From Reyranella humidisoli (GTDB lineage Bacteria; Pseudomonadota; Alphaproteobacteria; Reyranellales; Reyranellaceae): DNA of 64,000 nucleotides. The translations under genes and the position numbers were made by a program. Location of the stretch: assembly GCF_019039055.1 (NCBI RefSeq), contig NZ_JAHOPB010000001.1, positions 806,001 to 870,000 of the forward strand, written 5' to 3'. Below, one piece after another: positions 1-64,000 of the stretch (position 1 is its first letter; the number at the start of each line of letters is the position of its first letter). A model generated the notes under the pieces. The model had not been told where the DNA came from and ran no database searches. It worked only from the letters and a program-made list of their open reading frames with translations.

Positions 1-1154
1 ACCATGATGGCGGCGATGAACGGGACCACGATCACGCCGTTCAACACCGCCGACCAGACCAGCGCCTTGATGGGATCGAGGGCGAGATAGTCGACCGCGA
101 GGCCGATCCCGATCGCCGCGGCAATGATTGCGTAGAATGGGAGCGCATCGCGCGGACGGTTTTCGAGCCCCGTGGTCCAGCCGAGCACCTCGCCGAAAGC
201 GTAGGCAGCCGATCCGGCCAGCACCGGCACCGCCAGCATCCCCGTCCCGACGATGCCCAGGCTGAACAGCAGGAACGTTGCCTCGCCGGCAATCGGCCGC
301 AGCGCCGCCGCGGCCTGCTCAGTGCTCTGGATATCCGTGATGCCGGCCGCATGGAGGGTCGCGGCGGTCGTCAACATGATGAAGAAGGCGACGAGGTTCG
401 ACACCGCCATGCCGACGGCGGTCTCGCGGTTGATGCGGGCGATTTCACGCCCGGCGTGATCGGAAGATACGATCAGGGGCGCCGCTCCGGGGTCGGCTTC
501 CTCGTCCTCGACTTCCTGCGATGTCTGCCAGAAGAACAGGTACGGTGCGATCGTCGTGCCCAGCACCGCCACGACCAGCATCAGCGTCCGGCCGTCGAGA
601 TCAAAGGCCGGCACCAGGGAACCGGTCGCCACTGCGGCCCAGTCGAGCCGAACCGTGAACACGATTCCGGCATAGGCCAGCAGCGAGAAGGTCAGCCATT
701 TCAGGAAGCCGACATAGCGGCTGTAGGGGACGAACACGATCGCCAGCAGCGAGACGGCGGCAAAGCCCAGCGTGTAGCCATGCCGGTCCCACGGCAGGAG
801 CATGTTCACGGCAGCGCCCATCGCCGACAGGTCCGCGCCGATGTTGACGGTGTTGGCCACGAACAGCAGGGCGACCGCCAGCAACACGAGCGGGCGTGGA
901 AACACCCGGCACAGATTGGCCGCGAGTCCCCGCCCGGTGACCCGGCCAATACGGGCGCTGACCGACTGGACCGCCACCATCAGGGGCCAGGTGAGGACGA
1001 CCGTCCAGAGCAGGCCGAACCCGGCCTGGGCCCCGGCCTGCGAGTAGGTCGCGATACCGCTCGGATCGTCGTCGGCGGCGCCGGTCACGATACCGGGTCC
1101 GATCCGGCCTGCCGGCCGCGGCGCGGGTCGATCCGTCGATGAAGCGCGCGGCAT
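1..1154 (-). CDS. NRAMP-related divalent metal transporter (C-terminus beyond window)
   Basis: Read on the minus strand from ATG at 1152-1154, preceded by a GGAAAG ribosome site; about 384 codons are visible before the window edge. It is a polytopic inner-membrane protein of the NRAMP (SLC11) fold. The N-terminus has GPGIVTGAADDDPSGIATY in the position of helix 1, where classical NRAMP has a DPGN motif. Helix 6 has GTTIAPYLFFWQ where classical NRAMP has MPHN, so the metal-binding methionine is absent. Family membership is clear from the overall sequence; the substituted motifs resemble NRAMP-related proteins with non-canonical substrates, so Mn/Fe specificity should not be assumed. The gene is divergent from the YbaY-like gene and shares an upstream region holding an FNR-like box. 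Confidence 0.8.
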   Translation of the reverse strand, partial: MPRASSTDRPAPRPAGRIGPGIVTGAADDDPSGIATYSQAGAQAGFGLLWTVVLTWPLMVAVQSVSARIGRVTGRGLAANLCRVFPRPLVLLAVALLFVANTVNIGADLSAMGAAVNMLLPWDRHGYTLGFAAVSLLAIVFVPYSRYVGFLKWLTFSLLAYAGIVFTVRLDWAAVATGSLVPAFDLDGRTLMLVVAVLGTTIAPYLFFWQTSQEVEDEEADPGAAPLIVSSDHAGREIARINRETAVGMAVSNLVAFFIMLTTAATLHAAGITDIQSTEQAAAALRPIAGEATFLLFSLGIVGTGMLAVPVLAGSAAYAFGEVLGWTTGLENRPRDALPFYAIIAAAIGIGLAVDYLALDPIKALVWSAVLNGVIVVPFIAAIM

Positions 1155-1248
1155 GTCGGGCTTTCCGTCTGATAAGGGACGCCCCTGCTCGCTTCGGAAG
1201 CGTGACATTCGGCGGGCGCTTGTGTCCCACCCCGAAAGCGGACCGTCG

Positions 1249-1262
1249 TTGATCTGGATCAT
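1249..1262. promoter_or_regulatory. FNR/FixK-type box (one mismatch)
   Basis: The sequence TTGATCTGGATCAT matches the TTGAT-N4-ATCAA consensus at nine of ten positions. It lies between the divergent NRAMP-like gene and the YbaY-like gene, about 90 bp from each start codon. The same motif recurs four more times in this block, which raises confidence that it is functional. Confidence 0.5.
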
Positions 1263-1348
1263 GGGGACCGGCCTCGCCGTCTCTACCGTATCTCTGCGCC
1301 GAGCCACGAGGGGTGCAGCCCCGCGTTTCGAGACCGGAGGATCAGGAG

Positions 1349-2107
1349 ATGATGCATCAGCCCGAGCCACCGGCTCTCGTGCGACTGGGGCGGACGCTAT
1401 GCGTCCGCGTCGCACAAGCCATCGTCGTGCTTTTCGCGCTGGCCCTGTCGCTGGATGTCCGTGCCGAGCCTGCGGACAACGCGCCGGTCCACCTGCTTTC
1501 GCGGTGCGCCGGCAAGGCCGGCGGTAACGTACGACAGGGCGATCCGGCCTTCATGACGCTCGCCCTCGACGGTCGTCCCTGGATGACCATCGACAAGACA
1601 GAAGATGCGGACGCGCAGGCCATCCTGACGACGATCACGAGCAATGGCTGGGCGAAAAGGCGCGACGGCACATCGTTCCTCTTTCGCTTCACCTGCGTCC
1701 TGAACGCCCAGGGTCAGGCGACGATGTTTCACGCGAGCGCGTTGCTGCGAGACCTCGGCGACCGCCTGCCGCCGGCGATCGTGATCAACGGGTCCGCGAC
1801 CTATCCCTTGAAGGAACCGCTGCAAAGAGGCATCGAGCTGCAGCTTCAGTTACTCGACACCTCGCAGGATCCGCCGGCGATCCTGACCGAACAGGTCATA
1901 CGAAGCGGCTGGCATCTGCCGATGGGCTTCTCGCTGCGCCTACCGGCCGGCATGTCCCTGGAAGGCCGGCCCCTCGCCCTGGCCGCCCGCGTCGTGCTCG
2001 CGCGCCAGACCCTCTTCGAACTCGTCGAACCGCGCAAACTCGCCCCGGGCGAGCTGACACGGTTCATCGAGCTGACCCTTCTGCCGGTCGGCGACGGCCG
2101 ACGCTGA
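1349..2107 (+). CDS. YbaY/YscW-domain periplasmic protein
   Basis: The protein has 252 residues. The start is ATG at 1349, chosen because GGAGG lies about 10 bp upstream. A basic N-terminus and a hydrophobic run (about residues 20-38) ending in VRAEP look like a Sec signal peptide, so the product is probably periplasmic. The C-terminal 100 residues carry the YbaY/YscW pattern: a strand with LQLLDTSQDPPAILTEQ, then PMGFSLRLP and a final RVVLARQTLFELVEP. The N-terminal half has two cysteines and resembles META/HslJ-like outer proteins only vaguely. The function of the YbaY domain is not established. An FNR-like box about 90 bp upstream suggests oxygen-linked expression. Confidence 0.65.
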   Translation: MMHQPEPPALVRLGRTLCVRVAQAIVVLFALALSLDVRAEPADNAPVHLLSRCAGKAGGNVRQGDPAFMTLALDGRPWMTIDKTEDADAQAILTTITSNGWAKRRDGTSFLFRFTCVLNAQGQATMFHASALLRDLGDRLPPAIVINGSATYPLKEPLQRGIELQLQLLDTSQDPPAILTEQVIRSGWHLPMGFSLRLPAGMSLEGRPLALAARVVLARQTLFELVEPRKLAPGELTRFIELTLLPVGDGRR

Positions 2108-2122
2108 GCCACGCAGCCGCGA

Positions 2123-2767
2123 TCAGGGGGACGAAGCGCTGCCCGGATCGGATGTCTTGTCGGGCGGCGCGGTCGCCAGCACCATCCGCACCAGCGCCGA
2201 CAGGCTGTCGGCCTGCATCTTGGTCATGACGTTGGCGCGGTAGACTTCGACGGTCCGGGCGCTGATACCGAGATCGTAGGCGATCACCTTGTTGGGCTTG
2301 CCGTCGACCAGGCCCTTCAGCACGTCGCGCTCGCGCTCCGACAGGAGGGCGAGGCGCGCGCCGATGGCCGAGACACGGGACTCGTGCTCGCTGTCGCGGG
2401 CATGACGCGCCAGCGCGGAACGGATCGCGGCAAGCAGGACCTCGTCGTCGAAGGGCTTCTCGATGAAGTCGACGGCACCGGCCTTCATGGCCTGCACGGC
2501 CAGCGGCACGTCGCCATGGCCGGTCATGACGATCACCGGCAGACGGGGGCGCAGTTCGGCGAGCCGCTTCTGGAGCTGCAGCCCGTCCATTCCCGGCATG
2601 CGGATGTCGGTGACGACGCATCCGTCCTGGATGTCCTGCAGGAGCTGCAGGAACGTGGTCGCCGAATCGTGGACGCGCACGGCCAGTCCCGCCGTGCTGA
2701 GCAGGAAGGCCAGCGACTGGCGGACGTCGACATCGTCGTCGATGACATGGACCACCTGGCTAGACAT
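2123..2767 (-). CDS. fixJ: FixJ family response regulator
   Basis: This 214-aa cytoplasmic transcription factor has a receiver domain (residues about 5-120) with the acidic cluster DDD at 10-12, phosphoacceptor Asp54 in TDIRMPG and the conserved Lys in FIEKPFDD. A LuxR-type helix-turn-helix follows (about 140-205, [19 protein letters not shown] and [12 protein letters not shown]). FixJ is phosphorylated by FixL at low oxygen and activates fixK and related genes. The ATG at 2765-2767 overlaps the end of fixL by 8 bp, so the two are translationally coupled. Longer upstream starts would lie inside fixL and have no ribosome site. Confidence 0.93.
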
Positions 2768-3914
2768 CGTCGCCCTCCCCGCGTCCGGCGATCGACGGCA
2801 AGGTGAAGCGAAAGGCGGTGCCCCCGCCTTCCCGTCCGGCGACCGATATCCGGCCGGCATGCGCCTCGACGATCGTGCGACAGATCGAGAGCCCGAGTCC
2901 CATTCCCTTGCGCTTGGTCGTGACGAACGGCTGGAAGAGGTTGCGCGCCACCTCGGGAGCGAGGCCGGGGCCCGAATCGGCGACCGAGACCTCGACGAAG
3001 CCGCCCTCCCTCAGGACGGTTGCGATCTCGAGCCGGCGCGGCGGCGTGGTCTCGGCCATCGCCTCGATGGCATTGCGGATCAGATTGACCAGCACCTGCT
3101 GGATCTGGATGCGATCGGCAAAGACCTGCGTGGCGTTCGGATCGAGCCGGAACACGGTTTCGATGCCCCCTTCGCGCGCACCCACCAGGGCAAGCGTGCT
3201 GGCGTCCTCGATCAGCTTGGGCAGGTTCTCGTTCGTGCGCTCGCTGTCGCCGCGCGATACGAACTCGCGCAGGCGCCGGATGATCTGGCCGGCCCGCAGC
3301 GCCTGATCCGCGGCCTTGCCGATCGCGTCGCGCAGCACCGCGACCTCCTCGCCGTCGAGCCGCTGCAGAATGCGCTGCGAACCCTTGAGGTAGTTGCTGA
3401 TGGCCGTGAGAGGCTGGTTGATCTCATGGGCAAGCGTCGACGCCATTTCGCCCAGCGCCGTGAAGCGCGACATGTGCGTCACTTCCGACTGCAGCTCCTT
3501 CAGCCGCGACTCCGTCATCTGCTGGTCGGTGAGGTCGCGGATGAAGCCCGTGAAATGATGACGGTCGCCGGTGCGCAACTCGCCCACGGTCAGGTGCATC
3601 GGAAAGGTCGAGCCGTCCTTGCGCTGTCCGACGACGATGCGACCGATGCCGATGATGCGCTTCTCGCCAGTCGCCAGATAACGCTCGATATAGGCGTCGT
3701 GGCGCTCCCGATCGGGAGACGGCATGAGAATGCTGACGTTGCAGCCCACGACCTCGGCATGATCGTAGCCGAACAGCCGTTCGGCCGTCGTGCTCAGCGA
3801 CTCGATCAGTCCCTTCTCGTCGATGATCAGCATGGCGTCCGGCACGGTCTGCAGGACCGAGCGCAGCCGTGCCTCGGCCGCCTCCAGCGCCAAGGCTAAT
3901 GTCGTTTCGCTCAT
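2760..3914 (-). CDS. fixL: FixL haem-PAS oxygen-sensing histidine kinase
   Basis: This 384-aa sensor kinase has one PAS domain (about 15-130) and a HisKA-HATPase module (about 150-380). The haem pocket is recognisable by alignment to the Bradyrhizobium FixL motif: His72 in RHDAYIERY is the proximal haem ligand (His200 there), and Arg78, Ile87 and Arg92 in RIIGIGR match Arg206, Ile215 and Arg220. The position of His214 is Arg here. The phosphorylated histidine is His163 in [11 protein letters not shown]1 and G2 boxes follow ([24 protein letters not shown]). No membrane segments are visible, so it is a soluble oxygen sensor. It should phosphorylate FixJ when haem is deoxygenated. Confidence 0.94.
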
Positions 3915-3984
3915 GGAAATGGCTTCTGCATCGATCGGCGGCGCTTGTCGCCGACGATAGCACGCCCGAGGGGCGGGACGAAAC

Positions 3985-4200
3985 TCAGGGCCGGATGAAG
4001 GCGAGCGGCGCATCCTCGTCGAGATTGTCGATCGCCGCGCCGAGCTCTGCGGCGATATCCCCGGCCGAGCGGTTGAGCCGGAAGATCCGGATCGCCTCGG
4101 ACAGCAGGGAACGGGCCACGACATCGCCGTCGATACCCTTGGCCGCCGCCTCGGCGAGTGCGGCCTCGACATGGCGCTGAACGAGAAGATAGGTGCTCAT
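3985..4200 (-). CDS. 71-aa hypothetical protein between hemN and fixL
   Basis: This short acidic, alpha-helical protein has no signal peptide or membrane segment. It starts 12 bp after the hemN stop and ends 70 bp before the fixL start, all in one direction, which supports it as a translated operon member. I recognise no domain; the helical pattern ([26 protein letters not shown]) would suit a small regulatory or adaptor protein. Position next to fixLJ is the only functional clue. Confidence 0.6.
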
Positions 4201-4212
4201 CGAATGACTCCG

Positions 4213-5571
4213 TCAGATCCCGCTGGAATGGCGTCCCTTGCCTTGGGCAAGGTATTGGTCGAAGGCGGCACACACGAACCGCACCAGCGGCTGCCCGCGA
4301 TCGGTGACATGCAGCCGATCGCCGTCGAGGCGCACGAGGCCGTCATCGATCAGCGCCGGCAGTTCCGCTATGCCGGCCAGGAAGGGTCCAACCGCGAACT
4401 CGTGTCGGCGGCAGATCTCGCCCAGGTCCGCAGAGAAGTTGCACATCAAGCGGTCGATGATCTCGGCACGCAGCCGGTCCGCGGCATGGGTCGCCACGCC
4501 CCGCTCGGTCGCAAGCAGGCCCGCCGCGATGGCGGACTGGTACCGTTTGGTATCGGATGCGTTCTGGACGAATCCCTGGGGCAGGCTCGAGATCGCCGAG
4601 GCGCCGAGGCCGACGACCGAGGGCAACGCCTCGGCGACATAACCCTGAAAGCTGCGACGCAGCTGGCCGCGGCCCGCCGCCGTCGCCAACGGATCCGCCG
4701 GCAGGGCGAAATGATCGAGACCGATCCGATTGTAGCCGGCCGCGACGAGCCGCTCGGCGACAAGATCGGCCATCGCGGCGCGCTCCGGCAAACCGGGAAG
4801 GGTCGACACGTCGATGAGCTGCTGCCGCGTCTTCATCCAGGGCACGTGCGCGTAGCCGAACACCGCAAAGCGTTCGGGACGGATCGCGAGGGCGACATCG
4901 AGCGTGCGCGACAGCGAGTCCAGCGTCTGGCGCGGCAGTCCATAGACGAGATCGATGTTCACGTGCCGCACGCCGGAGTCCCGGAACCGCCCGATGGCCG
5001 CGCCCGTGACCTCGACCGACTGAAGCCGGTTGATGGCCGACTGCACGTCGATGTCGAAGTCCTGCACGCCGACGCTCACCCGCGTGACGCCGGCATCGAC
5101 CATTGCCGCAACGAAGGCCTCGTCGCAGAATCGCGGGTCGACCTCGACCGACGTTTCGGCGCTGCTGGCCCGGTCGAACCGCCCCGCCAGATGCCGCGAG
5201 ACCTGGGCCAGGCGCACGGCGCCGAGCTGCGAGGGCGTGCCGCCGCCCCACTGGATCGTGCCCACCAGCAGATGCGGAACGGCATCGGCAACCAGGTCGA
5301 TCTCACGCATCAGCGCCTGCGCATAGTCGTCGAGCGGCTGCGTCCGGCTCATCGCCGACGTGTTGCAGGCGCAATACCAGCAGAGCTGCTTGCAGAACGG
5401 CACATGCAGGTAGACCGTGGCGCGGTCATCGGGCAGGGCCGCGAGCCAGGCGCGATGATCCGACGGCCCCACTGCCGCATGGAATTGTGCGGCGGTCGGA
5501 TAGCTGGTGTATCGCGGAACGGGCCGGTCGTACGCCGCCAGGCTCCGCCGCGTGAGGTTGGTGCCGTCCAC
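4213..5571 (-). CDS. hemN: Oxygen-independent coproporphyrinogen III oxidase HemN
   Basis: This 452-aa radical SAM enzyme converts coproporphyrinogen III to protoporphyrinogen IX without oxygen, supplying haem for cbb3 oxidase under microaerobiosis. The cluster motif is Cys60-x3-Cys64-x2-Cys67 with Cys69 behind it (VPFCKQLCWYCACN). The conserved GGGTPS follows, and the HemN C-terminal domain begins around residue 370. I place the start at GTG 5571 (V-D-G-T-N), 12 bp after the universal stress protein stop, because it gives the family's usual length; the open frame itself extends further upstream inside the usp gene but without family similarity. It is probably cotranscribed with usp, and with fixLJ downstream. 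Confidence 0.93.
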   Translation of the reverse strand: MDGTNLTRRSLAAYDRPVPRYTSYPTAAQFHAAVGPSDHRAWLAALPDDRATVYLHVPFCKQLCWYCACNTSAMSRTQPLDDYAQALMREIDLVADAVPHLLVGTIQWGGGTPSQLGAVRLAQVSRHLAGRFDRASSAETSVEVDPRFCDEAFVAAMVDAGVTRVSVGVQDFDIDVQSAINRLQSVEVTGAAIGRFRDSGVRHVNIDLVYGLPRQTLDSLSRTLDVALAIRPERFAVFGYAHVPWMKTRQQLIDVSTLPGLPERAAMADLVAERLVAAGYNRIGLDHFALPADPLATAAGRGQLRRSFQGYVAEALPSVVGLGASAISSLPQGFVQNASDTKRYQSAIAAGLLATERGVATHAADRLRAEIIDRLMCNFSADLGEICRRHEFAVGPFLAGIAELPALIDDGLVRLDGDRLHVTDRGQPLVRFVCAAFDQYLAQGKGRHSSGI

Positions 5572-5582
5572 GATCGCCCGCC

Positions 5583-6416
5583 TCAATGCGAAATGAAGAC
5601 CGGAACCGTCATGCTGGCGAGCAGCGTGCGGCTGGCGCCACCCAACACCATCTCGCGCACCCGGCTGTGTCCGTAGATGCCCATCACGATCAGGTCGACG
5701 TCGAGATCGGCGGCGCGCGACAGGATGACCCCGCCGACATCCGTGTCTGCCGCGACGTCGCGCTGCACCGTCACCTTCACGCCATGACGCGCCAGCCAAT
5801 GCGCGGCGTCGGCGCCCGGCTCGGCGCCATGCCCGTTGGGTGAAGTGCGCGGGTCGACGACGAGCACCGTCACCTTGCGGGCGGCACGCAGGAACGGCAG
5901 CGCGTCGGCCGCGGCCCGTGCGCTTTCGCGGGTCGCGTTCCAGCACAGAAGTACGTTCTGGCCGGGCGGCTTGCGGACGCCCACATGCGGCACGACGAGG
6001 CACGGACGGCCGGTCGAAAGAACCACGGATTCCGGCAGGTCCGACGGCGTGGGCGTCTGCGCCTCTGGATCGGTCTGGCCGACCACGAGGAGATCGGCGT
6101 AGCGCGCCTGCACGGCGAGCTCGGTGTCGATGAAGCCCTCCGTCACGCGCCATTCGGAGGAGAGGTGCCGCCCCTTGAGCGCCTTGTCGAATGCCTTGCG
6201 CGCGGCGCCCTCGTCGGCCTTGGCGCCGGCTTCATAGCTGGCGAAGAGACTGTCCATGGGCATGCCCTCGAAGAAGACCGGGGCCTCCAGCGGCGGACTT
6301 GCATGCAGGCCCACCAGATGCGCGGCGTCCCGCTCCGCGAGGTCCGCGGCCACAACGAGTCGCTGGGCGACCTTCGGGCCGGCGTCACAATGGACCAGGA
6401 TCGTCTTGTAGGTCAT
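5583..6416 (-). CDS. Tandem universal stress protein
   Basis: The 277-aa protein has two UspA-type domains (about 1-145 and 150-277). The second ends in the nucleotide-binding signature MGIYGHSRVREMVLGGAS. The first lacks a clear G-2X-G-9X-G(S/T) loop, so nucleotide binding may reside only in the second half. The start at ATG 6414-6416 has AAGGAG 6 bp upstream. An FNR box is centred 59 bp upstream of the start codon, and hemN follows 12 bp after the stop. Two-domain Usp proteins are commonly part of FNR/FixK regulons, which fits. Confidence 0.88.
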   Translation of the reverse strand: MTYKTILVHCDAGPKVAQRLVVAADLAERDAAHLVGLHASPPLEAPVFFEGMPMDSLFASYEAGAKADEGAARKAFDKALKGRHLSSEWRVTEGFIDTELAVQARYADLLVVGQTDPEAQTPTPSDLPESVVLSTGRPCLVVPHVGVRKPPGQNVLLCWNATRESARAAADALPFLRAARKVTVLVVDPRTSPNGHGAEPGADAAHWLARHGVKVTVQRDVAADTDVGGVILSRAADLDVDLIVMGIYGHSRVREMVLGGASRTLLASMTVPVFISH

Positions 6417-6468
6417 CGGCAGCTCCTTGGCAGGCATCGAAATCTGCTGCCCCATGCCCCCGCCCGCC

Positions 6469-6482
6469 TTGATGCAGGTCAA
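6469..6482. promoter_or_regulatory. FNR/FixK box between usp-hemN and the TauE/SafE-like gene
   Basis: TTGATGCAGGTCAA has both TTGA and TCAA half-sites intact. For the minus strand, a class II position (-41.5) puts the transcript start near 6434, just ahead of the usp ribosome site. For the plus strand the same spacing falls exactly on ATG 6517. Confidence 0.72.
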
Positions 6483-6516
6483 GACGCTGGAGCCACCGAA
6501 AGTGTCCAATCAGGAC

Positions 6517-7251
6517 ATGGAAATCGTCTCGCGCCTCATCGCCCTCTGTGGCGAAGGCCTGCATCCTTCAGCGTTCGCGGCGTCCCTGCCGCTGGCCTTG
6601 TTCCTGGCCGGCCTCGCGGGCGGTGCGCTGCATTGCGCCGGCATGTGCGGCCCCTTCGTGCTGGGCCAGGTGATGGCCGCCACGGACGCCACGCCCCTGT
6701 CCGGGTACGGGGAGTGGCGCCGCGCCTCGGGCGCGGCGCTGGTGCCCTATCATCTGGGACGAGCCACGACCTACACGGCGCTGGGCGCCATTGCCGGCAG
6801 CGCCACCGCGCTCTTCGCCGCCACCACCGGCTTCGCCTGGGCCTCCTCGCTCCTGCTCGCGGTCGCGGCGCTGTTGCTGATCGCGCAGGCGGCCGGCCTG
6901 GCGATCGGGGGTACGACGACTCCCTGGAGTTCCACCCTGTCGCGGCTCGCCTCTCCGCTGTCGCGTTCCCGCCACCCGGCCGGGCGGTACGGGCTCGGCG
7001 TCCTGCTGGGCTTCCTGCCCTGCGGCCTGCTCTACGCCGCGCTTGCGGCCGCGGCTGGCACCGGCTCGGTGACGGAAGGCGCCCTGGCGATGACGGGTTT
7101 TGCCCTGGGCACCGTGCCCGCGCTCGTGGCCGTCGGCTGGGGCGGACTGATCATGCGGCGCCGCATACGCGCGGCCGCGACATGGGTGAGCGCTCCGCTG
7201 CTGGTGGGCAACGCCTTGGTCATGCTTGCCCTGGCGAGCCAGCGGCTGTAG
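6517..7251 (+). CDS. TauE/SafE-like (DsbD_2-type) membrane protein
   Basis: This 244-aa polytopic inner-membrane protein has the hallmark GGALHCAGMCGPF near residue 35 and a second signature GVLLGFLPCGLLY around residue 168. Both cysteine-proline motifs are typical of the family annotated as sulfite exporter TauE/SafE or DsbD_2. Such genes regularly accompany cco/fix clusters, where a role in copper or thiol handling for oxidase assembly is suspected, not proven. The start is uncertain: ATG 6517 is used here, but GTG 6502 with GGAG upstream is a reasonable alternative. The FNR box lies 34 bp upstream of ATG 6517. Confidence 0.78.
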   Translation: MEIVSRLIALCGEGLHPSAFAASLPLALFLAGLAGGALHCAGMCGPFVLGQVMAATDATPLSGYGEWRRASGAALVPYHLGRATTYTALGAIAGSATALFAATTGFAWASSLLLAVAALLLIAQAAGLAIGGTTTPWSSTLSRLASPLSRSRHPAGRYGLGVLLGFLPCGLLYAALAAAAGTGSVTEGALAMTGFALGTVPALVAVGWGGLIMRRRIRAAATWVSAPLLVGNALVMLALASQRL

Positions 7252-7375
7252 CCGGCGATCGACTCAGGCGGCGACTACGAGCGCCCTGCCGTACTGCTTC
7301 GATGCGCGTCTCGGATCGTGCAGCGGGAATTGCACCCGAATTGAGCCACCTTCGCCCATGCTTCGGCAGGCGACC

Positions 7376-7510
7376 TTACACCGTAACGAGCGCCTCGAGG
7401 GCTGCGGCGATCGCGAGCACGAGCAGAATGGAGGCGTACAGCCACAGACCGATTCCGCTCACGTCCTGGACGAACTCCTGCGGAGTCATTGGCTTCGAAT
7501 ATCTGCTCAT
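7376..7510 (-). CDS. 44-aa single-span membrane peptide
   Basis: A short reading frame begins MSRYSKPMTPQEFVQD and continues into one hydrophobic helix (about residues 20-42) before TAA at 7376-7378. The ATG at 7508-7510 is preceded by GAGAGGGG at good spacing. Sitting between a TauE/SafE-like gene and a DUF2189 gene next to ccoN, it may be a small oxidase-associated protein, comparable in size to CcoM- or CydX-type peptides. I cannot match it to a named family; translation is inferred from the ribosome site and the clean amphipathic-then-hydrophobic layout. Confidence 0.5.
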   Translation of the reverse strand: MSRYSKPMTPQEFVQDVSGIGLWLYASILLVLAIAAALEALVTV

Positions 7511-7607
7511 GTCCCCTCTCTCGACCCGGCCTCACATCCGCCAAGTCCGCAAGCATCGATACGACCTGTCCCGCCGGCAGAAAATTCCGGGATTCGACTA
7601 CGGAGAA

Positions 7608-8432
7608 TTACGGAGAGGCAGCGGCGGTGGCTTCACCGGAGGTTGGAGCCGGCTCGAAGACCACCACATCGCGATAGGCGTGCCAGGTGGCGTGCGCCAC
7701 CACCGGCAGCACGACGACCAGGCCGAGCAGCCCCGGCACCATGGCCATGGCGACCAGCAGGACGATCAGGCCCGCCCACAACAGCATCGGACGCGGGTTG
7801 AGGCGCACCGCGGCAACCGAGGTGGCGATCGCCTCGAACACGTTCGAATGGCGGCGGTCGAGCAGTAGCGGAATCGAAAAAGCACCGATGACGAAGGCGA
7901 GCGCCGCAAGGGCCGCGCCGATCACCACGCCGGCCGCCAGGAAAGGAAGGCTGCGGGCGGAATGCCAGAGGACGTCGGTGAAACGGTCCCACGACGGCAC
8001 GCCCTGTCCCTGGAAAAGGGCGAACAGGAGTTGCGCGGCGCGCATCCACGCGAGATGCAGCAGCAGCAGCACGACCCCCATCAGCGCGATCTGGTCGGTA
8101 TTGCGCCGCCAGGCGGCCAGCGTCGCGGCGCCGTCCACCGGCAGACCCGCGCCGAGCCGGCGGCTGGTTTCGTACAGGCCGACCGCCATGAACGGTCCCA
8201 CGAAGAAGAAGCCGGCACTGAGCGGCAGGACCAGCCAGGGCTGCTCGAACCACAGCAGCAGCGCGATGGAGGCCCAGCCCGCCGCGACCGCCCCAGCGCC
8301 CCACGCGAGGCCGCTCGCCGGCGCCGCCCAGAGATCTTTCCAGCCCGCGGCCAGCCACACCCAGGGCCGGTCTATGGGCACGCGCCGGATCTGCGGCGAC
8401 GGGCCCGGAAACACTGCAACAGGTTCGCTCAT
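7608..8432 (-). CDS. DUF2189 polytopic membrane protein
   Basis: The protein is 274 aa with about six transmembrane segments and a short proline-rich N-terminus (IRRVPIDRPWVWLAAGWKDL). Conserved features of the DUF2189 (COG5473) family are the WxxxGWxDL-type opening and a late FSIPLLLDRR motif. ATG 8430-8432 is preferred over GTG 8462. It is transcribed divergently from ccoN across a region containing an FNR box, and proteins of this family are often found beside cbb3 oxidase genes. Its function is unknown. Confidence 0.8.
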   Translation of the reverse strand: MSEPVAVFPGPSPQIRRVPIDRPWVWLAAGWKDLWAAPASGLAWGAGAVAAGWASIALLLWFEQPWLVLPLSAGFFFVGPFMAVGLYETSRRLGAGLPVDGAATLAAWRRNTDQIALMGVVLLLLHLAWMRAAQLLFALFQGQGVPSWDRFTDVLWHSARSLPFLAAGVVIGAALAALAFVIGAFSIPLLLDRRHSNVFEAIATSVAAVRLNPRPMLLWAGLIVLLVAMAMVPGLLGLVVVLPVVAHATWHAYRDVVVFEPAPTSGEATAAASP

Positions 8433-8488
8433 GGTGAGTTTTTCCCGGACATGATGCGACACTTCATACCGGCTGGCGGCGCGAAGCC

Positions 8489-8502
8489 TTGACCCACATC
8501 AA
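8489..8502. promoter_or_regulatory. FNR/FixK box of the ccoNOQP promoter
   Basis: TTGACCCACATCAA is a near-perfect FNR/FixK site. Its centre at 8495.5 predicts a class II start near 8537, with a plausible -10 element TAGTCT at 8525-8530 and the ccoN ribosome site GGGAGAG just after. It may also serve the divergent DUF2189 gene. Confidence 0.82.
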
Positions 8503-8554
8503 GGGAGATTGCGGGCCACCTCCCTAGTCTCCCCGCGTCAAAGCGGGAGAGATC

Positions 8555-10015
8555 ATGTCGAGTCCAGCCGTGCTGTCAGCCGGTGCGCGAGCAACGCCGC
8601 ACTATGTCGAGGATCCGATCCGGGCCGCCGTCGTATTGACGATGTTCTGGGGGGTTGCGGCCTTCCTTGTCGGCGTCATCATCGCCGCCCAGCTCGTCTG
8701 GCCGCAGCTCAGCTTCGACAGCCCCTACCTCACCTTCGGGCGCCTGCGGCCGCTGCACACGTCGGCGGCGATCTTCGCCTTCGGCGGCACCGCGCTGATC
8801 GGCACCGCCTTCCACGTCGTGCAGCGCACCTGCCGCGCCCGCCTTTTCGGCGGCGAGCCGCTCGCCTGGTTCATCCTGCTCGGCTACCAGTTCTTCATCG
8901 TCATGGCCGCCACCGGCTACCTGCTCGGCATCACGCAGAGCAAGGAGTACGCCGAGCCCGAATGGTTCGTCGACCTGTGGTTGACGATCGTCTGGGTCGC
9001 CTACCTGCTGGCCTATCTCGGCACCGTGCTGAAGCGCGAGGAGCCGCACATCTACGTGGCCAACTGGTTCTACCTCGCCTTCATCGTCACCATCGCGATG
9101 CTGCACATCGTGAACAACCTCGCGCTGCCGGTGTCGATCACCGGGACCAAGAGCTACGGTGCCTGGTCGGGCGTGCAGGATGCGATGATCCAGTGGTGGT
9201 ACGGCCACAACGCGGTCGGTTTCTTCCTGACCGCGGCCTTCCTCGGCATGATGTACTATTACATCCCGAAGGCGGCGAACCGGCCGGTCTATTCCTACCG
9301 CCTGTCCATCGTGCACTTCTGGTCCCTGGTGTTCATGTACATCTGGGCCGGCCCGCATCACCTGCACTACACGTCGCTCCCCGACTGGGCGCAGACGCTC
9401 GGCATGGTCTTCTCGGTGATGCTGTGGATGCCAAGCTGGGGCGGCATGATCAACGGCCTGATGACGCTGTCGGGCGCCTGGGACAAGCTGCGCACCGATC
9501 CCGGCCTGCGCTTCTCCGTCACCGCCGTCGGCTTCTACGGCATGTCGACGTTCGAGGGCCCGGTCATGTCGATCAAGGCCGTCAATTCGCTCAGTCACTA
9601 CACCGACTGGACGATCGGCCATGTCCATTCCGGCGCGCTGGGCTGGGTCGCCTTCATCGTGTTCGGCACGCTCTACTACATGGTGCCGAAGCTGTGGAAC
9701 CGGACGGGCATGTGGTCGACGCGCCTGATGGGCTGGCACTACTGGATCTCGACCATCGGCATCGTCCTCTACATCACGGCGATGTGGGTGAGCGGCATCA
9801 TGCAGGGTTTGATGTGGCGTGCCTACGATGAGCTCGGCTTCCTCCAGTACTCGTTCGTCGAGACGGTCGCGGCCATGCAGCCCTTCTATGCCATCCGGCT
9901 GCTGGGCGGGATCTTCTTCCTCACCGGTGGGCTGTTGATGGCCTACAACATGTGGCGCACGATCCGTGGCGAGGCAACGCTCGCCGCCCGTCCCCGCCCT
10001 GCCCTCGCAGCCTAG
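8555..10015 (+). CDS. ccoN: cbb3-type cytochrome c oxidase subunit I
   Basis: The 486-aa catalytic subunit spans the membrane about 12 times. It reduces oxygen with high affinity and pumps protons. Visible ligands are the low-spin haem b histidine in [13 protein letters not shown], the CuB histidine in [11 protein letters not shown], the CuB pair in AGPHHLHYT and the haem b3/haem b pair in [13 protein letters not shown]. The tyrosine of [11 protein letters not shown] is the cross-linked residue typical of cbb3 enzymes. It is first in ccoNOQP, preceded by an FNR box, with only 10 bp to ccoO. Confidence 0.97.
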
Positions 10016-10025
10016 GAGACGCGCG

Positions 10026-10751
10026 ATGTTCATCCGTCACGAATGGATCGAGAAGAACGCCATTCTGATGCTCGTCCTGACGCTGATCACCGTATCGATC
10101 GGCGGCCTGGTCCAGATCATCCCGCTGTTCACCATTGAGACGACGATCGAGCGTGTCGATGGCGTGCGACCCTACACGCCGCTCGAGCTGCTCGGGCGCA
10201 ACATCTACATCCGCGAAGGCTGCTACCTCTGCCACAGCCAGCAGATCCGGCCCTTCAAGGACGAGGTCGAGCGCTACGGTCACTACAGCCTCGCCGCCGA
10301 GAGCATGTACGACAAGCCGTTCCAGTGGGGCTCCAAGCGCACCGGCCCGGACCTCGCGCGCGTCGGCGGCCGCTACTCCAACGACTGGCACGTGGCGCAT
10401 CTCGCCTCGCCGCGCGCCGTGGTGCCGGAGAGTATCATGCCGGCCTACCCGTTCCTGGCCGACAAGCCGCTCGACTACAGCGACATCGCCCAGCACCTGA
10501 AGACGCTGCGCGCGGTCGGAACGCCCTACACCGACGAGATGATCGCCAACGCCAAGGCGGACCTGGAAGCACAGGTCAATCCCGACCTCGATCCGACGGC
10601 CCTCGAGAAGCGCTATCCGCGCGTCGTCGTCGGCAAGTTCAACGGCAACACGACTTCCATCACCGAGATGGATGCGCTGGTGTCGTACCTGCAGATGCTC
10701 GGCACGCTGGTCAGCTTCGGCGACCTGCCGCCCGAGCGGCTGCGGCAGTAG
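10026..10751 (+). CDS. ccoO: cbb3 oxidase monohaem cytochrome c subunit
   Basis: The 241-aa subunit has an N-terminal anchor (about residues 12-32, [20 protein letters not shown]) and a periplasmic cytochrome c domain. Haem is attached at GCYLCHSQQ (CxxCH, near residue 65), and the distal methionine is in ESIMPAYPF. It passes electrons to CcoN. The ATG at 10026 follows ccoN by 10 bp with AGGAGA as ribosome site. Confidence 0.97.
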
Positions 10752-10760
10752 GAGGCGGCC

Positions 10761-10916
10761 ATGACCCTGCAATCGCTGGGTGAGTTCCTGGGCTCGCTGT
10801 GGACCGTATGGGCGCTGATCGTCTTCGCCGGCATCGCCTTCTGGGCCTGGCGGCCGCGCAACAAGAAGCGCTTCGAGAAGGATGCGCAGATTCCCCTCAA
10901 AGACGACGACCGCTGA
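10761..10916 (+). CDS. ccoQ: cbb3 oxidase subunit CcoQ (FixQ)
   Basis: The 51-aa protein begins MTLQSLGEFLGSLWTVWAL, has one transmembrane helix and ends in a basic then acidic tail (RPRNKKRFEKD). Size, topology and position between ccoO and ccoP identify it as CcoQ, which stabilises the CcoP association. GGAGG lies 5 bp before ATG 10761. It is too short for routine gene calling. Confidence 0.92.
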   Translation: MTLQSLGEFLGSLWTVWALIVFAGIAFWAWRPRNKKRFEKDAQIPLKDDDR

Positions 10917-10926
10917 AGGACCCGTC

Positions 10927-11787
10927 ATGCCGACCAAGATCGAGAAGGACACACTGTCGGGCCGCGACACGACCGGCCATGAATGGGATGGCGTCAAGGA
11001 GCTGAACACGCCGCTGCCGACCTGGTGGGTCTATACCTTCTACGCCACCATCGTCTTCGCGGCCGTCTACTGCTTCCTCTACCCGTCCTGGCCGTGGCTG
11101 AACGGACATACCGAGGGCTCTCTGGGCTATTCGAGCCGGGTCGAGCTGACCCAGGCGCTCGAGGCCCAGGCCAAGTCGCGCGCGGTCTATGTCGACCGCA
11201 TCCGTGCAACGCCGCTCGCCCAGATCGCCAAGGAGCCGGAGCTGCTCAACTTCGCGATGGCCGGCGGCCGCTCGGCCTTCCAGACCAACTGCATGCAGTG
11301 CCACGGCGCGGGCGGCGCCGGCAGCCCGGGCTTCCCCAACCTGGTCGACGACGACTGGATCTGGGGCGGCAGCCTCGACCAGATCTACACCACCATCCGG
11401 CATGGCATCCGCAACGCCGACGACAAGTCGCGCCAGTCGATGATGCCGCGCTTCGGCGTCGACGGCCTGCTGACCGGCGCCCAGGTGGCCGCCGTCACCG
11501 ACTATGTCCTCAGCCTCTCGGGCAAGGCGAAGGCCACGCCGGAAGGCGCGAAGATCTACCAGGAGCAGTGCGTCGCGTGCCACGGCGCCGAGGGCAAGGG
11601 CAACCAGGAGCTGGGTGCCCCCAATCTCGCCGACGGGTTGTGGCTCTATGGTGGCGACCGCGACTCGGTCTACCGGTCCATCTTCTACGCGCGCAACGGC
11701 AGCATGCCGGCATGGAGCGGCCGCCTCGACGAGGCGACCATGAAGATGCTGGCCATCTACGTCCACGCGTTGGGCGGCGGCCGCTAG
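10927..11787 (+). CDS. ccoP: cbb3 oxidase dihaem cytochrome c subunit
   Basis: The 286-aa subunit has an N-terminal FixP-type segment (HEWDGVKELNTPLPTWW) followed by one transmembrane helix. Two periplasmic cytochrome c domains follow, with CxxCH motifs NCMQCHG and QCVACHG. Matching axial methionines are probably in SMMPRFG and SMPAWSG. It accepts electrons from the bc1 complex or soluble cytochrome and passes them to CcoO. ATG 10927 lies 10 bp after ccoQ. Confidence 0.96.
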   Translation: MPTKIEKDTLSGRDTTGHEWDGVKELNTPLPTWWVYTFYATIVFAAVYCFLYPSWPWLNGHTEGSLGYSSRVELTQALEAQAKSRAVYVDRIRATPLAQIAKEPELLNFAMAGGRSAFQTNCMQCHGAGGAGSPGFPNLVDDDWIWGGSLDQIYTTIRHGIRNADDKSRQSMMPRFGVDGLLTGAQVAAVTDYVLSLSGKAKATPEGAKIYQEQCVACHGAEGKGNQELGAPNLADGLWLYGGDRDSVYRSIFYARNGSMPAWSGRLDEATMKMLAIYVHALGGGR

Positions 11788-11809
11788 GCGCGATGCGGGC
11801 AGGCGTACC

Positions 11810-13279
11810 ATGGACAATCGCGTCCACGACGACGAAGCGGTTTCCCTGCGCACGCAGAAGGAAGCGTTGCCGCTCTACGTCACGCGCATCAAGGTCTACC
11901 CGCGCGCCATCGCCGGGCAGTGGCGGCGCATCAAGTGGGGCGTCCTCGTCCTGCTTCTGGGCATCTATTATCTCGTGCCGTGGATCCGCTGGGATCGCGG
12001 CCCGGATGCGCCCAGCCAGGCCATCCTGATCGATCTCGACGGAAGGCGCGGCTGGTTCTTCGACACGGTGATCTGGCCGCAGGAAGTCTACTTCGTCACC
12101 GGCCTACTGATCCTGGCCGCCTTCGGCCTGTTCCTCGCCACCTCGCTGTTCGGGCGCGTGTGGTGCGGCTTCACCTGTCCGCAGACCGTGTGGACCGATC
12201 TCTTCATGTGGGTCGAGCGGCTGATCGAGGGCGACCGCAACGAACGCATGCGGATGGACCGCCAGCCGATGTCCGTTGCGAAGGCGGCGCGCAAGACGCT
12301 GAAGCATGCGGCGTGGCTCGTCATCGCGGCGGCGACCGGCGGCGCCTGGGTCTTCTACTACGTCGATGCGCCGACCACCCTGGTGAAGATCTTCCGGGGC
12401 GAAGCCTCCGCCGAGGTCTACGTCTTCGTCGGACTCCTGACGGCGACGACATATGTCCTGGCAGGCTGGGCCCGCGAGCAGGTCTGCACCTACATGTGCC
12501 CGTGGCCGCGCTTCCAGGCCGCCATGCTCGACGAGCAGAGCCTGATCGTCACCTACCAGAAGTGGCGCGGCGAGAAGCGCGGCAAGCACAAGGCCGGTGA
12601 CGGCTGGGAGGGCCGCGGCGACTGCGTCGACTGCAACCTGTGCGTCGCCGTCTGTCCCACCGGCATCGACATCCGCGACGGCCAGCAGATCGAATGCATC
12701 GGCTGCTCGCTCTGCGTCGATGCCTGCACGCAGACCATGGACAAGGTCGGCCGGCCGCGCGGCCTGATCCGCTGGGACACGCTGGCCAACCAGCAGGTCA
12801 AGGAACGGACCAAGGGCGGACAGCAGGCGCGCTGGCGCCCCATTCGGCCGCGCACGGTGCTCTATGCCGGCCTGCTCCTCGTGGTGGCGGCGATTTTCCT
12901 CACGGCCTTCGTGTTGCGCACCACCGCCGAGCTGACGGTCCAGCGCGATCGCAGCCCGAACTTCGTGCGCCTGTCCAACGGCGACATCCGCAACGCCTAT
13001 ACGGTGAAGATCCTGAACAAGCAGCGGCAGGAGCACCGCTACCTGCTGTCCGTGTCCGGCCTGCCGCAGGCGACGCTGGGCGTCGTCGGCGCCGGCACCG
13101 AGGGCGGCGAAGCCGAACTCGCCGTGCATCCCGACACGGTCGGCACCTATCGCGTCTTCGTCACGGTGCCCGCTTCGGCCGCGCCGGCCGGCACCCGGCC
13201 CATCGCCTTCGACATACGCGAGACCGGAAGCAGCACGCGCGCCGCGCACGATGCGGTGTTCGTCGGACCAGCCCGCTGA
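11810..13279 (+). CDS. ccoG: Oxidase assembly iron-sulfur protein CcoG (FixG/RdxA)
   Basis: The 489-aa membrane protein has four to five transmembrane segments, a central ferredoxin-like pair of [4Fe-4S] motifs (CVDCNLCVAVCP and CIGCSLCVDAC) and a C-terminal Ig-like FixG domain after the last helix (about residue 365). Earlier cysteines in WCGFTCPQTVW and CTYMCPWPRFQ are the NapH/CcoG-type motifs. The family is reported to reduce Cu(II) to Cu(I) for CuB insertion. It begins the ccoGHIS maturation set 22 bp downstream of ccoP. Confidence 0.94.
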   Translation: MDNRVHDDEAVSLRTQKEALPLYVTRIKVYPRAIAGQWRRIKWGVLVLLLGIYYLVPWIRWDRGPDAPSQAILIDLDGRRGWFFDTVIWPQEVYFVTGLLILAAFGLFLATSLFGRVWCGFTCPQTVWTDLFMWVERLIEGDRNERMRMDRQPMSVAKAARKTLKHAAWLVIAAATGGAWVFYYVDAPTTLVKIFRGEASAEVYVFVGLLTATTYVLAGWAREQVCTYMCPWPRFQAAMLDEQSLIVTYQKWRGEKRGKHKAGDGWEGRGDCVDCNLCVAVCPTGIDIRDGQQIECIGCSLCVDACTQTMDKVGRPRGLIRWDTLANQQVKERTKGGQQARWRPIRPRTVLYAGLLLVVAAIFLTAFVLRTTAELTVQRDRSPNFVRLSNGDIRNAYTVKILNKQRQEHRYLLSVSGLPQATLGVVGAGTEGGEAELAVHPDTVGTYRVFVTVPASAAPAGTRPIAFDIRETGSSTRAAHDAVFVGPAR

Positions 13280-13290
13280 GGAGACACGCC

Positions 13291-13773
13291 ATGACAACCG
13301 CCACCACGACCGTCGGCCGCGATCGCCATATCCCCTGGCTCTTCGTGCTGGGTTTCGCGATCGTATTCGCGGTCAACGGCACCATGATCTGGTTCGCGGT
13401 CGGATCCTTCTCCGGCCTCTACACGCCGAAGCCACGCGACCGCGGACTGCACTACAACGACGTCGTCGCCGCCCAGCAGGCCCGCGACACCCTGGGCTGG
13501 CGCGTCGTCACCTTCTGGCATCCGCAGAGTGATCGCCTCGAACTGACCTTGTCCGATCGGTCCGGCGCACCGCTGGCGGGTGCCCGCGTGATGGTCGAGC
13601 TGGTGCGGCCGGCCGAGAAGCGCCCGCCGCTCGACGTTGCGATGGCCGCGGTCGACGCCGGCCGGCACGAGGGCCACGTTGCCCTGCCCGCACGCGGCAA
13701 CTGGGACGTCGATATCGTGGTGGAGCGCAACGGCGAGCGCTTCGCCCAGACGCAACGCATGTTCCTCAAGTGA
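13291..13773 (+). CDS. ccoH: Oxidase assembly protein CcoH (FixH)
   Basis: The 160-aa protein has an N-terminal transmembrane helix (about residues 15-38) and a periplasmic beta-rich FixH domain with TLGWRVV and RGNWDVDIVVER. It is required for stable cbb3 assembly in related species. GAGGAG precedes ATG 13291, and its stop overlaps the ccoI start (GTGA), giving translational coupling. Confidence 0.9.
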   Translation: MTTATTTVGRDRHIPWLFVLGFAIVFAVNGTMIWFAVGSFSGLYTPKPRDRGLHYNDVVAAQQARDTLGWRVVTFWHPQSDRLELTLSDRSGAPLAGARVMVELVRPAEKRPPLDVAMAAVDAGRHEGHVALPARGNWDVDIVVERNGERFAQTQRMFLK

Positions 13774-16139
13774 CCGACGCCGCCCTCTTCGCCGCACCGA
13801 CCGCGAGCCGCACCGCGCAGGCCTGCGCGCATTGCGGCGCGCCGGTGCGCGGGCGGGGCGACGACGCATTCTGCTGCAGCGGCTGCGCGAGCGCGCACGC
13901 CATCATCGGCGCGGCAGGCCTGGATGGCTTCTACGCCCGCCTCGAGGAGCGGCGTGCCCGGCGGCCCGAGCCGCTGGAGGCCGACTTCGCGACCCATGCG
14001 CGCGAAGCCGGCAAGGACCAGTGCACGCTCGAACTGCTGGTCGACGGACTCGACTGCGCGGCCTGCGTCTGGCTGATCGAGAGCCTGCTCGCCCGCAACC
14101 CGGCCGTCACGAAGGCGCGGGTGCATCTGTCGACGCGCCGCCTGTCGCTCGCCTGGCACGGCGCCCCGGCCGAGGCCAATGCCCATGCCGGCCTGGTCGC
14201 CGCGCTGGGCTTCCGCCTCGCCCCCTACGACGCGCTCGCCGTCACGGCGGAGGACGACCGCGAAGCACGCGAACTGCTACGGGCCCTGGCGGTCGCGGGC
14301 TTTGCCGCGGCCAACGTCATGCTGCTGTCGGTCGCCGTCTGGTCGGGCCACGACGGCTCGATGGGCGAGGCGACGCGCACGCTCTTCCACTGGCTGTCCG
14401 CGGCCATCGCCCTGCCCGCCGTCGCCTATGCCGGCCAGCCCTTCTTCCGCTCGGCCTTCGCCGCGCTGCGCGCCGGCCGCACCAACATGGATGTGCCGAT
14501 CTCGATCGGCGTCACACTGGCCTGCCTCGTCAGCCTGCACGAAGCCTGGGCGGGCGAGCAGCATGCCTATTTCGATTCGGCGATCACGCTGCTCTTCTTC
14601 CTGCTGATCGGCCGCTATCTCGACCGCCGCGCGCGCGGCCGGGCGCGGCACGCGGTGCGCGCGCTGATGGCGCTCACCACGCGCACCGCCACGATCCTGT
14701 TGCCGGACGGCGGCACGGCATCGCGGCGTGTCGATGCGCTGGTGCCGGGCGACGTGCTGCTGGTCGCCGCGGGCGAGCGGCTGGGCGCCGACGGGCTGGT
14801 GAGTGAAGGCGCCTCCACACTCGACGCCTCGCTGGTCACCGGCGAGAGCCTGCCGCTGGCGGTGGCGCCCGGGTCGCGGGTCTTCGCCGGCATGGTCAAT
14901 CTCGGCGCCGCCCTGCGCGTGCGCGTCACAGCCTCCGGCGAACGCACGCTGCTCGCGGAAATCGTGCGGCTGGTCGAAGCGGCCGAGCGCGGCCGCTCGC
15001 GCTTCGTGGCCCTCGCCGACCGCGTGGCGCGCGCCTATGCGCCGGTCGTGCATGCCACCGCGCTGCTCACCTTCCTCGGCTGGTTCCTCCTCGGCGGCCT
15101 CTCGTGGGATCGCGCGCTGCTGGTCGCCACCGCCGTGCTGATCATCACCTGCCCCTGCGCCCTGGCACTCGCGGTGCCAGTCGTGCAGGTCGTGGCCAGC
15201 ACGCGGCTGCTGCGGTCGGGCGTCCTGCTGCTCTCGCCGACGGCGCTGGAGCGGCTGGCGCAGATCGACCATGTCGTGCTCGACAAGACCGGTACGCTGA
15301 CGCTGGGCCGGCCCGAACTCGTCGACGCGCCGTCCGACCCCGAGGTTTGCCGCAGCGCAGCCGCGCTTGCGGCGGCCTCGCGCCATCCGCTGGCCCGGGC
15401 GCTGGCCCGCGCCCTGCCCGACGTGGCGCCCGCCGATGGTGTCGTCGAACATGCCGGCCAGGGACTTGCCACGCATGACAGCCGGCTGGGATCGGCCGCT
15501 TTCTGCGGCGTCGCCGCGCCGGTCGACGACGGGCGCTCCGAACTGTGGTTCGTGCGCGACGGAGGCCCGCCGCACCGCTTCGCCTTCGCCGACCGGCTGC
15601 GGCCCGACGCGGCCGCCACCGTCGCGGCGCTGCAGGCGCGCGGCCTGCAGGTCGAACTCCTGTCCGGCGACCGACCGGCCGTCGTCGCCGAGGCCGCGCG
15701 CGCCGCCGGCATCGCGACCTGGCAGGCCGAGGCCACGCCTGCGGCAAAGGTCGCGCGCCTCGCCACGCTCGCCGCCGAGGGACGCAAGGTGATGATGGTC
15801 GGCGACGGGCTGAACGATGCGCCGGCGCTCGCCGCCGCGCATGCCTCGCTGTCGCCCACCAGCGCCGCCGAGGCGACGCAGAATGCCGCCGATGCCGTCT
15901 TCCAGGGCGAGGCGCTGGCGCCGGCGATCGAGACGCTGGACGTCGCCCGCCGCGCCGACCGCCTGGTGCGCCAGAACTTGGCGCTGGCGCTGCTCTACAA
16001 TCTCAGCGCCGTGCCGCTCGCCATCCTGGGCGAGGTCACGCCGCTCGTCGCCGCGGTGGCGATGTCGTCTTCCTCGCTGCTGGTGATCGGCAACGCGCTG
16101 CGCCTCGGCGCGGGACACCCGGCAAAAGGACCGCGCTGA
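13770..16139 (+). CDS. ccoI: Copper-translocating P1B-type ATPase CcoI (FixI)
   Basis: The 789-aa ATPase has an N-terminal cysteine-rich zone (CAHCGAP, FCCSGC), one heavy-metal-associated domain (DGLDCAACVWL, about residue 90) and eight transmembrane helices. The transport motif is CPC in ITCPCALAL. The actuator has VTGES, phosphorylation occurs on Asp in DKTGTLT, and the hinge is MVGDGLNDAPAL. It exports copper for the cbb3 CuB site. The start is GTG 13770 overlapping the ccoH stop; the stop overlaps ccoS (TGATG). Confidence 0.96.
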   Translation: MTDAALFAAPTASRTAQACAHCGAPVRGRGDDAFCCSGCASAHAIIGAAGLDGFYARLEERRARRPEPLEADFATHAREAGKDQCTLELLVDGLDCAACVWLIESLLARNPAVTKARVHLSTRRLSLAWHGAPAEANAHAGLVAALGFRLAPYDALAVTAEDDREARELLRALAVAGFAAANVMLLSVAVWSGHDGSMGEATRTLFHWLSAAIALPAVAYAGQPFFRSAFAALRAGRTNMDVPISIGVTLACLVSLHEAWAGEQHAYFDSAITLLFFLLIGRYLDRRARGRARHAVRALMALTTRTATILLPDGGTASRRVDALVPGDVLLVAAGERLGADGLVSEGASTLDASLVTGESLPLAVAPGSRVFAGMVNLGAALRVRVTASGERTLLAEIVRLVEAAERGRSRFVALADRVARAYAPVVHATALLTFLGWFLLGGLSWDRALLVATAVLIITCPCALALAVPVVQVVASTRLLRSGVLLLSPTALERLAQIDHVVLDKTGTLTLGRPELVDAPSDPEVCRSAAALAAASRHPLARALARALPDVAPADGVVEHAGQGLATHDSRLGSAAFCGVAAPVDDGRSELWFVRDGGPPHRFAFADRLRPDAAATVAALQARGLQVELLSGDRPAVVAEAARAAGIATWQAEATPAAKVARLATLAAEGRKVMMVGDGLNDAPALAAAHASLSPTSAAEATQNAADAVFQGEALAPAIETLDVARRADRLVRQNLALALLYNLSAVPLAILGEVTPLVAAVAMSSSSLLVIGNALRLGAGHPAKGPR

Positions 16140-16285
16140 TGGACAGCCTGCTGGTCCTCGTGCCGGTCGCCCTGCTTCTGGGACTCATCGCGCTCGCCGC
16201 CTTTCTGTGGGCGCTCCGCAACGGCCAGTACGATGACCCCGACGGGGCCGCCGGCCGCATCCTGTTCGACGACGACGACAAATAG
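16139..16285 (+). CDS. ccoS: Oxidase maturation protein CcoS
   Basis: The 48-aa protein has one transmembrane helix and the family ending WALRNGQYDDPDGAAGRILF followed by an acidic tail. ATG 16139 overlaps the ccoI stop. CcoS is needed for cofactor insertion into CcoN in related bacteria. Confidence 0.93.
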   Translation: MDSLLVLVPVALLLGLIALAAFLWALRNGQYDDPDGAAGRILFDDDDK

Positions 16286-16297
16286 AGGAGAAACGAC

Positions 16298-16498
16298 ATG
16301 TCTCACTGGATCATGGGAATCTTCGCCGGCCTGCTCGGCCTCGTGGGCCTGCTGATGGCGGGCGCCGCGCGCGACTTCGGCATCCTGGCCTTCGGCCTGT
16401 CGCTCAGCCTGTTCGGCGTCCTGTTCTGCTGGTGGATGATCAAGACCGCCTTCGACGAGGCGGAACGCGGCACCGACACCGCGCGGGAACAGCCGTAG
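16298..16498 (+). CDS. 66-aa two-span membrane protein at the end of the cco cluster
   Basis: The small protein has two hydrophobic helices (about 5-22 and 28-48) joined by a short loop and a charged C-terminus (TAFDEAERGTDTAREQP). It starts 12 bp after ccoS with AGGAG at ideal spacing, so it is cotranscribed with the maturation genes. I do not recognise a named family. A palindrome after its stop probably ends the operon. Confidence 0.7.
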   Translation: MSHWIMGIFAGLLGLVGLLMAGAARDFGILAFGLSLSLFGVLFCWWMIKTAFDEAERGTDTAREQP

Positions 16499-16511
16499 GG
16501 CTTACCGACCG

Positions 16512-16539
16512 CGTGCCAGCCGTCTAGTTGGCTGGCACG
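16512..16539. terminator. Perfect 10-bp stem-loop between convergent genes
   Basis: CGTGCCAGCC and GGCTGGCACG form a perfect 10-bp stem with an 8-nt loop. There is no clear U-tract. It ends the cco side and overlaps the last codons and stop of the convergent lipoprotein gene, whose TAG lies in the loop. Confidence 0.5.
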
Positions 16540-17618
16540 GTGACGACCGGCGGCGCCGACCGCACGCCGACATCGGATATCGAGAAGAGAAGCATCACGC
16601 TCCCGAAGATCAGCTTCGACCGGATGTCGGTCTCGGCGATCCAGAACCAGCGCCCCTTGTAGGGTACGGCCACGTAGGAATCGGACGGCGCCGACGGCCC
16701 GCTCAGGACGTTGATGAGCGGCGGAGTCGTGCCCTCCGAGGCGTGCGCCATGGTGGCCCCGGGCATGGCGCGCCCGCTCGAGACGTCGGCTTCGGGCACC
16801 TGTGTCAGGATTCCGAGTTCGAGCATCACCTGGAGCATCGAACGCGTCACCAGCGCGATTTCGTCCGACTTGCCGGAATAGCCGCCGTACCGCACCGAGT
16901 AATCGCCGGCAGGGCGTGAAAGGTGGAGAATACTGCGGACTTCGGCAATCTGCGAAGCCACATTGGCCGGGCTGCCCCCAGCCGGAGGGAAGCCGATCAG
17001 CGTGTTCTCGCCATCTTTCTTGCGGTTGATCCGGATCTGCAGTGCGTTGGCCTGCTGCAGCTCGTACAGGAGCTGGGTGAGCCGCAGGAATCGTGGATCC
17101 GCTGGCCGGGACATCCCCGGCCGCCGCGATTCGTTGGCGATACCGTTGATGGACTCCACGGTGAGCGGCATCACGACGGTCGCATTGTATCCCGCCTGCA
17201 GCAGGAACAGCACCGCGCTTGGCGGCATCGGCTCCATCAGCTTGCGGACGAAGTCCGTCCCGGTGAGTGGGGCATAGATTATGGTCGGCCGGTCGATGAA
17301 AGTCGCACCGACGGCCGCCGTACCGCCAACAGCGGGCGGCACCACGCCCGTCGCGGCGCTGGTGTAGTTGGCAATTCCGAACCCTGCTCCGCCAGTTGTC
17401 TGGAACTGGTAGCCCGCGATGACCTGGCCGATCTCCATGAACATCGGATAGTCGCCGTAACGCAACCGCACGATGTTGAGCAGCGTCTGCTACTTCCAGG
17501 AATCCCCGATCGCGGCGGCATAGTCGGCGCGGTCGCGAGGCACGGTTCCCGGCCCGATGCTGCTGCAGCCGCACAGTGCCGCCGCGGCCAGCACGACCAG
17601 CGAGCCGCACGGGCGCAT
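16524..17618 (-). pseudogene. Conserved lipoprotein gene interrupted by an in-frame amber codon
   Basis: ATG at 17616-17618 starts a lipoprotein signal (LAAAALCGCSS, lipobox cysteine near residue 16-18). The frame continues VPRDRADYAAAIGDSWK and then meets TAG at 17490-17492 (codon 43). It resumes with QTLLNIVRLRYGDYPMF and runs another 321 codons to 16526 with no further break. The sequence on both sides reads as one continuous family of alphaproteobacterial outer-membrane-type lipoproteins of unknown function, in which SW-x-QxLLNIVxLRY is contiguous. So the gene is broken by a single point mutation, read through by a suppressor, or the base is an error. A downstream GTG (17471) could give a signal-less product. 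It follows the DUF1622 gene by 2 bp. Confidence 0.75.
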
Positions 17619-17620
17619 GG

Positions 17621-17968
17621 TCACTGCCTGTCTTTTTGCCAGGGCCAACGCCCGCTGACCTCGAGCTCCAGCGCGAACCCAAGCAGGGTGCGGATGGCGA
17701 TGATCACCGCCAGGACACCAAGATTATAAAGGGTGGGCTCTATCGCCACGGTTCCGATGATGTCGGCGATGACGAGAAATTCCAGGCCAAGCAGAATCGC
17801 CCGCCCGAGGTCGGTGCGCAGACCGTGATAGGCGTCCTCCGGGCTGGCCCCCCGGCGAATGCGGATCAGGCAGGCGCCGATGGCCAGGAACGCACCCGCC
17901 AACAGGACGAGGACCCCAATCAGTTCCACGATATGGCCGGCGGTCGAAGCCAGCAGGTCGATTGTCAT
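17621..17968 (-). CDS. DUF1622 inner-membrane protein
   Basis: The 115-aa protein has three hydrophobic segments: IVELIGVLVLLAGAFLAIGA, AILLGLEFLVIADIIGTV and LYNLGVLAVIIAIRTLLGFA. The LxGLEFLxIADII pattern is characteristic of DUF1622. ATG 17968 starts 8 bp after the DUF2252-like stop and the gene ends just before the lipoprotein ATG, so all three form one operon. Its function is unknown. Confidence 0.8.
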   Translation of the reverse strand: MTIDLLASTAGHIVELIGVLVLLAGAFLAIGACLIRIRRGASPEDAYHGLRTDLGRAILLGLEFLVIADIIGTVAIEPTLYNLGVLAVIIAIRTLLGFALELEVSGRWPWQKDRQ

Positions 17969-17975
17969 GGGACGC

Positions 17976-18566
17976 TCAGCTCGTCTCGACGACGGCTTTG
18001 ACCCTGCCCTGGCGCACTGCCCTGACGAAGGCGCGGTGGTCGCGCTGCGCCTGGTCCGCATACGCCACGGCAAAGTCACACATCGCGTCGTCGAAAACCT
18101 CGCTCGAGCCCAGGTATCCCGCAATCTTGGCAGGATCGCCGGAGCGGGCATGGGCGCGCGCCAATGCCCAGCCGCAGACACGGCTATAGGCGCGCAGATC
18201 GCTGGCATCGAAATCCTCGATGATGGCACTGGTCTTCATGTCGCGAAGCTGGCGCACGTAGAAATGCCGCTTGCTCAAGCCGGTACCCCATCCCAGAAAC
18301 AGGTCGCTCGCCGACTGCATCAGCCTCTGCCCGGCCACCACCCGCTGGCCGTGGTTGGCGTGGGCACTCGCACCTGCATAGGGCTCTAGAACCGAGGCCT
18401 TGGCCTCCTTGATCTGCAGGAAGAGAGGATCCTCCTTGCGGGGCTTCCCTTCACGCTGTGAAGCGCGCGGAACGGCCTCCCGCAGCGCCTTTCCCTCGGC
18501 GCGACGCTCGTCAGCCGCCTTGTACGGCACGGATGCGATCATGTGACCATGTGCGGTTGCGTCCAT
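17976..18566 (-). CDS. DUF2252 family protein lacking its central region
   Basis: The product is 196 aa, while DUF2252 proteins are usually over 400 aa. The first 40 residues match the family's opening (RRAEGKALREAVPRAS), and the frame then joins directly to the family's C-terminal part: FLQIKEAKASVL, RVVAGQRLMQSASDLFLGW, HFYVRQLRDMK and LARAHARSGDPAKIAGYLG. The kinase-like central section that normally lies between (roughly 200 residues) is absent, without a frameshift. The ATG at 18566 has a strong GGGGGAG site and an FNR box 49 bp upstream, so the short form still looks expressed. It may be a remnant or a reduced functional variant. Confidence 0.7.
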   Translation of the reverse strand: MDATAHGHMIASVPYKAADERRAEGKALREAVPRASQREGKPRKEDPLFLQIKEAKASVLEPYAGASAHANHGQRVVAGQRLMQSASDLFLGWGTGLSKRHFYVRQLRDMKTSAIIEDFDASDLRAYSRVCGWALARAHARSGDPAKIAGYLGSSEVFDDAMCDFAVAYADQAQRDHRAFVRAVRQGRVKAVVETS

Positions 18567-18614
18567 GCGTCTCCCCCAGCTTACCCGACGATACGCGCGC
18601 CGCCGGATCAAGCC

Positions 18615-18628
18615 TTGAGATGGATCAA
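18615..18628. promoter_or_regulatory. FNR/FixK box of the DUF2252-DUF1622 operon
   Basis: TTGAGATGGATCAA has both half-sites. A class II arrangement on the minus strand would start transcription near 18580, 14 nt ahead of ATG 18566 and just at the ribosome site. Confidence 0.68.
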
Positions 18629-18668
18629 TCGCCGATGGAGGCCACGCACTCCGTTCACCTTGATGCCG

Positions 18669-18800
18669 TCAGCGAACCATGGCGCGGATCGAACGGCGTC
18701 TGTCCAGATCTCGCAGCGCTTCGTCGAAGACGTCCGCCACGAGATCCTGGCCGTACCGCAGGGTATCGAGGCCGAGCGGGATACCGACGCAGCTTGACCT
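18669..18800 (-). other. Possible gene remnant
   Basis: In this 252-bp intergenic stretch one minus-strand frame reads LDTLRYGQDLVADVFDEALR then LDRRRSIRAMVR before TGA at 18669-18671. It looks coding in composition but has an upstream TAG near 18800 and no credible start codon. It may be the tail of a lost gene or a start on a rare codon. No family is assigned. Confidence 0.25.
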
Positions 18801-18818
18801 GCGCCAATGTTCGCCGAC

Positions 18819-20111
18819 CTAACCGTCCGACCTGCCGGAGGATCCTCCAAGGCCTTGCAGATCGCCCTTGTTCGCGCGCCGACGATCTTCAGGTTCCGGG
18901 AAGGAGCGCTCGACGGTTTGCTCCAGCAGGGCGAGCTCGCTCTGCAGCGAGGGTGCGCGCGATGGCGGCAACCGTTCGACAAGATGCTCGAGCATGGCTC
19001 GCAGACGGCGAACGACCTGGGTGCTGGAAGCGCCGTACTGCCGCACTTCGGTGACGGCCAGGCTGACGATGTTGTCCCAGTCGGGCGTCGGGAAAACGAG
19101 TCTCAGCGTGTTGCCGGCATCGTGAACCCTCGCATTGTCGAGATTCTTCTGTCCGGCGTATCGCAGCAGCCGGTGGATCTGATCGATGGCCAGCACGGCC
19201 GTCGTCGGATCGTTGACCGCGGGTGAAAGGGCGCGAGACGCCACGTCGACCATGATGCGGAAGGCGAACATCGGATCCTGACGCATCGTGCGCTCCGGGC
19301 CGAAGGCGACCAGCGCATTGAGTGCTTCCTCGCTCAAACGCGCATCGGCGGGATAGAGGCGGGCCAACGGGTCTCCGGTCGAAACGAAATCTCCTATCTG
19401 CGGGATGATCTCGATCGTGCAGCCGGCCCTCGTCGCAAGTGCCATGAGCTCGCGCCCGCCAAAGGCCAGAAAGGTCCCCGACGGACCGATCCGTTCGACG
19501 ATGCGGCCGGGGCGCCCCACAAGTTCCTGGGCCATCCCCTGGCTTTCCGCCCGCGCAGGATCGAAAGCCCCCTGGTAGACGCTGTCCATGGCATCCTTGC
19601 CGTCCGCGAACACCTTCTGCAGCACCGTGACCGGCCGCAGGCCGAGCCCGACTTCCTCGACGAACCAGAAGAAGACGGCGATGGCCAGGATGTTCCCGGC
19701 GATGGCGAGAAGGATCAGCACGCCGTGACGCACCTGTTCGGTCGTGTTGGCCAGGGCAACCATGGTGATGCCAAAGGCGAAGACGAAGATGCTGGCCGCA
19801 ACCTTCATCTCCCAGCGGCTGAACGTCATCCTGATGATGCGCGGCGTAATCTGGCCGCTGGCGAGCTGGACGGCCAGCAGCAGCGCCGAAACCGCGTAGA
19901 CCATGAATGTCAGCATCGAGGAGGCGAAGGCGGCCATGGAGACGCGCATGCCCTCGACATCGCCATCGTCGAAGCGTGGCCAGCTCGGATCGGGAACGAG
20001 CCCCAGGACGAGCTTTCCTGCCAGCCATGCGACCAGCAGCGCGAGGGAGGGGAACAGCCAGAACGAAGATCTCGCGAACTCGCCCAGGCGGTAGCGGAAA
20101 AGCCAGCTCAT
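18819..20111 (-). CDS. DUF2254 membrane protein
   Basis: The 430-aa protein has four N-terminal transmembrane helices (to about residue 150) and a long soluble C-terminal domain. Typical DUF2254 signatures are visible: AFASSMLTFMVYAVSALLLA, ASGQITPRI, and RTMRQDPMFAFRIMVDVA followed by ALSPAVNDPTTA. Its ATG overlaps the stop of the BASS-family gene (ATGA), so the two are coupled. The function is unknown; channel-like roles have been suggested only by topology. Expression probably follows the FNR box at 21018. Confidence 0.85.
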   Translation of the reverse strand: MSWLFRYRLGEFARSSFWLFPSLALLVAWLAGKLVLGLVPDPSWPRFDDGDVEGMRVSMAAFASSMLTFMVYAVSALLLAVQLASGQITPRIIRMTFSRWEMKVAASIFVFAFGITMVALANTTEQVRHGVLILLAIAGNILAIAVFFWFVEEVGLGLRPVTVLQKVFADGKDAMDSVYQGAFDPARAESQGMAQELVGRPGRIVERIGPSGTFLAFGGRELMALATRAGCTIEIIPQIGDFVSTGDPLARLYPADARLSEEALNALVAFGPERTMRQDPMFAFRIMVDVASRALSPAVNDPTTAVLAIDQIHRLLRYAGQKNLDNARVHDAGNTLRLVFPTPDWDNIVSLAVTEVRQYGASSTQVVRRLRAMLEHLVERLPPSRAPSLQSELALLEQTVERSFPEPEDRRRANKGDLQGLGGSSGRSDG

Positions 20112-20983
20112 GATGGTGCCTTCGACGAGACTTCGGCCGGGACCTTGCCCAGCCAGCCTGAAGCGAGCCAGGTCGCTGCGAGGGTCAGCGGGACACCGAG
20201 CGCAACCATGACCGTGGTTCGGGGATCGGGATCGGCCACGAGCAGCGGCGCGAGGGCGGCGCCGAGATTGCGCGTGCAGGCGCCGAGGCAGACGACGCTG
20301 CGCCGTGCAGGCGGCAGGCGGATCGCAAGCAGATACCCGCCGGCAATGAGACCGATCGCATAGAGAAGCTGCCCGGCAATGGCAAAGCTACCGATCGCGC
20401 CGAAGAAGCCCTGGCCGTGGCGAATGGCGATCGCCAGCAGCAGGACGACCGTCGCCGCACCGGCAATCGGCCGAACGACGGCGAGCAGTTTCTGTGCGAT
20501 CGGCCGGTGAACGGCACGCAGGGCCATGCCGGCGCCCATCGGAAGAATGAGCAGAACCAGCAGGGGACGCGCGACCGTCCAGGCTTCGACGGAGAGCCCC
20601 GGCACGACGACGGGGACGCCGAGCGGCATCATCAGGACGGTACCGAGCGCCGCGACGAGCATGAATGCCGCGGTATAGGAAAGGTCGCCCCCAGCGCGCC
20701 GGACCATCATCGGCAGGAAAGGCGCCGCCGGCGCCAGGGAAACCAGCAGCAGGCCGACCGCATAGGGCTCGGCCATCGGCACGACACGCACGATCGCAAA
20801 CGCAAGCGCGGGCGCGAACAGCCAGTCGACGACCATGACGATCAGGAGGAAGCGCAGATCCCGCAGCGGTGCGAGCGCTGCCCGGCCATCCGTCTCCAGG
20901 CCGATCGCCAGGAGGTTGCCGGCCATAAACAGGATCACTGCCGGCCGAATGGCGATCTCCGCGAGGTGCAGAATGCCTTCCAT
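20108..20983 (-). CDS. BASS (bile acid:sodium symporter-like) family transporter
   Basis: The 291-aa protein has nine to ten transmembrane helices with the BASS layout: RPAVILFMAGNLLAIGLE at the start, LVSLAPAAPFLP in the middle and the late CLGACTRNLGAALAP motif, which corresponds to the cross-over helix region. Substrates of bacterial members are mostly unknown organic anions or arsenite. The start at ATG 20981-20983 gives the best N-terminus but has no clear ribosome site. The FNR box upstream is centred exactly 41.5 bp from the A of this ATG. Confidence 0.7.
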   Translation of the reverse strand: MEGILHLAEIAIRPAVILFMAGNLLAIGLETDGRAALAPLRDLRFLLIVMVVDWLFAPALAFAIVRVVPMAEPYAVGLLLVSLAPAAPFLPMMVRRAGGDLSYTAAFMLVAALGTVLMMPLGVPVVVPGLSVEAWTVARPLLVLLILPMGAGMALRAVHRPIAQKLLAVVRPIAGAATVVLLLAIAIRHGQGFFGAIGSFAIAGQLLYAIGLIAGGYLLAIRLPPARRSVVCLGACTRNLGAALAPLLVADPDPRTTVMVALGVPLTLAATWLASGWLGKVPAEVSSKAPS

Positions 20984-21017
20984 TCCGCACCGATAACCCA
21001 CCGGTCCGACGCGGGAC

Positions 21018-21031
21018 TTGATCGTTGTCAA
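21018..21031. promoter_or_regulatory. FNR/FixK box in a divergent promoter
   Basis: TTGATCGTTGTCAA has both half-sites. It lies between the BASS-DUF2254 operon (minus) and the outer-membrane/VIT-like operon (plus). It is centred at 21024.5, which is 41.5 bp from each start codon to within 2 bp. Confidence 0.7.
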
Positions 21032-21063
21032 AGAGTAGGCATTGCAACGGGCTATCCTGCGGC

Positions 21064-22017
21064 ATGCGACGGATCGTTCCGATTCTGGTGGCCGTCCTCC
21101 ATCCCGGCTGGGCCTTGGCCGATGAAGGAGGCGCCAGCGTCTGGCTGCCCGGCCAGTTCGCGAGCTTCGCCGCCGTTCCGGGAGACCCAGGCTTTTCCGT
21201 CGAGTCGATCATCTACACGCGGAACGCGAGCGCACTGGCAGGAACGAGCTTCTCGCGCGGTGGCGGATTGCTCGCCGGCCTTTCCGTGAACGAGCAGTAT
21301 GTCTACCTCACCCCGACCTATACGTTCGCGACGCCTGTCCTGAACGGCCAGATGTCACTCGGTGTGACCTTCTCGGCCGGGCAATCGGGCGCCTCCGTAT
21401 GGGGAGTCCTGGCAGGCCCCGGCGGTCGCTCGCTGTCCACTTCCTCGAGCGACAGCGCATCGGGCATCAGCGATCTCTACCCCATGGGTTCGCTGAAATG
21501 GCAGCTCGGCGACCACAATGCCATGGTCTACGTCATGGGCAGCGTACCGACCGGATCGTACGATCCAAACCGGCTTGCCGGTGTCGGCCTCGGTCACTGG
21601 GCGATCGACTGGGGTCTCGGCTACACCTTTCTCGCCCCGACCGGCTTCGAGTTCTCGGTGACCGCAGGACTCACCTACAATTTCATCAATCCTCAGACGG
21701 GCTATCAAAGCGGCATGGACGCTCACGTCGACCTGGGGGTCTCCTATTCGTTCAGCGAGACGCTCTATGCCGGTGCCGTCGCCTACATCTACAACCAGCT
21801 TTCCCCCGATACTGGCGGATCGGCCCGTCTCGGCGACTTCCGATCGAGTGTCGCGGGCGCAGGACCGCAGATCGGGTGGTCTTTCACCGGCGCCGGCATG
21901 GCCTTCGACGTGAACCTCCGCGGATACAAGGAATTCGCGGCGCACAATCGGCCGGAGGGATGGAATGCCTACCTCACGCTGTCCATCGGCGCGCTGCCGC
22001 GCAAGAAGGCGGATTGA
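21064..22017 (+). CDS. Outer-membrane beta-barrel protein, phenol-degradation MetA-like
   Basis: The 317-aa protein has a short signal peptide (RRIVPILVAVLHPGWALADE, cleavage after ALA). Alternating hydrophobic beta-strands follow, with YVYLTPTYTFATPVL, VYVMGSVPTGSYDPN, WAIDWGLGYTFL and GFEFSVTAGLTYNF. This is the pattern of the PF13557 family found in aromatic-compound gene clusters. Here no aromatic genes are near, so only an outer-membrane channel role is inferred. The VIT-like gene starts 5 bp after its stop. Confidence 0.7.
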   Translation: MRRIVPILVAVLHPGWALADEGGASVWLPGQFASFAAVPGDPGFSVESIIYTRNASALAGTSFSRGGGLLAGLSVNEQYVYLTPTYTFATPVLNGQMSLGVTFSAGQSGASVWGVLAGPGGRSLSTSSSDSASGISDLYPMGSLKWQLGDHNAMVYVMGSVPTGSYDPNRLAGVGLGHWAIDWGLGYTFLAPTGFEFSVTAGLTYNFINPQTGYQSGMDAHVDLGVSYSFSETLYAGAVAYIYNQLSPDTGGSARLGDFRSSVAGAGPQIGWSFTGAGMAFDVNLRGYKEFAAHNRPEGWNAYLTLSIGALPRKKAD

Positions 22018-22022
22018 TCGCG

Positions 22023-22682
22023 ATGCCGAACCTGATCGATCGCTATCTCGACCCCAGCGAAAGCCTGCTCGAAATCCTGTTCGGTCTGGTGATGGCCTTG
22101 ACCATGACCGCCGGCGCACGCCTGCTGTCGGAACCGGCCACGCTCGACCTGTCTGAACTGATGCTCGCCCTGATCGGCTGCAACGTAGCCTGGGGAGTCA
22201 TCGACGCGGTATTCTACCTGATGGGGTCGCTGTTCAACCGCAATCGCCGCGTGAGACTGGTTCGACGACTGCAGGCTGCGACCAGCGACGATCAGGCCAT
22301 CGCGCTCGTTCGCGACGAATTCGACCTTCGAGGTGAGCCGCCTACCCGGCCGGAGGACAGCGCCGCGTTCCATCGGGCCTTGCTCGAATTGCTGCGTCAC
22401 GCCGGCTCCGAGCGTGCTCACTTCACACGGCACGAGTTCATCGCCGCCGGGATCGTCCTCCTGCTGGTGTCGGCAACGGCCATCCCTGGGCTGATCCCGC
22501 TGCTGCTGGTCGGCGATTCCGACACGGCATTGAGACTCGCCAACGCGGTTCAAGTCGTCCTGCTCTTTGCAATCGGCTATCGCTGGGCCCGGTACTCGGG
22601 CGCCCCCGGTTGGCGTGGGGCCCTTATCGTCGGTACCCTCGGCATCGGCCTGGTGCTGGTGGCGGTTGCGCTGGGCGGTTGA
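22023..22682 (+). CDS. VIT1/CCC1-like membrane protein
   Basis: The 219-aa protein has five membrane segments: LLEILFGLVMALTMTAGA at the N-terminus, LALIGCNVAWGVIDAVFY, then a cytosolic helical hairpin rich in charge, and three C-terminal helices including FAIGYRWARYSG. These motifs recall proteins annotated as VIT1/CCC1 transporters (vacuolar-type iron/manganese transporters), though the acidic metal-binding residues of plant VIT1 cannot be confirmed. It is cotranscribed with the outer-membrane protein and is the last gene before the tRNA-derived repeat. Confidence 0.6.
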   Translation: MPNLIDRYLDPSESLLEILFGLVMALTMTAGARLLSEPATLDLSELMLALIGCNVAWGVIDAVFYLMGSLFNRNRRVRLVRRLQAATSDDQAIALVRDEFDLRGEPPTRPEDSAAFHRALLELLRHAGSERAHFTRHEFIAAGIVLLLVSATAIPGLIPLLLVGDSDTALRLANAVQVVLLFAIGYRWARYSGAPGWRGALIVGTLGIGLVLVAVALGG

Positions 22683-22744
22683 TCACGCGGTCGCCGCAGA
22701 GGAGCGGCGGGTACCGCAAGATCGGTACCTGGTTCGCAATGGCT

Positions 22745-22782
22745 GAGGAGAAATGGCGTGCCCGGAAGGAGTCGAACCTCCA
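22745..22782 (-). repeat. 38-bp copy of the tRNA-Arg 3' end (attR-like)
   Basis: These 38 bp match 27910-27947 with one mismatch (T at 22759 against C at 27924). On the minus strand 29 bp are the T-arm, acceptor end and CCA of tRNA-Arg and 9 bp are the sequence just downstream. No 5' half of the tRNA is present here, so it is a fragment, as left by integration into a tRNA 3' end. Confidence 0.8.
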
Positions 22783-22789
22783 AACATTC

Positions 22790-25519
22790 CTAAGTGCTTC
22801 TCCTTGCCTGCAAGGCAGCGAACACGCACTCGGCGAACATTCGGTCGACGTCCGGGGCTTCGAACATTCGCCAATGGTCTCCGGCAACAGGGACCACGTC
22901 GACACGACTGGTACGGTTCGACCACCCCAAATCTTGGGGAACCTCGGGGGGCCGGGGCTCATCCGAGCGAAAAAGGACGACCGGAACGTCGCACCGTACC
23001 GGCCTCAGCCGATTCAGCCACTCGGTGTGGAGGCGGTGAAACAGGCGCAGCAGGATGACGGTCGGCAGGGTCATCCTCCACGACTCCGGCAGGGGCGGGT
23101 CGAGCGCCATCAGCGCCCGTAGCGCCGCACGGATTCCTCGCCTGGTGAAGAGATCGTCCGAGAGGATGGCAGCTGCCAGTGTGACCCAGTAGCCGCGCCG
23201 GAACCCTCGCCGCAGGCGGGCCACCTGGTCCCGCGGACGACGGCGCGGCACCGGCTCCGCCGGATAGATGACGCCGCTCACGTCCGTGTCGAACACGCCC
23301 AACAACACGACTTCGCGGCCTTCGGCGATGAGCTGGGTCATCGTCGCGTACGCAACGTCACCCCCGGCGGAATAGCCGGCGAGAGCGAGAGGACCGTGAG
23401 GCTTTTCGCGGATGATCTGCTCGACGGCGAGCCTGACGATGGTTTCGAACCCGGTGTCGGCCCGAGCCAGCACACCGGCGCCGGGATAGCGCAGCATCCT
23501 CAGAGTAAGGCGCTCGGCAAGGGAGCGGCAGAAGCCGGCGAGCAAGCCATCGGCGCCGCCGGCTGGCGGGAAGAAGAAAATCACGGGTTCGTCCGCCGCA
23601 AGTTCACGCGGCTTCTCCTCGAGGAAGCTCTCGACAGCGCGTGCGATTCCTTCTTCATCCAGCCGGGCGTGGAACCTTTCCAGCGGCAGCGCGCGGCCGG
23701 CCAGCCGTTCGAGATGGAAGATCATCTGCGGGAAAGCGAGCGAGTCCCCGCCGGAATCTTCGAAGGACTGTCCGGAGCGCGGCGCCCGGCCGACCGCTGC
23801 ACGCCAAGCCCGGTTCACCATTGCCCTCGCCCGCGGGCCGGCGGTCGGCGAGGGTGTGGGTGCAGGGACCTCGACGTCCACGGCGGCGCAGGCGAGCAGC
23901 GCTGCTTCGTCGACCTTGCGCCCTGGCAACAATGGCAGGCCGTCCAGGACGTGGACGGCCCGCGGGCGCATGTACGGCGGCAGGGTTCGGGCGAGACTGT
24001 TGCGGATTTCCGCCGGGAATCCCGCCGCCACGGAACCGCGCGGCACCACGAAGGCGAACAGGTGAGGCTCGTCGTCGACCATCCGCGCGACCACCGCGGC
24101 ATCCGCGACGGACGGGTCCCGGCGTAGTGCCGCTTCTATCTCGGCGAGTTCGACACGGTTGCCACGGATCTTGATCTGCCGGTCACGCCGGCCGAGCATG
24201 ACGAAAAGCCCGTCGGACCGGCGCCGAACGAGGTCGCCGGTGCGGTAGGTCTTGAGATGCGGCCGGGAGGAATCGAACTCGAACGGCCCCGGCGCCACGT
24301 CGCCGTCGCACCACAGGCCGAGCGACATGAAGGCGCTGCGCACGACGAGTTCTCCCTCCCCGCCATCGGCCACCGGCTGGCCGTGTTCGTCGATCACACC
24401 GAAGTCGATGTCGGGCAGGGGATAGCCGACCGGCACGCGGGCCTCGTCGTGCGGCGGCTCGGTCACGAACCACTGAAGCAGGGCCGGTGCTTCGGTCGCG
24501 CCGTAGACCGACAGTATCGCGCAGTTCGACGGCAGTACTTTCCGCACCAGCTCGTGGTCGACGCGGAGCAGGACGTCGCCCGAAGTCTGGATGCAGCGCA
24601 GACTGGTCAGCGCCTCGCGCGCACCTTCGAGTTGCATCACGCTGCGCCAGACGGCAGGCGTGGAAAACATCATCGTGATGCGCCGCTCGGCGACCGCCCG
24701 CAACACCTGCCCCAGACCGATGCGCTGCAGGTCGAGTTTCACGAGGGCCGCGCCGCACAGCATGACTTCGAAGATCTGCTGCAGACCACCGATCGTTCCG
24801 GGTGACGCCAGCGACAGAACCTTGTCAGCGGCGTGCAGGTGCACGGCATTCACCAACTCTGCCGCGCGATGCAGGACCGCGCGCTGGCTGAGAATGATTC
24901 CCTTGGGCTGGCCAGTGCTACCGGACGTGTAGACGACGAAGCTCGCGGAGTCGGCCGACGCCGGCACGGCCGGCATGGCAGGCGGAACTTCCGCAGCAGC
25001 GAAGGCATCCTCGATGGCGAACGGACGTACACCTGCCGGCAGCAGATAGCCCGAAGCGATATCGGCGCGGCTCATGATGACGGCCGAAAGGCCGGCATCC
25101 CTTACCACCGCCGCAACCCGCTCCTGAGGATAGTTCCGATCGATCAGGATGCAGGAACGCGATGCGCCGAGGCACGCCAGTACGGCCGCCGGGTACGATG
25201 CCTGATTGGGCAGCAATACGCCCACCGCCCCGCCGGAAGGAATGGCCGTATCGATGAGTCCCGCGAGCCAGCACGCGGCCTTCCACATCTCAGCGAAAGT
25301 GAATCCGCCATCGCCATCCTCGCAGGCAACGGCATCGGGTCGTCGCTCGGCGATCTCGGCGAACAATTCGATCGCCGGACGCTCGACCCAGCTCTCTTCG
25401 AAGCGGCAAAAGGCAACGTCTCGCGGCCCGTTCAGATCGAGATCGGGCACCGGGTGCCGCTGCCATCGGGGACCTGTTGCACTCACATCAGCCGCAGCAG
25501 GCGAAGAGGAGGCTGACAT
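22790..25519 (-). CDS. Stand-alone NRPS-like enzyme, adenylation-thiolation-thioesterase
   Basis: The product is 909 aa. The adenylation domain (about 45-560) shows A3 YTSGSTGQPKG near residue 196, A5 VYGATEAP, A7 YRTGDLV, A8 DRQIKIRGNRVELAEIE and A10 Lys in GRKVDEAAL. A carrier domain has the phosphopantetheine serine in GGDSLAF (about 591). A thioesterase domain has GYSAGG (about 714) and a late His in AGDHWRMF. There is no condensation domain. At A4 the segment TIGGLQQIFEVMLCGA replaces the usual FDxSxxE, so the Asp that binds a substrate amino group is missing. This suggests a keto, hydroxy or aryl acid substrate. The start at ATG 25519 has GGAAG upstream. Confidence 0.85.
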   Translation of the reverse strand: MSASSSPAAADVSATGPRWQRHPVPDLDLNGPRDVAFCRFEESWVERPAIELFAEIAERRPDAVACEDGDGGFTFAEMWKAACWLAGLIDTAIPSGGAVGVLLPNQASYPAAVLACLGASRSCILIDRNYPQERVAAVVRDAGLSAVIMSRADIASGYLLPAGVRPFAIEDAFAAAEVPPAMPAVPASADSASFVVYTSGSTGQPKGIILSQRAVLHRAAELVNAVHLHAADKVLSLASPGTIGGLQQIFEVMLCGAALVKLDLQRIGLGQVLRAVAERRITMMFSTPAVWRSVMQLEGAREALTSLRCIQTSGDVLLRVDHELVRKVLPSNCAILSVYGATEAPALLQWFVTEPPHDEARVPVGYPLPDIDFGVIDEHGQPVADGGEGELVVRSAFMSLGLWCDGDVAPGPFEFDSSRPHLKTYRTGDLVRRRSDGLFVMLGRRDRQIKIRGNRVELAEIEAALRRDPSVADAAVVARMVDDEPHLFAFVVPRGSVAAGFPAEIRNSLARTLPPYMRPRAVHVLDGLPLLPGRKVDEAALLACAAVDVEVPAPTPSPTAGPRARAMVNRAWRAAVGRAPRSGQSFEDSGGDSLAFPQMIFHLERLAGRALPLERFHARLDEEGIARAVESFLEEKPRELAADEPVIFFFPPAGGADGLLAGFCRSLAERLTLRMLRYPGAGVLARADTGFETIVRLAVEQIIREKPHGPLALAGYSAGGDVAYATMTQLIAEGREVVLLGVFDTDVSGVIYPAEPVPRRRPRDQVARLRRGFRRGYWVTLAAAILSDDLFTRRGIRAALRALMALDPPLPESWRMTLPTVILLRLFHRLHTEWLNRLRPVRCDVPVVLFRSDEPRPPEVPQDLGWSNRTSRVDVVPVAGDHWRMFEAPDVDRMFAECVFAALQARRST

Positions 25520-25565
25520 AACCACTTTCTTCCGTTTCGCGGTTGGAAGCCACCCGAGCACATGC

Positions 25566-25601
25566 TGCCAGCATAATTGTTCTGCAGAACGCTGGCATCA
25601 A
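25566..25601 (-). promoter_or_regulatory. Promoter and dyad operator of the NRPS-like gene
   Basis: On the minus strand TTGATG (25596-25601) and AATTAT (25573-25578) form a -35/-10 pair with 17-bp spacing. The spacer contains the perfect palindrome GTTCTGCAGAAC (25579-25590), nested within a second inverted repeat TGCCAGC/GCTGGCA (25566-25572 and 25591-25597). The arrangement suits a repressor site controlling one or both divergent genes. Confidence 0.5.
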
Positions 25602-25696
25602 CGTCGTTATGAGTGAGCAGAACGTGCCGCCAGCGCTGGAATACGCCGAGCGGGCCTGTATCTTCGGCGCCTCTCCCTGGGCTATTGAAGCACCCG

Positions 25697-27079
25697 ATGA
25701 CAGGCTCCGACCTCGGCCGACTCTTCACGCCACGCTCGATCGCGGTTCTTGGTGCTTCGGCCAGCCCCGACAAGCTGGGAGGCCAGGTGTTCGGGCGTCT
25801 CGCCTCTTCGTTCAAGGGTGACCTGATCGCCGTCAATCCGTCGGAGACCGCCATCGCCGGCCGGCCAGCCGTGCCGTCGCTACGCGACCTGCCATCGCCG
25901 GTCGATCTCGTCGTCGCGCTGCTTCCGGGTGAAGCGCTGGTCGAGGCGATCGAGCACTGCCCGCAAGGACAGGCGGCGTTTCTGCTGGCCATTCCCAGCG
26001 GCTTCGGCGAGGTCGCGCACGAAGGTCCCGCGCTTCAACGGCGCCTGGCCGAGGCCGCGCACCGAGCCGGCATGCGTGTCGTGGGCCCCAACTGCGTCGG
26101 CGTGCTGAACATGGACGCCGGCCTGAATGCCTCGATCATTCCGCTGATGCCACCGGGTGGGCGTCCAGGCCTCGGCATCGCCACCCAGAGCGGCGGCTTC
26201 GGCATGGCGACGGCCATGTATGCCTGCGACAACGGGCTGGCGATCTCCTCTTTCTGCGACGTCGGCAACACGGTCGACGTCTCATTGGCCGATTGCGTGG
26301 ACCACCTCGCAGCCGATCCCGCGACCGGCGTGATCGGCCTGTATGTCGAATCGGTGCGCGATACCGCCGGGTTCCAGCGTGCAGTCGAGCAGGCGGCCCG
26401 CCGCAAGCCCGTCATCCTCTGTCCACTCGCGCGCTCTCCGGCAGGCCAGGCAGCTTCGCTCGCTCATGTGGGCATCGCGGCCGATGGGGTCTTGCTGGTG
26501 CAAGCGGCACGCGCCGCCATTACGGTCGATTCGGGTCTCGATCTGCTGCACGTCGCCAAGATGCTGCTGTGGCAGGCTCCACGCACGCTGCACGGCCGTC
26601 GGCTTGCCGTCGTCACCGGGACGGGCGGGATCGGCACCGAGATCGCCGACCTCGCGAGCGAGCGAGGCCTCGCGGTGCATCGCTTCTCCGATCGCCTGAC
26701 CAAGGCGATCGCCAACCATTTGCCGCCCTATGCCGCATCGGGCAATCCGGTCGACCTGACGCCGGTATGGCGCGACTATCCGGAACTCTATCCGCTGGTC
26801 ATCGAGGAGATTGCCCGTTCGGGCGAGGCCGATCTCATCGCCGTCTCCATCACCGACGTTCCAACCACCCGGCCTGACCTCGCAAGAAGCCTCGCTCGGA
26901 CGATTCCCCGGCTCGGCGTTCCCACGGCGGTCTACTGGGCGTCGCGCGATTCCGACGTCGCAAACATGGCGCCGCTGCAGGCGGCGCGGGTGCCATGCTA
27001 TCGGGCCACGCGAGAACTCGCGCTGGCGCTCGCCGCGCTGGCGCGCTCCGACACAAGCTGCACCGAGGGCCCCGAGTGA
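25697..27079 (+). CDS. NDP-forming acyl-CoA synthetase, alpha-type (CoA-binding) protein
   Basis: The 460-aa protein has a CoA-binding Rossmann domain (RSIAVLGASASPDKLGGQV, to about 130). Two succinyl-CoA-ligase-like domains follow, with VVGPNCVGVLN, ATQSGGFG and the AASLAHVG segment that carries the phospho-histidine region. The ATP-grasp (beta) domain needed for a complete ADP-forming acyl-CoA synthetase is absent and no separate beta gene is adjacent. It may partner with a beta subunit elsewhere or have another acyl-transfer role. ATG 25697 is preferred because the conserved domain begins soon after. It is divergent from the NRPS-like gene. Confidence 0.75.
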   Translation: MTGSDLGRLFTPRSIAVLGASASPDKLGGQVFGRLASSFKGDLIAVNPSETAIAGRPAVPSLRDLPSPVDLVVALLPGEALVEAIEHCPQGQAAFLLAIPSGFGEVAHEGPALQRRLAEAAHRAGMRVVGPNCVGVLNMDAGLNASIIPLMPPGGRPGLGIATQSGGFGMATAMYACDNGLAISSFCDVGNTVDVSLADCVDHLAADPATGVIGLYVESVRDTAGFQRAVEQAARRKPVILCPLARSPAGQAASLAHVGIAADGVLLVQAARAAITVDSGLDLLHVAKMLLWQAPRTLHGRRLAVVTGTGGIGTEIADLASERGLAVHRFSDRLTKAIANHLPPYAASGNPVDLTPVWRDYPELYPLVIEEIARSGEADLIAVSITDVPTTRPDLARSLARTIPRLGVPTAVYWASRDSDVANMAPLQAARVPCYRATRELALALAALARSDTSCTEGPE

Positions 27080-27122
27080 CATGTCCGTCAGCATCGCCGA
27101 ATGACAGATCATCGACCTCGCT

Positions 27123-27809
27123 TCAGGCAGTCGCCCGACGCCGAAACAGGGGGGCCGTGTTGCCCGTGCGGTGCAGGCAGAGCGCCTTCCCGCTCGCGCG
27201 CGGCTGGAAGTAGACGACGCGCCCGGTTTCCCGCCATCCGAGTGCGCGCAATCCCTTGAGGGCATCAGGCCGATCGAACTGCCCTATCGTGAAGGCATGG
27301 CGCGCGCCTTGGGCGCGCGCATCTCTCAGCATTGTCCCCAGCACCAGCGCATGTATGCCCTGGCCGCGAAAGGCCGCCGGGGTAAAGGCATCGGTCGTAT
27401 AGACCTCGCCTGAGCCCAGCCGAAGCGGTCGGCCGGGCAGCGCATCGCCCCACCGGTAGCAGGTCCAGTTCACGTGGGCGAGATGGTCGCCGACAAACGC
27501 CAGATAGCAGCGCTCGCCCCGCAAGAGGCGATCACGATAAAGCTGTTCTGCAGCCGTGTCTCCCGGATGGGAACCCAGCCACAGCCAGGGATCATCGGCG
27601 TAGAGGCGGCAGATCGCGCCGAGGTCCTCCTCCTTCGCGAGGCGGATCATGGCGTCGAGCCGATTGGGTACGACGGTCACTGGCTCGACGAGGGATCGTT
27701 CGAAGAACAGGACGCAGCACAGATCGCCGAGGGGTGCGATGGCTCTGCGAGCGAACTGCCAAACGCGCGTAAGGGTGCCGTGTTGTTGGGCCGCTCCCGG
27801 CCTGGTCAC
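27123..27809 (-). CDS. GNAT family N-acetyltransferase
   Basis: About 228 aa. The GNAT domain begins at MIRLAKEEDLGAICRLY and has the acetyl-CoA loop AFRGQGIHALVLGTML. A 55-residue N-terminal extension (FFERSLVEPVTV) is usual for a subgroup of bacterial GNATs. No ATG gives the full domain; GTG 27809 with AGGGAC upstream is chosen, while TTG 27860 is also open. It is convergent with the acyl-CoA synthetase-like gene and lies inside the tRNA-bounded segment. The substrate is unknown. Confidence 0.65.
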   Translation of the reverse strand: MTRPGAAQQHGTLTRVWQFARRAIAPLGDLCCVLFFERSLVEPVTVVPNRLDAMIRLAKEEDLGAICRLYADDPWLWLGSHPGDTAAEQLYRDRLLRGERCYLAFVGDHLAHVNWTCYRWGDALPGRPLRLGSGEVYTTDAFTPAAFRGQGIHALVLGTMLRDARAQGARHAFTIGQFDRPDALKGLRALGWRETGRVVYFQPRASGKALCLHRTGNTAPLFRRRATA

Positions 27810-27918
27810 CGTTCGGGTCCCTGTGAGGGGACTTGGCTGCACGCCGACAACGGAGGCCAAGGGGAAGCCAAAGTGGCCCTTGGAGCCTCATCAACATACG
27901 CATGTGAACGAGGAGAAA

Positions 27919-27995
27919 TGGCGCGCCCGGAAGGAGTCGAACCTCCAGCCTTCTGATTCGTAGTCAGATGCTCTATCCAGTTGAGCTACGGGCGC
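27919..27995 (-). tRNA. tRNA-Arg (anticodon ACG)
   Basis: The 77-nt gene has a complete cloverleaf: acceptor GCGCCCG paired with CGGGCGC, D-arm AGCTCAACTGGATAGAGC, anticodon stem CTGAC with loop TACGAAT giving ACG, and T-loop GGTTCGACTCC. CCA is encoded at 27919-27921. Its 3' end is duplicated at 22745-22782. Confidence 0.95.
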
Positions 27996-28324
27996 ACGGC
28001 CAAGCCCCGAGGGGCCTAGCGAAGAGGGGCGCACCCTAATGAAAGTGGTCCGGCGTTGCAAGCCGAGTAGGACGGGTTTTGGGGCTGCGACGCGGCGCCC
28101 CATGTCGGCGGATTCGGGACCCCAAACGGCCCGGGGCGCGGACGCGGACGCCCGCCAAGTCGTTCTGCCGCCTTTGGAAACCGCTCTTGTCGGTTTTGCT
28201 TGCTTTAAGTTAGCATGACTGCCATCTGGATTTAGGGGCACGTGCTCCGGCTCGGCACGGCCTGTAGCCGGGCGCCGGATCGGAGCACCTGATCGATGGT
28301 ACCGGGGCAGGTTCGAGGCCGAAG
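27996..28324. other. Intergenic region with tRNA promoter and an inverted repeat
   Basis: No gene is seen in these 329 bp. On the minus strand TTGCAA (28056-28061) and TAGGGT (28033-28038) with a 17-bp gap are a reasonable tRNA-Arg promoter. Nearer the lipoprotein gene, GTGCTCCG (28242-28249) and CGGAGCAC (28281-28288) form an 8-bp inverted repeat with a 31-nt loop, possibly a leader structure. Confidence 0.4.
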
Positions 28325-29068
28325 ATGGCGCTAAGTTTTCAACGGTCTGCGCTTGTCCTGGCGATGATCGTTCTGGCCGGCTGCGACCAGGCCAACGTCT
28401 TTGCGCCGGCCGGCAGCCCACCGCCGTCGAATTCCAATCCCGCCATCACCCAGACCGGCACGCTGACGGTTCGCAAGAGCATCGAACAGCTGCGCAGCGA
28501 CCAGGCCGCGCTCAGCAACGGCATCGCCGCGCAGCAGGCCCAGTTCAACGCTACGCGCGGACAGCTGGCCGGCGACGCGCGCAGCTATGCGGGGCTGGTG
28601 AGCGGCATCAATTCGCGCCTGCAGGCCGGCACGACGCCGGGCAACCCCGATCTGGTGAACCAGTGGAATGCCGCGCAGGGCAAGCTCGACGCGGTGACGA
28701 TCGGCGTGGGTTCGCTGAACTCGCTGGCCAGCCAGGTGACCACCCAGGCGTCGGTGGCGGGCTATCTGCTCGAGAACGTGCGCGCGACCTATCGGATCGG
28801 CGGCGCGGTCGACGCAGACCATCGCAACCTGCGCGCCATCGAGGCCGAGACCCGGCGCTCGATGCAGCAGATCGACCGGCTGATCGTGGACCTCAACGCC
28901 GAGATCGGCCGCGAGAATACCTTCCTGGGCCGCGAGCGCAGCAACCTCGCCGCCCTGTCCTACAACGTGAACGTCGGCCGGCTCGGCGCGCCCCCCGGCG
29001 CGGGAGCAGGCGGGCAGCCCGGTACCGTTACGCCGCAACCGACCCGGCGTCCCGTCCCCCTTCAGTAA
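28325..29068 (+). CDS. Coiled-coil lipoprotein of unknown function
   Basis: The 247-aa protein has a lipoprotein signal with lipobox VLAGC (Cys at residue 20). A long alpha-helical region follows with heptad-like leucines (KSIEQLRSDQAAL, RSMQQIDRLIVDLNAEIG), and the tail is proline/glycine-rich (PPGAGAGGQPG). It is probably anchored to the inner or outer membrane facing the periplasm. No named domain is recognised. The next gene starts 80 bp downstream on the same strand. Confidence 0.7.
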   Translation: MALSFQRSALVLAMIVLAGCDQANVFAPAGSPPPSNSNPAITQTGTLTVRKSIEQLRSDQAALSNGIAAQQAQFNATRGQLAGDARSYAGLVSGINSRLQAGTTPGNPDLVNQWNAAQGKLDAVTIGVGSLNSLASQVTTQASVAGYLLENVRATYRIGGAVDADHRNLRAIEAETRRSMQQIDRLIVDLNAEIGRENTFLGRERSNLAALSYNVNVGRLGAPPGAGAGGQPGTVTPQPTRRPVPLQ

Positions 29069-29148
29069 CCAGCCGCTCGCCCGCGTTCAGGGCTGATCTG
29101 CCTCGCCGACAGTCGCGCATCCGGGGTCCGGGGCGTACAGTCGCGTGC

Positions 29149-29571
29149 ATGGCTCTTCGCTTCCTCCTGATCCTCGGCATGACCCTCGGCCTGGCGCTGC
29201 CGGCCGCAGCTCAGGTCTCGCCTGCCGACCAGACCGCGATCCGCGGCGTGATCGAGGGCCAGGTCGAAGCCTTCCGCCGCGACGACGGCGAGGCCGCCTT
29301 CGGCTATGCCTCGCCCAACATCCGCAGCCTGTTCGGCACGCCCGAGACCTTCATGGACGTCGTGCGCCAGGGGTATCGCCCGGTGTACCGGCCGCAGGTC
29401 TTCGAGTTCCGCGAAATCGTCACGCTGCACGGGATGCCGACGCAGAAGGTGCATGTGGTCGGGCCCGACGGGCGGCCGGTCACCGCCTTCTATCCGATGA
29501 CGCAGCAACCCGACGGAAGCTGGCGCATCGAAGGCTGCTACCTCCAGGCGCCTGAAGAACACCAGGCCTGA
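29149..29571 (+). CDS. DUF4864-like exported protein
   Basis: The 140-aa protein has a signal peptide (ALRFLLILGMTLGLALPAAA, cleavage before QVS). The rest fits DUF4864: ADQTAIRGVIEGQVEAFRRD, then AFGYASPNIRSLFG and ending WRIEGCYLQAP. The fold is NTF2/SnoaL-like in related families; its role is unknown. ATG 29149 is chosen because it starts the signal peptide. Confidence 0.75.
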   Translation: MALRFLLILGMTLGLALPAAAQVSPADQTAIRGVIEGQVEAFRRDDGEAAFGYASPNIRSLFGTPETFMDVVRQGYRPVYRPQVFEFREIVTLHGMPTQKVHVVGPDGRPVTAFYPMTQQPDGSWRIEGCYLQAPEEHQA

Positions 29572-29587
29572 TCGCTCCCATCCGCCG

Positions 29588-30469
29588 ATGTCCCGCGTTT
29601 CGCCCAAGGTGCTGGCTCTGCTCGGCGCGCTCACCCTCGTCTGGGGGACCAACTGGCCGCTGTTCCGGATCGCGCTCGACGAGTTGCCGGTCTTCACTTT
29701 CCGCACCCTGGTCCTGTCGTCCGCGGTGATCATGCTGACCACGATCCTGCTGGTGCGCCGCGAGAGCTTCGCCGTGCCGAAGGGCAAGTGGCCCGCGCTG
29801 ATCCTCGCCTCCGCCATGAACATCGGCATCTGGAACATCGCGACGTCGCTGGCCGTGCTCTACATCCCCTCCGGCCATGCCTCGGTGCTGGCCTACACGA
29901 TGCCGCTGTGGGTCGCGGTGCTGGGCTTCGTCGTGTTCGGCCAGAAGCTCACCGGACGATTGCTCGCGGCCATCGCGATCGGCGCGGGCGCCGTCGCGGC
30001 GCTGATGATCCCCAACTTCCAGAGCTACGCGTCCGCGCCGCTCGGCCTGTTTTGGGGCCTGCTGGCGGGCTTCTGCTGGGCCGTCGGCACCTTCGTCGTG
30101 AAGCGCACGAACTGGTCCGGCATGGGTCTCTCGCTCACCTTCTGGCAGGTCCTGATCACGCTGCCGCCGATCGCTCTGGGGGCGCTGGTCTTCGACGGGC
30201 TGCCGACGCACTGGCCCTCGGCGCAGGCGCTTGCCGCCACGATCTACACCGGAGCGATCCCGATGGCGCTCGGCACCGCGACCTGGTTCACCCTGGTCAA
30301 GCTGTTGCCGGCGCAGGTGGCGGCCCTCTCCTCGATCGCGATTCCCATCGTGGCGATCGTGAGTGGAATCCTGATGCTGAACGAACCGCTGTCGACATTG
30401 CAGGCCGTGGCCATCGGCTCCACGGTGATCGCGCTCTGGCTCGCTCTGGTGCCGGGCCGACAGCGATAG
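29588..30469 (+). CDS. EamA-type DMT superfamily transporter
   Basis: The 293-aa inner-membrane protein has ten predicted helices in two EamA repeats. Repeat one opens LVWGTNWPLFRIALDELP and the second LLAGFCWAVGTFVVKR. A late NEPLSTLQAVAIGSTVIALW motif matches RhtA/YdcZ-like exporters. It probably exports amino acids or other metabolites. It starts 17 bp after the DUF4864 gene. Confidence 0.85.
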   Translation: MSRVSPKVLALLGALTLVWGTNWPLFRIALDELPVFTFRTLVLSSAVIMLTTILLVRRESFAVPKGKWPALILASAMNIGIWNIATSLAVLYIPSGHASVLAYTMPLWVAVLGFVVFGQKLTGRLLAAIAIGAGAVAALMIPNFQSYASAPLGLFWGLLAGFCWAVGTFVVKRTNWSGMGLSLTFWQVLITLPPIALGALVFDGLPTHWPSAQALAATIYTGAIPMALGTATWFTLVKLLPAQVAALSSIAIPIVAIVSGILMLNEPLSTLQAVAIGSTVIALWLALVPGRQR

Positions 30470-30536
30470 CCGACAGCGGTAGTTGTCGCCGACCGAGGCA
30501 ATTCCCACATTGGAGTGGGTATTGGAGGCCCGGGTC

Positions 30537-30955
30537 ATGGCAAAAGGCGATCCACGAGACTGGATGTGGGCCGAAGCGCTGCAGATGCTGGCGCAGGCGG
30601 AACGCATGCACCATCAGGTCTTCCGGCCGCAGACGGCCGGCCGGCTGCGGCCCAGCTGGGAACCGCCTGTCGACGTGCTCGAGACCGAACGCGAGGTGCT
30701 GATCCTCGCCGCGCTGCCCGGCGTCGACGTCCAGACAGTCGAGGCCGTGATCGAGAACGGCGCGCTCGTCCTGTCGGGCGAGCGCACGGTTCCGGCCGAG
30801 CTGCGGACCGCCAAGATCCATCGCATGGAGCTGCCGCAGGGCCGCTTCGAGCGCCGCATCGAGCTGCCGCCCGGCCATTACGGCGAAGTGCGCCGCTTCG
30901 AGGTGAACGGTTGCCTCGCGGTGACGCTCGCCAAGGCGGTCGTGCGGAGGCAGCC

Positions 30956-30959
<4 letters not shown>
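30537..30959 (+). CDS. Hsp20/alpha-crystallin small heat shock protein
   Basis: The 140-aa protein has an alpha-crystallin domain from about residue 40 (PPVDVLETEREVLILAALPGV, shortened here to its pattern) ending in NGCLAVTLAKA. GRFERRIELPPG is the typical beta-strand pair. ATG 30537 follows TTGGAGG by 8 bp. Its stop overlaps the lon ATG (ATGA), so a holdase chaperone and a protease are made together. The N-terminal region is short and tryptophan-containing. Confidence 0.85.
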
Positions 30960-33361
<2,402 letters not shown>

Positions 33362-33374
33362 ACCTCTTCATGTT

Positions 33375-33464
33375 CCTCTCCCCCGTTAGGGGGAGAGGCT
33401 AGGTGAGGGGGTTACAGAGGTGCGTCGCCCCCTCACCCAACCTCTCCCCCTGACGGGGGAGAGG
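33375..33464. repeat. Palindromic intergenic repeat after lon
   Basis: CCTCTCCCCC and GGGGGAGAGG units form two hairpins (33375-33398 and 33441-33464), with GGTGAGGGGG and CCCCCTCACC pairing between them. The whole element folds on itself. It may terminate lon and the convergent amidohydrolase transcript. Similar high-copy C/T-rich palindromes are common in alphaproteobacterial genomes. Confidence 0.7.
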
Positions 33465-33471
33465 AGTATGA

Positions 33472-34920
<1,449 letters not shown>

Positions 34921-35009
34921 GATTTTGCACTCCCGCAAGGCATGCCTGTTGCATAGGCACCGCAACAGGACGATAGAATCGGGATAACGAGAGAACAAGG
35001 AGGCAGGTC

Positions 35010-36575
35010 ATGCGAAAGATGAAGTGGGCGGCCCTCGCGGCTGCGACGGCGGCGCTGGTCTCAGGGGCGGCAGAGGCACAGACGCTGAAGGTGGTGATGC
35101 ATTCGGACGTCAAGATCGTCGACCCGATCTGGACCACCGCCTACATCGTCCGCAATCACGGCTACATGGTCTACGACACGCTGCTGGCGGTCGACGACAA
35201 GCTCGAGGTCAAGCCGCAGATGCTGGAAGGCTGGAAGGTGAGCGACGACAAACTCACCTACACCTTCACGCTGCGCGACGGACTCAAGTTCCACGACGGG
35301 GCGCCCGTGACCGCCGAGGACTGCATCGCCTCCATCAAGCGCTGGGCCTCGCGCGACGCGATGGGCCAGAAGCTCATGAGCTTCACCAAGGGACTGGCCG
35401 CGGTCGACGACAAGACCTTCACCCTCACCCTCAACGAGCCCTACGGGCTGGTGATCGATTCGCTGGGCAAGCCCAGCTCGAACGTGCCGTTCATCATGCC
35501 CAAGCGGGTCGCGGAAACGCCGGGCAACACGCAGATCAAGGAGTTCATCGGCTCCGGCCCGTTCGTGTTCCGCGCCGACCTGTGGCGGCCGGGCGAGAAG
35601 GCGATCTACGACAAGTTCAAGGACTACAAGCCGCGCGCCGAGCCGCCCTCGGCCCTGTCCGGCGGCAAGGTCGTCCATGTCGATCGGGTGGAGTGGGTGA
35701 ACATTCCCGACCCGCAGACCGCGGCCAACGCGCTGATGACCGGCGAGATCGACATCCTCGAGCAGCCGCTGATCGAGATGCTGCCGCTGATCGAGAAGGA
35801 CAAGAACATCGAGGTCAAGGACCTCAACCCCCTCGGCAGCCAGTACAGCCTGCGCTTCAACGTACTGCACAAGCCGTTCGACAACGCGAAGATCCGCCAG
35901 GCCGCGCTCTATGCGCTGAACCAGAAGGACTTCCTGCTGGCCGGCATCAACGACCCGCGATACTTCAAGGAGTGCAAGGCGCTCTTCATCTGCGGCACGC
36001 CCTACGCGACCGACGCGGGCTTCGAGGACAAGCTCGAATCGAACTTCGCCAAATCGAAGGAGATCCTGAAGCAGGAAGGCTATGACGGCACTCCCGTCGT
36101 GCTGCTGTTCGCCACCGACACCAACACCGGCCGCCTGACGCCGATCGCCAAGTCGCTGCTGGAACGCGGCGGGTTCGTCGTCGACATGCAGGCGATGGAT
36201 TGGCAGACGGTGCTGTCGCGCCGCTCGCGCAAGGAGCCGCTGAACGCCGGCGGCTGGAGCGGCTTCATGACGTCCTGGGTGTCGGCCGACCTGCTCAACC
36301 CGATCGTGTCGGCCTTCGTCGGCGCCGCCTGCGACAAGGCCGCGATCGGCTGGCCGTGCGATGCCAAGATCGAGGAACTGCGCGACGCCTTTGCCAAGAC
36401 GACCGATCCGGCCAAGCGCAAGGAGCTGGCAACCGCCGTCCAGGTGCGCGAATCGGAGTATCCGACCTTCGCGCAACTCGGCCAGTTCAACATCCCGATG
36501 GCGATCCGCAAGAACATCACGGGCAGCCTGACCTCGCCGGCGCCGGTCTTCTGGAACATCAAGAAGGCGCAGTAA
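35010..36575 (+). CDS. ABC transporter peptide/nickel-type substrate-binding protein
   Basis: The 521-aa protein has a signal peptide (AALAAATAALVSGAAEAQT) and an SBP_bac_5 fold: TYTFTLRDGLKFHDGAPVTA near residue 90, GSGPFVFR, and a late segment with two cysteines. AAGGAGG precedes the ATG. No permease or ATPase gene is next to it, so its transporter lies elsewhere. It is divergent from the amidohydrolase, sharing an 89-bp promoter gap. Confidence 0.88.
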   Translation: MRKMKWAALAAATAALVSGAAEAQTLKVVMHSDVKIVDPIWTTAYIVRNHGYMVYDTLLAVDDKLEVKPQMLEGWKVSDDKLTYTFTLRDGLKFHDGAPVTAEDCIASIKRWASRDAMGQKLMSFTKGLAAVDDKTFTLTLNEPYGLVIDSLGKPSSNVPFIMPKRVAETPGNTQIKEFIGSGPFVFRADLWRPGEKAIYDKFKDYKPRAEPPSALSGGKVVHVDRVEWVNIPDPQTAANALMTGEIDILEQPLIEMLPLIEKDKNIEVKDLNPLGSQYSLRFNVLHKPFDNAKIRQAALYALNQKDFLLAGINDPRYFKECKALFICGTPYATDAGFEDKLESNFAKSKEILKQEGYDGTPVVLLFATDTNTGRLTPIAKSLLERGGFVVDMQAMDWQTVLSRRSRKEPLNAGGWSGFMTSWVSADLLNPIVSAFVGAACDKAAIGWPCDAKIEELRDAFAKTTDPAKRKELATAVQVRESEYPTFAQLGQFNIPMAIRKNITGSLTSPAPVFWNIKKAQ

Positions 36576-36587
36576 CTAGCGAAAACA

Positions 36588-36701
36588 TGACCCCTCCGCC
36601 CCTGCGGGGCACCTCCCCATTTGAATGGGGAGGAACGAAGATTCATTTGCCTCCCCATTCAGATGGGGAGGTGTCGGCGTCTTACGCCGACGGAGGGGTC
36701 A
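36588..36701. repeat. 114-bp composite palindromic repeat with 11-bp terminal inverted repeats
   Basis: TGACCCCTCCG (36588-36598) is the exact inverse of CGGAGGGGTCA (36691-36701). Inside are the hairpins CCTCCCCATTTGAATGGGGAGG and CCTCCCCATTCAGATGGGGAGG (each shown without internal spaces; both about 22 bp) and TCGGCGTCTTACGCCGA. Half of the same element recurs at 57312-57386. Confidence 0.75.
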
Positions 36702-36720
36702 TGTCGTTGGCAAGAGAAGT

Positions 36721-37563
36721 TCAGCCAAGCTCCAGGCTGGTCACGCCGAACAGGCCGGCATAGTCCACGTCGGGATCCGCGCCCGTGTACATGCGCGCGG
36801 TCTCGAAGGAGGGCTTGAGGCCGATCTGCTGGGCGAGCGTCACGGCCGGCTTGTTGCGATCGGGCACGTCGATAGCAACGGCGCTTGCCCCGAGCTTCGT
36901 TGCGAGGGCGCCGACCAGCGCGGAGGCTATTTCCGGCGTCTCACCATAGAGAGGTCCGACGCGCGAGGCCGCCGCGCAGGCGCGCATCACCGCAAAGCCC
37001 ACGATCTCGCCATTCCGCAACGCCACCAGCGCCGCGCGTTCGGGCAGGGAGATCCACGTCGCGAGGAAGGAATCCCGCGCCTCGGGGAAGAAGCGGCGAT
37101 CGTAGGCGGCGAGCCGGTCGAAGCCGATGCGACGCGCATCGACCAGGGTGACGCCGGCCGGCGGCTTGGGCGACGGCGGCGCGCCTTCGTGGCGGATGTT
37201 GTTCCAGGCGAGCCGGAAGCCCGACTTCTTGTAGTTGCCCTGCTGCGCCACGACGCCGTCGAGCCCGACATTGCGTCCCTGCAGCCGCGCCATGCCGGCG
37301 CGCCAGACCTGGATGCCGTAGCCCTTTCCGCGCACCGGCGGGCGCGCGATGTAGAAGCCCAGGAAGCCGAAGCCCGCACCGTATTTCACGACGGAGATGC
37401 AGGCCTGCGGCTCGCCGTCGAGACGGCCGATCAGGAAGGCGGACGGATCGGCGGCGAAGAAGGCATGGGCATCCGTATTGCCCGGGTTCCAGCCTTCATC
37501 GTTGGCCCAGGCGGCCATCCGTTGGACGTCGTCGGCGCTGCCGACCGTGATTTCGAAGCTCAT
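36721..37563 (-). CDS. GNAT acetyltransferase with C-terminal YitH-type domain
   Basis: The 280-aa protein has an N-terminal GNAT domain (GFLGFYIARPPVRGKGYGIQ, acetyl-CoA loop RGKGYG) and a second acetyltransferase-like domain (from about 160, DRLAAYDRRFFPEARDSFL). This pairing is typical of the GNAT_acetyltran_18/YitH group. Start ATG 37561-37563; longer frames enter the monooxygenase gene. It is adjacent to the flavin monooxygenase, possibly cotranscribed. The substrate is unknown. Confidence 0.8.
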   Translation of the reverse strand: MSFEITVGSADDVQRMAAWANDEGWNPGNTDAHAFFAADPSAFLIGRLDGEPQACISVVKYGAGFGFLGFYIARPPVRGKGYGIQVWRAGMARLQGRNVGLDGVVAQQGNYKKSGFRLAWNNIRHEGAPPSPKPPAGVTLVDARRIGFDRLAAYDRRFFPEARDSFLATWISLPERAALVALRNGEIVGFAVMRACAAASRVGPLYGETPEIASALVGALATKLGASAVAIDVPDRNKPAVTLAQQIGLKPSFETARMYTGADPDVDYAGLFGVTSLELG

Positions 37564-37574
37564 GGGCGCGGAGT

Positions 37575-38921
37575 TTACTCCGCAGCCGTCGCCTTTTCCG
37601 CGAAAAAGCGGTTCTCGGGACGCGGCAGGCCGAGATTCTCGCGCAAGGTCGTGCCCTCGTACTCTGTGCGGAAGAGGCCGCGCCGCTGCAATTCCGGCAC
37701 GACCTTGTCGACGAAGTCGTCGAGGCCGCCCGGCAGGTAGGGGAACATGACGTTGAAACCGTCGCAGGCTTCCGTCACCAGCCACTCCTCCATCTGGTCG
37801 GCGATCATCGACGGCGTGCCCAGCATGCCGAGCCCGCCATAGCCGCCCAGGCGCCCGGCGATCTGGCGCACCGTCAGGTTCTCGCGTTTGCCGAGCTCGA
37901 TGACCCGGTCGCGGCCGCTCTTGCTGGCTTCGGTCTCGGGAATGTCGTCGGGCAGCGGCTTGTCGGGATCGAACTGGCGGGCATCCACGCCCAGCGCCAT
38001 CGAGACGGCGGCGATCGAGCTGTCGTAGTTCACGAGGCTGTCGAGCCGCGCCCGCTTCTCCTTCGCCTCGTCGAGCGAATCACCCACCACCACGAAGGCA
38101 CCGGGCAGGATCTTTATGTGATCGGGGTTGCGACCGACCTTCGCCGCGCGGCCCTTCACATCGGCATAGAATTCGCGCGCGCCCTGGATTGGACCGCCCG
38201 CAGCGAACACCATCTCGGCGGTCTCGGCCGCGAGCTGGCGGCCGGCATCGGATGCGCCGGCCTGCACGATGACGGGCCAGCCCTGCACCGGCCGGGCGAT
38301 GTTCAATGGTCCACGCACCTTCAGGTACTTGCCCTTGTGATCGAGCACATGCAGCCGCGACGGATCGAAGTAGAGGCCGTTCTCGACGTCGCGCACGAAG
38401 GCGTCGTCGGCCCACGAATCCCACAGCCCCGTCACCACGTCGAAGAACTCGCGGGCGCGCGCGTAGCGCTCGGCATGGGGCATCTGGTCGTCCATGCCGA
38501 AGTTCAGCGCGGCATCGGGATTGGACGTCGTCACGAGGTTCCAGCCGGCGCGGCCCTCGCTGATATGGTCGAGCGAGGCGAAGCGGCGGGCAATGGTATA
38601 GGCCGGCTCGAAGGTGCTGGAAGCCGTGGCGATCAGGCCGAGATGCTTCGTCGCCATGGCGAGCGCCGGCAGCAGGGTCAGCGGATCGAACGAGGTCACG
38701 GTGGCGCTGCGCTTCAGCGCGTCCATCGGCATGTTCAGCACGGCCAGGTGGTCGGCCATGAAAAAGGCGTCGAACTTGCCGCGCTCCAGCGTCTGCGCGT
38801 ACTTCACCAGCGCCTTGAGATTGAAGTTCGCGTCCGGCGTGCCGCCGGGATAGCGCCACGCGGCGGTGTGGATGCTGACGGGGCGCATGAAGGCGCCGAG
38901 GCGAAGCTTCTTCTGGGTCAT
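37575..38921 (-). CDS. LLM-class flavin-dependent monooxygenase (NtaA/SnaA/DszA type)
   Basis: The 448-aa reduced-flavin-dependent monooxygenase shows the family opening LRLGAFMRPVSIHTAAWRYP. Also visible are FFMADHLAVLN, RFASLDHISEGRAGWNLVTT with the flavin-binding NLVTTSNPDAALNFG, and a late PVIVQAGASDAGRQLA. A flavin reductase partner is not seen nearby. Related enzymes oxidise nitrilotriacetate, dibenzothiophene sulfone or long-chain alkanes. The amidase cluster next door could process products. ATG 38919-38921. Confidence 0.88.
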   Translation of the reverse strand: MTQKKLRLGAFMRPVSIHTAAWRYPGGTPDANFNLKALVKYAQTLERGKFDAFFMADHLAVLNMPMDALKRSATVTSFDPLTLLPALAMATKHLGLIATASSTFEPAYTIARRFASLDHISEGRAGWNLVTTSNPDAALNFGMDDQMPHAERYARAREFFDVVTGLWDSWADDAFVRDVENGLYFDPSRLHVLDHKGKYLKVRGPLNIARPVQGWPVIVQAGASDAGRQLAAETAEMVFAAGGPIQGAREFYADVKGRAAKVGRNPDHIKILPGAFVVVGDSLDEAKEKRARLDSLVNYDSSIAAVSMALGVDARQFDPDKPLPDDIPETEASKSGRDRVIELGKRENLTVRQIAGRLGGYGGLGMLGTPSMIADQMEEWLVTEACDGFNVMFPYLPGGLDDFVDKVVPELQRRGLFRTEYEGTTLRENLGLPRPENRFFAEKATAAE

Positions 38922-39002
38922 GGCGGATATGTTGCGCCCGCCGAGCGGACCGGCAAGGCCCGCTCGGACGACAAGAACTAATTCAACGAATTATTTCCCC
39001 GC

Positions 39003-40397
39003 TCACCCGATCGCGGGGTGCTTTTTGTCCGTGCCCGCCGCGCGTTCCCAGGCACGCGCGACCTGGAAGACGGTCGCCTCGTCGAAGTAGCGGCCGACGA
39101 ACTGGACCGAGACCGGGAGGCCGCCCTTCGACAGGCCGGCCATCATCGCCAGCGCGGGATGGCCGGTGACGTTGAACGGCGTGCGGGCCTGGCGCGGATA
39201 GGTGCGCGCGACCTCCGCCGTATCCTCGATGCGGCAGGCCGGATCCATCGAGCTGGCGCAGAGCAGCACGTCGACCTCGCGCAACGCCGCCTCGACCTCG
39301 GCAATCATCTGCAGACGGCGGCGGCTTGCCAACATGTAGTCGCCCGCGCTCATGAAGGCGCCCGCCATCAGCCGCTGACGCGAAAGCTGGCCGTAGTCGC
39401 CGGGACGTTCGCTCAGCCATGGGCCGTGAATGGACCAGGCCTCGCTCTGCAGGATCACGCGATTCACCGCGCCGAACTCGACGAGCGTCGGCAACTTGAT
39501 GTCGCGCAGGTCCGCGCCTTCGAGCTGAAGGCTGCGCGCGACATGCTCCAGCGCCGCGGTGACTTCCGGATCGGCCGGCGTGTCGATCTCGTGGAAGTGA
39601 CGCACGAAGCCCACCCGCAAGCCGCGCAGGCTGCGGTCGAGCGCGGCGCCATAGTGGCCCTGCGACGCGGTCGCGCTGCCGGGATCGAGCGGATCGTGGC
39701 CGGCAATCGTCTCCAGCATCAGCGCATTGTCGGCGACGGTGCGCGTCATGGGCCCGACATGGTCGAGCGTGAAAGAGAGCGGAAAGACGCCGCGGCGCGA
39801 GACCAGCCCGTAGGTCGGCTTCAGGCCGACGATGCCGCAGCAGCTCGCGGGATTGCGCACGCTGCCACCGGTATCGGTGCCCAGCGCCATCGGGAACAGG
39901 CCGGCGGCGACGCCCGAGCCCGAGCCGGAGGAAGAGCCGCCGGGATGATGGTCGGGGTTCCAGGGATTGCGCGCCGGCGGCCACGGCAGGTCGAAGCTCG
40001 GCCCACCGATGGCGAATTCGTGCGTCGAGAGCTTGCCCAGCACGATGGCGCCCGCGCCGCGCAGCTTCTCGACGCAGACGGCGTCGGCGGTCGCCATGTT
40101 GTCCTGCAGCACTTTCGAATGGCAGGTCGTCGGCAGGCCCGCGACGTTGATGATGTCCTTGATGCCGACGGGCACGCCGTGCAGCGGACCGCGCAGCCGG
40201 CCCGACCGGGCCTCGGATTCGGCAGCCTTCGCCGCCGTCATCGCGGCCTCGCCGTCGACGCGAATGAAGGCGTTGAGCGTCGGGTCGAGCTTCTCGATGC
40301 GGTCGAGCAGCGCCTTGGTGAGATCGACGGGCGAAAGCTCCCGGGTCGCGATGGCGCGCGCGGCAGCCGCCGCCGTCATCCAGTGGAGGTCGCTCAT
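39003..40397 (-). CDS. Amidase (amidase-signature family)
   Basis: The 464-aa enzyme has a Ser-cisSer-Lys triad: Lys80 in GIKDIINVAG, cis-Ser near 155 in GGSSSGSGSG and nucleophile Ser179 in TDTGGSVRNPAS. It hydrolyses an amide to acid and ammonia. The upstream small AtzG-like gene overlaps its start (ATGA), a set-up like GatC-GatA or AtzG-AtzE, in which the small protein helps fold the amidase. ATG 40395-40397 matches the family's N-terminus. Confidence 0.88.
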   Translation of the reverse strand: MSDLHWMTAAAAARAIATRELSPVDLTKALLDRIEKLDPTLNAFIRVDGEAAMTAAKAAESEARSGRLRGPLHGVPVGIKDIINVAGLPTTCHSKVLQDNMATADAVCVEKLRGAGAIVLGKLSTHEFAIGGPSFDLPWPPARNPWNPDHHPGGSSSGSGSGVAAGLFPMALGTDTGGSVRNPASCCGIVGLKPTYGLVSRRGVFPLSFTLDHVGPMTRTVADNALMLETIAGHDPLDPGSATASQGHYGAALDRSLRGLRVGFVRHFHEIDTPADPEVTAALEHVARSLQLEGADLRDIKLPTLVEFGAVNRVILQSEAWSIHGPWLSERPGDYGQLSRQRLMAGAFMSAGDYMLASRRRLQMIAEVEAALREVDVLLCASSMDPACRIEDTAEVARTYPRQARTPFNVTGHPALAMMAGLSKGGLPVSVQFVGRYFDEATVFQVARAWERAAGTDKKHPAIG

Positions 40398-40576
40398 AGC
40401 GTGGTCCCCGCCTTCATCGGCGGCCATGGTTCGGCCGTCGGATCGGCAGGGCGCTTGATCTTCTGCGCCACGTCGGCCGCCTGCTTCGCGGCAGCCGTCA
40501 CGTCCTCGGGATAGTCCGCCAGCGCCCTGGCAAGCCCGGCGCGCTTCGCCAGGGCTTCAATCGTTTCCTTGTCCAC
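40394..40576 (-). CDS. AtzG/DUF4089-like small amidase partner
   Basis: The 60-aa helical protein begins VDKETIEALAKRAGLA and ends with a proline-rich tail EPWPPM, like GatC/AtzG proteins that wrap around an amidase. The start is GTG 40576 with GAGGAGAG 6 bp upstream. The stop overlaps the amidase ATG. The function is inferred from position and pattern. Confidence 0.65.
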   Translation of the reverse strand: MDKETIEALAKRAGLARALADYPEDVTAAAKQAADVAQKIKRPADPTAEPWPPMKAGTTL

Positions 40577-40640
40577 GCGATCTCTCCTCAAGCCGAGGAC
40601 AGGTCAGCACGAGTCGTGCCAGCCGTCCATCGGTCCGGAG

Positions 40641-41846
40641 TCAGCGCGCGGGCACGCCGGCGGGCGAGCCGAGGCCCGGCGGGTGCTTGTGCCAGGCGCG
40701 GCCCTCCACGATCTCGCGTACGCCGTATTCGTAGAGCGCGTTCATATAGGCCTGGTCGAACTCACCCTTCTTGGGCGCATCGAAGTCGCGTCCGATATAG
40801 GCAAGGTTGTAGTCGACCTTGTCGCGCTGCGAGACGAAGTAAGTCCTGAGCACGTCGTTGACGCCGCTGGCCGCCAGCATCGTGCTGATGGCCCGGCCGG
40901 CGATGGTGATGGTCCGGCGTTCCGCCATCGCATAGTCGGGATCGAGGCGGGCATTGCGGATGATGTAGGCGTAGCGCTCGCGTTTGACGTTGGCCGCGGA
41001 CATGTCGATGGATGGAGGATAGAGGAAGAGCTGGGCAATGGCGCCGCCATCGACATGCAGCTCCTGGTATTTCTTGCCGTCGAGTTCGACGTCGATCAGG
41101 ACCGGCTGGAAGGCGCCCGGAATGGCAGCCGAGGCGCGCAGGATCTTGCGGAAGAGATCGAGCGATCCCGGATGGCCGCTGGCGGCGATGGCGCCGATGT
41201 TCCAGATCACCGGCCGCTGGGCGTCGAGATCGGTCGTACCGATCATCAGCAGCCGGCCCTTGTTGTATTCCTCGGCGATCGCCTTCAGCAGCTTCTCGTC
41301 GGCATACCGGGCGATGATCTCGGCGAGAGGCCCGGTGTCGGCCATGGCGTCGTCGAACAGCGCCGCGGTGAGGCCGCGCACGCGATACACCTTATCCGGC
41401 GTCATGGTCGTGTAGACCTCGCGCAGCTGGGCATCGTAGTCGGAGCCCAGGAAGGCGAACGGGGCGATCAGCGCGCCGGTGCTGACACCGGTGACCATCT
41501 TGAACGTCGGCCGCGTACCCACCGCCGTCCATCCGTTCAGCAGGCCGGCGCCGAAGGCCCCGTTGTCGCCACCGCCGGATACGGCGAGGAAATAAGCGGG
41601 CGGCGCTTTCGTCGGCAGGGGTCCCTGCGCGCGCAGGGCGGCCGCCTCGCGCCGGCCGGACAGCAGGCCCTCCTCGACCATCGGCTTGGGATCGCCGTCG
41701 GCATAGAAGCGTGCATTGGGAATACCGAGCGGCAGGGCCCGCACCGTGTCGACGCGAGGCACCGCGTCTCCGCGGTCGGGAATTGAGCAGCCCGTGCCGA
41801 CCAGGCACATCAAGGCCACCGCGAGCAGCAAGCGATTTATCGACAT
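40641..41846 (-). CDS. Patatin-like phospholipase lipoprotein
   Basis: The 401-aa protein has a lipoprotein signal with lipobox VGTGC (Cys20). The patatin domain has oxyanion loop LAVSGGGDNGAFGAG, nucleophile Ser in GVSTG and catalytic Asp in DGGAIAQ. This gives a Ser-Asp dyad lipid acyl hydrolase probably anchored in the periplasm. GGGGAGG lies 7-8 bp before the ATG. Confidence 0.88.
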   Translation of the reverse strand: MSINRLLLAVALMCLVGTGCSIPDRGDAVPRVDTVRALPLGIPNARFYADGDPKPMVEEGLLSGRREAAALRAQGPLPTKAPPAYFLAVSGGGDNGAFGAGLLNGWTAVGTRPTFKMVTGVSTGALIAPFAFLGSDYDAQLREVYTTMTPDKVYRVRGLTAALFDDAMADTGPLAEIIARYADEKLLKAIAEEYNKGRLLMIGTTDLDAQRPVIWNIGAIAASGHPGSLDLFRKILRASAAIPGAFQPVLIDVELDGKKYQELHVDGGAIAQLFLYPPSIDMSAANVKRERYAYIIRNARLDPDYAMAERRTITIAGRAISTMLAASGVNDVLRTYFVSQRDKVDYNLAYIGRDFDAPKKGEFDQAYMNALYEYGVREIVEGRAWHKHPPGLGSPAGVPAR

Positions 41847-41870
41847 GTTCCCCTCCCCCGAGGTCTCCGA

Positions 41871-43055
41871 TCAGTCGAGTTGAAGCACCATGGCTTTCAG
41901 ATAGGCAGTTTCCGGCAGGCTCGGATGGACCGGATGGTCGAGCGCCGCACCGCTGCTCAGCAGGATGCGTCCGTTACGCTGCGCGTCGCGCAGGCCGCGG
42001 CGGACCTGCTCGGCGAACAGCGGCGGATCGACGAGATGCGAGCACGAGGCCACGAAGAAGAAGCCGCCGCGCGTGACGAGCGGCGCCGCCAGGCGCACCA
42101 GCTTGCGATAGCCCTGTGCGCCAGTCTTCAAGTCCTTGCGGCTCTTCACGAAGGCCGGCGGATCGCAGATCACGACCTCGTAGCTGCGCGGCTTCTCCTT
42201 CTCCAGCGTCTCGAATACCTCGCCCTTCTGGAAGGACACGATCTTGTCGACCTCGTTCAGGGCGGCCGCCCGCTGGGCCGCGTTGAGCGCGGGCTGCGAG
42301 CGGTCGAGACACACGACCGACTTCGCGCCGCGCTTCGCGGCCAGCACGCCGAAGCCGCCGCTGTAGCAGTAGGCATCGAGAACGCGCGCGTCCTTGGCCA
42401 GCCCCGCCATGAAGCGCCGGTTGTCGCGCTGGTCGTAGAACCAGCCGGTCTTCTGGCCTTCCGCCAGATCGGCCACGAAGCGCGCATCGTTCTCGATCAG
42501 CTCGATGCTGCCGGCCTCGCCCTTGGCCACCACCACCTCGCGCTTCAGCCCCTCGAGCTCGCGCACCGGCGAGTCGTTCTTGAGGATGATCGTGGTCGGC
42601 GAGAATTCCGCCTCCAGCGCCTCGAGCAGCACCGGCGTCAGCGCATCCATGCCGGCGGTATTTACCTGGACCACGAAGGCATCGCCGAACCGGTCGATGA
42701 TCACGCCGGGGATTCCGTCGGCCTCGGCATGGATCAGCCGGTAATAGGGCACGCCGACCAGACGGTCGCGCAGCGCGGCCGCCCGGGTCAGAATCCGTCC
42801 GAAGAACAGGGCATCGGCCTGTGCTTCAGGGTTCGTGCTGAGAAGGCGCGCGGCAATCAGGGAATGCGGGTTGAACGTGCAGACACCCAGCGCCTCGCCG
42901 CCCGGCGCGCGCAGGGTGGCCAGGCTGCCGACCGGGATCGCCTTGGCGTCGGCATCCATCAGGATTTCATTGGAAAAGGCCCAGGGATGGCCGCCGCGGA
43001 CGCGGCGATCCTCGCCGGCGCGCAGGATGACGGTGGGGAGTTTCTTCACGGCCAC
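41871..43055 (-). CDS. RlmI-type class I rRNA methyltransferase
   Basis: The 394-aa protein has an N-terminal PUA domain (VILRAGEDRRVRGGHPWAFSNE), a middle EEHEC-like region and a SAM-binding Rossmann domain (AYCYSGGFGVLAAKRGAK). The catalytic loop is ICDPPAFVKS. It resembles RlmI, which methylates C1962 of 23S rRNA, but could modify another cytosine. The gene ends close to the patatin start and begins 3 bp after gamma-glutamyltranspeptidase. Confidence 0.82.
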   Translation of the reverse strand: MAVKKLPTVILRAGEDRRVRGGHPWAFSNEILMDADAKAIPVGSLATLRAPGGEALGVCTFNPHSLIAARLLSTNPEAQADALFFGRILTRAAALRDRLVGVPYYRLIHAEADGIPGVIIDRFGDAFVVQVNTAGMDALTPVLLEALEAEFSPTTIILKNDSPVRELEGLKREVVVAKGEAGSIELIENDARFVADLAEGQKTGWFYDQRDNRRFMAGLAKDARVLDAYCYSGGFGVLAAKRGAKSVVCLDRSQPALNAAQRAAALNEVDKIVSFQKGEVFETLEKEKPRSYEVVICDPPAFVKSRKDLKTGAQGYRKLVRLAAPLVTRGGFFFVASCSHLVDPPLFAEQVRRGLRDAQRNGRILLSSGAALDHPVHPSLPETAYLKAMVLQLD

Positions 43056-43058
43056 GTT

Positions 43059-44714
43059 CTACTCTCCTCGGGCGACGCCATCGCGTCGCGGGTCGGCGCC
43101 GCCTTCCCACCCGTCGCCCGTGCGCCGGATGGCCGTCAGGCCGCCTTCATGCCGGCGGACTTGTACTTCATGGCCCAGCTTGCGCAAGGCGTCCGCCTGA
43201 TCGGCGATCGGCGTGCCCTCCTCCAGCTCCGTCGCGCCGTTGAGATTGGCCACCCGCGAAAGGTCGACCGCGGCCTGGGCCGAAAGGTCCCAGTCGAGCA
43301 GGCCGATCAGGGTCTGCAGCGTGTCGCCGATGATCCGGGCGCCGCCGGCCGAGCCCAGCGCCGCCACCAGCCTGCCGTCGCGGTCGAGGACGAAAGTCGG
43401 CGACATCGACGAGCGCGGTCGTTTGCCGGGCTGCACGCGGTTTGCGACCGGCTTGCCGTCCAGCTCAGGGCGCGGCGAGAAATCGGTCAGCTCGTTGTTC
43501 AGCAGGAAGCCGCGCACCATCATGTGAGCGCCGAACGGCGCCTCGATGGTGGTGGTGAAGCTGACTGCGTTGCCCCAGCGATCGACGATGCTGATATGGC
43601 TGGTGCCGCGCTCGACATAGCCCGGCGGCACGCCCGGCCCGACCTTGCCCATGCTGCGGTCCGGCGACATCAACTTCCGCCGCTCGTCGAGATAGCCGGG
43701 CGACAGAAGACCGGCCACCGGCACGTCGACGAAGGCCGGATCGGCGACGTAACGGTCGCGGTCGGCGAAAGCCAGCCGGCTCGCCTCGGCGATCAGGTGG
43801 ACCGCCCGCAGGTCGTTGGGGGCGTCGCGCTGGATATCGAAGGGCTGGAGCAGTCCGAGCACCTGCAGGACCGCGATGCCGCCCGACGAGGGCGGCGGCA
43901 TCCCGCACACGGTCCACACCCGGTAGGCCCCGCAGACGGCCTCGCGCTTGATCGGCTTGTAGTCCGCCAGATCGGCGGCGGAGAGCGTGCCCGGCCGGCG
44001 ATGACCGCGCACGCGTCCGACGATCTCGGCCGCGATCGGGCCCTGGTAGAGGACGTTCGCGCCGCGCGAGGCGATCAGCCCCATCGTGTCGGCGAGCGCC
44101 CGATTGACGATGCGGTCGCCCCGCTCGCGCGGCGATCCATCGACATGGAAGTAGGTCTCGCGGATCGCCGCCTCATCGCGCAGCGCCGGCATCCGCTGCA
44201 GCCAGGCCGCGAGCCGAGGCGACACGGGAAAGCCATTGCGTGCAGCGGCGATAGCCGGCTGAAACAAGTCGCTCCACGCAAGCTTGCCCTGCTCCCGGTG
44301 AGCGAGTTCCAGCATGGCCATCAGGCCGGGCACGCCGACCGAAATGCCGGAGGCGACGGCCTCGCGATAGCCGAGCGGCCTGCCGTCGGGTGCGAGGAAC
44401 ATGCCGGGCGTCGCCCCGGCCGGCGCCGTCTCGCGGCCGTCATAGACGGTGATCGCGCGGCTTGTGCCATCGTAGTGCAGCAGGAAGCCGCCGCCGCCGA
44501 TTCCCGAAGCGTGCGGCTCAACGACGCCCAGCACCATCTGCACGGCGATCGCCGCATCGACGGCAGTGCCGCCTCGACGCAGGATCTCCACCCCCGCTTC
44601 GACGGCCAGCGGATGAGCCGCGGCCACCATCGACTGAGGCGCCGCCTGCACGGCCGGCACGCGCGCGACCGCAACCAGCAGCAGCGCGACACCGAGCAGG
44701 CGGCGCAGTGTCAT
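43059..44714 (-). CDS. ggt: Gamma-glutamyltranspeptidase
   Basis: The 551-aa periplasmic enzyme has a signal peptide (LLGVALLLVAVARVPAVQA). The autoprocessing/nucleophile Thr is in ERGTSHISIVDRWGN, splitting large and small chains near residue 360. Other family motifs are HASGIGGGGF and SMSPTFVLDRDGR. It cleaves gamma-glutamyl bonds of glutathione or related compounds. ATG 44714 overlaps the stop of the upstream methyltransferase gene (ATGA). Confidence 0.9.
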   Translation of the reverse strand: MTLRRLLGVALLLVAVARVPAVQAAPQSMVAAAHPLAVEAGVEILRRGGTAVDAAIAVQMVLGVVEPHASGIGGGGFLLHYDGTSRAITVYDGRETAPAGATPGMFLAPDGRPLGYREAVASGISVGVPGLMAMLELAHREQGKLAWSDLFQPAIAAARNGFPVSPRLAAWLQRMPALRDEAAIRETYFHVDGSPRERGDRIVNRALADTMGLIASRGANVLYQGPIAAEIVGRVRGHRRPGTLSAADLADYKPIKREAVCGAYRVWTVCGMPPPSSGGIAVLQVLGLLQPFDIQRDAPNDLRAVHLIAEASRLAFADRDRYVADPAFVDVPVAGLLSPGYLDERRKLMSPDRSMGKVGPGVPPGYVERGTSHISIVDRWGNAVSFTTTIEAPFGAHMMVRGFLLNNELTDFSPRPELDGKPVANRVQPGKRPRSSMSPTFVLDRDGRLVAALGSAGGARIIGDTLQTLIGLLDWDLSAQAAVDLSRVANLNGATELEEGTPIADQADALRKLGHEVQVRRHEGGLTAIRRTGDGWEGGADPRRDGVARGE

Positions 44715-45514
44715 GCGCGGCGCGCCACAATGAAGAGGCGGCGGAAGGGAAACAGCGTGATGCCGTCGGCACGTGTCGGATAGGCCTTCGCCAGCAGCGC
44801 CGCATAGGCGTTGTAGAAATCCGTGCGCTCCGGCTCCTGCAGCAGTTCGAGATAGGGCCGCAGGCCGGTCGACGAGGTGTACTGCGCCACCGGATCCTTC
44901 CCGGTGAGCGGCTGCTGGTAGATCGTCTCCCAGACTTCGAGGTCCGAACAGAGCGGCTTCAGCGCATCGTAGTAGCGCGCCGGCTCCAGGACCGGCGCGA
45001 TGGGGCGCACCCCGGCGAGCCTGTCGCGCCACGGACCGGCCTCGGCCGCCTGCTTCATCGATGCGTGCGAGGGCGCCTCATGGTTGCGCGGCATCTGGAT
45101 CGCGAGCTGGCCGCCGGACGGCAGCAGCTTCAGGAGGCCCGGGAACATGTCGATATGGCCGTCGAGCCAATGATAGGCCGCGTTGCTGTAGAGGATGCCC
45201 GGCGGCAGGCTGGGCTTGAAATGCGCGAGGTCGCCCTTCTGGAACGTGACGCGCGCATCGACCGTCTGGCTGCGCGCCTTGGCCAGCATCTCTTCCGACG
45301 AGTCGATGCCGATCACCGGTGCCTCGGGGAAGCGCTCGGCGAGGATGCGCGAGATGTTACCGGCGCCGCAGCCCAGGTCGTAAACCGCGTGGCCCGGCCG
45401 CGCACCGTTCGCCGGATCGAGCCGGCCCATCAGGTCGAGCGCCGGCCGCATGCGATGATCGGCGAACTTCAGATAGAGATTGGCATCCCACGTCGTCGAC
45501 TTGCCGTCACTCAC
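44711..45514 (-). CDS. tam: Trans-aconitate 2-methyltransferase-like SAM enzyme
   Basis: The 267-aa methyltransferase shows TTWDANLYLKFADHRMRPA and the SAM motif VYDLGCGAGNISRILAERFP, with PRNHEAPSHASM later, all close to Tam. Tam detoxifies trans-aconitate arising from the TCA cycle. The start is GTG 45514 with GAGGAGAAG upstream; this overlaps the carboxymuconolactone decarboxylase-like gene stop. Coupled to ggt downstream. Confidence 0.8.
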   Translation of the reverse strand: MSDGKSTTWDANLYLKFADHRMRPALDLMGRLDPANGARPGHAVYDLGCGAGNISRILAERFPEAPVIGIDSSEEMLAKARSQTVDARVTFQKGDLAHFKPSLPPGILYSNAAYHWLDGHIDMFPGLLKLLPSGGQLAIQMPRNHEAPSHASMKQAAEAGPWRDRLAGVRPIAPVLEPARYYDALKPLCSDLEVWETIYQQPLTGKDPVAQYTSSTGLRPYLELLQEPERTDFYNAYAALLAKAYPTRADGITLFPFRRLFIVARRA

Positions 45515-45515
45515 G

Positions 45516-45914
45516 TCACTTCTCCTCGAACGCCGCGTCAACGGGAACACGATAGGCGGTCGCGATCTTGTTGCCCTTCTGCGCGGCCAGCACCACTGCC
45601 ATGAACTCCCCGAACATCTCCTCGGTCATGCCCTTCTGGCGTGCCATGTATCCGTGGGAATTGATGCAGTAGTCGCACTGGTTGGCGACCGACACGGCGA
45701 GATAGATCAGCTCCTTGGTGAGGCCGTCGAGCGCGCCGGGGGCCATCACGGCCTTCATCTCGGCGGCGAACCGCTCCATCGTGTCGGGATGGCGGGCGAG
45801 CGCCTTCCACACGTTGTTGATGTTGGCCGGATCGCTGCCGCGTGCCTTGGCGATTCCCTCGACCACCGCCCTGGCCCGCGGGTTCATGTCCTTGTACTCG
45901 GTCAGCTTGGCCAT
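45516..45914 (-). CDS. Carboxymuconolactone decarboxylase/AhpD-like protein
   Basis: The 132-aa protein has the AhpD core with the redox pair in NQCDYCINSHGYMA (CxxC-x2-H). Such proteins form helical oligomers with peroxidase or dehydrogenase-linked activity. It starts a cluster with tam and ggt. A terminator separates it from phaB upstream. Confidence 0.82.
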   Translation of the reverse strand: MAKLTEYKDMNPRARAVVEGIAKARGSDPANINNVWKALARHPDTMERFAAEMKAVMAPGALDGLTKELIYLAVSVANQCDYCINSHGYMARQKGMTEEMFGEFMAVVLAAQKGNKIATAYRVPVDAAFEEK

Positions 45915-45935
45915 GCTTGGTTTGCTCCAGGAATG

Positions 45936-45960
45936 AAAAGGGCCGGCAATCTGCCGGCCC
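45936..45960 (-). terminator. Rho-independent terminator after phaB
   Basis: On the minus strand GGGCCGGCA-GAT-TGCCGGCCC is followed by TTTTC. The 9-bp GC stem, 3-nt loop and U-tract form a strong terminator 27 bp after the phaB stop. Confidence 0.88.
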
Positions 45961-45986
45961 CATCTTGGCGTTTTCGCGCCGTTTGG

Positions 45987-46712
45987 TCAGTACATATGCT
46001 GGCCGCCGTTGATCGACAGGGTCGAGCCAGTGATGAAGCCGGCATCGTCGGCGATCAGGAACATCACGCCACGGCCGATCTCCTCGGCCTTGCCGAGACG
46101 GCCGACCGGGATCTTGGCCACGATCTTCTCCAGCACGTTGGCCGGCACGGCCGCGACCATGTCGGTTTCGGTATAGCCCGGCGCGATGGCGTTCACGGTG
46201 ATGCCCTTCGACGCGCCTTCCTGGGCCAGCGCCTTGGTGAAGCCGTGGATGCCCGACTTGGCGGCGGCATAGTTCACCTGGCCGTACTGGCCGCCCTGGC
46301 CGTTGATCGAGCCGATGTTGACGATGCGGCCGAAGCCGCGCGTGTTCATGCCTTCCCACACCGCCTTGCTCATGTTGAAGCAGGAGCCGAGGTTGGTGTC
46401 GATGACGGCATCCCACATGTCGCGCGTCAGGCGGCGCATCGTGGAGTCGCGGGTGATGCCGGCATTGTTCACCAGGACATCGACGGGGCCCATGTCCTTT
46501 TCGATCTGCGTGACCACCGCCTGGCAGGCGGCGAAGTCGCCCACGTCGAACTTGTAGACGTCGATGCCGGTCTCCGCCTTGAACTTGTTGGCCGCCTCGT
46601 CGTTGCCGGCATAGGTCGCGGCGACCTTGTAGCCCTTGTCCTTCAGCATCCGGGAGATGGCGGCACCGATGCCACGCGTTCCGCCCGTCACGACTGCTAC
46701 CCGTCCGGCCAT
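45987..46712 (-). CDS. phaB: Acetoacetyl-CoA reductase
   Basis: The 241-aa short-chain dehydrogenase has the NADPH site VVTGGTRGIG, NNAGITRDS, and the catalytic Ser-Tyr-Lys in GSINGQGGQ and YAAAKSGIHGFTK. IDTNLGSCFNMSK and the C-terminal TGSTLSINGGQHMY are diagnostic of PhaB. It reduces acetoacetyl-CoA to (R)-3-hydroxybutyryl-CoA for PHB. It is a single gene with its own terminator. Confidence 0.94.
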   Translation of the reverse strand: MAGRVAVVTGGTRGIGAAISRMLKDKGYKVAATYAGNDEAANKFKAETGIDVYKFDVGDFAACQAVVTQIEKDMGPVDVLVNNAGITRDSTMRRLTRDMWDAVIDTNLGSCFNMSKAVWEGMNTRGFGRIVNIGSINGQGGQYGQVNYAAAKSGIHGFTKALAQEGASKGITVNAIAPGYTETDMVAAVPANVLEKIVAKIPVGRLGKAEEIGRGVMFLIADDAGFITGSTLSINGGQHMY

Positions 46713-46857
46713 TTTTTCCTCCCTGATGATAACGCCCACACACTCTAGCCGGTTATCCCCCGCCCCCGGCAAGCGTCAGATGCGTGTCGGCACGATGACC
46801 GAATTGGTCGACGCCGCCGGATAGAGGCGACCGGCGGCGCGCGCCTAGAACGGCGGC

Positions 46858-48078
46858 ATGAAACCTTTCACAGCCCTGCTCGGCGCCGCCGCCGGGACCC
46901 ACGCCGCCGACCAGATGGCGCTCGCCACCCTGCCGCTGACGGCCACCCTCGTGCTGGGCGCCGGTCCGGACCTGCTCGGCCTTCTCGTCGCCGCGCAGAG
47001 TGCATCCTGGCTGCTGGTCTCGCTCCCCGCCGGCGCATGGATCGACCGGCTGCCGCGCCGCCGCATGCTGATCGTGGCCCTGACGCTGGGGCTCGCCGCA
47101 TCGATCGTCGCCGTCGCGGCGGCAGCCACCGGCTACGTCTTCCTGCTGGGGCTCGCCGCCATCGCTGGCGCCTCGGGCACCGTGGTCTATGTCCTGACCT
47201 CGGTGTCGCTGCTGCCGAGCCTCGTGGCGGCGGGCGACCTGCCCCGCTCGAACGCGCGCCTCGAACTCGCACGCGCCGTCGTGAGCCTCGCCGCGCCATT
47301 CGTGGCCGGTCTCCTCGCACAGCATCTGTCACCGACCTGGGGCTATGCGCTGGCGGCCCTCGGCGCCTGCCTCGCGCTGGCCTGCGTGCTCGCCCTGCCG
47401 GAGGGAAACGCACCCGCCGTCGCGGGCGAGCGCGCATCGCTCGCCAACGCCATCCGCCTCGGCGCCTCGTTCGTGGTCCGCAACGACCTGCTGCGCGGCA
47501 TCAGCCTGTGCGCGATCTTCTGGAACTTCGCCTTCTTCGCCCTGCTGGCAATCTGGGCACCTCTGGCATTGGGACCGCTCGGCCTCGACCCTGCGCAGAT
47601 GGGCCTCGCCCAATCGGCCTATGGCGCCGGCCTGATCCTCGGCGCCGTGGTGGCGCCGGTCACGGCGCGCCGCCTGCCACCTCTCGTGACCCTGATCTTC
47701 GGGCCAGCCGTATCGATCGTTGCGGCGCTGATGTTCCTGGCCGCGCCCTCGGGCAAAGGCCTCGTCCTGGCAGCCGGCGGATACTTTCTGGTGGGCTTCG
47801 GGCCGATGCTCTGGCTGATCTGCCAGACGACGGTGCGCCAGCTCGTGACGCCGTCGCCGCTGATGGGCCGGGTCAACGCCACGGTCCAGACCGCGATCTA
47901 CGGCATCCGGCCGCTCGGAGCGCTGGCGGGCGGGCTGGTGGCCGCGCACGCGGGCATGAACGCGGCCCTGCTGCTGATCGCCGTCTCGTTCGCGCTGTCG
48001 ACCCTCGTCATTGTCCTGTCGCCGCTGGCGCGGCTGCGCGCCATGCCGGCGCCGGTGCAGATTCCCTCACGGGCTTGA
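46858..48078 (+). CDS. MFS transporter, EntS/Bcr-like
   Basis: The 406-aa protein has 12 predicted transmembrane helices. It shows the MFS_3 layout with GAWIDRLPRRRMLI as the loop 2-3 motif and GPMLWLICQTTVRQLVTPSPLMGRVNA in the second half (first 20 residues only matter). It is probably a drug or metabolite exporter. It is divergent from phaB. Confidence 0.82.
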   Translation: MKPFTALLGAAAGTHAADQMALATLPLTATLVLGAGPDLLGLLVAAQSASWLLVSLPAGAWIDRLPRRRMLIVALTLGLAASIVAVAAAATGYVFLLGLAAIAGASGTVVYVLTSVSLLPSLVAAGDLPRSNARLELARAVVSLAAPFVAGLLAQHLSPTWGYALAALGACLALACVLALPEGNAPAVAGERASLANAIRLGASFVVRNDLLRGISLCAIFWNFAFFALLAIWAPLALGPLGLDPAQMGLAQSAYGAGLILGAVVAPVTARRLPPLVTLIFGPAVSIVAALMFLAAPSGKGLVLAAGGYFLVGFGPMLWLICQTTVRQLVTPSPLMGRVNATVQTAIYGIRPLGALAGGLVAAHAGMNAALLLIAVSFALSTLVIVLSPLARLRAMPAPVQIPSRA

Positions 48079-48121
48079 CCCGCACGCCCGTCCGTCGGAC
48101 TTTGCCGGCGGAGGTCGTTGC

Positions 48122-48559
48122 ATGATGAAGTTTCTGGGCGCCGCGTTGCTGGCGCTTTCCCTGTCCGCTTGCCAGAGTTCGCCTTCGCCCTGGTACCAGG
48201 CCTACGGCACGAACTCCTTCCCGGTCGCGAAGGACGGCATGGCCGCGCTCTACATCGTGCGCGACGCGGCGCCGGCCGACGCACCGAACATCCTCGTTTC
48301 CATGAGCCGCCATCCCGTCGGCGGGCTGACGGGGTCGACCTGGATGCGGCTGGACCTGCCGCCCAATCCCTACGACCTGCGCGCCTTCGGCAGCAGCGAG
48401 AGCACCCAGCTGATCATCACTGTCGTGCCGGGCGAGACGCGATTCCTGCTGGCACAGCCCAAGGGCACCACCGACGCCGAACTCACCTGGCTTTCGCAGG
48501 AAGAAGGGCGCGAACTCGTCCGCAAGGGCACGCAGGTCGGCACCTACTACAATCCCTGA
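48122..48559 (+). CDS. DUF2846-like lipoprotein
   Basis: The 145-aa lipoprotein has lipobox LSLSACQSS (Cys17). GMAALYIVRDA and FGSSESTQLIITVVPGETRF fit the DUF2846 beta-sandwich pattern. ATG 48122 has GGAGG 8 bp upstream; a second ATG follows directly. The function is unknown. Confidence 0.65.
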   Translation: MMKFLGAALLALSLSACQSSPSPWYQAYGTNSFPVAKDGMAALYIVRDAAPADAPNILVSMSRHPVGGLTGSTWMRLDLPPNPYDLRAFGSSESTQLIITVVPGETRFLLAQPKGTTDAELTWLSQEEGRELVRKGTQVGTYYNP

Positions 48560-48565
48560 ACAGCA

Positions 48566-48597
48566 AAACGCCCGAAGGATCTCTCCCTCGGGCGTTT
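48566..48597. terminator. Bidirectional terminator between DUF2846 lipoprotein and phaA
   Basis: AAACGCCCGA and TCGGGCGTTT form a perfect 10-bp stem with a 12-nt loop. U-tracts occur on both strands, serving the convergent genes. Confidence 0.88.
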
Positions 48598-48621
48598 GAG
48601 TTTCGAAGCGCAGGCGCAGGC

Positions 48622-49800
<1,179 letters not shown>

Positions 49801-49835
49801 TGAAATCCTCCTTGGCAGGCCGCCCTCGCGGATAT

Positions 49836-51020
49836 TTATAGGCCTGCCGCGCGGCGGGGCAAGGACCGCCGAGCCGCCGTGCCGATCGCCTTCATTCCGA
49901 ACAGTGGCCGGATCCAGGGCCACGGACGCACTAGCCCTGCGTAAATCGCCCAGGTCCCCGCGAAGGTCGCGACGACAGCCGCCATGAAACCGGGGAGCGG
50001 CGGCGCGCCGGCCTTCAGGAGCCAGTAGACCGTCACGACGGTAACCGTCTGGTGGATCAGGTAGAACGGATAGACCGCCTCGGTCGCCTTCGCGAGGAAG
50101 GCCGGCCTCCGTGTCAGATGGCGGTGCGCGAACCCCACGATGGCGAACAGCCAGGCCATGACATTGATGCCGGACAGCAAGGCAAAGACCGGCCGCGCCG
50201 ACGGCTCGATCACCGCCCGCACCGTGCCCTCGAAATAGCCGAAGTAGAGGCATGCGTAGGCCGCGATCCCGACGAGCAGCGAAACGAAACGCTGCCGCTG
50301 CAGGGCGCTTAGAAGATCGGGCGATCCGAAGAGAAAGGCGCCGTAGACCAGCAGCGCACCGTAGGAAACGAGCCCGTTCCAGTCGCCCACCAGGCCGTTG
50401 ATGTTCCACGAGACCGGCACCAGCCAGAGCGTCGAGGCGGCCAGCGGCAGAACCGTCAGCCACTGCAGGCCATAACGCGCCGCGATCGCGCCGGCCTTCG
50501 TCACGGCGGCGCTGCCCCGCGCGGACCGCGCCCACAGGAAGACCGGCAGCAGCACCAGCGTCAGCACGAGGACGTAGGCCACGAACCAGAGATGGTGCCA
50601 GCTCGTGTTGCCCTTGGGGTAGACGCCGTCGAAGGCGTGCGGCAGCCACTGCAGGAACGAGCCGGTGAACTGACCCGTGTAGAGCCGCTCGAGGTAGACC
50701 TGCGGCGGCACGATCACGACCATGCCGAAAGCCAGCGGCAGCAAGAGGCGCTTCAGCCGGTCGCGCACGAAGGCGCCCGGGGTCCGATCGCCCAGCGCCA
50801 GCATGATGGCTGCACCCGACACCAGGAAGATCAGCGGCATGCGCCAGCGGTTCAGGAACCGCATGGCCTCACGCAACCCTTCGAGACTGTCGGGATTGGT
50901 GACGTGCCAGCTCCAGCCCGACCAGGCCATGCCGGCGTGATAGAAGATCAGCAGGCCGAAGGCTATGACGCGAAGCCAGTCGAGATCGGCGCGGCGGTCG
51001 GCAAAGATGGCAGGCGGCAT
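49836..51020 (-). CDS. Acyltransferase 3 family membrane protein
   Basis: The 394-aa protein has about ten transmembrane helices. The conserved N-terminal [21 protein letters not shown] carries the family's His, and [11 protein letters not shown] is present. These enzymes O-acylate sugars or other envelope molecules. It ends 35 bp upstream of phaA, so readthrough is possible. Confidence 0.85.
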
Positions 51021-51161
51021 GGCAGGGCTCCAGGGATGGACGCCGCGACTTACCCTGCAAACCCTTGATTTCTCGTCGTTTTGTGACGACCGGCGCGACG
51101 GGTGGGACGACCGGCAGGCACTACGGGACGTCCGGTCGGCCTTTGGCTACCGAATATGATC

Positions 51162-51260
51162 AAGGATCCCTCGCTGCGCTCGGGACGACACTTTTGGTGG
51201 GATTTGCGATGTGCGCCGATGCAGAAAAAGGTGTCATCCCGAACGAAGTGAGGGATCCTT
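51162..51260. repeat. Interspersed repeat with terminal inverted repeats
   Basis: AAGGATCCCTC (51162-51172) and GAGGGATCCTT (51250-51260) are perfect inverse copies. The core reads CTGCGCTCGGGACGACAC and GTGTCATCCCGAACGAAGTG, partly complementary. It fills the 297-bp gap between the acyltransferase and LytTR genes, in which no gene is seen. Confidence 0.65.
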
Positions 51261-51317
51261 CACTGTTGTTCCGACGGCACCCGGCTGCCGAGCCCAGGCC
51301 ATAGGCGATTGCCTGCG

Positions 51318-52148
51318 TCAGGCCCTCACGGGCGCCAGGGCCTCGAAGCGCTGGCGGTAACGGCGGCTGAGGTTCACCTCGGCGCCGCCCTGCAGGCGGA
51401 TGCGCCAGTCGCCGTTCACCCAGGGCGTCACCTCGACCACGCGGGCGATGTTGACCAGATGAGATTTGTGCACGCGCACGAAGCGTTTCGGGTCGAGTTC
51501 GCCTTCCAGCCTGGTGAGCGAGGAGCGGATCTCGAAGGTCTCGTCGCCGACATGCAGCACGGCGTAGTTGCCCGAGGCCTCGATCCAGTCGATGTCGGCG
51601 ACCTCGACCATGATCTCGCGGCCCTTGCGGCGCACGGCGAAGCGTTCGGGCAGAGGAGCCTGTGCCACCTCGGCGGCCGGAGGGGCCGGCACCGGGCGCG
51701 CCAGATAGTGGCGCAGCGCGACCGACCCGGCGCTGAGCAGGCCGTAGGCGACGATATCTTTCGCGAACTCGTAGAGCATCCGGTCGGCGGTGAGCGGAAA
51801 GCTGTGCGGTTCGCCGACGATGCCGCCGAACCACAGGAGCCGGAGCGCCGCCATGCCCAGCGTATGGGCGATGCTGAACGGTATGACCGCCGCAATATGG
51901 ATCAGGAGGTTGCGCGGACGAGCGGGGATCGGAAAGCGGCGATGCAGCCAGTAGATCGCCGGCAGCAGGGCCGCGACCACCAGATGGCTGGACACCTGGA
52001 TCGCGAGCGCCGTGCCATAGGACATGCGGACGCCGCGCGCCGTCTCGTTCGCGATCTCGACATGGGCGTGGGCGAATACCGAGACCGTGAGCAGCGCCGC
52101 CCAGATCGCCGGCACGCGCCCGTCGAACGACCTAGCCGGTGACGACAC
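51318..52148 (-). CDS. Membrane-bound LytTR-type transcriptional regulator
   Basis: The 276-aa protein has four N-terminal transmembrane helices (to about residue 150) and a C-terminal LytTR DNA-binding domain. IDWIEASGNYAVLHV, FEIRSSLTRLE and FVRVHKSHLVNIARV are the domain's signatures. It may sense a membrane signal directly. Its start overlaps the phaC 3' end by 17 bp, so it is coupled to PHB synthase expression. Confidence 0.85.
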   Translation of the reverse strand: MSSPARSFDGRVPAIWAALLTVSVFAHAHVEIANETARGVRMSYGTALAIQVSSHLVVAALLPAIYWLHRRFPIPARPRNLLIHIAAVIPFSIAHTLGMAALRLLWFGGIVGEPHSFPLTADRMLYEFAKDIVAYGLLSAGSVALRHYLARPVPAPPAAEVAQAPLPERFAVRRKGREIMVEVADIDWIEASGNYAVLHVGDETFEIRSSLTRLEGELDPKRFVRVHKSHLVNIARVVEVTPWVNGDWRIRLQGGAEVNLSRRYRQRFEALAPVRA

Positions 52149-53406
52149 GGGACCGCCGGGTCGGAAGATTGCCCAGCCACTCGATCAGCGGCGTCCAGCA
52201 GAGATCCCGCGCGCGGCCGCTCACCACCATGCCGATATGGCCGAGCGGCAGGTCGATCCGCGTCGCGTTCTTCAGGCCCTTCTTCGGATCCGCGAGCGCC
52301 GCGGCCGAGAGCGGCGGCACGATGCGATCGCCCGAGGGGATCATGACCAGCGACGGCACCTTGATCTTCGACGGCACGATCCGGCGGCCGCCGACGACCC
52401 ACTTGCCGTTTCCGGGAATGTTGTCGCCATACCAGCCGACCAGGCATTCGCGCGCCGTTGGACCAGCCAGCGGCGCGCCGCCGTTCAGCCAGTCCTCGAG
52501 CAGCACGAATTCCCGGGCGTGGTCGCCGTTCGGATCGAGGCCCAGGAACCGGCCGAATTTCTTCACGGAAAGCCAGGGATCGAGCGACCAGAAGAGTGTC
52601 TGCAGGATGTCGACCGGCAGTTCGCCGACCTTGTCGGCGACTTCGGCCAATAGCGGCCCTGTCGAGAGCAGGAACGCCTGGCCCGTGCGGTCGGCATGGA
52701 AGTCCCAAGGCGCCGCCATCAGCGCGAGGCCGGCGACACGGCGCGGCCGGCGCGCGGCCAGTGCGACCGTGAGCGTGCCGCCCATGCAGTAGCCCAGCAC
52801 CGCCGGCGCCCGGCGCGCGCGTTTGGCAACGAACGCCAGGGCCCGTTCGAGGCGCGCGACGTAGGCCGTGGTGTCGAAGCCGCGCTCCTCTTCGTTGGGC
52901 GTGCCCCAGTCGACGAGATAGGGCCGCAGTCCCTGCGCCGCCATGGCGCGCAGCAGGCTCTTCTCGGCGGTGAGGTCGAGCACTTCCCAGCGGTTGATCA
53001 GCGACGGCACGACCAGCACGGCCCGCGCCCCGCGCCGGCGCGCCGCGCGATGGGTGGCACCGTAGTCGAGCAGGCGCGTGTTGCCTTCGCGCCAGACGGC
53101 GGGCGGCTCGTCCAGCGTGCGGTGGACCTCGTTGCGCTGATAGGCGAGGACGCCGTCGGCCAGGCGCCCCATGCGCCGCAGAATCTCGCGCGTCAGCGCC
53201 TCTTCGAATTTGCCGGCGCCAGCTTGCGCCTCGAGGGCGCCGATCTCCGGCAGCAGCGCCGCCAGCGATTCAGGAGGTGCGGCTGCGGGACTCGAGTTCT
53301 GCGAGCCGCGCTTCAAGAGCTTCCACGCGCTTTCGGAGCTCGCCCAGGTCATCAGCGCCGTTCCCAGATGGAGCGGCAGCGGGCGGGGGCCTAGTCGTGC
53401 CTGCAT
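52132..53406 (-). CDS. phaC: Class III-like polyhydroxyalkanoate synthase
   Basis: The 424-aa alpha/beta hydrolase has the PhaC lipase-like box GYCMGGTL (catalytic Cys), Asp in IPSGDRIVPP and His in LGHIGMV. Size and the LGPRPLPLHLGTALMTW opening fit short alphaproteobacterial synthases. It polymerises (R)-3-hydroxybutyryl-CoA. ATG 53404-53406 has AAGGAG at good spacing. Its first 46 codons overlap the preceding gene in another frame. Confidence 0.85.
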   Translation of the reverse strand: MQARLGPRPLPLHLGTALMTWASSESAWKLLKRGSQNSSPAAAPPESLAALLPEIGALEAQAGAGKFEEALTREILRRMGRLADGVLAYQRNEVHRTLDEPPAVWREGNTRLLDYGATHRAARRRGARAVLVVPSLINRWEVLDLTAEKSLLRAMAAQGLRPYLVDWGTPNEEERGFDTTAYVARLERALAFVAKRARRAPAVLGYCMGGTLTVALAARRPRRVAGLALMAAPWDFHADRTGQAFLLSTGPLLAEVADKVGELPVDILQTLFWSLDPWLSVKKFGRFLGLDPNGDHAREFVLLEDWLNGGAPLAGPTARECLVGWYGDNIPGNGKWVVGGRRIVPSKIKVPSLVMIPSGDRIVPPLSAAALADPKKGLKNATRIDLPLGHIGMVVSGRARDLCWTPLIEWLGNLPTRRSRVVTG

Positions 53407-53617
53407 GAGAAGCTCCTTGGACAACCTGCATCGCCGAGGCGACCTGCGTGTTCGCAGCCGCGAACAGGCGGGCAATCTGCTCGGTCACGGCCTGGTCCGA
53501 TGCGAGCCCGGCAAGCTGGGCCTGCCACAGATCGAGATAGCGGCGCGCCAACCTGTCGAAATCAGCGGTGGAATCGCCCGTCGTACCGCCCGTCGCGTTG
53601 TCGTTTTCGGAGGCCAT
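53270..53617 (-). CDS. PhaE/phasin-like coiled-coil protein upstream of phaC
   Basis: The 115-aa protein has a helical start (DRLARRYLDLWQAQLAGLAS), a proline-rich linker and a C-terminal coiled coil (LRKRVEALEARLAELESRS). It is much shorter than class III PhaE subunits but its position and coiled coil suggest a synthase partner or phasin. ATG 53615-53617. It overlaps phaC by 137 bp. Confidence 0.6.
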   Translation of the reverse strand: MASENDNATGGTTGDSTADFDRLARRYLDLWQAQLAGLASDQAVTEQIARLFAAANTQVASAMQVVQGASHAGTTRPPPAAAPSGNGADDLGELRKRVEALEARLAELESRSRTS

Positions 53618-53760
53618 GAGCACACTATAACGCATCGCCGCGGTTACGCTGCTTTCGCATGAGCAAAGCGTGCCTTGTCGCACTGCGGCATCGGCGCTAA
53701 GGTGACCGATCCCAGTAAACGAGCGTTCACCGCGCGCGGGAGCTAGAGGAGCGAAGCGTA

Positions 53761-54450
53761 ATGGCCGATCAGGCAGTACCCGAAGGCGGACCGAAAGCGG
53801 CGCCTGTGGTGATCAAGAAGTACGCGAACCGGCGGCTCTACAATACCGCGACATCGGCCTATGTGACGCTCGATCATCTTTCCCAGATGGTGAAGGACAA
53901 GACCGACTTCGTGGTCTACGACGCCAAGACCGGCGACGAGATCACGCGTTCCGTCCTGACGCAGATCATTTTCGAGGAAGAGAGCAAGGGCGGCCAGACG
54001 CTGCTGCCGATCCCGTTCCTGCGCCAGCTCATCTCCTTCTACGGCGACAGCCTGCAGGGCGTGGTGCCGCAGTATCTCGAAATGTCGATGACGCAGTTCG
54101 CGCGCAATCAGGACCAGATGCGCCGCTACATGCAGAATGCCTTCGGCTTCAACCCGTTCCAGCAGTTCGAGTCGATGGGCAAGCAGAACATGGCGATGTT
54201 CGAGAACGCCATGCGCATGTTCAATCCGTTCGGCACGGCGCCCGGCGGGCAGGCCCCCGGCGGACCGGCATCGGGTGGACAGGCAACAGGTGGACAGGCA
54301 ACGGGCGGGGCGCCGTCCGCGGCCAACGGCCACGAGCCGCCGAAGGGAGCCGAGCCGGGAGCGCCGGCCAACGACACCGCGATCGACGACCTGAAGCGCA
54401 AGCTCGACGAGTTGCAGAACCAGCTCGCGGAACTCGGCAAGAAGTCCTGA
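53761..54450 (+). CDS. phaR: PHB synthesis regulator PhaR
   Basis: The 229-aa protein has the PHB/PHA accumulation regulator DNA-binding domain (IKKYANRRLYNTATSAYVTL) and the central accumulation domain (RQLISFYGDSLQGVVPQYLE). A low-complexity Gly-Gln-rich linker with GGQATGGQATGG-type repeats follows, and the tail is a coiled coil (LKRKLDELQNQLAELG). PhaR binds PHB granules and represses phasin genes. AGAGGAG precedes the ATG. It is divergent from the PhaE-like/phaC operon. Confidence 0.93.
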   Translation: MADQAVPEGGPKAAPVVIKKYANRRLYNTATSAYVTLDHLSQMVKDKTDFVVYDAKTGDEITRSVLTQIIFEEESKGGQTLLPIPFLRQLISFYGDSLQGVVPQYLEMSMTQFARNQDQMRRYMQNAFGFNPFQQFESMGKQNMAMFENAMRMFNPFGTAPGGQAPGGPASGGQATGGQATGGAPSAANGHEPPKGAEPGAPANDTAIDDLKRKLDELQNQLAELGKKS

Positions 54451-54457
54451 AGCCTCC

Positions 54458-54646
54458 ATGACCACGTCGGCATCGTCGATGACCCGCCGGGTCATGTCGC
54501 CCTGCATCGGCATCTGCAAGCTCGACCAGAAGAGCGGCCTCTGCATCGGCTGCAAGCGCACGATCGAGGAGATCGGCCGCTGGGCCATGCTCGACGACCC
54601 CGCGCGTCAGGCGATCGTGGACCAGCTGCCGACGCGGAAGCTCTGA
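54458..54646 (+). CDS. DUF1289 protein
   Basis: The 62-aa protein has the four-cysteine DUF1289 motif SPCIGICKLD and GLCIGCKRTIEEIGRW. It may bind a metal. It starts 7 bp after phaR. Confidence 0.88.
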   Translation: MTTSASSMTRRVMSPCIGICKLDQKSGLCIGCKRTIEEIGRWAMLDDPARQAIVDQLPTRKL

Positions 54647-54684
54647 AGCCTGCCGACGAAGGCGGTCGCTCCTCAACTCAGCCA

Positions 54685-54762
54685 TCCTGAGCGAAGCGAA
54701 CGATCTCGCGTCAGCCATGTAGTACTTTGGTCGTTCCGCCAGGTCCTTCGCTGCGCTCAGGA
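54685..54762. repeat. Interspersed inverted repeat
   Basis: TCCTGAGCGAAGCGAA and its near-inverse TTCGCTGCGCTCAGGA flank a 46-nt core. It lies between the convergent DUF1289 and crotonase genes and may end both transcripts. Confidence 0.6.
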
Positions 54763-54776
54763 CGACAGACGATTAG

Positions 54777-55586
54777 CTACTTCCCCTTGAAGGACGGCTT
54801 GCGCTTCTCGCGGAAGGCCGAGGTGCCCTCCTTGTAGTCTTCGGTCAGGCCGGTCAGCACGTTCTGGTCGGCGTCCATGTGACTGCCGAGATCGTCGAGC
54901 GCATGGGTCAGGCGATTGACCGTGCTCTTGGTCATGCGCACGGGGATCGGCGGCTGGCGCGCGATGCGCTCGGCGAATGCCATCGACGCGGCCAGCGCCT
55001 GTCCATCGTCGACGACGTTCTCGACGAGACCCCAGTCCAGCGCTTCCGCCGCACCGATCCGGTCCGACGCCAGGATCACCGCCTGCTTGGTGCGTGCCGG
55101 GCCCATCAGCGCCAGCATGCGCGGGATCGAGCCCCAGCTCATGTTCATGCCGAGCTCGACCTCGGGAATGCGGAAATGCGCCGAGCGGCCACAGGTGCGG
55201 AAGTCGAGCGACACGACCAGCGCCGCACCGCCGCCGACGCAATGGCCCTCGATCGCCGCGATGGTGATCTGGTCCATGTCCTGCCAGGCCTTGCACATCT
55301 TCGGGCCCATGCGCTGCTTCTGGATGCGCTCGCCGACCGGCAGGGTCGCACGCGCCCATCCTTCCGGATCCTTCAGGTCGAAGCCGGCCGAAAAGGCCTT
55401 CGCCGAACCGGTCAGGATCACCACCGTCGTCTCGATGTCGTCCTCGAAATCGCGCGGCACGTCGCGCAGCTCGCGCATCGCCTGCTGGCTCAGCGCATTG
55501 ATGTTGTCGCCGCGATCGAAGCGCACGACGGCGATGCGCCCCTGCGGACCCAGACCCTTCTCGACCTTCACGAACCGACGATCCAT
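54777..55586 (-). CDS. Enoyl-CoA hydratase/isomerase (crotonase) family
   Basis: The 269-aa protein has the oxyanion loops FSAGFDLKD and GHCVGGGAALV, and PEVELGMNMSWG in the catalytic glutamate region. It acts on acyl-CoA, but which one is unclear. ATG 55586 is chosen for its GGAGGAG site; an ATG six codons upstream has none. Confidence 0.85.
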   Translation of the reverse strand: MDRRFVKVEKGLGPQGRIAVVRFDRGDNINALSQQAMRELRDVPRDFEDDIETTVVILTGSAKAFSAGFDLKDPEGWARATLPVGERIQKQRMGPKMCKAWQDMDQITIAAIEGHCVGGGAALVVSLDFRTCGRSAHFRIPEVELGMNMSWGSIPRMLALMGPARTKQAVILASDRIGAAEALDWGLVENVVDDGQALAASMAFAERIARQPPIPVRMTKSTVNRLTHALDDLGSHMDADQNVLTGLTEDYKEGTSAFREKRKPSFKGK

Positions 55587-55663
55587 CGCGCGCTCCTCCG
55601 TCATTTTCTCGAAACTACCGGCTCGCCTTTACAAGCGCGAGCCGCTTCGATTGACTGGCCTGC

Positions 55664-57268
55664 ATGTCGAAAGCCATTGAATCTGCCGTCTTCGAGCGTC
55701 GCGTCGCCGCGTTGTTCTCTCCCTACTCCAAGCCCGGTTCGCCGGGCGCCGTCGTCGGCGTCATGCGCGGTGGCGAGATCGCTTACTGCCGGGGCTTCGG
55801 GCTCGCCAGCATCGAACTCGGCGTGCCGATCCGGCCCGACACGCGCTTCCGCATCGCCTCGGTGAGCAAGCAGTTCACGGTGACGGCGGCGCTGATGCTG
55901 GCGGCCGAAGGCAAGCTCAAGCTCTCCGATCCGCCGCACAAGTACCTGCCCGAGCTGGCGCCGCTGCCGGTGACGATCGACCAGATGATGCGCAATTCGA
56001 GCGGGCTGCCCGACTTCCTCGAACTGCTGCGGCTGGGCGGACACGGTCTCGACAGGCCGGCCCGGCCCGAGGACCTGTTCGACGCCTGCACGCGCAACCG
56101 CCATCTCAACTTCTCAGCCGGCAGCCGCTTCCTCTACAGCAATACCAACTTCCTGCTGCTCGGCCTGATAATCGAGAAGCTGGCGAAGAAGAAGCTGGGC
56201 GACGTGCTCGCCGAGCGCATCTTCAAGCCGCTCGGCATGACGCACACCTCGCTGGTGGCCGAGATCGACGCGATGATCCCGAACCTCGCCACCGGCTATC
56301 TCGGCGACCGCGAGCAGGGCTTCCGCCGCGCCGCGCACGCCTACCCTCAGGGCGGCGAAGGCGGCCTCACCTCGACCGTCGAGGACCTGCTGATCTGGAG
56401 TCGGCATTTCGACAAGCCGACGCTCGGAAAGACGATCCCCGCGCAGCTCACCGCCATCGCACCGCTGACCGGCGGCAAGGCCAACAACTATCGCCGCGGT
56501 GTCGCCGTCGAGGAACTGCGCGGCTTGCAAACCGTCGGCCATGGCGGCCTGTGGCCGGGCTTCCGCACCGAGTTTCTGCGCGTGCCGAAGGCCGACCTCA
56601 CCGTCGTGGTGATCGCCAACCTGGGCAGCATCGATCCGTGGCGGCGCGCCCGCGCCATTGCCGCGCTCGCTCTCGACGGAAACAGCAGGATGAAGCCTGC
56701 CCTGCCACCGGTTACGCAGGCCGAGATCAAGCCGATCGGCGGGACCTGGTTCAACGCGGCCGAGCCGTCTCTCTTTGACCTGGCCTGGCGCAACGGCGAG
56801 GCCATCGTAACGCAGAACGGCATGCCCTTCGCGCTGGGCCGCCGCGCGGGCGGCTGGCTGGCGGCCGAGCGCGGATCCTACGAGTTCGCGCTGAAGCCCG
56901 GCCCCAAGGGCACGCTGAAGGTCGATCTCGGCGCCGGTCGCATCCTCACCTTCTCCAGGCTGTCGAGGCGCGCCGCCGTGCCGGCCGACCTCGCCGGCAC
57001 CTACGTCTCGTCCGACTGCGCCGCCGTCTGGCGCATCAGCCGCGACGGCAAGGACTGGAAGATGGAGGTCGGCGGCCCGTTGATCTCGGGCGGCGCACCA
57101 TGGATCGTGCGCGGCATCGACGCCGACACGGTCGAGATCGAGTCGCCGGGCAGCTGGATCAAGGCGACCCAGCTCGCCCATCTCGTCCGCGACCGCGCGG
57201 GCAAAATCGTCGCGCTCGAAGTCTCGACCGGCCGCATCAAGAAGATGCGATTCGATCGCGAGGATTGA
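55664..57268 (+). CDS. Serine hydrolase, class C beta-lactamase-like
   Basis: The 534-aa protein has SxxK at Ser66-Lys69 (IASVSKQF), YSN in LYSNTNF and the third motif GHGGLWPGF. A C-terminal extension (after about 340) resembles a lipocalin-like domain of D-aminopeptidase types. No signal peptide is apparent, so it may be cytoplasmic. It is probably an esterase or D-aminopeptidase, not an antibiotic-resistance enzyme. Confidence 0.85.
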   Translation: MSKAIESAVFERRVAALFSPYSKPGSPGAVVGVMRGGEIAYCRGFGLASIELGVPIRPDTRFRIASVSKQFTVTAALMLAAEGKLKLSDPPHKYLPELAPLPVTIDQMMRNSSGLPDFLELLRLGGHGLDRPARPEDLFDACTRNRHLNFSAGSRFLYSNTNFLLLGLIIEKLAKKKLGDVLAERIFKPLGMTHTSLVAEIDAMIPNLATGYLGDREQGFRRAAHAYPQGGEGGLTSTVEDLLIWSRHFDKPTLGKTIPAQLTAIAPLTGGKANNYRRGVAVEELRGLQTVGHGGLWPGFRTEFLRVPKADLTVVVIANLGSIDPWRRARAIAALALDGNSRMKPALPPVTQAEIKPIGGTWFNAAEPSLFDLAWRNGEAIVTQNGMPFALGRRAGGWLAAERGSYEFALKPGPKGTLKVDLGAGRILTFSRLSRRAAVPADLAGTYVSSDCAAVWRISRDGKDWKMEVGGPLISGGAPWIVRGIDADTVEIESPGSWIKATQLAHLVRDRAGKIVALEVSTGRIKKMRFDRED

Positions 57269-57279
57269 GCTTTCGGACT

Positions 57280-57386
57280 CTTCCCCTTTGCGGACTCCGC
57301 AAAGGGGAAGTGCCCTCGTCTTACGAGGGCGATGGGGTCATGCCCCCTCCGCCCCTTCGGGGCACCTCCCCATTTGAATGGGGAGG
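57280..57386. repeat. Composite hairpin repeat, related to 36588-36701
   Basis: A 14-bp hairpin CTTCCCCTTTGCGG/CCGCAAAGGGGAAG (57280-57310) is followed by GCCCTCG/CGAGGGC, GCCCC/GGGGC and CCTCCCCATTTGAATGGGGAGG hairpins. The last part is identical to the 36609-36632 segment. Confidence 0.75.
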
Positions 57387-57394
57387 AAAAAACA

Positions 57395-58420
57395 TCAGCG
57401 GAATGGGATCGCGTACATCAGGCCGCCGTTGGTCCACAGCGCGTTCTGGCCGCGCTCGAGCTTGAGCGGCGTGGCCGGGCCGACATGGCGGTCGTAGCTC
57501 TCGCCGTAGTTACCGACCTGCTTGATGACGTTGTACATCCACTTCTCGTCGACGCCGACGGCCTTGCCGAAGCCCGGCGTGACGCCGAGGAAGCGCTTCA
57601 CGGCGGGATCCTCGCTCTTCAGCTTCTCGTCGACGTTCTTCGACGTGATGCCCATCTCCTCGGCCTCGATCATGCCCATCAGGGTCCACTTCACGAGGTC
57701 GAACCACTGGTCGTCGCCGTGGCGCACGATCGGGCCCAGCGGCTCCTTGGAGATGCGCTCGGGCAGGATCACATGCTCGCCCTTGCCGGCGAGCTGGCCG
57801 GCGCGCACCGCGGCGAGGCCGGACGCATCGGTCGTGTAGGCGTCGCAGCGACCGGCGGCATAGGCCTGCAGCAGCTCGTCGAGCTTCTCGATCAGCACCG
57901 GCTTGAAGGTCATCTTGTTGGCGCGGAAATAGTCCGCGAGGTTGAGCTCGGTCGTGGTGCCCGGCTGGACGCAGATCGTGGCGCCGTTCAGCTCCTTGGC
58001 GCCCTTGATGTTGCTCTTGGCCGGCACGATGAAGCCCTGGCCGTCGTAGAAGTTGACGCCGGCGATGTTGAAGCCAAGCGAGGTGTCGCGCAGCAGCGTC
58101 TGGGTGGCGTTGCGGGTGATGACGTCGACCTCGCCGGACTGCAGGGCGACGAAGCGCTGCTGGGCGGTGGTCGGGGTGAACTTCACCTTCTCGGCGTCGC
58201 CGAACATCGCGACGGCGATGGCCTTGCAGAGATCGACGTCGAGCCCGGTCCACTTGCCCTGGCTGTCGGCGAACGAGAAACCCGCCAGGCCGGTGTTCAC
58301 GGCGCACTGGACGAAGCCCTTGGCCTTGACCGCGTCGAAGGTCTGGCCGGCCGAAGCCGGGCCAGCGGCCAGCGCCGCGCCCGACAATGCGGCGGCGGCG
58401 ACGATTGATTTGAGTGTCAT
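57395..58420 (-). CDS. General L-amino acid-binding protein (AapJ/BztA-like)
   Basis: The 341-aa periplasmic binding protein has a signal peptide (IVAAAALSGAALAAGPASA). GFSFADSQGKWTGLDVDLCK and VDVITRNATQTLLRD are typical of AapJ. It delivers amino acids to an ABC permease that is not encoded nearby. C-terminal RGQNALWTNGGLMYAIPFR is the AapJ ending. Confidence 0.92.
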   Translation of the reverse strand: MTLKSIVAAAALSGAALAAGPASAGQTFDAVKAKGFVQCAVNTGLAGFSFADSQGKWTGLDVDLCKAIAVAMFGDAEKVKFTPTTAQQRFVALQSGEVDVITRNATQTLLRDTSLGFNIAGVNFYDGQGFIVPAKSNIKGAKELNGATICVQPGTTTELNLADYFRANKMTFKPVLIEKLDELLQAYAAGRCDAYTTDASGLAAVRAGQLAGKGEHVILPERISKEPLGPIVRHGDDQWFDLVKWTLMGMIEAEEMGITSKNVDEKLKSEDPAVKRFLGVTPGFGKAVGVDEKWMYNVIKQVGNYGESYDRHVGPATPLKLERGQNALWTNGGLMYAIPFR

Positions 58421-58474
58421 TGCTGAAGCCCCTGTTTGTCCCAGTAGGCCTCAGCATAGCAAATTACGAGCCGC

Positions 58475-59254
58475 TCAGATGGTGCGTTCGACCATCAGCT
58501 TCTTGATCTCGGCGATCGCCTTGGCCGGGTTCAGGCTCTTGGGGCAGGTCTTGGTGCAGTTCATGATCGTGTGGCAGCGATAGAGCCGGAACGGGTCCTC
58601 GAGATTGTCGAGGCGCTCGCCCTTGGCTTCGTCGCGGCTGTCGGCGATCCAGCGATAGGCCTGCAGCAGGATGGCCGGTCCCAGGTAGCGCTCGCCGTTC
58701 CACCAGTAGCTGGGGCACGAGGTCGAGCAGCAGAAGCACAGAATGCACTCCCACAGGCCGTCGAGCTTGGCGCGCTCCTCCGGCGACTGCAGGCGCTCGC
58801 GCGTCGGCGGCTGGGTCGAGGACTTCAGCCACGGCTCGATCGAGGTGAGCTGGGCGTAGGGCACGTTGAGGTCGGGCACCAGGTCGCGCACCACCGGCAT
58901 GTGCGGCAGCGGGTAGATCTTGATGTCGCCCTTCACCTCGTCGATGAACTTGGTGCAGGCGAGCGTATTGGTGCCGTCGATGTTCATCGCGCACGAGCCG
59001 CACACGCCTTCGCGGCAGGACCGGCGGAAGGTCAGCGAACTGTCGATCTCGTTCTTGATCTTGATCAGCGCGTCGAGAACCATCGGACCGCAGGTGTCCA
59101 TGTCGACTTCATAGGTGTCGACCGACGGGTTCTTCCCGTCTTCCGGGGTCCAGCGGTAGACCTTGAACTTCTTGATGTTCTTGGCGCCCGCGGGTGCCTT
59201 GTAGGTCTCGCCGACTCCGATCTTGGAATTGGCGGGGAGAGCGAACTCGGCCAT
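58475..59254 (-). CDS. sdhB: Succinate dehydrogenase iron-sulfur subunit
   Basis: The 259-aa subunit has the [2Fe-2S] motif [15 protein letters not shown] and the [4Fe-4S] motif [12 protein letters not shown]. The [3Fe-4S] motif is [17 protein letters not shown]. It transfers electrons from SdhA to the quinone site. It is the last gene of sdhCDAB. Confidence 0.97.
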
Positions 59255-59269
59255 GTCTTCCTCTCGAAC

Positions 59270-61114
59270 TCAGTACACGCGGGCCTTGGGCGGGAACGAC
59301 TGAACGTCGTTGCTCATCGGCTGCAGGTTGACCGGGCGGTAGTCGATCCTGGTCTTGCCGGTCTGCTCGTCGACCCAGACGACCGTGTGCTTCAGCCATT
59401 CCTTGTCGTTGCGGTCCGGGAAGTCCTCCTGCGCATGCGCGCCGCGGCTTTCCTTGCGGTTGGCGGCCGAGCGGATCGTGCCCTGCGCCTGGAGGATCAG
59501 GTTCTCGAACTCCAGCGTCTCCATGAGGTCGGAGTTCCAGATCATCGAGCGATCCTTGACCTTGATGTCGTCCTTGCCGGCGAACACCTTGTCCATGTTC
59601 TCGCAACCCTCGTTCAGGGTCTTGGTCGTGCGGAACACCGCGCAGTCGTTCTGCATGGTCTTCTGCATGGTGGCGCGAAGCTGCGCGGTCGGCGTGCCGC
59701 CGTTGGCGTGCCGCGCCTTGTCGAGGCGGGCGATCGCCTCCTCGCCGGCGCGCGGCATGTCCTTGTGCGGCTGGCCGGGCGTCATCTGCTCGGCGACGCG
59801 GTTGGCGGCGGAGCGGCCGAACACGACCAGTTCGAGCAGGGAGTTGGAGCCGAGACGGTTGGCGCCGTGGACGCCGATCGATGCGGCCTCGCCCAGCGCC
59901 ATCAGGCCCGGAACGACGGTGTTGGGATCGCCGTTCTTCACCGTCATGACTTCGCAGTGATAGTTCGCCGGGATGCCGCCCATGTTGTAGTGGCAGGTCG
60001 GCAGGATGGGGATCGGCTGGCGGGTCACGTCGACGCCGGCGAAGATGCGCGCGGTCTCGGCGATGCCCGGCAGGCGCTCGTGGATGATCTTGGGATCGAG
60101 ATGCTCGACGTGCAGCTCGATGTAATCCTTGTTCGGGCCGCAGCCGCGGCCTTCACGGATCTCGACGGTCATCGAACGGCTGACGACGTCGCGCGAGGCG
60201 AGGTCCTTGGCCGACGGGGCATAGCGCTCCATGAAGCGCTCGCCTTCCGAGTTGGTGACGTAGCCGCCTTCGCCGCGCACGCCCTCGGTGATGAGGCAAC
60301 CCGCGCCGTAGACGCCGGTCGGATGGAACTGCACGAACTCGAGGTCCTGCAGCGGCAGGCCGGCGCGCAGCGCCATGGCGCCGCCGTCACCGGTGCAGGT
60401 GTGGGCCGAGGTCGCGGTCTGATAGACGCGGCCGTAACCGCCGGTCGCCAGCACCACCTTGTGGGCGCGGAAGCGATGGATGGTGCCGTCGTCGAGGTTC
60501 CAGGCCATGACGCCGCGGCAGACGCCTTCGTCCATGATCAGGTCGAGGGCGAAATACTCGATGAAGAACTCGGCGTGGTTCCGCAGCGACTGCTGGTAGA
60601 GCGTGTGCAGGATCGCGTGGCCGGTACGGTCGGCCGCCGCGCAGGTGCGCTGGGCGATGCCCTTGCCGTATTCCGTGGTCATGCCGCCGAACGGGCGCTG
60701 GTAGATCTTGCCCTCGGGCGTGCGGCTGAACGGCACGCCGTAATGCTCGAGCTCGATGATCGCGCCGATGCCGTCGCGGCACATGTATTCGATCGCGTCC
60801 TGATCGCCGAGCCAGTCGGAGCCCTTGACCGTGTCGTACATGTGCCAGCGCCAGTCGTCCGGACCCATGTTGCCCAGCGCCGCCGAGATGCCGCCCTGCG
60901 CCGCCACGGTGTGGCTGCGGGTCGGGAACACCTTGGTGATGCAGGCGGTCTTGAAGCCCTTGTTGGCCATGCCGAAGGTCGCGCGCAGGCCCGCGCCGCC
61001 GGCGCCGACGATGACCACGTCGTATTCGTGATCGATCACCTTGTAGGCGGTGTTGCCGATGTTGATGATTCCAGCGACGGGCGGGTTGCCCTTGCCGTTG
61101 CTCGCCTCGGCCAT
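59270..61114 (-). CDS. sdhA: Succinate dehydrogenase flavoprotein subunit
   Basis: The 614-aa subunit has an FAD-binding [14 protein letters not shown] and the FAD-linked His in [16 protein letters not shown]. Catalytic-site [20 protein letters not shown] and the [15 protein letters not shown] motif are present. It oxidises succinate to fumarate. It starts 4 bp after sdhD. Confidence 0.97.
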
Positions 61115-61117
61115 GAC

Positions 61118-61504
61118 TTAGCCTCCGAATCCGATACGCAGGATGGCGACCGCTGCAGCCAACCCGAAGAACACTGCAATGAACTTGACCCCGACGATCA
61201 TCGCCAGCTTGGCGCCGTCGCCGTGGACGTAGTCCTCGATCACGACCTGGATGCCGAGCTGTGCGTGATGAAGGCCGATGACGATGGTGAGGATCAGCAG
61301 CACCATCACGAACGGCGAGCCCATCCAGGCCCGGACCATGCTGTAGTCGGCGCCGCTCAGCATCACCAGCGAGACGGCGAACCAGACGACCAGCGGGATC
61401 AGCGCGACGGCGGTGAGGCGCTGCACCCAAAAGTGATGAACGCCGCTCTTGGCAGAGCCGAGCCCGCGCGCGCGGCTGAGATGACTTCTGAGATCGCTGT
61501 TCAT
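61118..61504 (-). CDS. sdhD: Succinate dehydrogenase membrane anchor subunit
   Basis: The 128-aa protein has three transmembrane helices. GLGSAKSGVHHFWVQRLTA is the typical SdhD opening and the His in LHHAQLGIQVVIEDYVH binds haem b. It forms the quinone site with SdhC. Confidence 0.94.
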   Translation of the reverse strand: MNSDLRSHLSRARGLGSAKSGVHHFWVQRLTAVALIPLVVWFAVSLVMLSGADYSMVRAWMGSPFVMVLLILTIVIGLHHAQLGIQVVIEDYVHGDGAKLAMIVGVKFIAVFFGLAAAVAILRIGFGG

Positions 61505-61514
61505 GGGATGCTCC

Positions 61515-61913
61515 TCAGATCAGCCGCAGGCCGACGATCCACGAGGCGGCCGTCGCCACGAGGGACACCGCCACCACGATCCATCCGCTGCGATAGGCGT
61601 CCTTGATCTCGAAGCCGTAGCCCATGTCCCAGAAAAGATGCCGGATGCCGTTGAACAGGTGGAAGAACAGGCAGAACAGCCAACCTCCCAGCACGAAGCG
61701 GCCGACGATCGATCCGTTGAAGCTCTGGAACATCGCGTAGGTTGGAGCGCTCGCCGCAGCGAACACGACCCAGGTCGCGAGGTAGAGCGCGCCCACCGAC
61801 AAAGCAATGCCGGTCGCGCGGTGCAGGATCGAAAGAACCGAGGTGAGCTGCGGGCGATAGACCTGCAGATGCGGAGAAAGCGGCCGATGCACCGGCCGGT
61901 TGGCAACGCTCAT
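61515..61913 (-). CDS. sdhC: Succinate dehydrogenase cytochrome b556 subunit
   Basis: The 132-aa protein has three helices and opens RPLSPHLQVYRPQLTSVLS, with the Ser-His motif SILHRATGI and FHLFNGIRHLFWD carrying the haem His. ATG 61911-61913 is five codons inside the longest frame and gives the family N-terminus. Confidence 0.95.
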   Translation of the reverse strand: MSVANRPVHRPLSPHLQVYRPQLTSVLSILHRATGIALSVGALYLATWVVFAAASAPTYAMFQSFNGSIVGRFVLGGWLFCLFFHLFNGIRHLFWDMGYGFEIKDAYRSGWIVVAVSLVATAASWIVGLRLI

Positions 61914-61931
61914 CCGTAAAGACCTCAAAAT

Positions 61932-61979
61932 GCCGATATCGGCTGGTGCTGTATGTAGCGTGCAGCCGCATCAAGTCAA
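61932..61979 (-). promoter_or_regulatory. sdhCDAB promoter with palindromic site
   Basis: On the minus strand TTGACT (61974-61979) and TACATA (61952-61957) with 16-bp spacing are a plausible promoter. GCCGATATCGGC (61932-61943), a perfect 12-bp palindrome, lies between it and the sdhC ATG and could bind a regulator. Confidence 0.4.
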
Positions 61980-62049
61980 CGAATGTCGGCGTCGCACGTC
62001 CGGTAAGCCCCGGATTTGCAAGCGGAAATCCGCCTGCCGAGCGGTATCT

Positions 62050-63108
62050 CTATGCAAGGCGCCTGGGCATGAGCACCCAGTAGTCGAGATCGAGCACGAC
62101 CGCGGGATGATACTTGCCGTCCGCACCCTTGCCCGGCCACTCGCCGCACGGGCAGTCCTTCGCGGCAATGCTTCTCATTCGCAAAGCACCAACATCCCGG
62201 CGACCCGGCAGCGGCGCGGTCTCGAGCACCTCCGACCAGGCATAGATGGTGTCACCGCCGAAGGTCGGGCCGACATGGCTGCCGGCGTTGAAGGCGGCGA
62301 CCCGGAAGCCGTTGGCCAACCCATTGAACGACAGCGCCCGCATCAGCGAAATCACGTGGCCGCCATAGGCCAGGCGCCGGCCGAAGCGCGTGTTCTTCCC
62401 GGCGAAGGCGTCGAAATGGACGCGCGCGGTATTCTGGTAGAGCCGCGTCGAGAACATGTGGTCGGAGTCTTCGAGCGTGATGCCGCTCACATGATCGATC
62501 CGCTCGCCCGGCGCATAGTCCTCCCAACGATGCGACGAACCGGCGGCGCCATCGTCGTAGCCGGCAATGGAGAGACCGGCCGGCACGACGAGATCCTCCG
62601 GCTTCACCGCCGGCGCGGTCGTCGGCACGACAGTGGGCTGGACCGGTGCCTGCGGATCGCGCTTGTGCACCATCACCCAGCGCACATAGTCGAGCACCAT
62701 CTCGCCGCGTTGGTTGACGCCGGTGGAGCGCACCCAGACGACGCCGCTCGCCTTGTTGGAATTCTCGCGCAGGCCCAGCACCGTCGAATGCGCCGACAGC
62801 GTGTCGCCGGGATAGACCGGCACCCCCCAGCGGAATTCGGCATAGCCGAGATTGGCGACGGCGTTCAGCGAGATGTCCGGCACCGTCTTGCCGATGACGA
62901 CATGGAAGACGAGAAGGTCGTCGAGCGGGGCGCGCGGCAGGCCGATCCCCTGCGCGAATACGTCCGACGAATTGATGGCGAAGCGCGATCCGTAGAGCGC
63001 GATGTTCAGTGCCGCATCGGCCTCCGTCAGCGTGCGCGGGGTGGCATGGCGGAATTCCTGCCCGACCCGGAAATCCTCGAAGAAATTGCCGTTGCTGGTC
63101 TTGTTCAT
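62050..63108 (-). CDS. MaoC-family dehydratase, mesaconyl-CoA hydratase-like
   Basis: The 352-aa protein has two hotdog domains (about 10-165 and 185-345), with HATPRTLTEADAALNIAL and FGRRLAYGGHVISLMRAL. Length and sequence style fit mesaconyl-CoA hydratase of the ethylmalonyl-CoA pathway. Its ATG overlaps the CitE-like gene's stop (ATGA). Two-domain MaoC proteins also include other acyl-CoA hydratases, so the substrate is inferred. Confidence 0.75.
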   Translation of the reverse strand: MNKTSNGNFFEDFRVGQEFRHATPRTLTEADAALNIALYGSRFAINSSDVFAQGIGLPRAPLDDLLVFHVVIGKTVPDISLNAVANLGYAEFRWGVPVYPGDTLSAHSTVLGLRENSNKASGVVWVRSTGVNQRGEMVLDYVRWVMVHKRDPQAPVQPTVVPTTAPAVKPEDLVVPAGLSIAGYDDGAAGSSHRWEDYAPGERIDHVSGITLEDSDHMFSTRLYQNTARVHFDAFAGKNTRFGRRLAYGGHVISLMRALSFNGLANGFRVAAFNAGSHVGPTFGGDTIYAWSEVLETAPLPGRRDVGALRMRSIAAKDCPCGEWPGKGADGKYHPAVVLDLDYWVLMPRRLA

Positions 63109-63986
63109 GTGCCCGCCTGCAGTTCCTTGATCGCAGAGGCCAGCGCCAAGGCACGCTCGGCCTGCTCGACGTGAAGGTTCTCGATCATGCGTCCGTCGAC
63201 GGTGACGACACCCTTGCCCTCGGCCTGCGCGGCCTTGAAGGCGGTGACGATCTTCGCCGCCATGTCGAGTTCGGCGTTCGAGGGCGCAAACACCTCGTTG
63301 CAGGGCTCGACCTGGCTGGGATGGATCAGCGTCTTGCCGTCGAAGCCCATCTCCAGCCCCTGCTGGCAGACAGCGCGGAAACCTTCGGCGTCCTGGATGT
63401 CGTTGTAGACGCCATCCAGTATGGTGAGGCCGTGCGCACGGGCCGCAAGCATGCCAAGGCCCAGCGCCGTCAGCATCGGCAGGCGCATCGGCGTGTGGCG
63501 CGCGCGCATGTCCTTCACCAGATCGTTGGTGCCCATGATGAACAAAGTGAGCCGCGGATGCGAACCCGCGACTTCTTCGGCGCGCAGGATGCCCCTGGGC
63601 GTCTCCATCATCGCCCAGACCGCCATCGACGCGGGCGCGCCGGCCGCATCGAGCAGGCCGACGACGCTCGCCACCTCGGCCGCGCTCTCGACCTTCGGGA
63701 CCACCACGGCGTCCGCGCCCGATTTTGCGATCGCGGCAATGTCGGCCTTGCCCCAGGGCGTGCCGAGACCGTTGCAGCGGATCGCGATCTCGCGCTTGCC
63801 GTAACCCTTGCTCTGCGCCGCCGCAACGACGTTGGCGCGGGCGGCTTCCTTGGCATCGGGCGCGACCGCGTCCTCGAGATCGAAGATCAGCGCGTCGGCC
63901 GGCAGGGTCCGCGCCTTCTCCAGCGCGCGCGTGTTGGCACCCGGCATGTAGAGAACGCTGCGGCGCGGACGGACGGTCATCGACAT
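63105..63986 (-). CDS. HpcH/CitE-family lyase, malyl-CoA lyase/thioesterase-like
   Basis: The 293-aa TIM-barrel protein has RRSVLYMPGANTRALEKAR and LIFDLEDAVAPDAK (metal-binding Asp/Glu). Also visible are MMETPRGI, MGTNDL and GFDGKTLIHPSQVEPCN. Coupling to the MaoC gene fits the malyl-CoA/beta-methylmalyl-CoA branch. GGGGAG precedes ATG 63986. Confidence 0.8.
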   Translation of the reverse strand: MSMTVRPRRSVLYMPGANTRALEKARTLPADALIFDLEDAVAPDAKEAARANVVAAAQSKGYGKREIAIRCNGLGTPWGKADIAAIAKSGADAVVVPKVESAAEVASVVGLLDAAGAPASMAVWAMMETPRGILRAEEVAGSHPRLTLFIMGTNDLVKDMRARHTPMRLPMLTALGLGMLAARAHGLTILDGVYNDIQDAEGFRAVCQQGLEMGFDGKTLIHPSQVEPCNEVFAPSNAELDMAAKIVTAFKAAQAEGKGVVTVDGRMIENLHVEQAERALALASAIKELQAGT

Positions 63987-64000
63987 CTGAAGGTCTCCCC

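Follow-up and report, generated by a model that had tools for sequence, protein, structure and literature searches.

Introduction

Two kinds of described system come closest to the locus analysed here. Cis-mobilizable elements (CIMEs), as the available part of PMC5704250 defines them, keep both att sites and lack genes for integration and conjugation; they arise from an ICE or IME by decay and can be mobilised in cis once accreted with one. The tRNA genomic islands mapped by Islander have an intact tRNA gene and a displaced 3' fragment of it on the right side and in the right orientation, 2–200 kb in extent, and an integrase filter is applied to them (PMC4383910, in its available part). Among the literature matches listed for CIMEs, integrase-less islands and Reyranella islands or mobile elements, no title or abstract opening concerns this locus, and those listed for Reyranella with islands make no mention of Reyranella. 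We describe a 5.2-kb segment in a 64,000-nucleotide stretch of the Reyranella humidisoli genome (NZ_JAHOPB010000001.1, 806,001 to 870,000; hereafter the window) that is probably a CIME-like, att-flanked cargo unit whose own integrase was lost.

Results

Repeated tRNA-Arg 3' ends bound three genes

The features of the locus, in window coordinates, are as follows.

16500–22744, strand not assigned: older adjoining block of atypical codon usage (315-aa protein, DUF1622, DUF2252 fragment, DUF2254, SBF, MetA-like, VIT)
21088–22017: Phenol_MetA_deg-like gene, left neighbour (limits from a simple coding-score script)
22023–22682: VIT1-domain gene, left neighbour (limits from the same script)
22745–22782, plus: distal repeat copy, a displaced tRNA-Arg 3' fragment with 9 nt (repeat search, mismatch scan; its left flank corresponds to the sequence downstream of L067's intact tRNA)
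22783–27909, strand not assigned: unit between the repeats, 5127 bp, missing from L067 and L084
22790–25561, minus: NRPS-like enzyme (adenylation and thioesterase domains)
25613–27079, plus: NDP-forming acyl-CoA synthetase alpha-like protein (CoA_binding_2, Succ_CoA_lig, partial Ligase_CoA_2)
27123–27860, minus: GNAT-like protein (weak Pfam match, PDB 2g3a match)
27910–27947, plus: proximal repeat copy, within the intact tRNA-Arg gene (repeat search, mismatch scan, L067 alignment)
27919–27995, minus: intact tRNA-Arg(ACG) (ARAGORN)

A repeat search of the region 18000–34000 returned one direct pair of 38 nt (97%), with starts 5165 bp apart and 37 of 38 positions identical, the single mismatch being a T for C in the copy at 22745–22782. 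Each copy comprises 29 nt of the tRNA-Arg 3' end, including CCA, and 9 nt downstream. The first-pass annotation had reported this pair, and it proved real: when both strands of the entire window were scanned with up to 12 mismatches in 38 allowed, these two copies alone were found, and the best chance match had 12–16 mismatches when one strand of the window was simulated 50 times under a Markov-1 model, which rules out a chance repeat. The orientation, as had also been claimed, is that left by integration into a tRNA 3' end, and it agrees with the ARAGORN tRNA and the placement of the repeats. The closest relatives, L036, L037, L038 and L067 among them, have the same tRNA at 77 of 77 positions, and the 30-nt core has no exact match in IMG/VR.

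The contents first proposed were borne out, with corrections. The NRPS-like enzyme (candidate starts include 25561 to 25450) shows a carrier domain only at a score under the cut-off (E 0.22), and its stop codon lies 7 bp from the distal repeat; the synthetase alpha-like assignment also stood, and the domain search found no ATP-grasp domain in the proteins of the unit. The third gene is GNAT-like at weak significance only (Pfam E 0.05; PDB 2g3a acetyltransferase E 6e-4), with an uncertain start (27860–27680), homology to relatives beginning at residue 27–42 of the 245-aa form. The left neighbour, first described as vniVIT-like, is two genes. Domain searches found these three genes only and no conjugation genes, and domain, profile and tblastn searches found no integrase or integrase remnant between the repeats, in agreement with the first-pass annotation; 87 tblastn queries for a decayed one gave pieces of up to 146 aa at E 0.006 or worse. 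With 7 bp between the repeat and the NRPS stop codon, the unit is packed so closely that deletion of an integrase would leave no trace.

Relatives carry the empty site

The annotation had predicted that an empty site would join the sequence left of the unit directly to the tRNA, and such sites were found in two relatives. In the closest relative found, L067 (JAKFVZ010000082.1, Reyranella sp. D4_Bin_3), window 21560–22744 is joined straight to an intact tRNA-Arg(ACG). Aligned with the window minus 22745–27909, it is identical at 2109 of 2196 columns (96% through the junction), with 5 gap columns in total and none within the 180 columns shown around the junction. L067 extends rightward to window 36512 at 92.9%, so that flank identity is 96% on the left versus 93% on the right. 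L203, a contig presumed from a 126-bp overlap to belong to the genome of L067 (the genome so assigned is 75% complete), continues leftward to window 10026 at 94–97% with two extra stretches. The more distant L084 provides a second empty site at ~81% identity, and G008 (2.4 kb, degenerate repeat) and G017 form an independent filled and empty pair at the same tRNA, identical at 590 of 631 columns on the left side up to the repeat. On parsimony we conclude that recombination, precise to the tRNA 3' end, added 5165 bp, loss in the relatives being less likely.

The three genes are not vertical at this locus

Among 65 genus genomes searched at E<=1e-20, only that of R. humidisoli had cargo and flank in one match, and none of 12 stretches carrying cargo homologues contained a tRNA-Arg. 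Vertical synteny of the three genes without a repeat copy, the arrangement that the annotation had named as evidence against integration, was thus not seen and is ruled out. Two more Reyranella genomes, G006 and G015, have the trio in compact form at different loci, with low coding scores there too. In the sister species G015 the cargo proteins are 48–74% identical to those of the window (59% for one NRPS segment) and 19 other genes of the locus common to both are 86–100% identical, which indicates that the trio are not vertical orthologues. A 23-nt pair (96%) at 8457 and 14038 encloses the trio in G006 (L049), outside its ends and with the first copy inside a gene, and no empty site for it appears among the matches listed from 65 genomes; in G015 (L050) five of seven repeat families included no flanking pair around the trio. 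Elsewhere the acyl-CoA synthetase has 103 plasmid matches at E<=1e-30, all below 60% identity (33–36% for the six listed), and only three other matches at E<=1e-60 in 385 class genomes (33–35% identity). No parent element with the trio was found in the 65 genus and 385 class genomes, and no integrase was seen together with the trio.

The tRNA-Arg site and its surroundings

Two observations go beyond the first-pass annotation: the unit adjoins an older block of atypical codon usage at 16.5–22.7 kb, and this tRNA has been used repeatedly in the genus. The older block is missing at the tRNA in G015, and in L084 homologues of 17634–22744 sit between a tRNA fragment and the tRNA; the whole-window mismatch scan found no second tRNA repeat at the block's left edge. 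All nine genes of at least 180 aa in 16524–27680 fall outside the codon-usage range of the 26 genes right of the tRNA, which also define the reference, and the left-flank gene 1427–2107 likewise falls outside it; as the trio also scores low in G006 and G015, codon usage lends the insertion weak support.

Displaced tRNA-Arg 3' fragments with other contents occur at the site in seven other genomes, and in an eighth split over contigs. Among 56 tRNA-Arg loci (several being records of the first set, and a few lying outside the genus by title or identity) displaced fragments with up to 6 mismatches in 30 were found in six, all downstream and in the expected orientation, and in none of three other placements. 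Flanks in this set are unequal (downstream at least 2 kb in 50 of the 56 and at least 5 kb in 43), so fragments further out, like that of G020 at 15.5 kb, would be missed. G021 has a further displaced fragment, with its intact tRNA not on the same contig; at the 20-nt level L044 gave one opposite-strand match and L043 two, one resembling another tRNA. Because the unit adjoins older accessory DNA there, the best reading of the tRNA is as a repeatedly used Reyranella hotspot.

Five genomes have an integrase gene or remnant at this site or close to it. L090 has a 118-aa integrase piece with an Arm-DNA-bind_3 domain inside a 0.87-kb unit, and G021 a stop-interrupted Arm-DNA-bind_3 integrase beside the fragment; tyrosine integrases of this kind are P4-type. 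In L075 and L097 divergent integrases adjoin the intact tRNA, the L075 candidate in an uninterrupted reading frame (6661–8217), and L116 has an integrase-arm piece on the other side of the tRNA. A profile scan of 82 loci found an integrase match in only one (that of L090) of the seven other repeat-bounded units at the tRNA (0.9–15.5 kb). The R. humidisoli genome gave no match to the site integrases of relatives at 1e-10 or 1e-6; its 11 Phage_integrase matches (E<=1) all fall outside the tRNA-Arg locus, and of the integrase stretches examined one has a tRNA-SeC call, one a tRNA-Thr and none a tRNA-Arg. The divergent integrase matched no phage record at E<=1e-5.

Discussion

The empty site shows that the three-gene, 5.2-kb cargo was inserted by site-specific recombination at the tRNA-Arg(ACG) 3' end; the tRNA stayed whole, and the far end of the insert received the displaced 38-bp copy. 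Given the kind of site, and given that relatives have integrase genes and remnants at this tRNA, the event was most likely catalysed by the tyrosine integrase of an element using the tRNA as attachment site. The integrase gene was most likely lost, either before the unit arrived or soon afterwards, so that what is left is cargo between two att sites that could move only upon entry of a matching integrase. Both copies include 9 bases past the tRNA that close relatives also have beside it, which suggests that the donor belonged to the same Reyranella subclade.

The first-pass annotation had left open whether the unit is a remnant or is moved by an integrase encoded elsewhere; we lean towards a remnant, since relatives carry integrase remnants at the site and the unit's own genome has no match to those integrases at the thresholds used. 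It is possible, though unlikely, that a minimal att-flanked cassette never had an integrase and was integrated in trans by that of another element using the same tRNA. The genus does have integrases beside tRNA-Arg, the L090 unit alone among the other seven has an integrase match, and a tightly packed unit missing from a 96%-identical relative has no integrase trace; against this, the unit's own genome has at those thresholds no match to these integrases and its Phage_integrase matches lie away from the locus, integrase decay in place is seen, though only in relatives, and the trio elsewhere was not found with tRNA-Arg copies. A broader version, in which the tRNA serves as a standing dock where members of the subclade exchange small recombinase-less att-flanked cassettes (the metabolic trio, LodA-like and peptidase genes, an XRE-IrrE pair and others), the integrases coming in trans from unrelated elements in transit through this tRNA, we regard as doubtful. 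Import of the entire filled locus by homologous recombination from a relative already carrying the unit at the tRNA would fit the 38-bp core and right flank, which are typical of close relatives, and the unequal flank identity to L067, but no donor locus was found in 65 genus genomes and such import merely shifts the integration event to the donor; we consider it improbable. That the repeat is a chance match or duplicated tRNA fragment beside vertical genes is scarcely credible: tRNA fragments may in general be copied by other routes, but the exact empty site in L067 refutes it, and the scan and simulations speak against it, as does the finding that no other genus genome searched has the unit here.

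The locus offers a clean natural pair of filled and empty sites, resolved to the single base, for a unit without an integrase; an integrase-demanding island finder such as Islander would discard such a unit (PMC4383910, available part). Because one tRNA in one genus has several repeat-bounded units but few integrase traces, the frequency of movement without an own recombinase can be studied here, and the uninterrupted L075 frame is available for test.

Compared with known systems, the unit resembles elements with Arm-DNA-bind_3 integrases in that L090 and G021 have pieces of such integrases at this tRNA or its fragment, but the integrase is absent from the window's unit. It shares with Islander's islands the intact tRNA and a displaced 3' fragment of correct side, orientation and length, but contains no integrase gene and would not pass that filter (PMC4383910, available part), so we do not file it as an island of that type and liken it to one only at integration. 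To CIMEs, in the available part of PMC5704250, the likeness is closest: both att sites are kept (repeats of 37/38 and the empty site), genes for integration and transfer are lacking, and other accessory DNA lies beside it at one tRNA, as in accretion, although the unit is only 5.2 kb long and its descent from an ICE or IME and its mobilisation are putative. The unit is a real and fairly ordinary mobile-DNA leftover, of a kind already known.

A precise insertion at the 3' end of tRNA-Arg(ACG)

The two repeats that the first-pass annotation had placed around the cargo unit lie where it put them, agree at 37 of 38 positions, and the second copy is indeed part of an intact tRNA-Arg(ACG):

22745-22782: distal repeat copy
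27910-27947: proximal repeat copy, the tRNA-Arg(ACG) 3' end (29 nt with CCA) plus 9 downstream bases
27919-27995, minus strand: intact tRNA-Arg(ACG)

No further copy turns up in the window when up to 12 mismatches are allowed, chance matches in 50 simulated windows (one strand) were never closer than 12 mismatches, and 5127 bp separate the repeats.

An empty site, with sequence left of 22745 running straight into the tRNA, had also been predicted, and such a site was found. Named genomes were scanned with the right-hand EamA gene and 80 loci kept; 67 (L067 to L133) were examined, the last 13, beta- or gammaproteobacterial by title, being left out, and a tRNA matching the window's tRNA-Arg is present in 56 of the 67. 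In the closest locus, L067 (Reyranella sp. D4_Bin_3), window 21560-22782 joins the intact tRNA directly (96.2%); aligned with the window minus 22745-27909, 2109 of 2196 columns are identical with 5 gap columns, and the 180 columns around the junction are free of gaps. L067 reaches rightward to window 36512 (92.9% identity), and in L203, which overlaps it by 126 bp and was taken as the second contig of its genome, shared order reaches window 10026 (94-97%) with two extra stretches. Locus L084 supplies a second empty site with the same junction (about 81%). Among 65 genus genomes, a single match spanning both cargo and flank is found in the window's own alone (G000; 5.5 Mb, 6 contigs). The unit was inserted precisely at the tRNA 3' end (or excised in the relatives), and the simplest reading is that it was gained in the window's lineage.

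Two further features were seen in this region. The DUF2252 gene at 17976-18542 appears truncated (188 aa, against 457 aa predicted in L203), and L203 has about 0.8 kb extra at window 18433. A strong inverted repeat with 44-nt arms, 89% complementary, lies at 33368-33471.

The cargo genes

The unit encodes three proteins:

NRPS-like protein: adenylation and thioesterase domains; carrier domain sub-threshold (E 0.22)
NDP-forming acyl-CoA synthetase alpha-like protein: lacks an ATP-grasp domain
GNAT-like protein: third gene of the unit

Homologues of at least one cargo gene occur in genomes G015, G006, G463, G466, G471, G474, G476, G477, G481, G488 and G018, and no tRNA-Arg was found in 12 stretches around cargo homologues. 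The trio is compact, in the window's order and relative orientation, in G006 (L049) and G015 (L050), the latter with a longer NRPS gene (1446 aa); ABC-transporter ATPase genes adjoin the synthetase in G477, G463 and G474. The cargo proteins are 48-74% identical to those of G015, whereas the 19 other locus genes common to the window and G015 are 86-100% identical.

The tRNA as an integration hotspot

Each of the 18 tRNA loci compared retains a recognisable upstream side of the tRNA, while the downstream side varies between genomes. The difference between the window and G015 spans 16500 to 27909 and thus begins well to the left of the unit's own start at 22745. The interval contains nine genes of 180 aa or longer, and the codon usage of each falls outside the range set by 26 reference genes to the right of the tRNA; left of the interval 1 of 13 genes (1427-2107) is also outside. 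The gene run at 8642-16498 resembles a cytochrome cbb3 oxidase operon in gene sizes and order (the domain check covered the metal ATPase), and in G015 this run directly adjoins the tRNA.

Downstream, correctly oriented tRNA 3' fragments occur in 6 of 56 loci (L071, L076 of G008, L084, L090, L094 and L099 of G004), and upstream or reversed fragments in none of the 56. In L084, a tRNA fragment at -4324 and the tRNA enclose homologues of the 17.6-22.7 kb block, an arrangement which suggests that this block may itself once have been a repeat-bounded unit; the window holds no left-hand tRNA repeat for the older accessory genes (16500 to 22744). The inner flanks of the L071, L076 and L084 fragments are alike, with 160-172 matching positions over 201-202 columns, against 92-109 over 217-234 in the remaining pairs compared, as though one element end had served all three.

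An earlier locus set, with the tRNA in 21 of 22 loci, has fragments at the 30-nt level in three of the 21 (G008, G004, G020). The G020 fragment bounds a unit of 15.5 kb (L047:2495-18097) with LodA-like oxidase, flavoprotein, peptidase and TPP-enzyme genes, and no integrase was found in eight proteins scanned or in a profile scan. G008 and G017 form a second filled and empty pair, whose left sides, as far as the repeat, match in 590 of 631 columns; the G008 unit encodes HTH and IrrE-type proteins.

Integrases

The first-pass annotation saw no integrase in the unit, and our searches agree: its proteins have no integrase domain, none of 11 Phage_integrase matches in G000 (E<=1) lies at the unit, and the unit gave no match to a profile model built from 21 integrase relatives and no convincing integrase match to 87 tblastn queries. 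The recombinase would presumably have been a tyrosine integrase, whose gene may have been lost or may have acted from another element.

Relatives carry integrase genes or remnants at or near tRNA-Arg. An integrase arm-binding domain lies within the 0.87-kb unit of L090, a stop-interrupted integrase lies beside a tRNA-Arg fragment in G021 (on a contig from which the intact tRNA is absent), and small remnants in G024 lie some 9 kb away from the tRNA. Two loci have divergent tyrosine integrases:

L075:6661-8217: at tRNA-Arg(ACG)
L097:8032-9108: at tRNA-Arg(ACG)

These are 61% identical to each other, match PHROG integrases (E 4.5e-10 and 3.7e-12, respectively), and their genes end some 130 bp short of the intact tRNA. 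The L097 gene may be broken, since in its genome the N-terminal integrase part is a separate match. G000 has no match to either integrase family, the one with the arm-binding domain or the divergent one, at E<=1e-10 or 1e-6.

The divergent family is missed or barely detected by Pfam and found by PHROGs; it occurs at tRNA-Arg(ACG) in two genomes, with genes or pieces beside tRNA-Leu(CAA) in seven (relatives L218, L222, L223, L224, L226, L227 and L230). An integrase arm-domain piece, L116:2064-2438, lies on the side of tRNA-Arg opposite the hotspot.

Comparison with known elements

Islander (PMC4383910) defines tRNA islands by the tRNA/fragment signature and a required integrase; the window's unit shares the signature but lacks the integrase. 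Cis-mobilizable elements (CIMEs; PMC5704250) have lost integration and transfer genes, keep attL and attR, and can stack. The window's unit has this anatomy and may share the descent and mobilisation of CIMEs, which are its known counterpart.

What the first reader, a model, noticed from the sequence alone, without database searches (positions are those of the whole stretch)
22790..27809. A-T-TE synthetase lacking the amino-group Asp, beside a beta-less NDP-CoA ligase and a GNAT
The stand-alone synthetase has no condensation domain and its A4 region (TIGGLQQIFEVMLCGA) lacks the Asp that anchors an amino group, so it may load a keto, hydroxy or aryl acid and release it by its thioesterase. The divergent partner has CoA-binding and ligase domains but no ATP-grasp domain. 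Together with a GNAT this could be a compact, undescribed acyl-processing pathway (activate, thioesterify, N-acylate).
Basis: partly seen in the sequence, partly recalled or inferred. Interest (0 to 1): 0.65.

Follow-up and report, generated by a model that had tools for sequence, protein, structure and literature searches.

The report
Mobile three-gene acid-activating cassette in Reyranella
Three neighbouring genes of the bacterium Reyranella form a small insertion beside a tRNA gene and probably make a small molecule from an acid that has no amino group, but the product is unknown.

Summary
The 923-aa ORF is adenylation-carrier-thioesterase (A-T-TE) without a condensation domain, and Ile replaces the amino-anchoring Asp (GrsA D235). 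Its neighbour is an NDP-forming acyl-CoA ligase alpha subunit without ATP-grasp; no free beta subunit was found in the genome. The third protein has a GNAT fold (Foldseek E 9e-10).

The trio is more than chance: the GNAT adjoins the synthetase in 7 of 12 loci of Reyranella and close relatives, the ligase in 5, and all three genes are under purifying selection.

New here: the trio exactly fills a 5.1-kb insertion at a tRNA-Arg gene, between two copies of a 38-bp repeat of the tRNA 3' end, with no integrase. The pocket is nearly invariant at about 50% protein identity and resembles alpha-keto-acid A domains (Ile at 235, lost GPTE proline). Two relatives fuse two A domains of different pocket type to one T-TE; this genome carries both types separately, one beside a lasso-peptide-like cluster.

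Best reading: an NRPS-like cassette that activates a non-amino acid, probably an alpha-keto acid, and releases or couples it through its TE, with the GNAT as acyltransferase. Substrate, product and the ligase's role are inferred. New variant of a known kind.

The parts
22790..25561 (-). A-T-TE synthetase ORF (likely start codon at 25519)
   Evidence: Pfam AMP-binding, AMP-binding_C, Thioesterase; relatives
23930..25363 (-). Adenylation domain
   Evidence: PF00501 residues 67-417 and PF13193 residues 474-544
24791..24793 (-). Codon of Ile257, at the GrsA D235 position
   Evidence: Alignment to LgrA; invariant in the family
23741..23743 (-). Codon of Ser607, carrier-domain phosphopantetheine site (GGDSL)
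   Evidence: Invariant
22853..23599 (-). Thioesterase domain, triad S731/D758/H896
   Evidence: PF00975; TE relatives in PDB; triad invariant
25697..27079 (+). NDP-forming acyl-CoA ligase alpha subunit without ATP-grasp (ORF open from 25613); His257 and Glu218 kept
   Evidence: no free ATP-grasp_5 protein found in the genome
27123..27860 (-). GNAT-fold acyltransferase (conserved part 27123-27764)
   Evidence: Model and fold search; orthologues
22745..22782 (.). Distal copy of the 38-bp repeat (displaced tRNA-Arg 3' end)
27910..27947 (.). Proximal copy of the 38-bp repeat, within the tRNA-Arg 3' end
27919..27995 (-). tRNA-Arg (ACG), insertion target
   Evidence: ARAGORN

Best explanation
The trio is a small specialised-metabolite cassette of Reyranella that moves as a unit. 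SHOWN: an A-T-TE enzyme without a C domain and without the amino-anchoring Asp; an intact alpha-type NDP-forming acyl-CoA ligase without ATP-grasp; a GNAT-fold protein; conserved adjacency; purifying selection; an insertion at tRNA-Arg that holds only these three genes. INFERRED: the A domain adenylates an acid lacking an alpha-amino group, most likely an alpha-keto acid, and loads it on the carrier domain; the TE releases it, more likely by joining it to a second acid or nucleophile (as in RalA/atromentin-type A-T-TE enzymes) than by plain hydrolysis; the GNAT acylates an amine in the same pathway, from acyl-CoA or from the carrier; the alpha subunit handles an acyl-CoA/acyl-phosphate step or is a CoA-binding partner. 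The fused A-A-T-TE of two relatives, with both pocket types, suggests that two acids can be joined and that the window enzyme may act with its paralogue at 3.71 Mb.
For: Domains. Ile at the D235 position and Ala at the GPTE proline in all Reyranella-group members, as in the keto-acid A domain StsA, where LgrA P483A/M raised keto-acid activity (PMC11253843); Val at 235 in keto-acid quinone synthetases (PMC10316625). Pocket almost invariant at about 50% identity. GNAT beside synthetase in 7 of 12 loci, ligase in 5. dN/dS 0.10-0.47. The trio alone fills a tRNA-Arg insertion. A-A-T-TE fusions. GNAT fold.
Against: McyG activates L-Phe with Val at this position, so loss of Asp does not prove a non-amino substrate. 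Acyl-CoA ligases in general also lack the GPTE proline, so a fatty or aryl acid is not excluded. RalA/EchA were not compared. The TE could simply hydrolyse. The genome's only clear ATP-grasp_5 proteins are two fused ones and a SucC-sized one, so the ligase may not make CoA esters by itself. The ligase is missing next to the synthetase in L016, L018 and L025.
Confidence: 0.45

Rival explanations
1. Lasso-peptide tailoring: the synthetase family, with the GNAT, modifies a lasso peptide; the trio is the detached tailoring half of such a cluster.
For: The paralogue in this genome and the synthetases in L017, L021, L022 and L023 (in part L019) are followed by AsnB-like, PqqD, precursor and NTP_transf_5 genes. 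GNAT and ligase sit in the same stretch in L021-L023. A GNAT acetylates the lasso peptide albusnodin (PMC8498205).
Against: Many Reyranella lasso-like clusters have no synthetase. The trio of the window and of G006 (L015) stands apart from lasso genes. The synthetase-linked clusters have lost the B2 peptidase and some the HprK-like kinase, so they may be decaying.
Confidence: 0.15
2. Catabolic acid handling: the trio activates an imported carboxylic acid for breakdown, with the ligase forming its CoA ester.
For: In L021 and L023 a periplasmic binding protein and two permeases of the branched-chain amino acid type lie between ligase and synthetase. The ligase keeps its catalytic His and Glu.
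Against: A carrier domain and a TE are not needed for catabolism. The GNAT, not the ligase, is the most constant neighbour of the synthetase. No dehydrogenase or other breakdown gene is conserved with the trio.
Confidence: 0.12
3. Split Pat-type control unit: the alpha subunit senses acyl-CoA and the GNAT acylates the A10 lysine of the synthetase, as Pat does to AMP-forming acetyl-CoA synthetase.
For: [quoted passage not shown] here both parts adjoin an adenylating enzyme with a conserved A10 Lys.
Against: The synthetase domain of Pat lacks the catalytic His, while this ligase keeps it. The GNAT is not recognised as a Pat-family protein. L016 and L018 have GNAT and synthetase without the ligase alongside.
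Confidence: 0.08

Closest known systems
Keto-acid A-T-TE synthetases (fungal atromentin/polyporic acid synthetases; bacterial RalA and EchA)
   Same: Stand-alone A-T-TE without C domain; Asp235 replaced by an aliphatic residue; TE expected to release the product
   Different: No direct comparison made; closest solved relatives are ordinary NRPS modules; conserved GNAT and ligase neighbours are not part of the known systems I read about; product unknown
StsA keto-acid adenylation domain (cereulide-type depsipeptide synthesis)
   Same: Ile at the Asp235 position and loss of the GPTE proline
   Different: StsA is part of a multimodular synthetase with ketoreductase; here A-T-TE alone
ADP-forming acyl-CoA synthetase alpha subunits (2csu, 4xyl)
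   Same: Subdomains 1-2-5, catalytic His and Glu kept, about the same length
   Different: No beta (ATP-grasp) gene beside it and no free one found in the genome
Pat/PatZ-type lysine acetyltransferases
   Same: Pairing of a GNAT with an NDP-forming acyl-CoA synthetase module
   Different: Separate proteins; catalytic His kept; target unknown
tRNA-targeted genomic islands
   Same: Direct repeat of the tRNA 3' end brackets the cargo and the tRNA stays intact
   Different: Only three cargo genes and no integrase; mobilising enzyme not identified

Membership tests
Keto-acid A-T-TE (RalA/atromentin-type) synthetases | A-T-TE order without condensation domain | tested here: met
   carrier motif
Keto-acid A-T-TE (RalA/atromentin-type) synthetases | Asp235 replaced by an aliphatic residue (Val in the published code) | tested here: met
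   Ile; published code
Keto-acid A-T-TE (RalA/atromentin-type) synthetases | Phylogenetic grouping with RalA, EchA or fungal quinone synthetases | not tested
   No such sequences were used
Keto-acid A-T-TE (RalA/atromentin-type) synthetases | Adenylates a keto acid and condenses two units | not testable with these tools
   Needs biochemistry
[quoted passage not shown]
[quoted passage not shown]
   His aligned and invariant
[quoted passage not shown]
   Absent from the protein and no free ATP-grasp_5 protein except a SucC-sized one
Pat/PatZ lysine acetyltransferase | Synthetase domain lacks the catalytic His and is fused to the GNAT | tested here: not met
   His kept, separate genes; definition
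GNAT superfamily | GNAT fold | tested here: met
   sequence matches alone are weak
tRNA-targeted integrative element | Direct repeats, one at the tRNA 3' end, bracketing the cargo | tested here: met
tRNA-targeted integrative element | Encodes its own integrase | tested here: not met
   No tyrosine integrase match in the window

The most novel reading that the evidence does not exclude
A hybrid system in which an NRPS-like A-T-TE enzyme, with a GNAT and an orphan acyl-CoA ligase subunit, attaches a non-amino acid to a ribosomally made lasso peptide; fused A-A-T-TE forms would offer two acids to one carrier, and the trio can move on its own as a tRNA island.
Probability: 0.1. Interest if true: 0.75.

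Novelty: new variant of a known kind. Interest (0 to 1): 0.42.

Why it matters
Each part belongs to a known superfamily, but I found no description of a conserved, apparently mobile set of A-T-TE synthetase, GNAT and orphan NDP-forming ligase alpha subunit (only a few literature searches bore on this). If the keto-acid reading is right, Reyranella would be a further bacterial source of RalA-like chemistry, and the A-A-T-TE fusions could show how one carrier serves two acids. The orphan alpha subunit, with its phospho-His kept and no free ATP-grasp partner found, raises a testable question about what such subunits do alone.

Tried and rejected
Pfam and NCBIfam did not identify the GNAT; structure prediction was needed. 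A class-wide sample found the synthetase family only in Reyranella plus one clear outgroup (G041) and remote relatives, so a broad co-occurrence test was not possible. The trio is not beside tRNA-Arg in G006 or G015, so the tRNA site is not part of its function. I considered that the whole 11.4-kb difference to G015 (16500-27912) is one insertion, but no third copy of the repeat lies near 16500 and the flank of the 22745 copy matches G017's tRNA flank, so only 22783-27909 is assigned to it. A first lasso-precursor pattern was too tight and found nothing; a looser one found four. The synthetase model was only of medium quality (pTM 0.43) and was not used for pocket claims. RalA was not fetched for comparison.

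Full report
ORGANISM AND OBSERVATION. The window is C1:806001-870000 of a 5.5-Mb genome. The closest homologues are from Reyranella, including R. aquatilis. The synthetase has AMP-binding, AMP-binding_C and Thioesterase domains and no condensation domain; its carrier domain is read from the GGDSL motif, whose Ser is invariant. The ligase has CoA_binding_2, Succ_CoA_lig and Ligase_CoA_2 but no ATP-grasp. Its best solved relatives are the separate alpha subunits 2csu and 4xyl, and its His aligns with theirs; this is the swinging-loop phospho-His described for the superfamily in PMC11494057. His257 and Glu218 are invariant in five orthologues; that this Glu is catalytic is from my own knowledge of the family. 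The third protein has no Pfam or NCBIfam match, but its model (pLDDT 86.8) has a GNAT fold.

POCKET. In the alignment to both LgrA A domains, the Ile of TIGGLQQIF stands at the Asp. In GrsA numbering, assigned by hand from conserved motifs, the pocket is I235 G236 Q239 F278 Q299 S301 V322 A330 L331 K517. Two pocket types appear: type 1 (I G/A Q F Q S V A L K: window, L015-L021, and the A1 domains of L022 and L023) and type 2 (I A Q F H S S A I/L K: the paralogue in this genome, L027, and the A2 domains of L022 and L023). The GPTE proline is Ala in all of them. Published work links Ile at 235 and loss of this proline to the keto-acid domain StsA, and LgrA P483A/M gained some keto-acid activity (PMC11253843); Val at 235 marks keto-acid quinone synthetases (PMC10316625). 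Against this, McyG activates Phe with Val at that place, and acyl-CoA ligases in general also lack the proline (own knowledge). So a non-amino acid is likely and a keto acid is the best guess, not a proof.

CONSERVATION. Twelve synthetase loci of Reyranella and close relatives were compared (window, L015-L023, L025, L027). The GNAT adjoins the synthetase in seven (window, L015, L016, L018, L021, L022, L023) and the ligase in five (window, L015, L021, L022, L023). In those five the order is GNAT forward, ligase reversed, synthetase forward. In L016 and L018 GNAT and synthetase lie on one strand without the ligase, about 15 bp apart in L018. In L021 and L023 three branched-chain-amino-acid type transporter genes lie between ligase and synthetase. 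Of the five loci without GNAT, L017, L019 and L027 have a contig end close upstream. Among 24 genomes of the genus searched for each gene, close GNAT and ligase orthologues occur only in G000, G006 and G015, each time in the trio. Nei-Gojobori dN/dS is 0.10-0.47; many synonymous distances are near saturation, so these values are rough. Outside the genus only G041 has a clear homologue, 36-37% identical.

ISLAND. A 38-bp repeat (37 of 38 identical) lies at 22745-22782 and 27910-27947; the second copy is the 3' end of tRNA-Arg(ACG) plus 9 bp. These are the only copies in the genome with up to 3 mismatches. Between them lie only the three genes. The bases outside the distal copy (ATGGCT) match those beside the intact tRNA in G017, as expected if the distal copy is the displaced original tRNA end. 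In G015, 91% identical at the tRNA, the trio is absent from this site and sits elsewhere. G008 carries a different 2.4-kb insertion at the same tRNA, also with a repeat, so the site is a hot spot. No tyrosine integrase match lies in the window, so how the trio moved is unknown. That the trio alone fills the insertion is independent support that it is a unit.

WIDER CONTEXT. The paralogue in this genome (C1:3.71 Mb, L025) is followed by an HprK-like fragment, an AsnB-like cyclase (best NCBIfam match a lasso cyclase, below its cut-off), a PqqD protein, a precursor candidate ending GSRGNNDGGRLSGRKSTRA, and a NTP_transf_5 protein. Similar genes follow the synthetase in L017, L021, L022 and L023, and in part in L019, which ends within the cyclase. 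Most other Reyranella clusters of this kind, without a synthetase, keep a B2-type peptidase (Transglut_core3); the synthetase-linked ones have lost it, with at most an N-terminal trace. The linked cyclases are close relatives, so this may be a single loss. In L022 and L023 the synthetase is fused as A1-A2-T-TE, with one A domain of each pocket type. This genome holds one of each type in separate proteins, so the two may cooperate; but only a type 1 enzyme was found in G029 and only a type 2 in G018, so the pairing is not obligatory.

MECHANISM. Main reading: activation of a non-amino acid, probably a keto acid, loading on the carrier, and release or coupling by the TE, with the GNAT as acyltransferase. 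The ligase may handle an acyl-CoA or acyl-phosphate step; the only clear ATP-grasp_5 proteins in the genome are two fused ones and a SucC-sized one. The rivals are lasso tailoring, catabolic acid activation and a split Pat-like control unit; each is weaker for the reasons given in its field.

NOVELTY. The parts are known and the combination, as a conserved and apparently mobile set, is to my knowledge undescribed; only a few literature searches bore on it. I rate it a new variant of a known kind.

LIMITS. No chemistry was tested. The synthetase model was of medium quality. RalA and EchA were not compared directly. Many of the compared genomes are incomplete assemblies, so absences are weaker evidence than presences.

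Noticed in passing
L025 10711-15378 (G000:C1 about 3.7127-3.7174 Mb): A lasso-peptide-like cluster directly after the synthetase paralogue: HprK-like fragment, AsnB-like cyclase, PqqD, precursor candidate, NTP_transf_5, but no B2 peptidase.
   Followed up: partly
L017, L019, L021, L022, L023, L025 versus L111-L114, L116: Lasso-like clusters linked to an A-T-TE synthetase lack the B2 peptidase, while most unlinked Reyranella clusters keep it; a short N-terminal trace remains in some linked ones.
   Followed up: partly
L022 4273-8763 and L023 6408-10745: Fused A1-A2-T-TE synthetases whose two A domains have the two different pocket types.
   Followed up: partly
L077 11544-13971 (G008): A different 2.4-kb insertion at the same tRNA-Arg with DUF4411 and Peptidase_M78 (IrrE-like) genes and a repeat, also without a visible integrase: the tRNA is a hot spot.
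   Followed up: partly
window 16500-22744: This stretch next to the insertion is absent at the same site of the close relative G015, and part of it (DUF2254 gene) is near the tRNA in G008.
   Followed up: no
L114 6810-12131 (G000:C1 about 2.054-2.059 Mb): A second lasso-like cluster in this genome that keeps the B2 peptidase and HprK-like kinase and seems to have two similar precursor genes.
   Followed up: no
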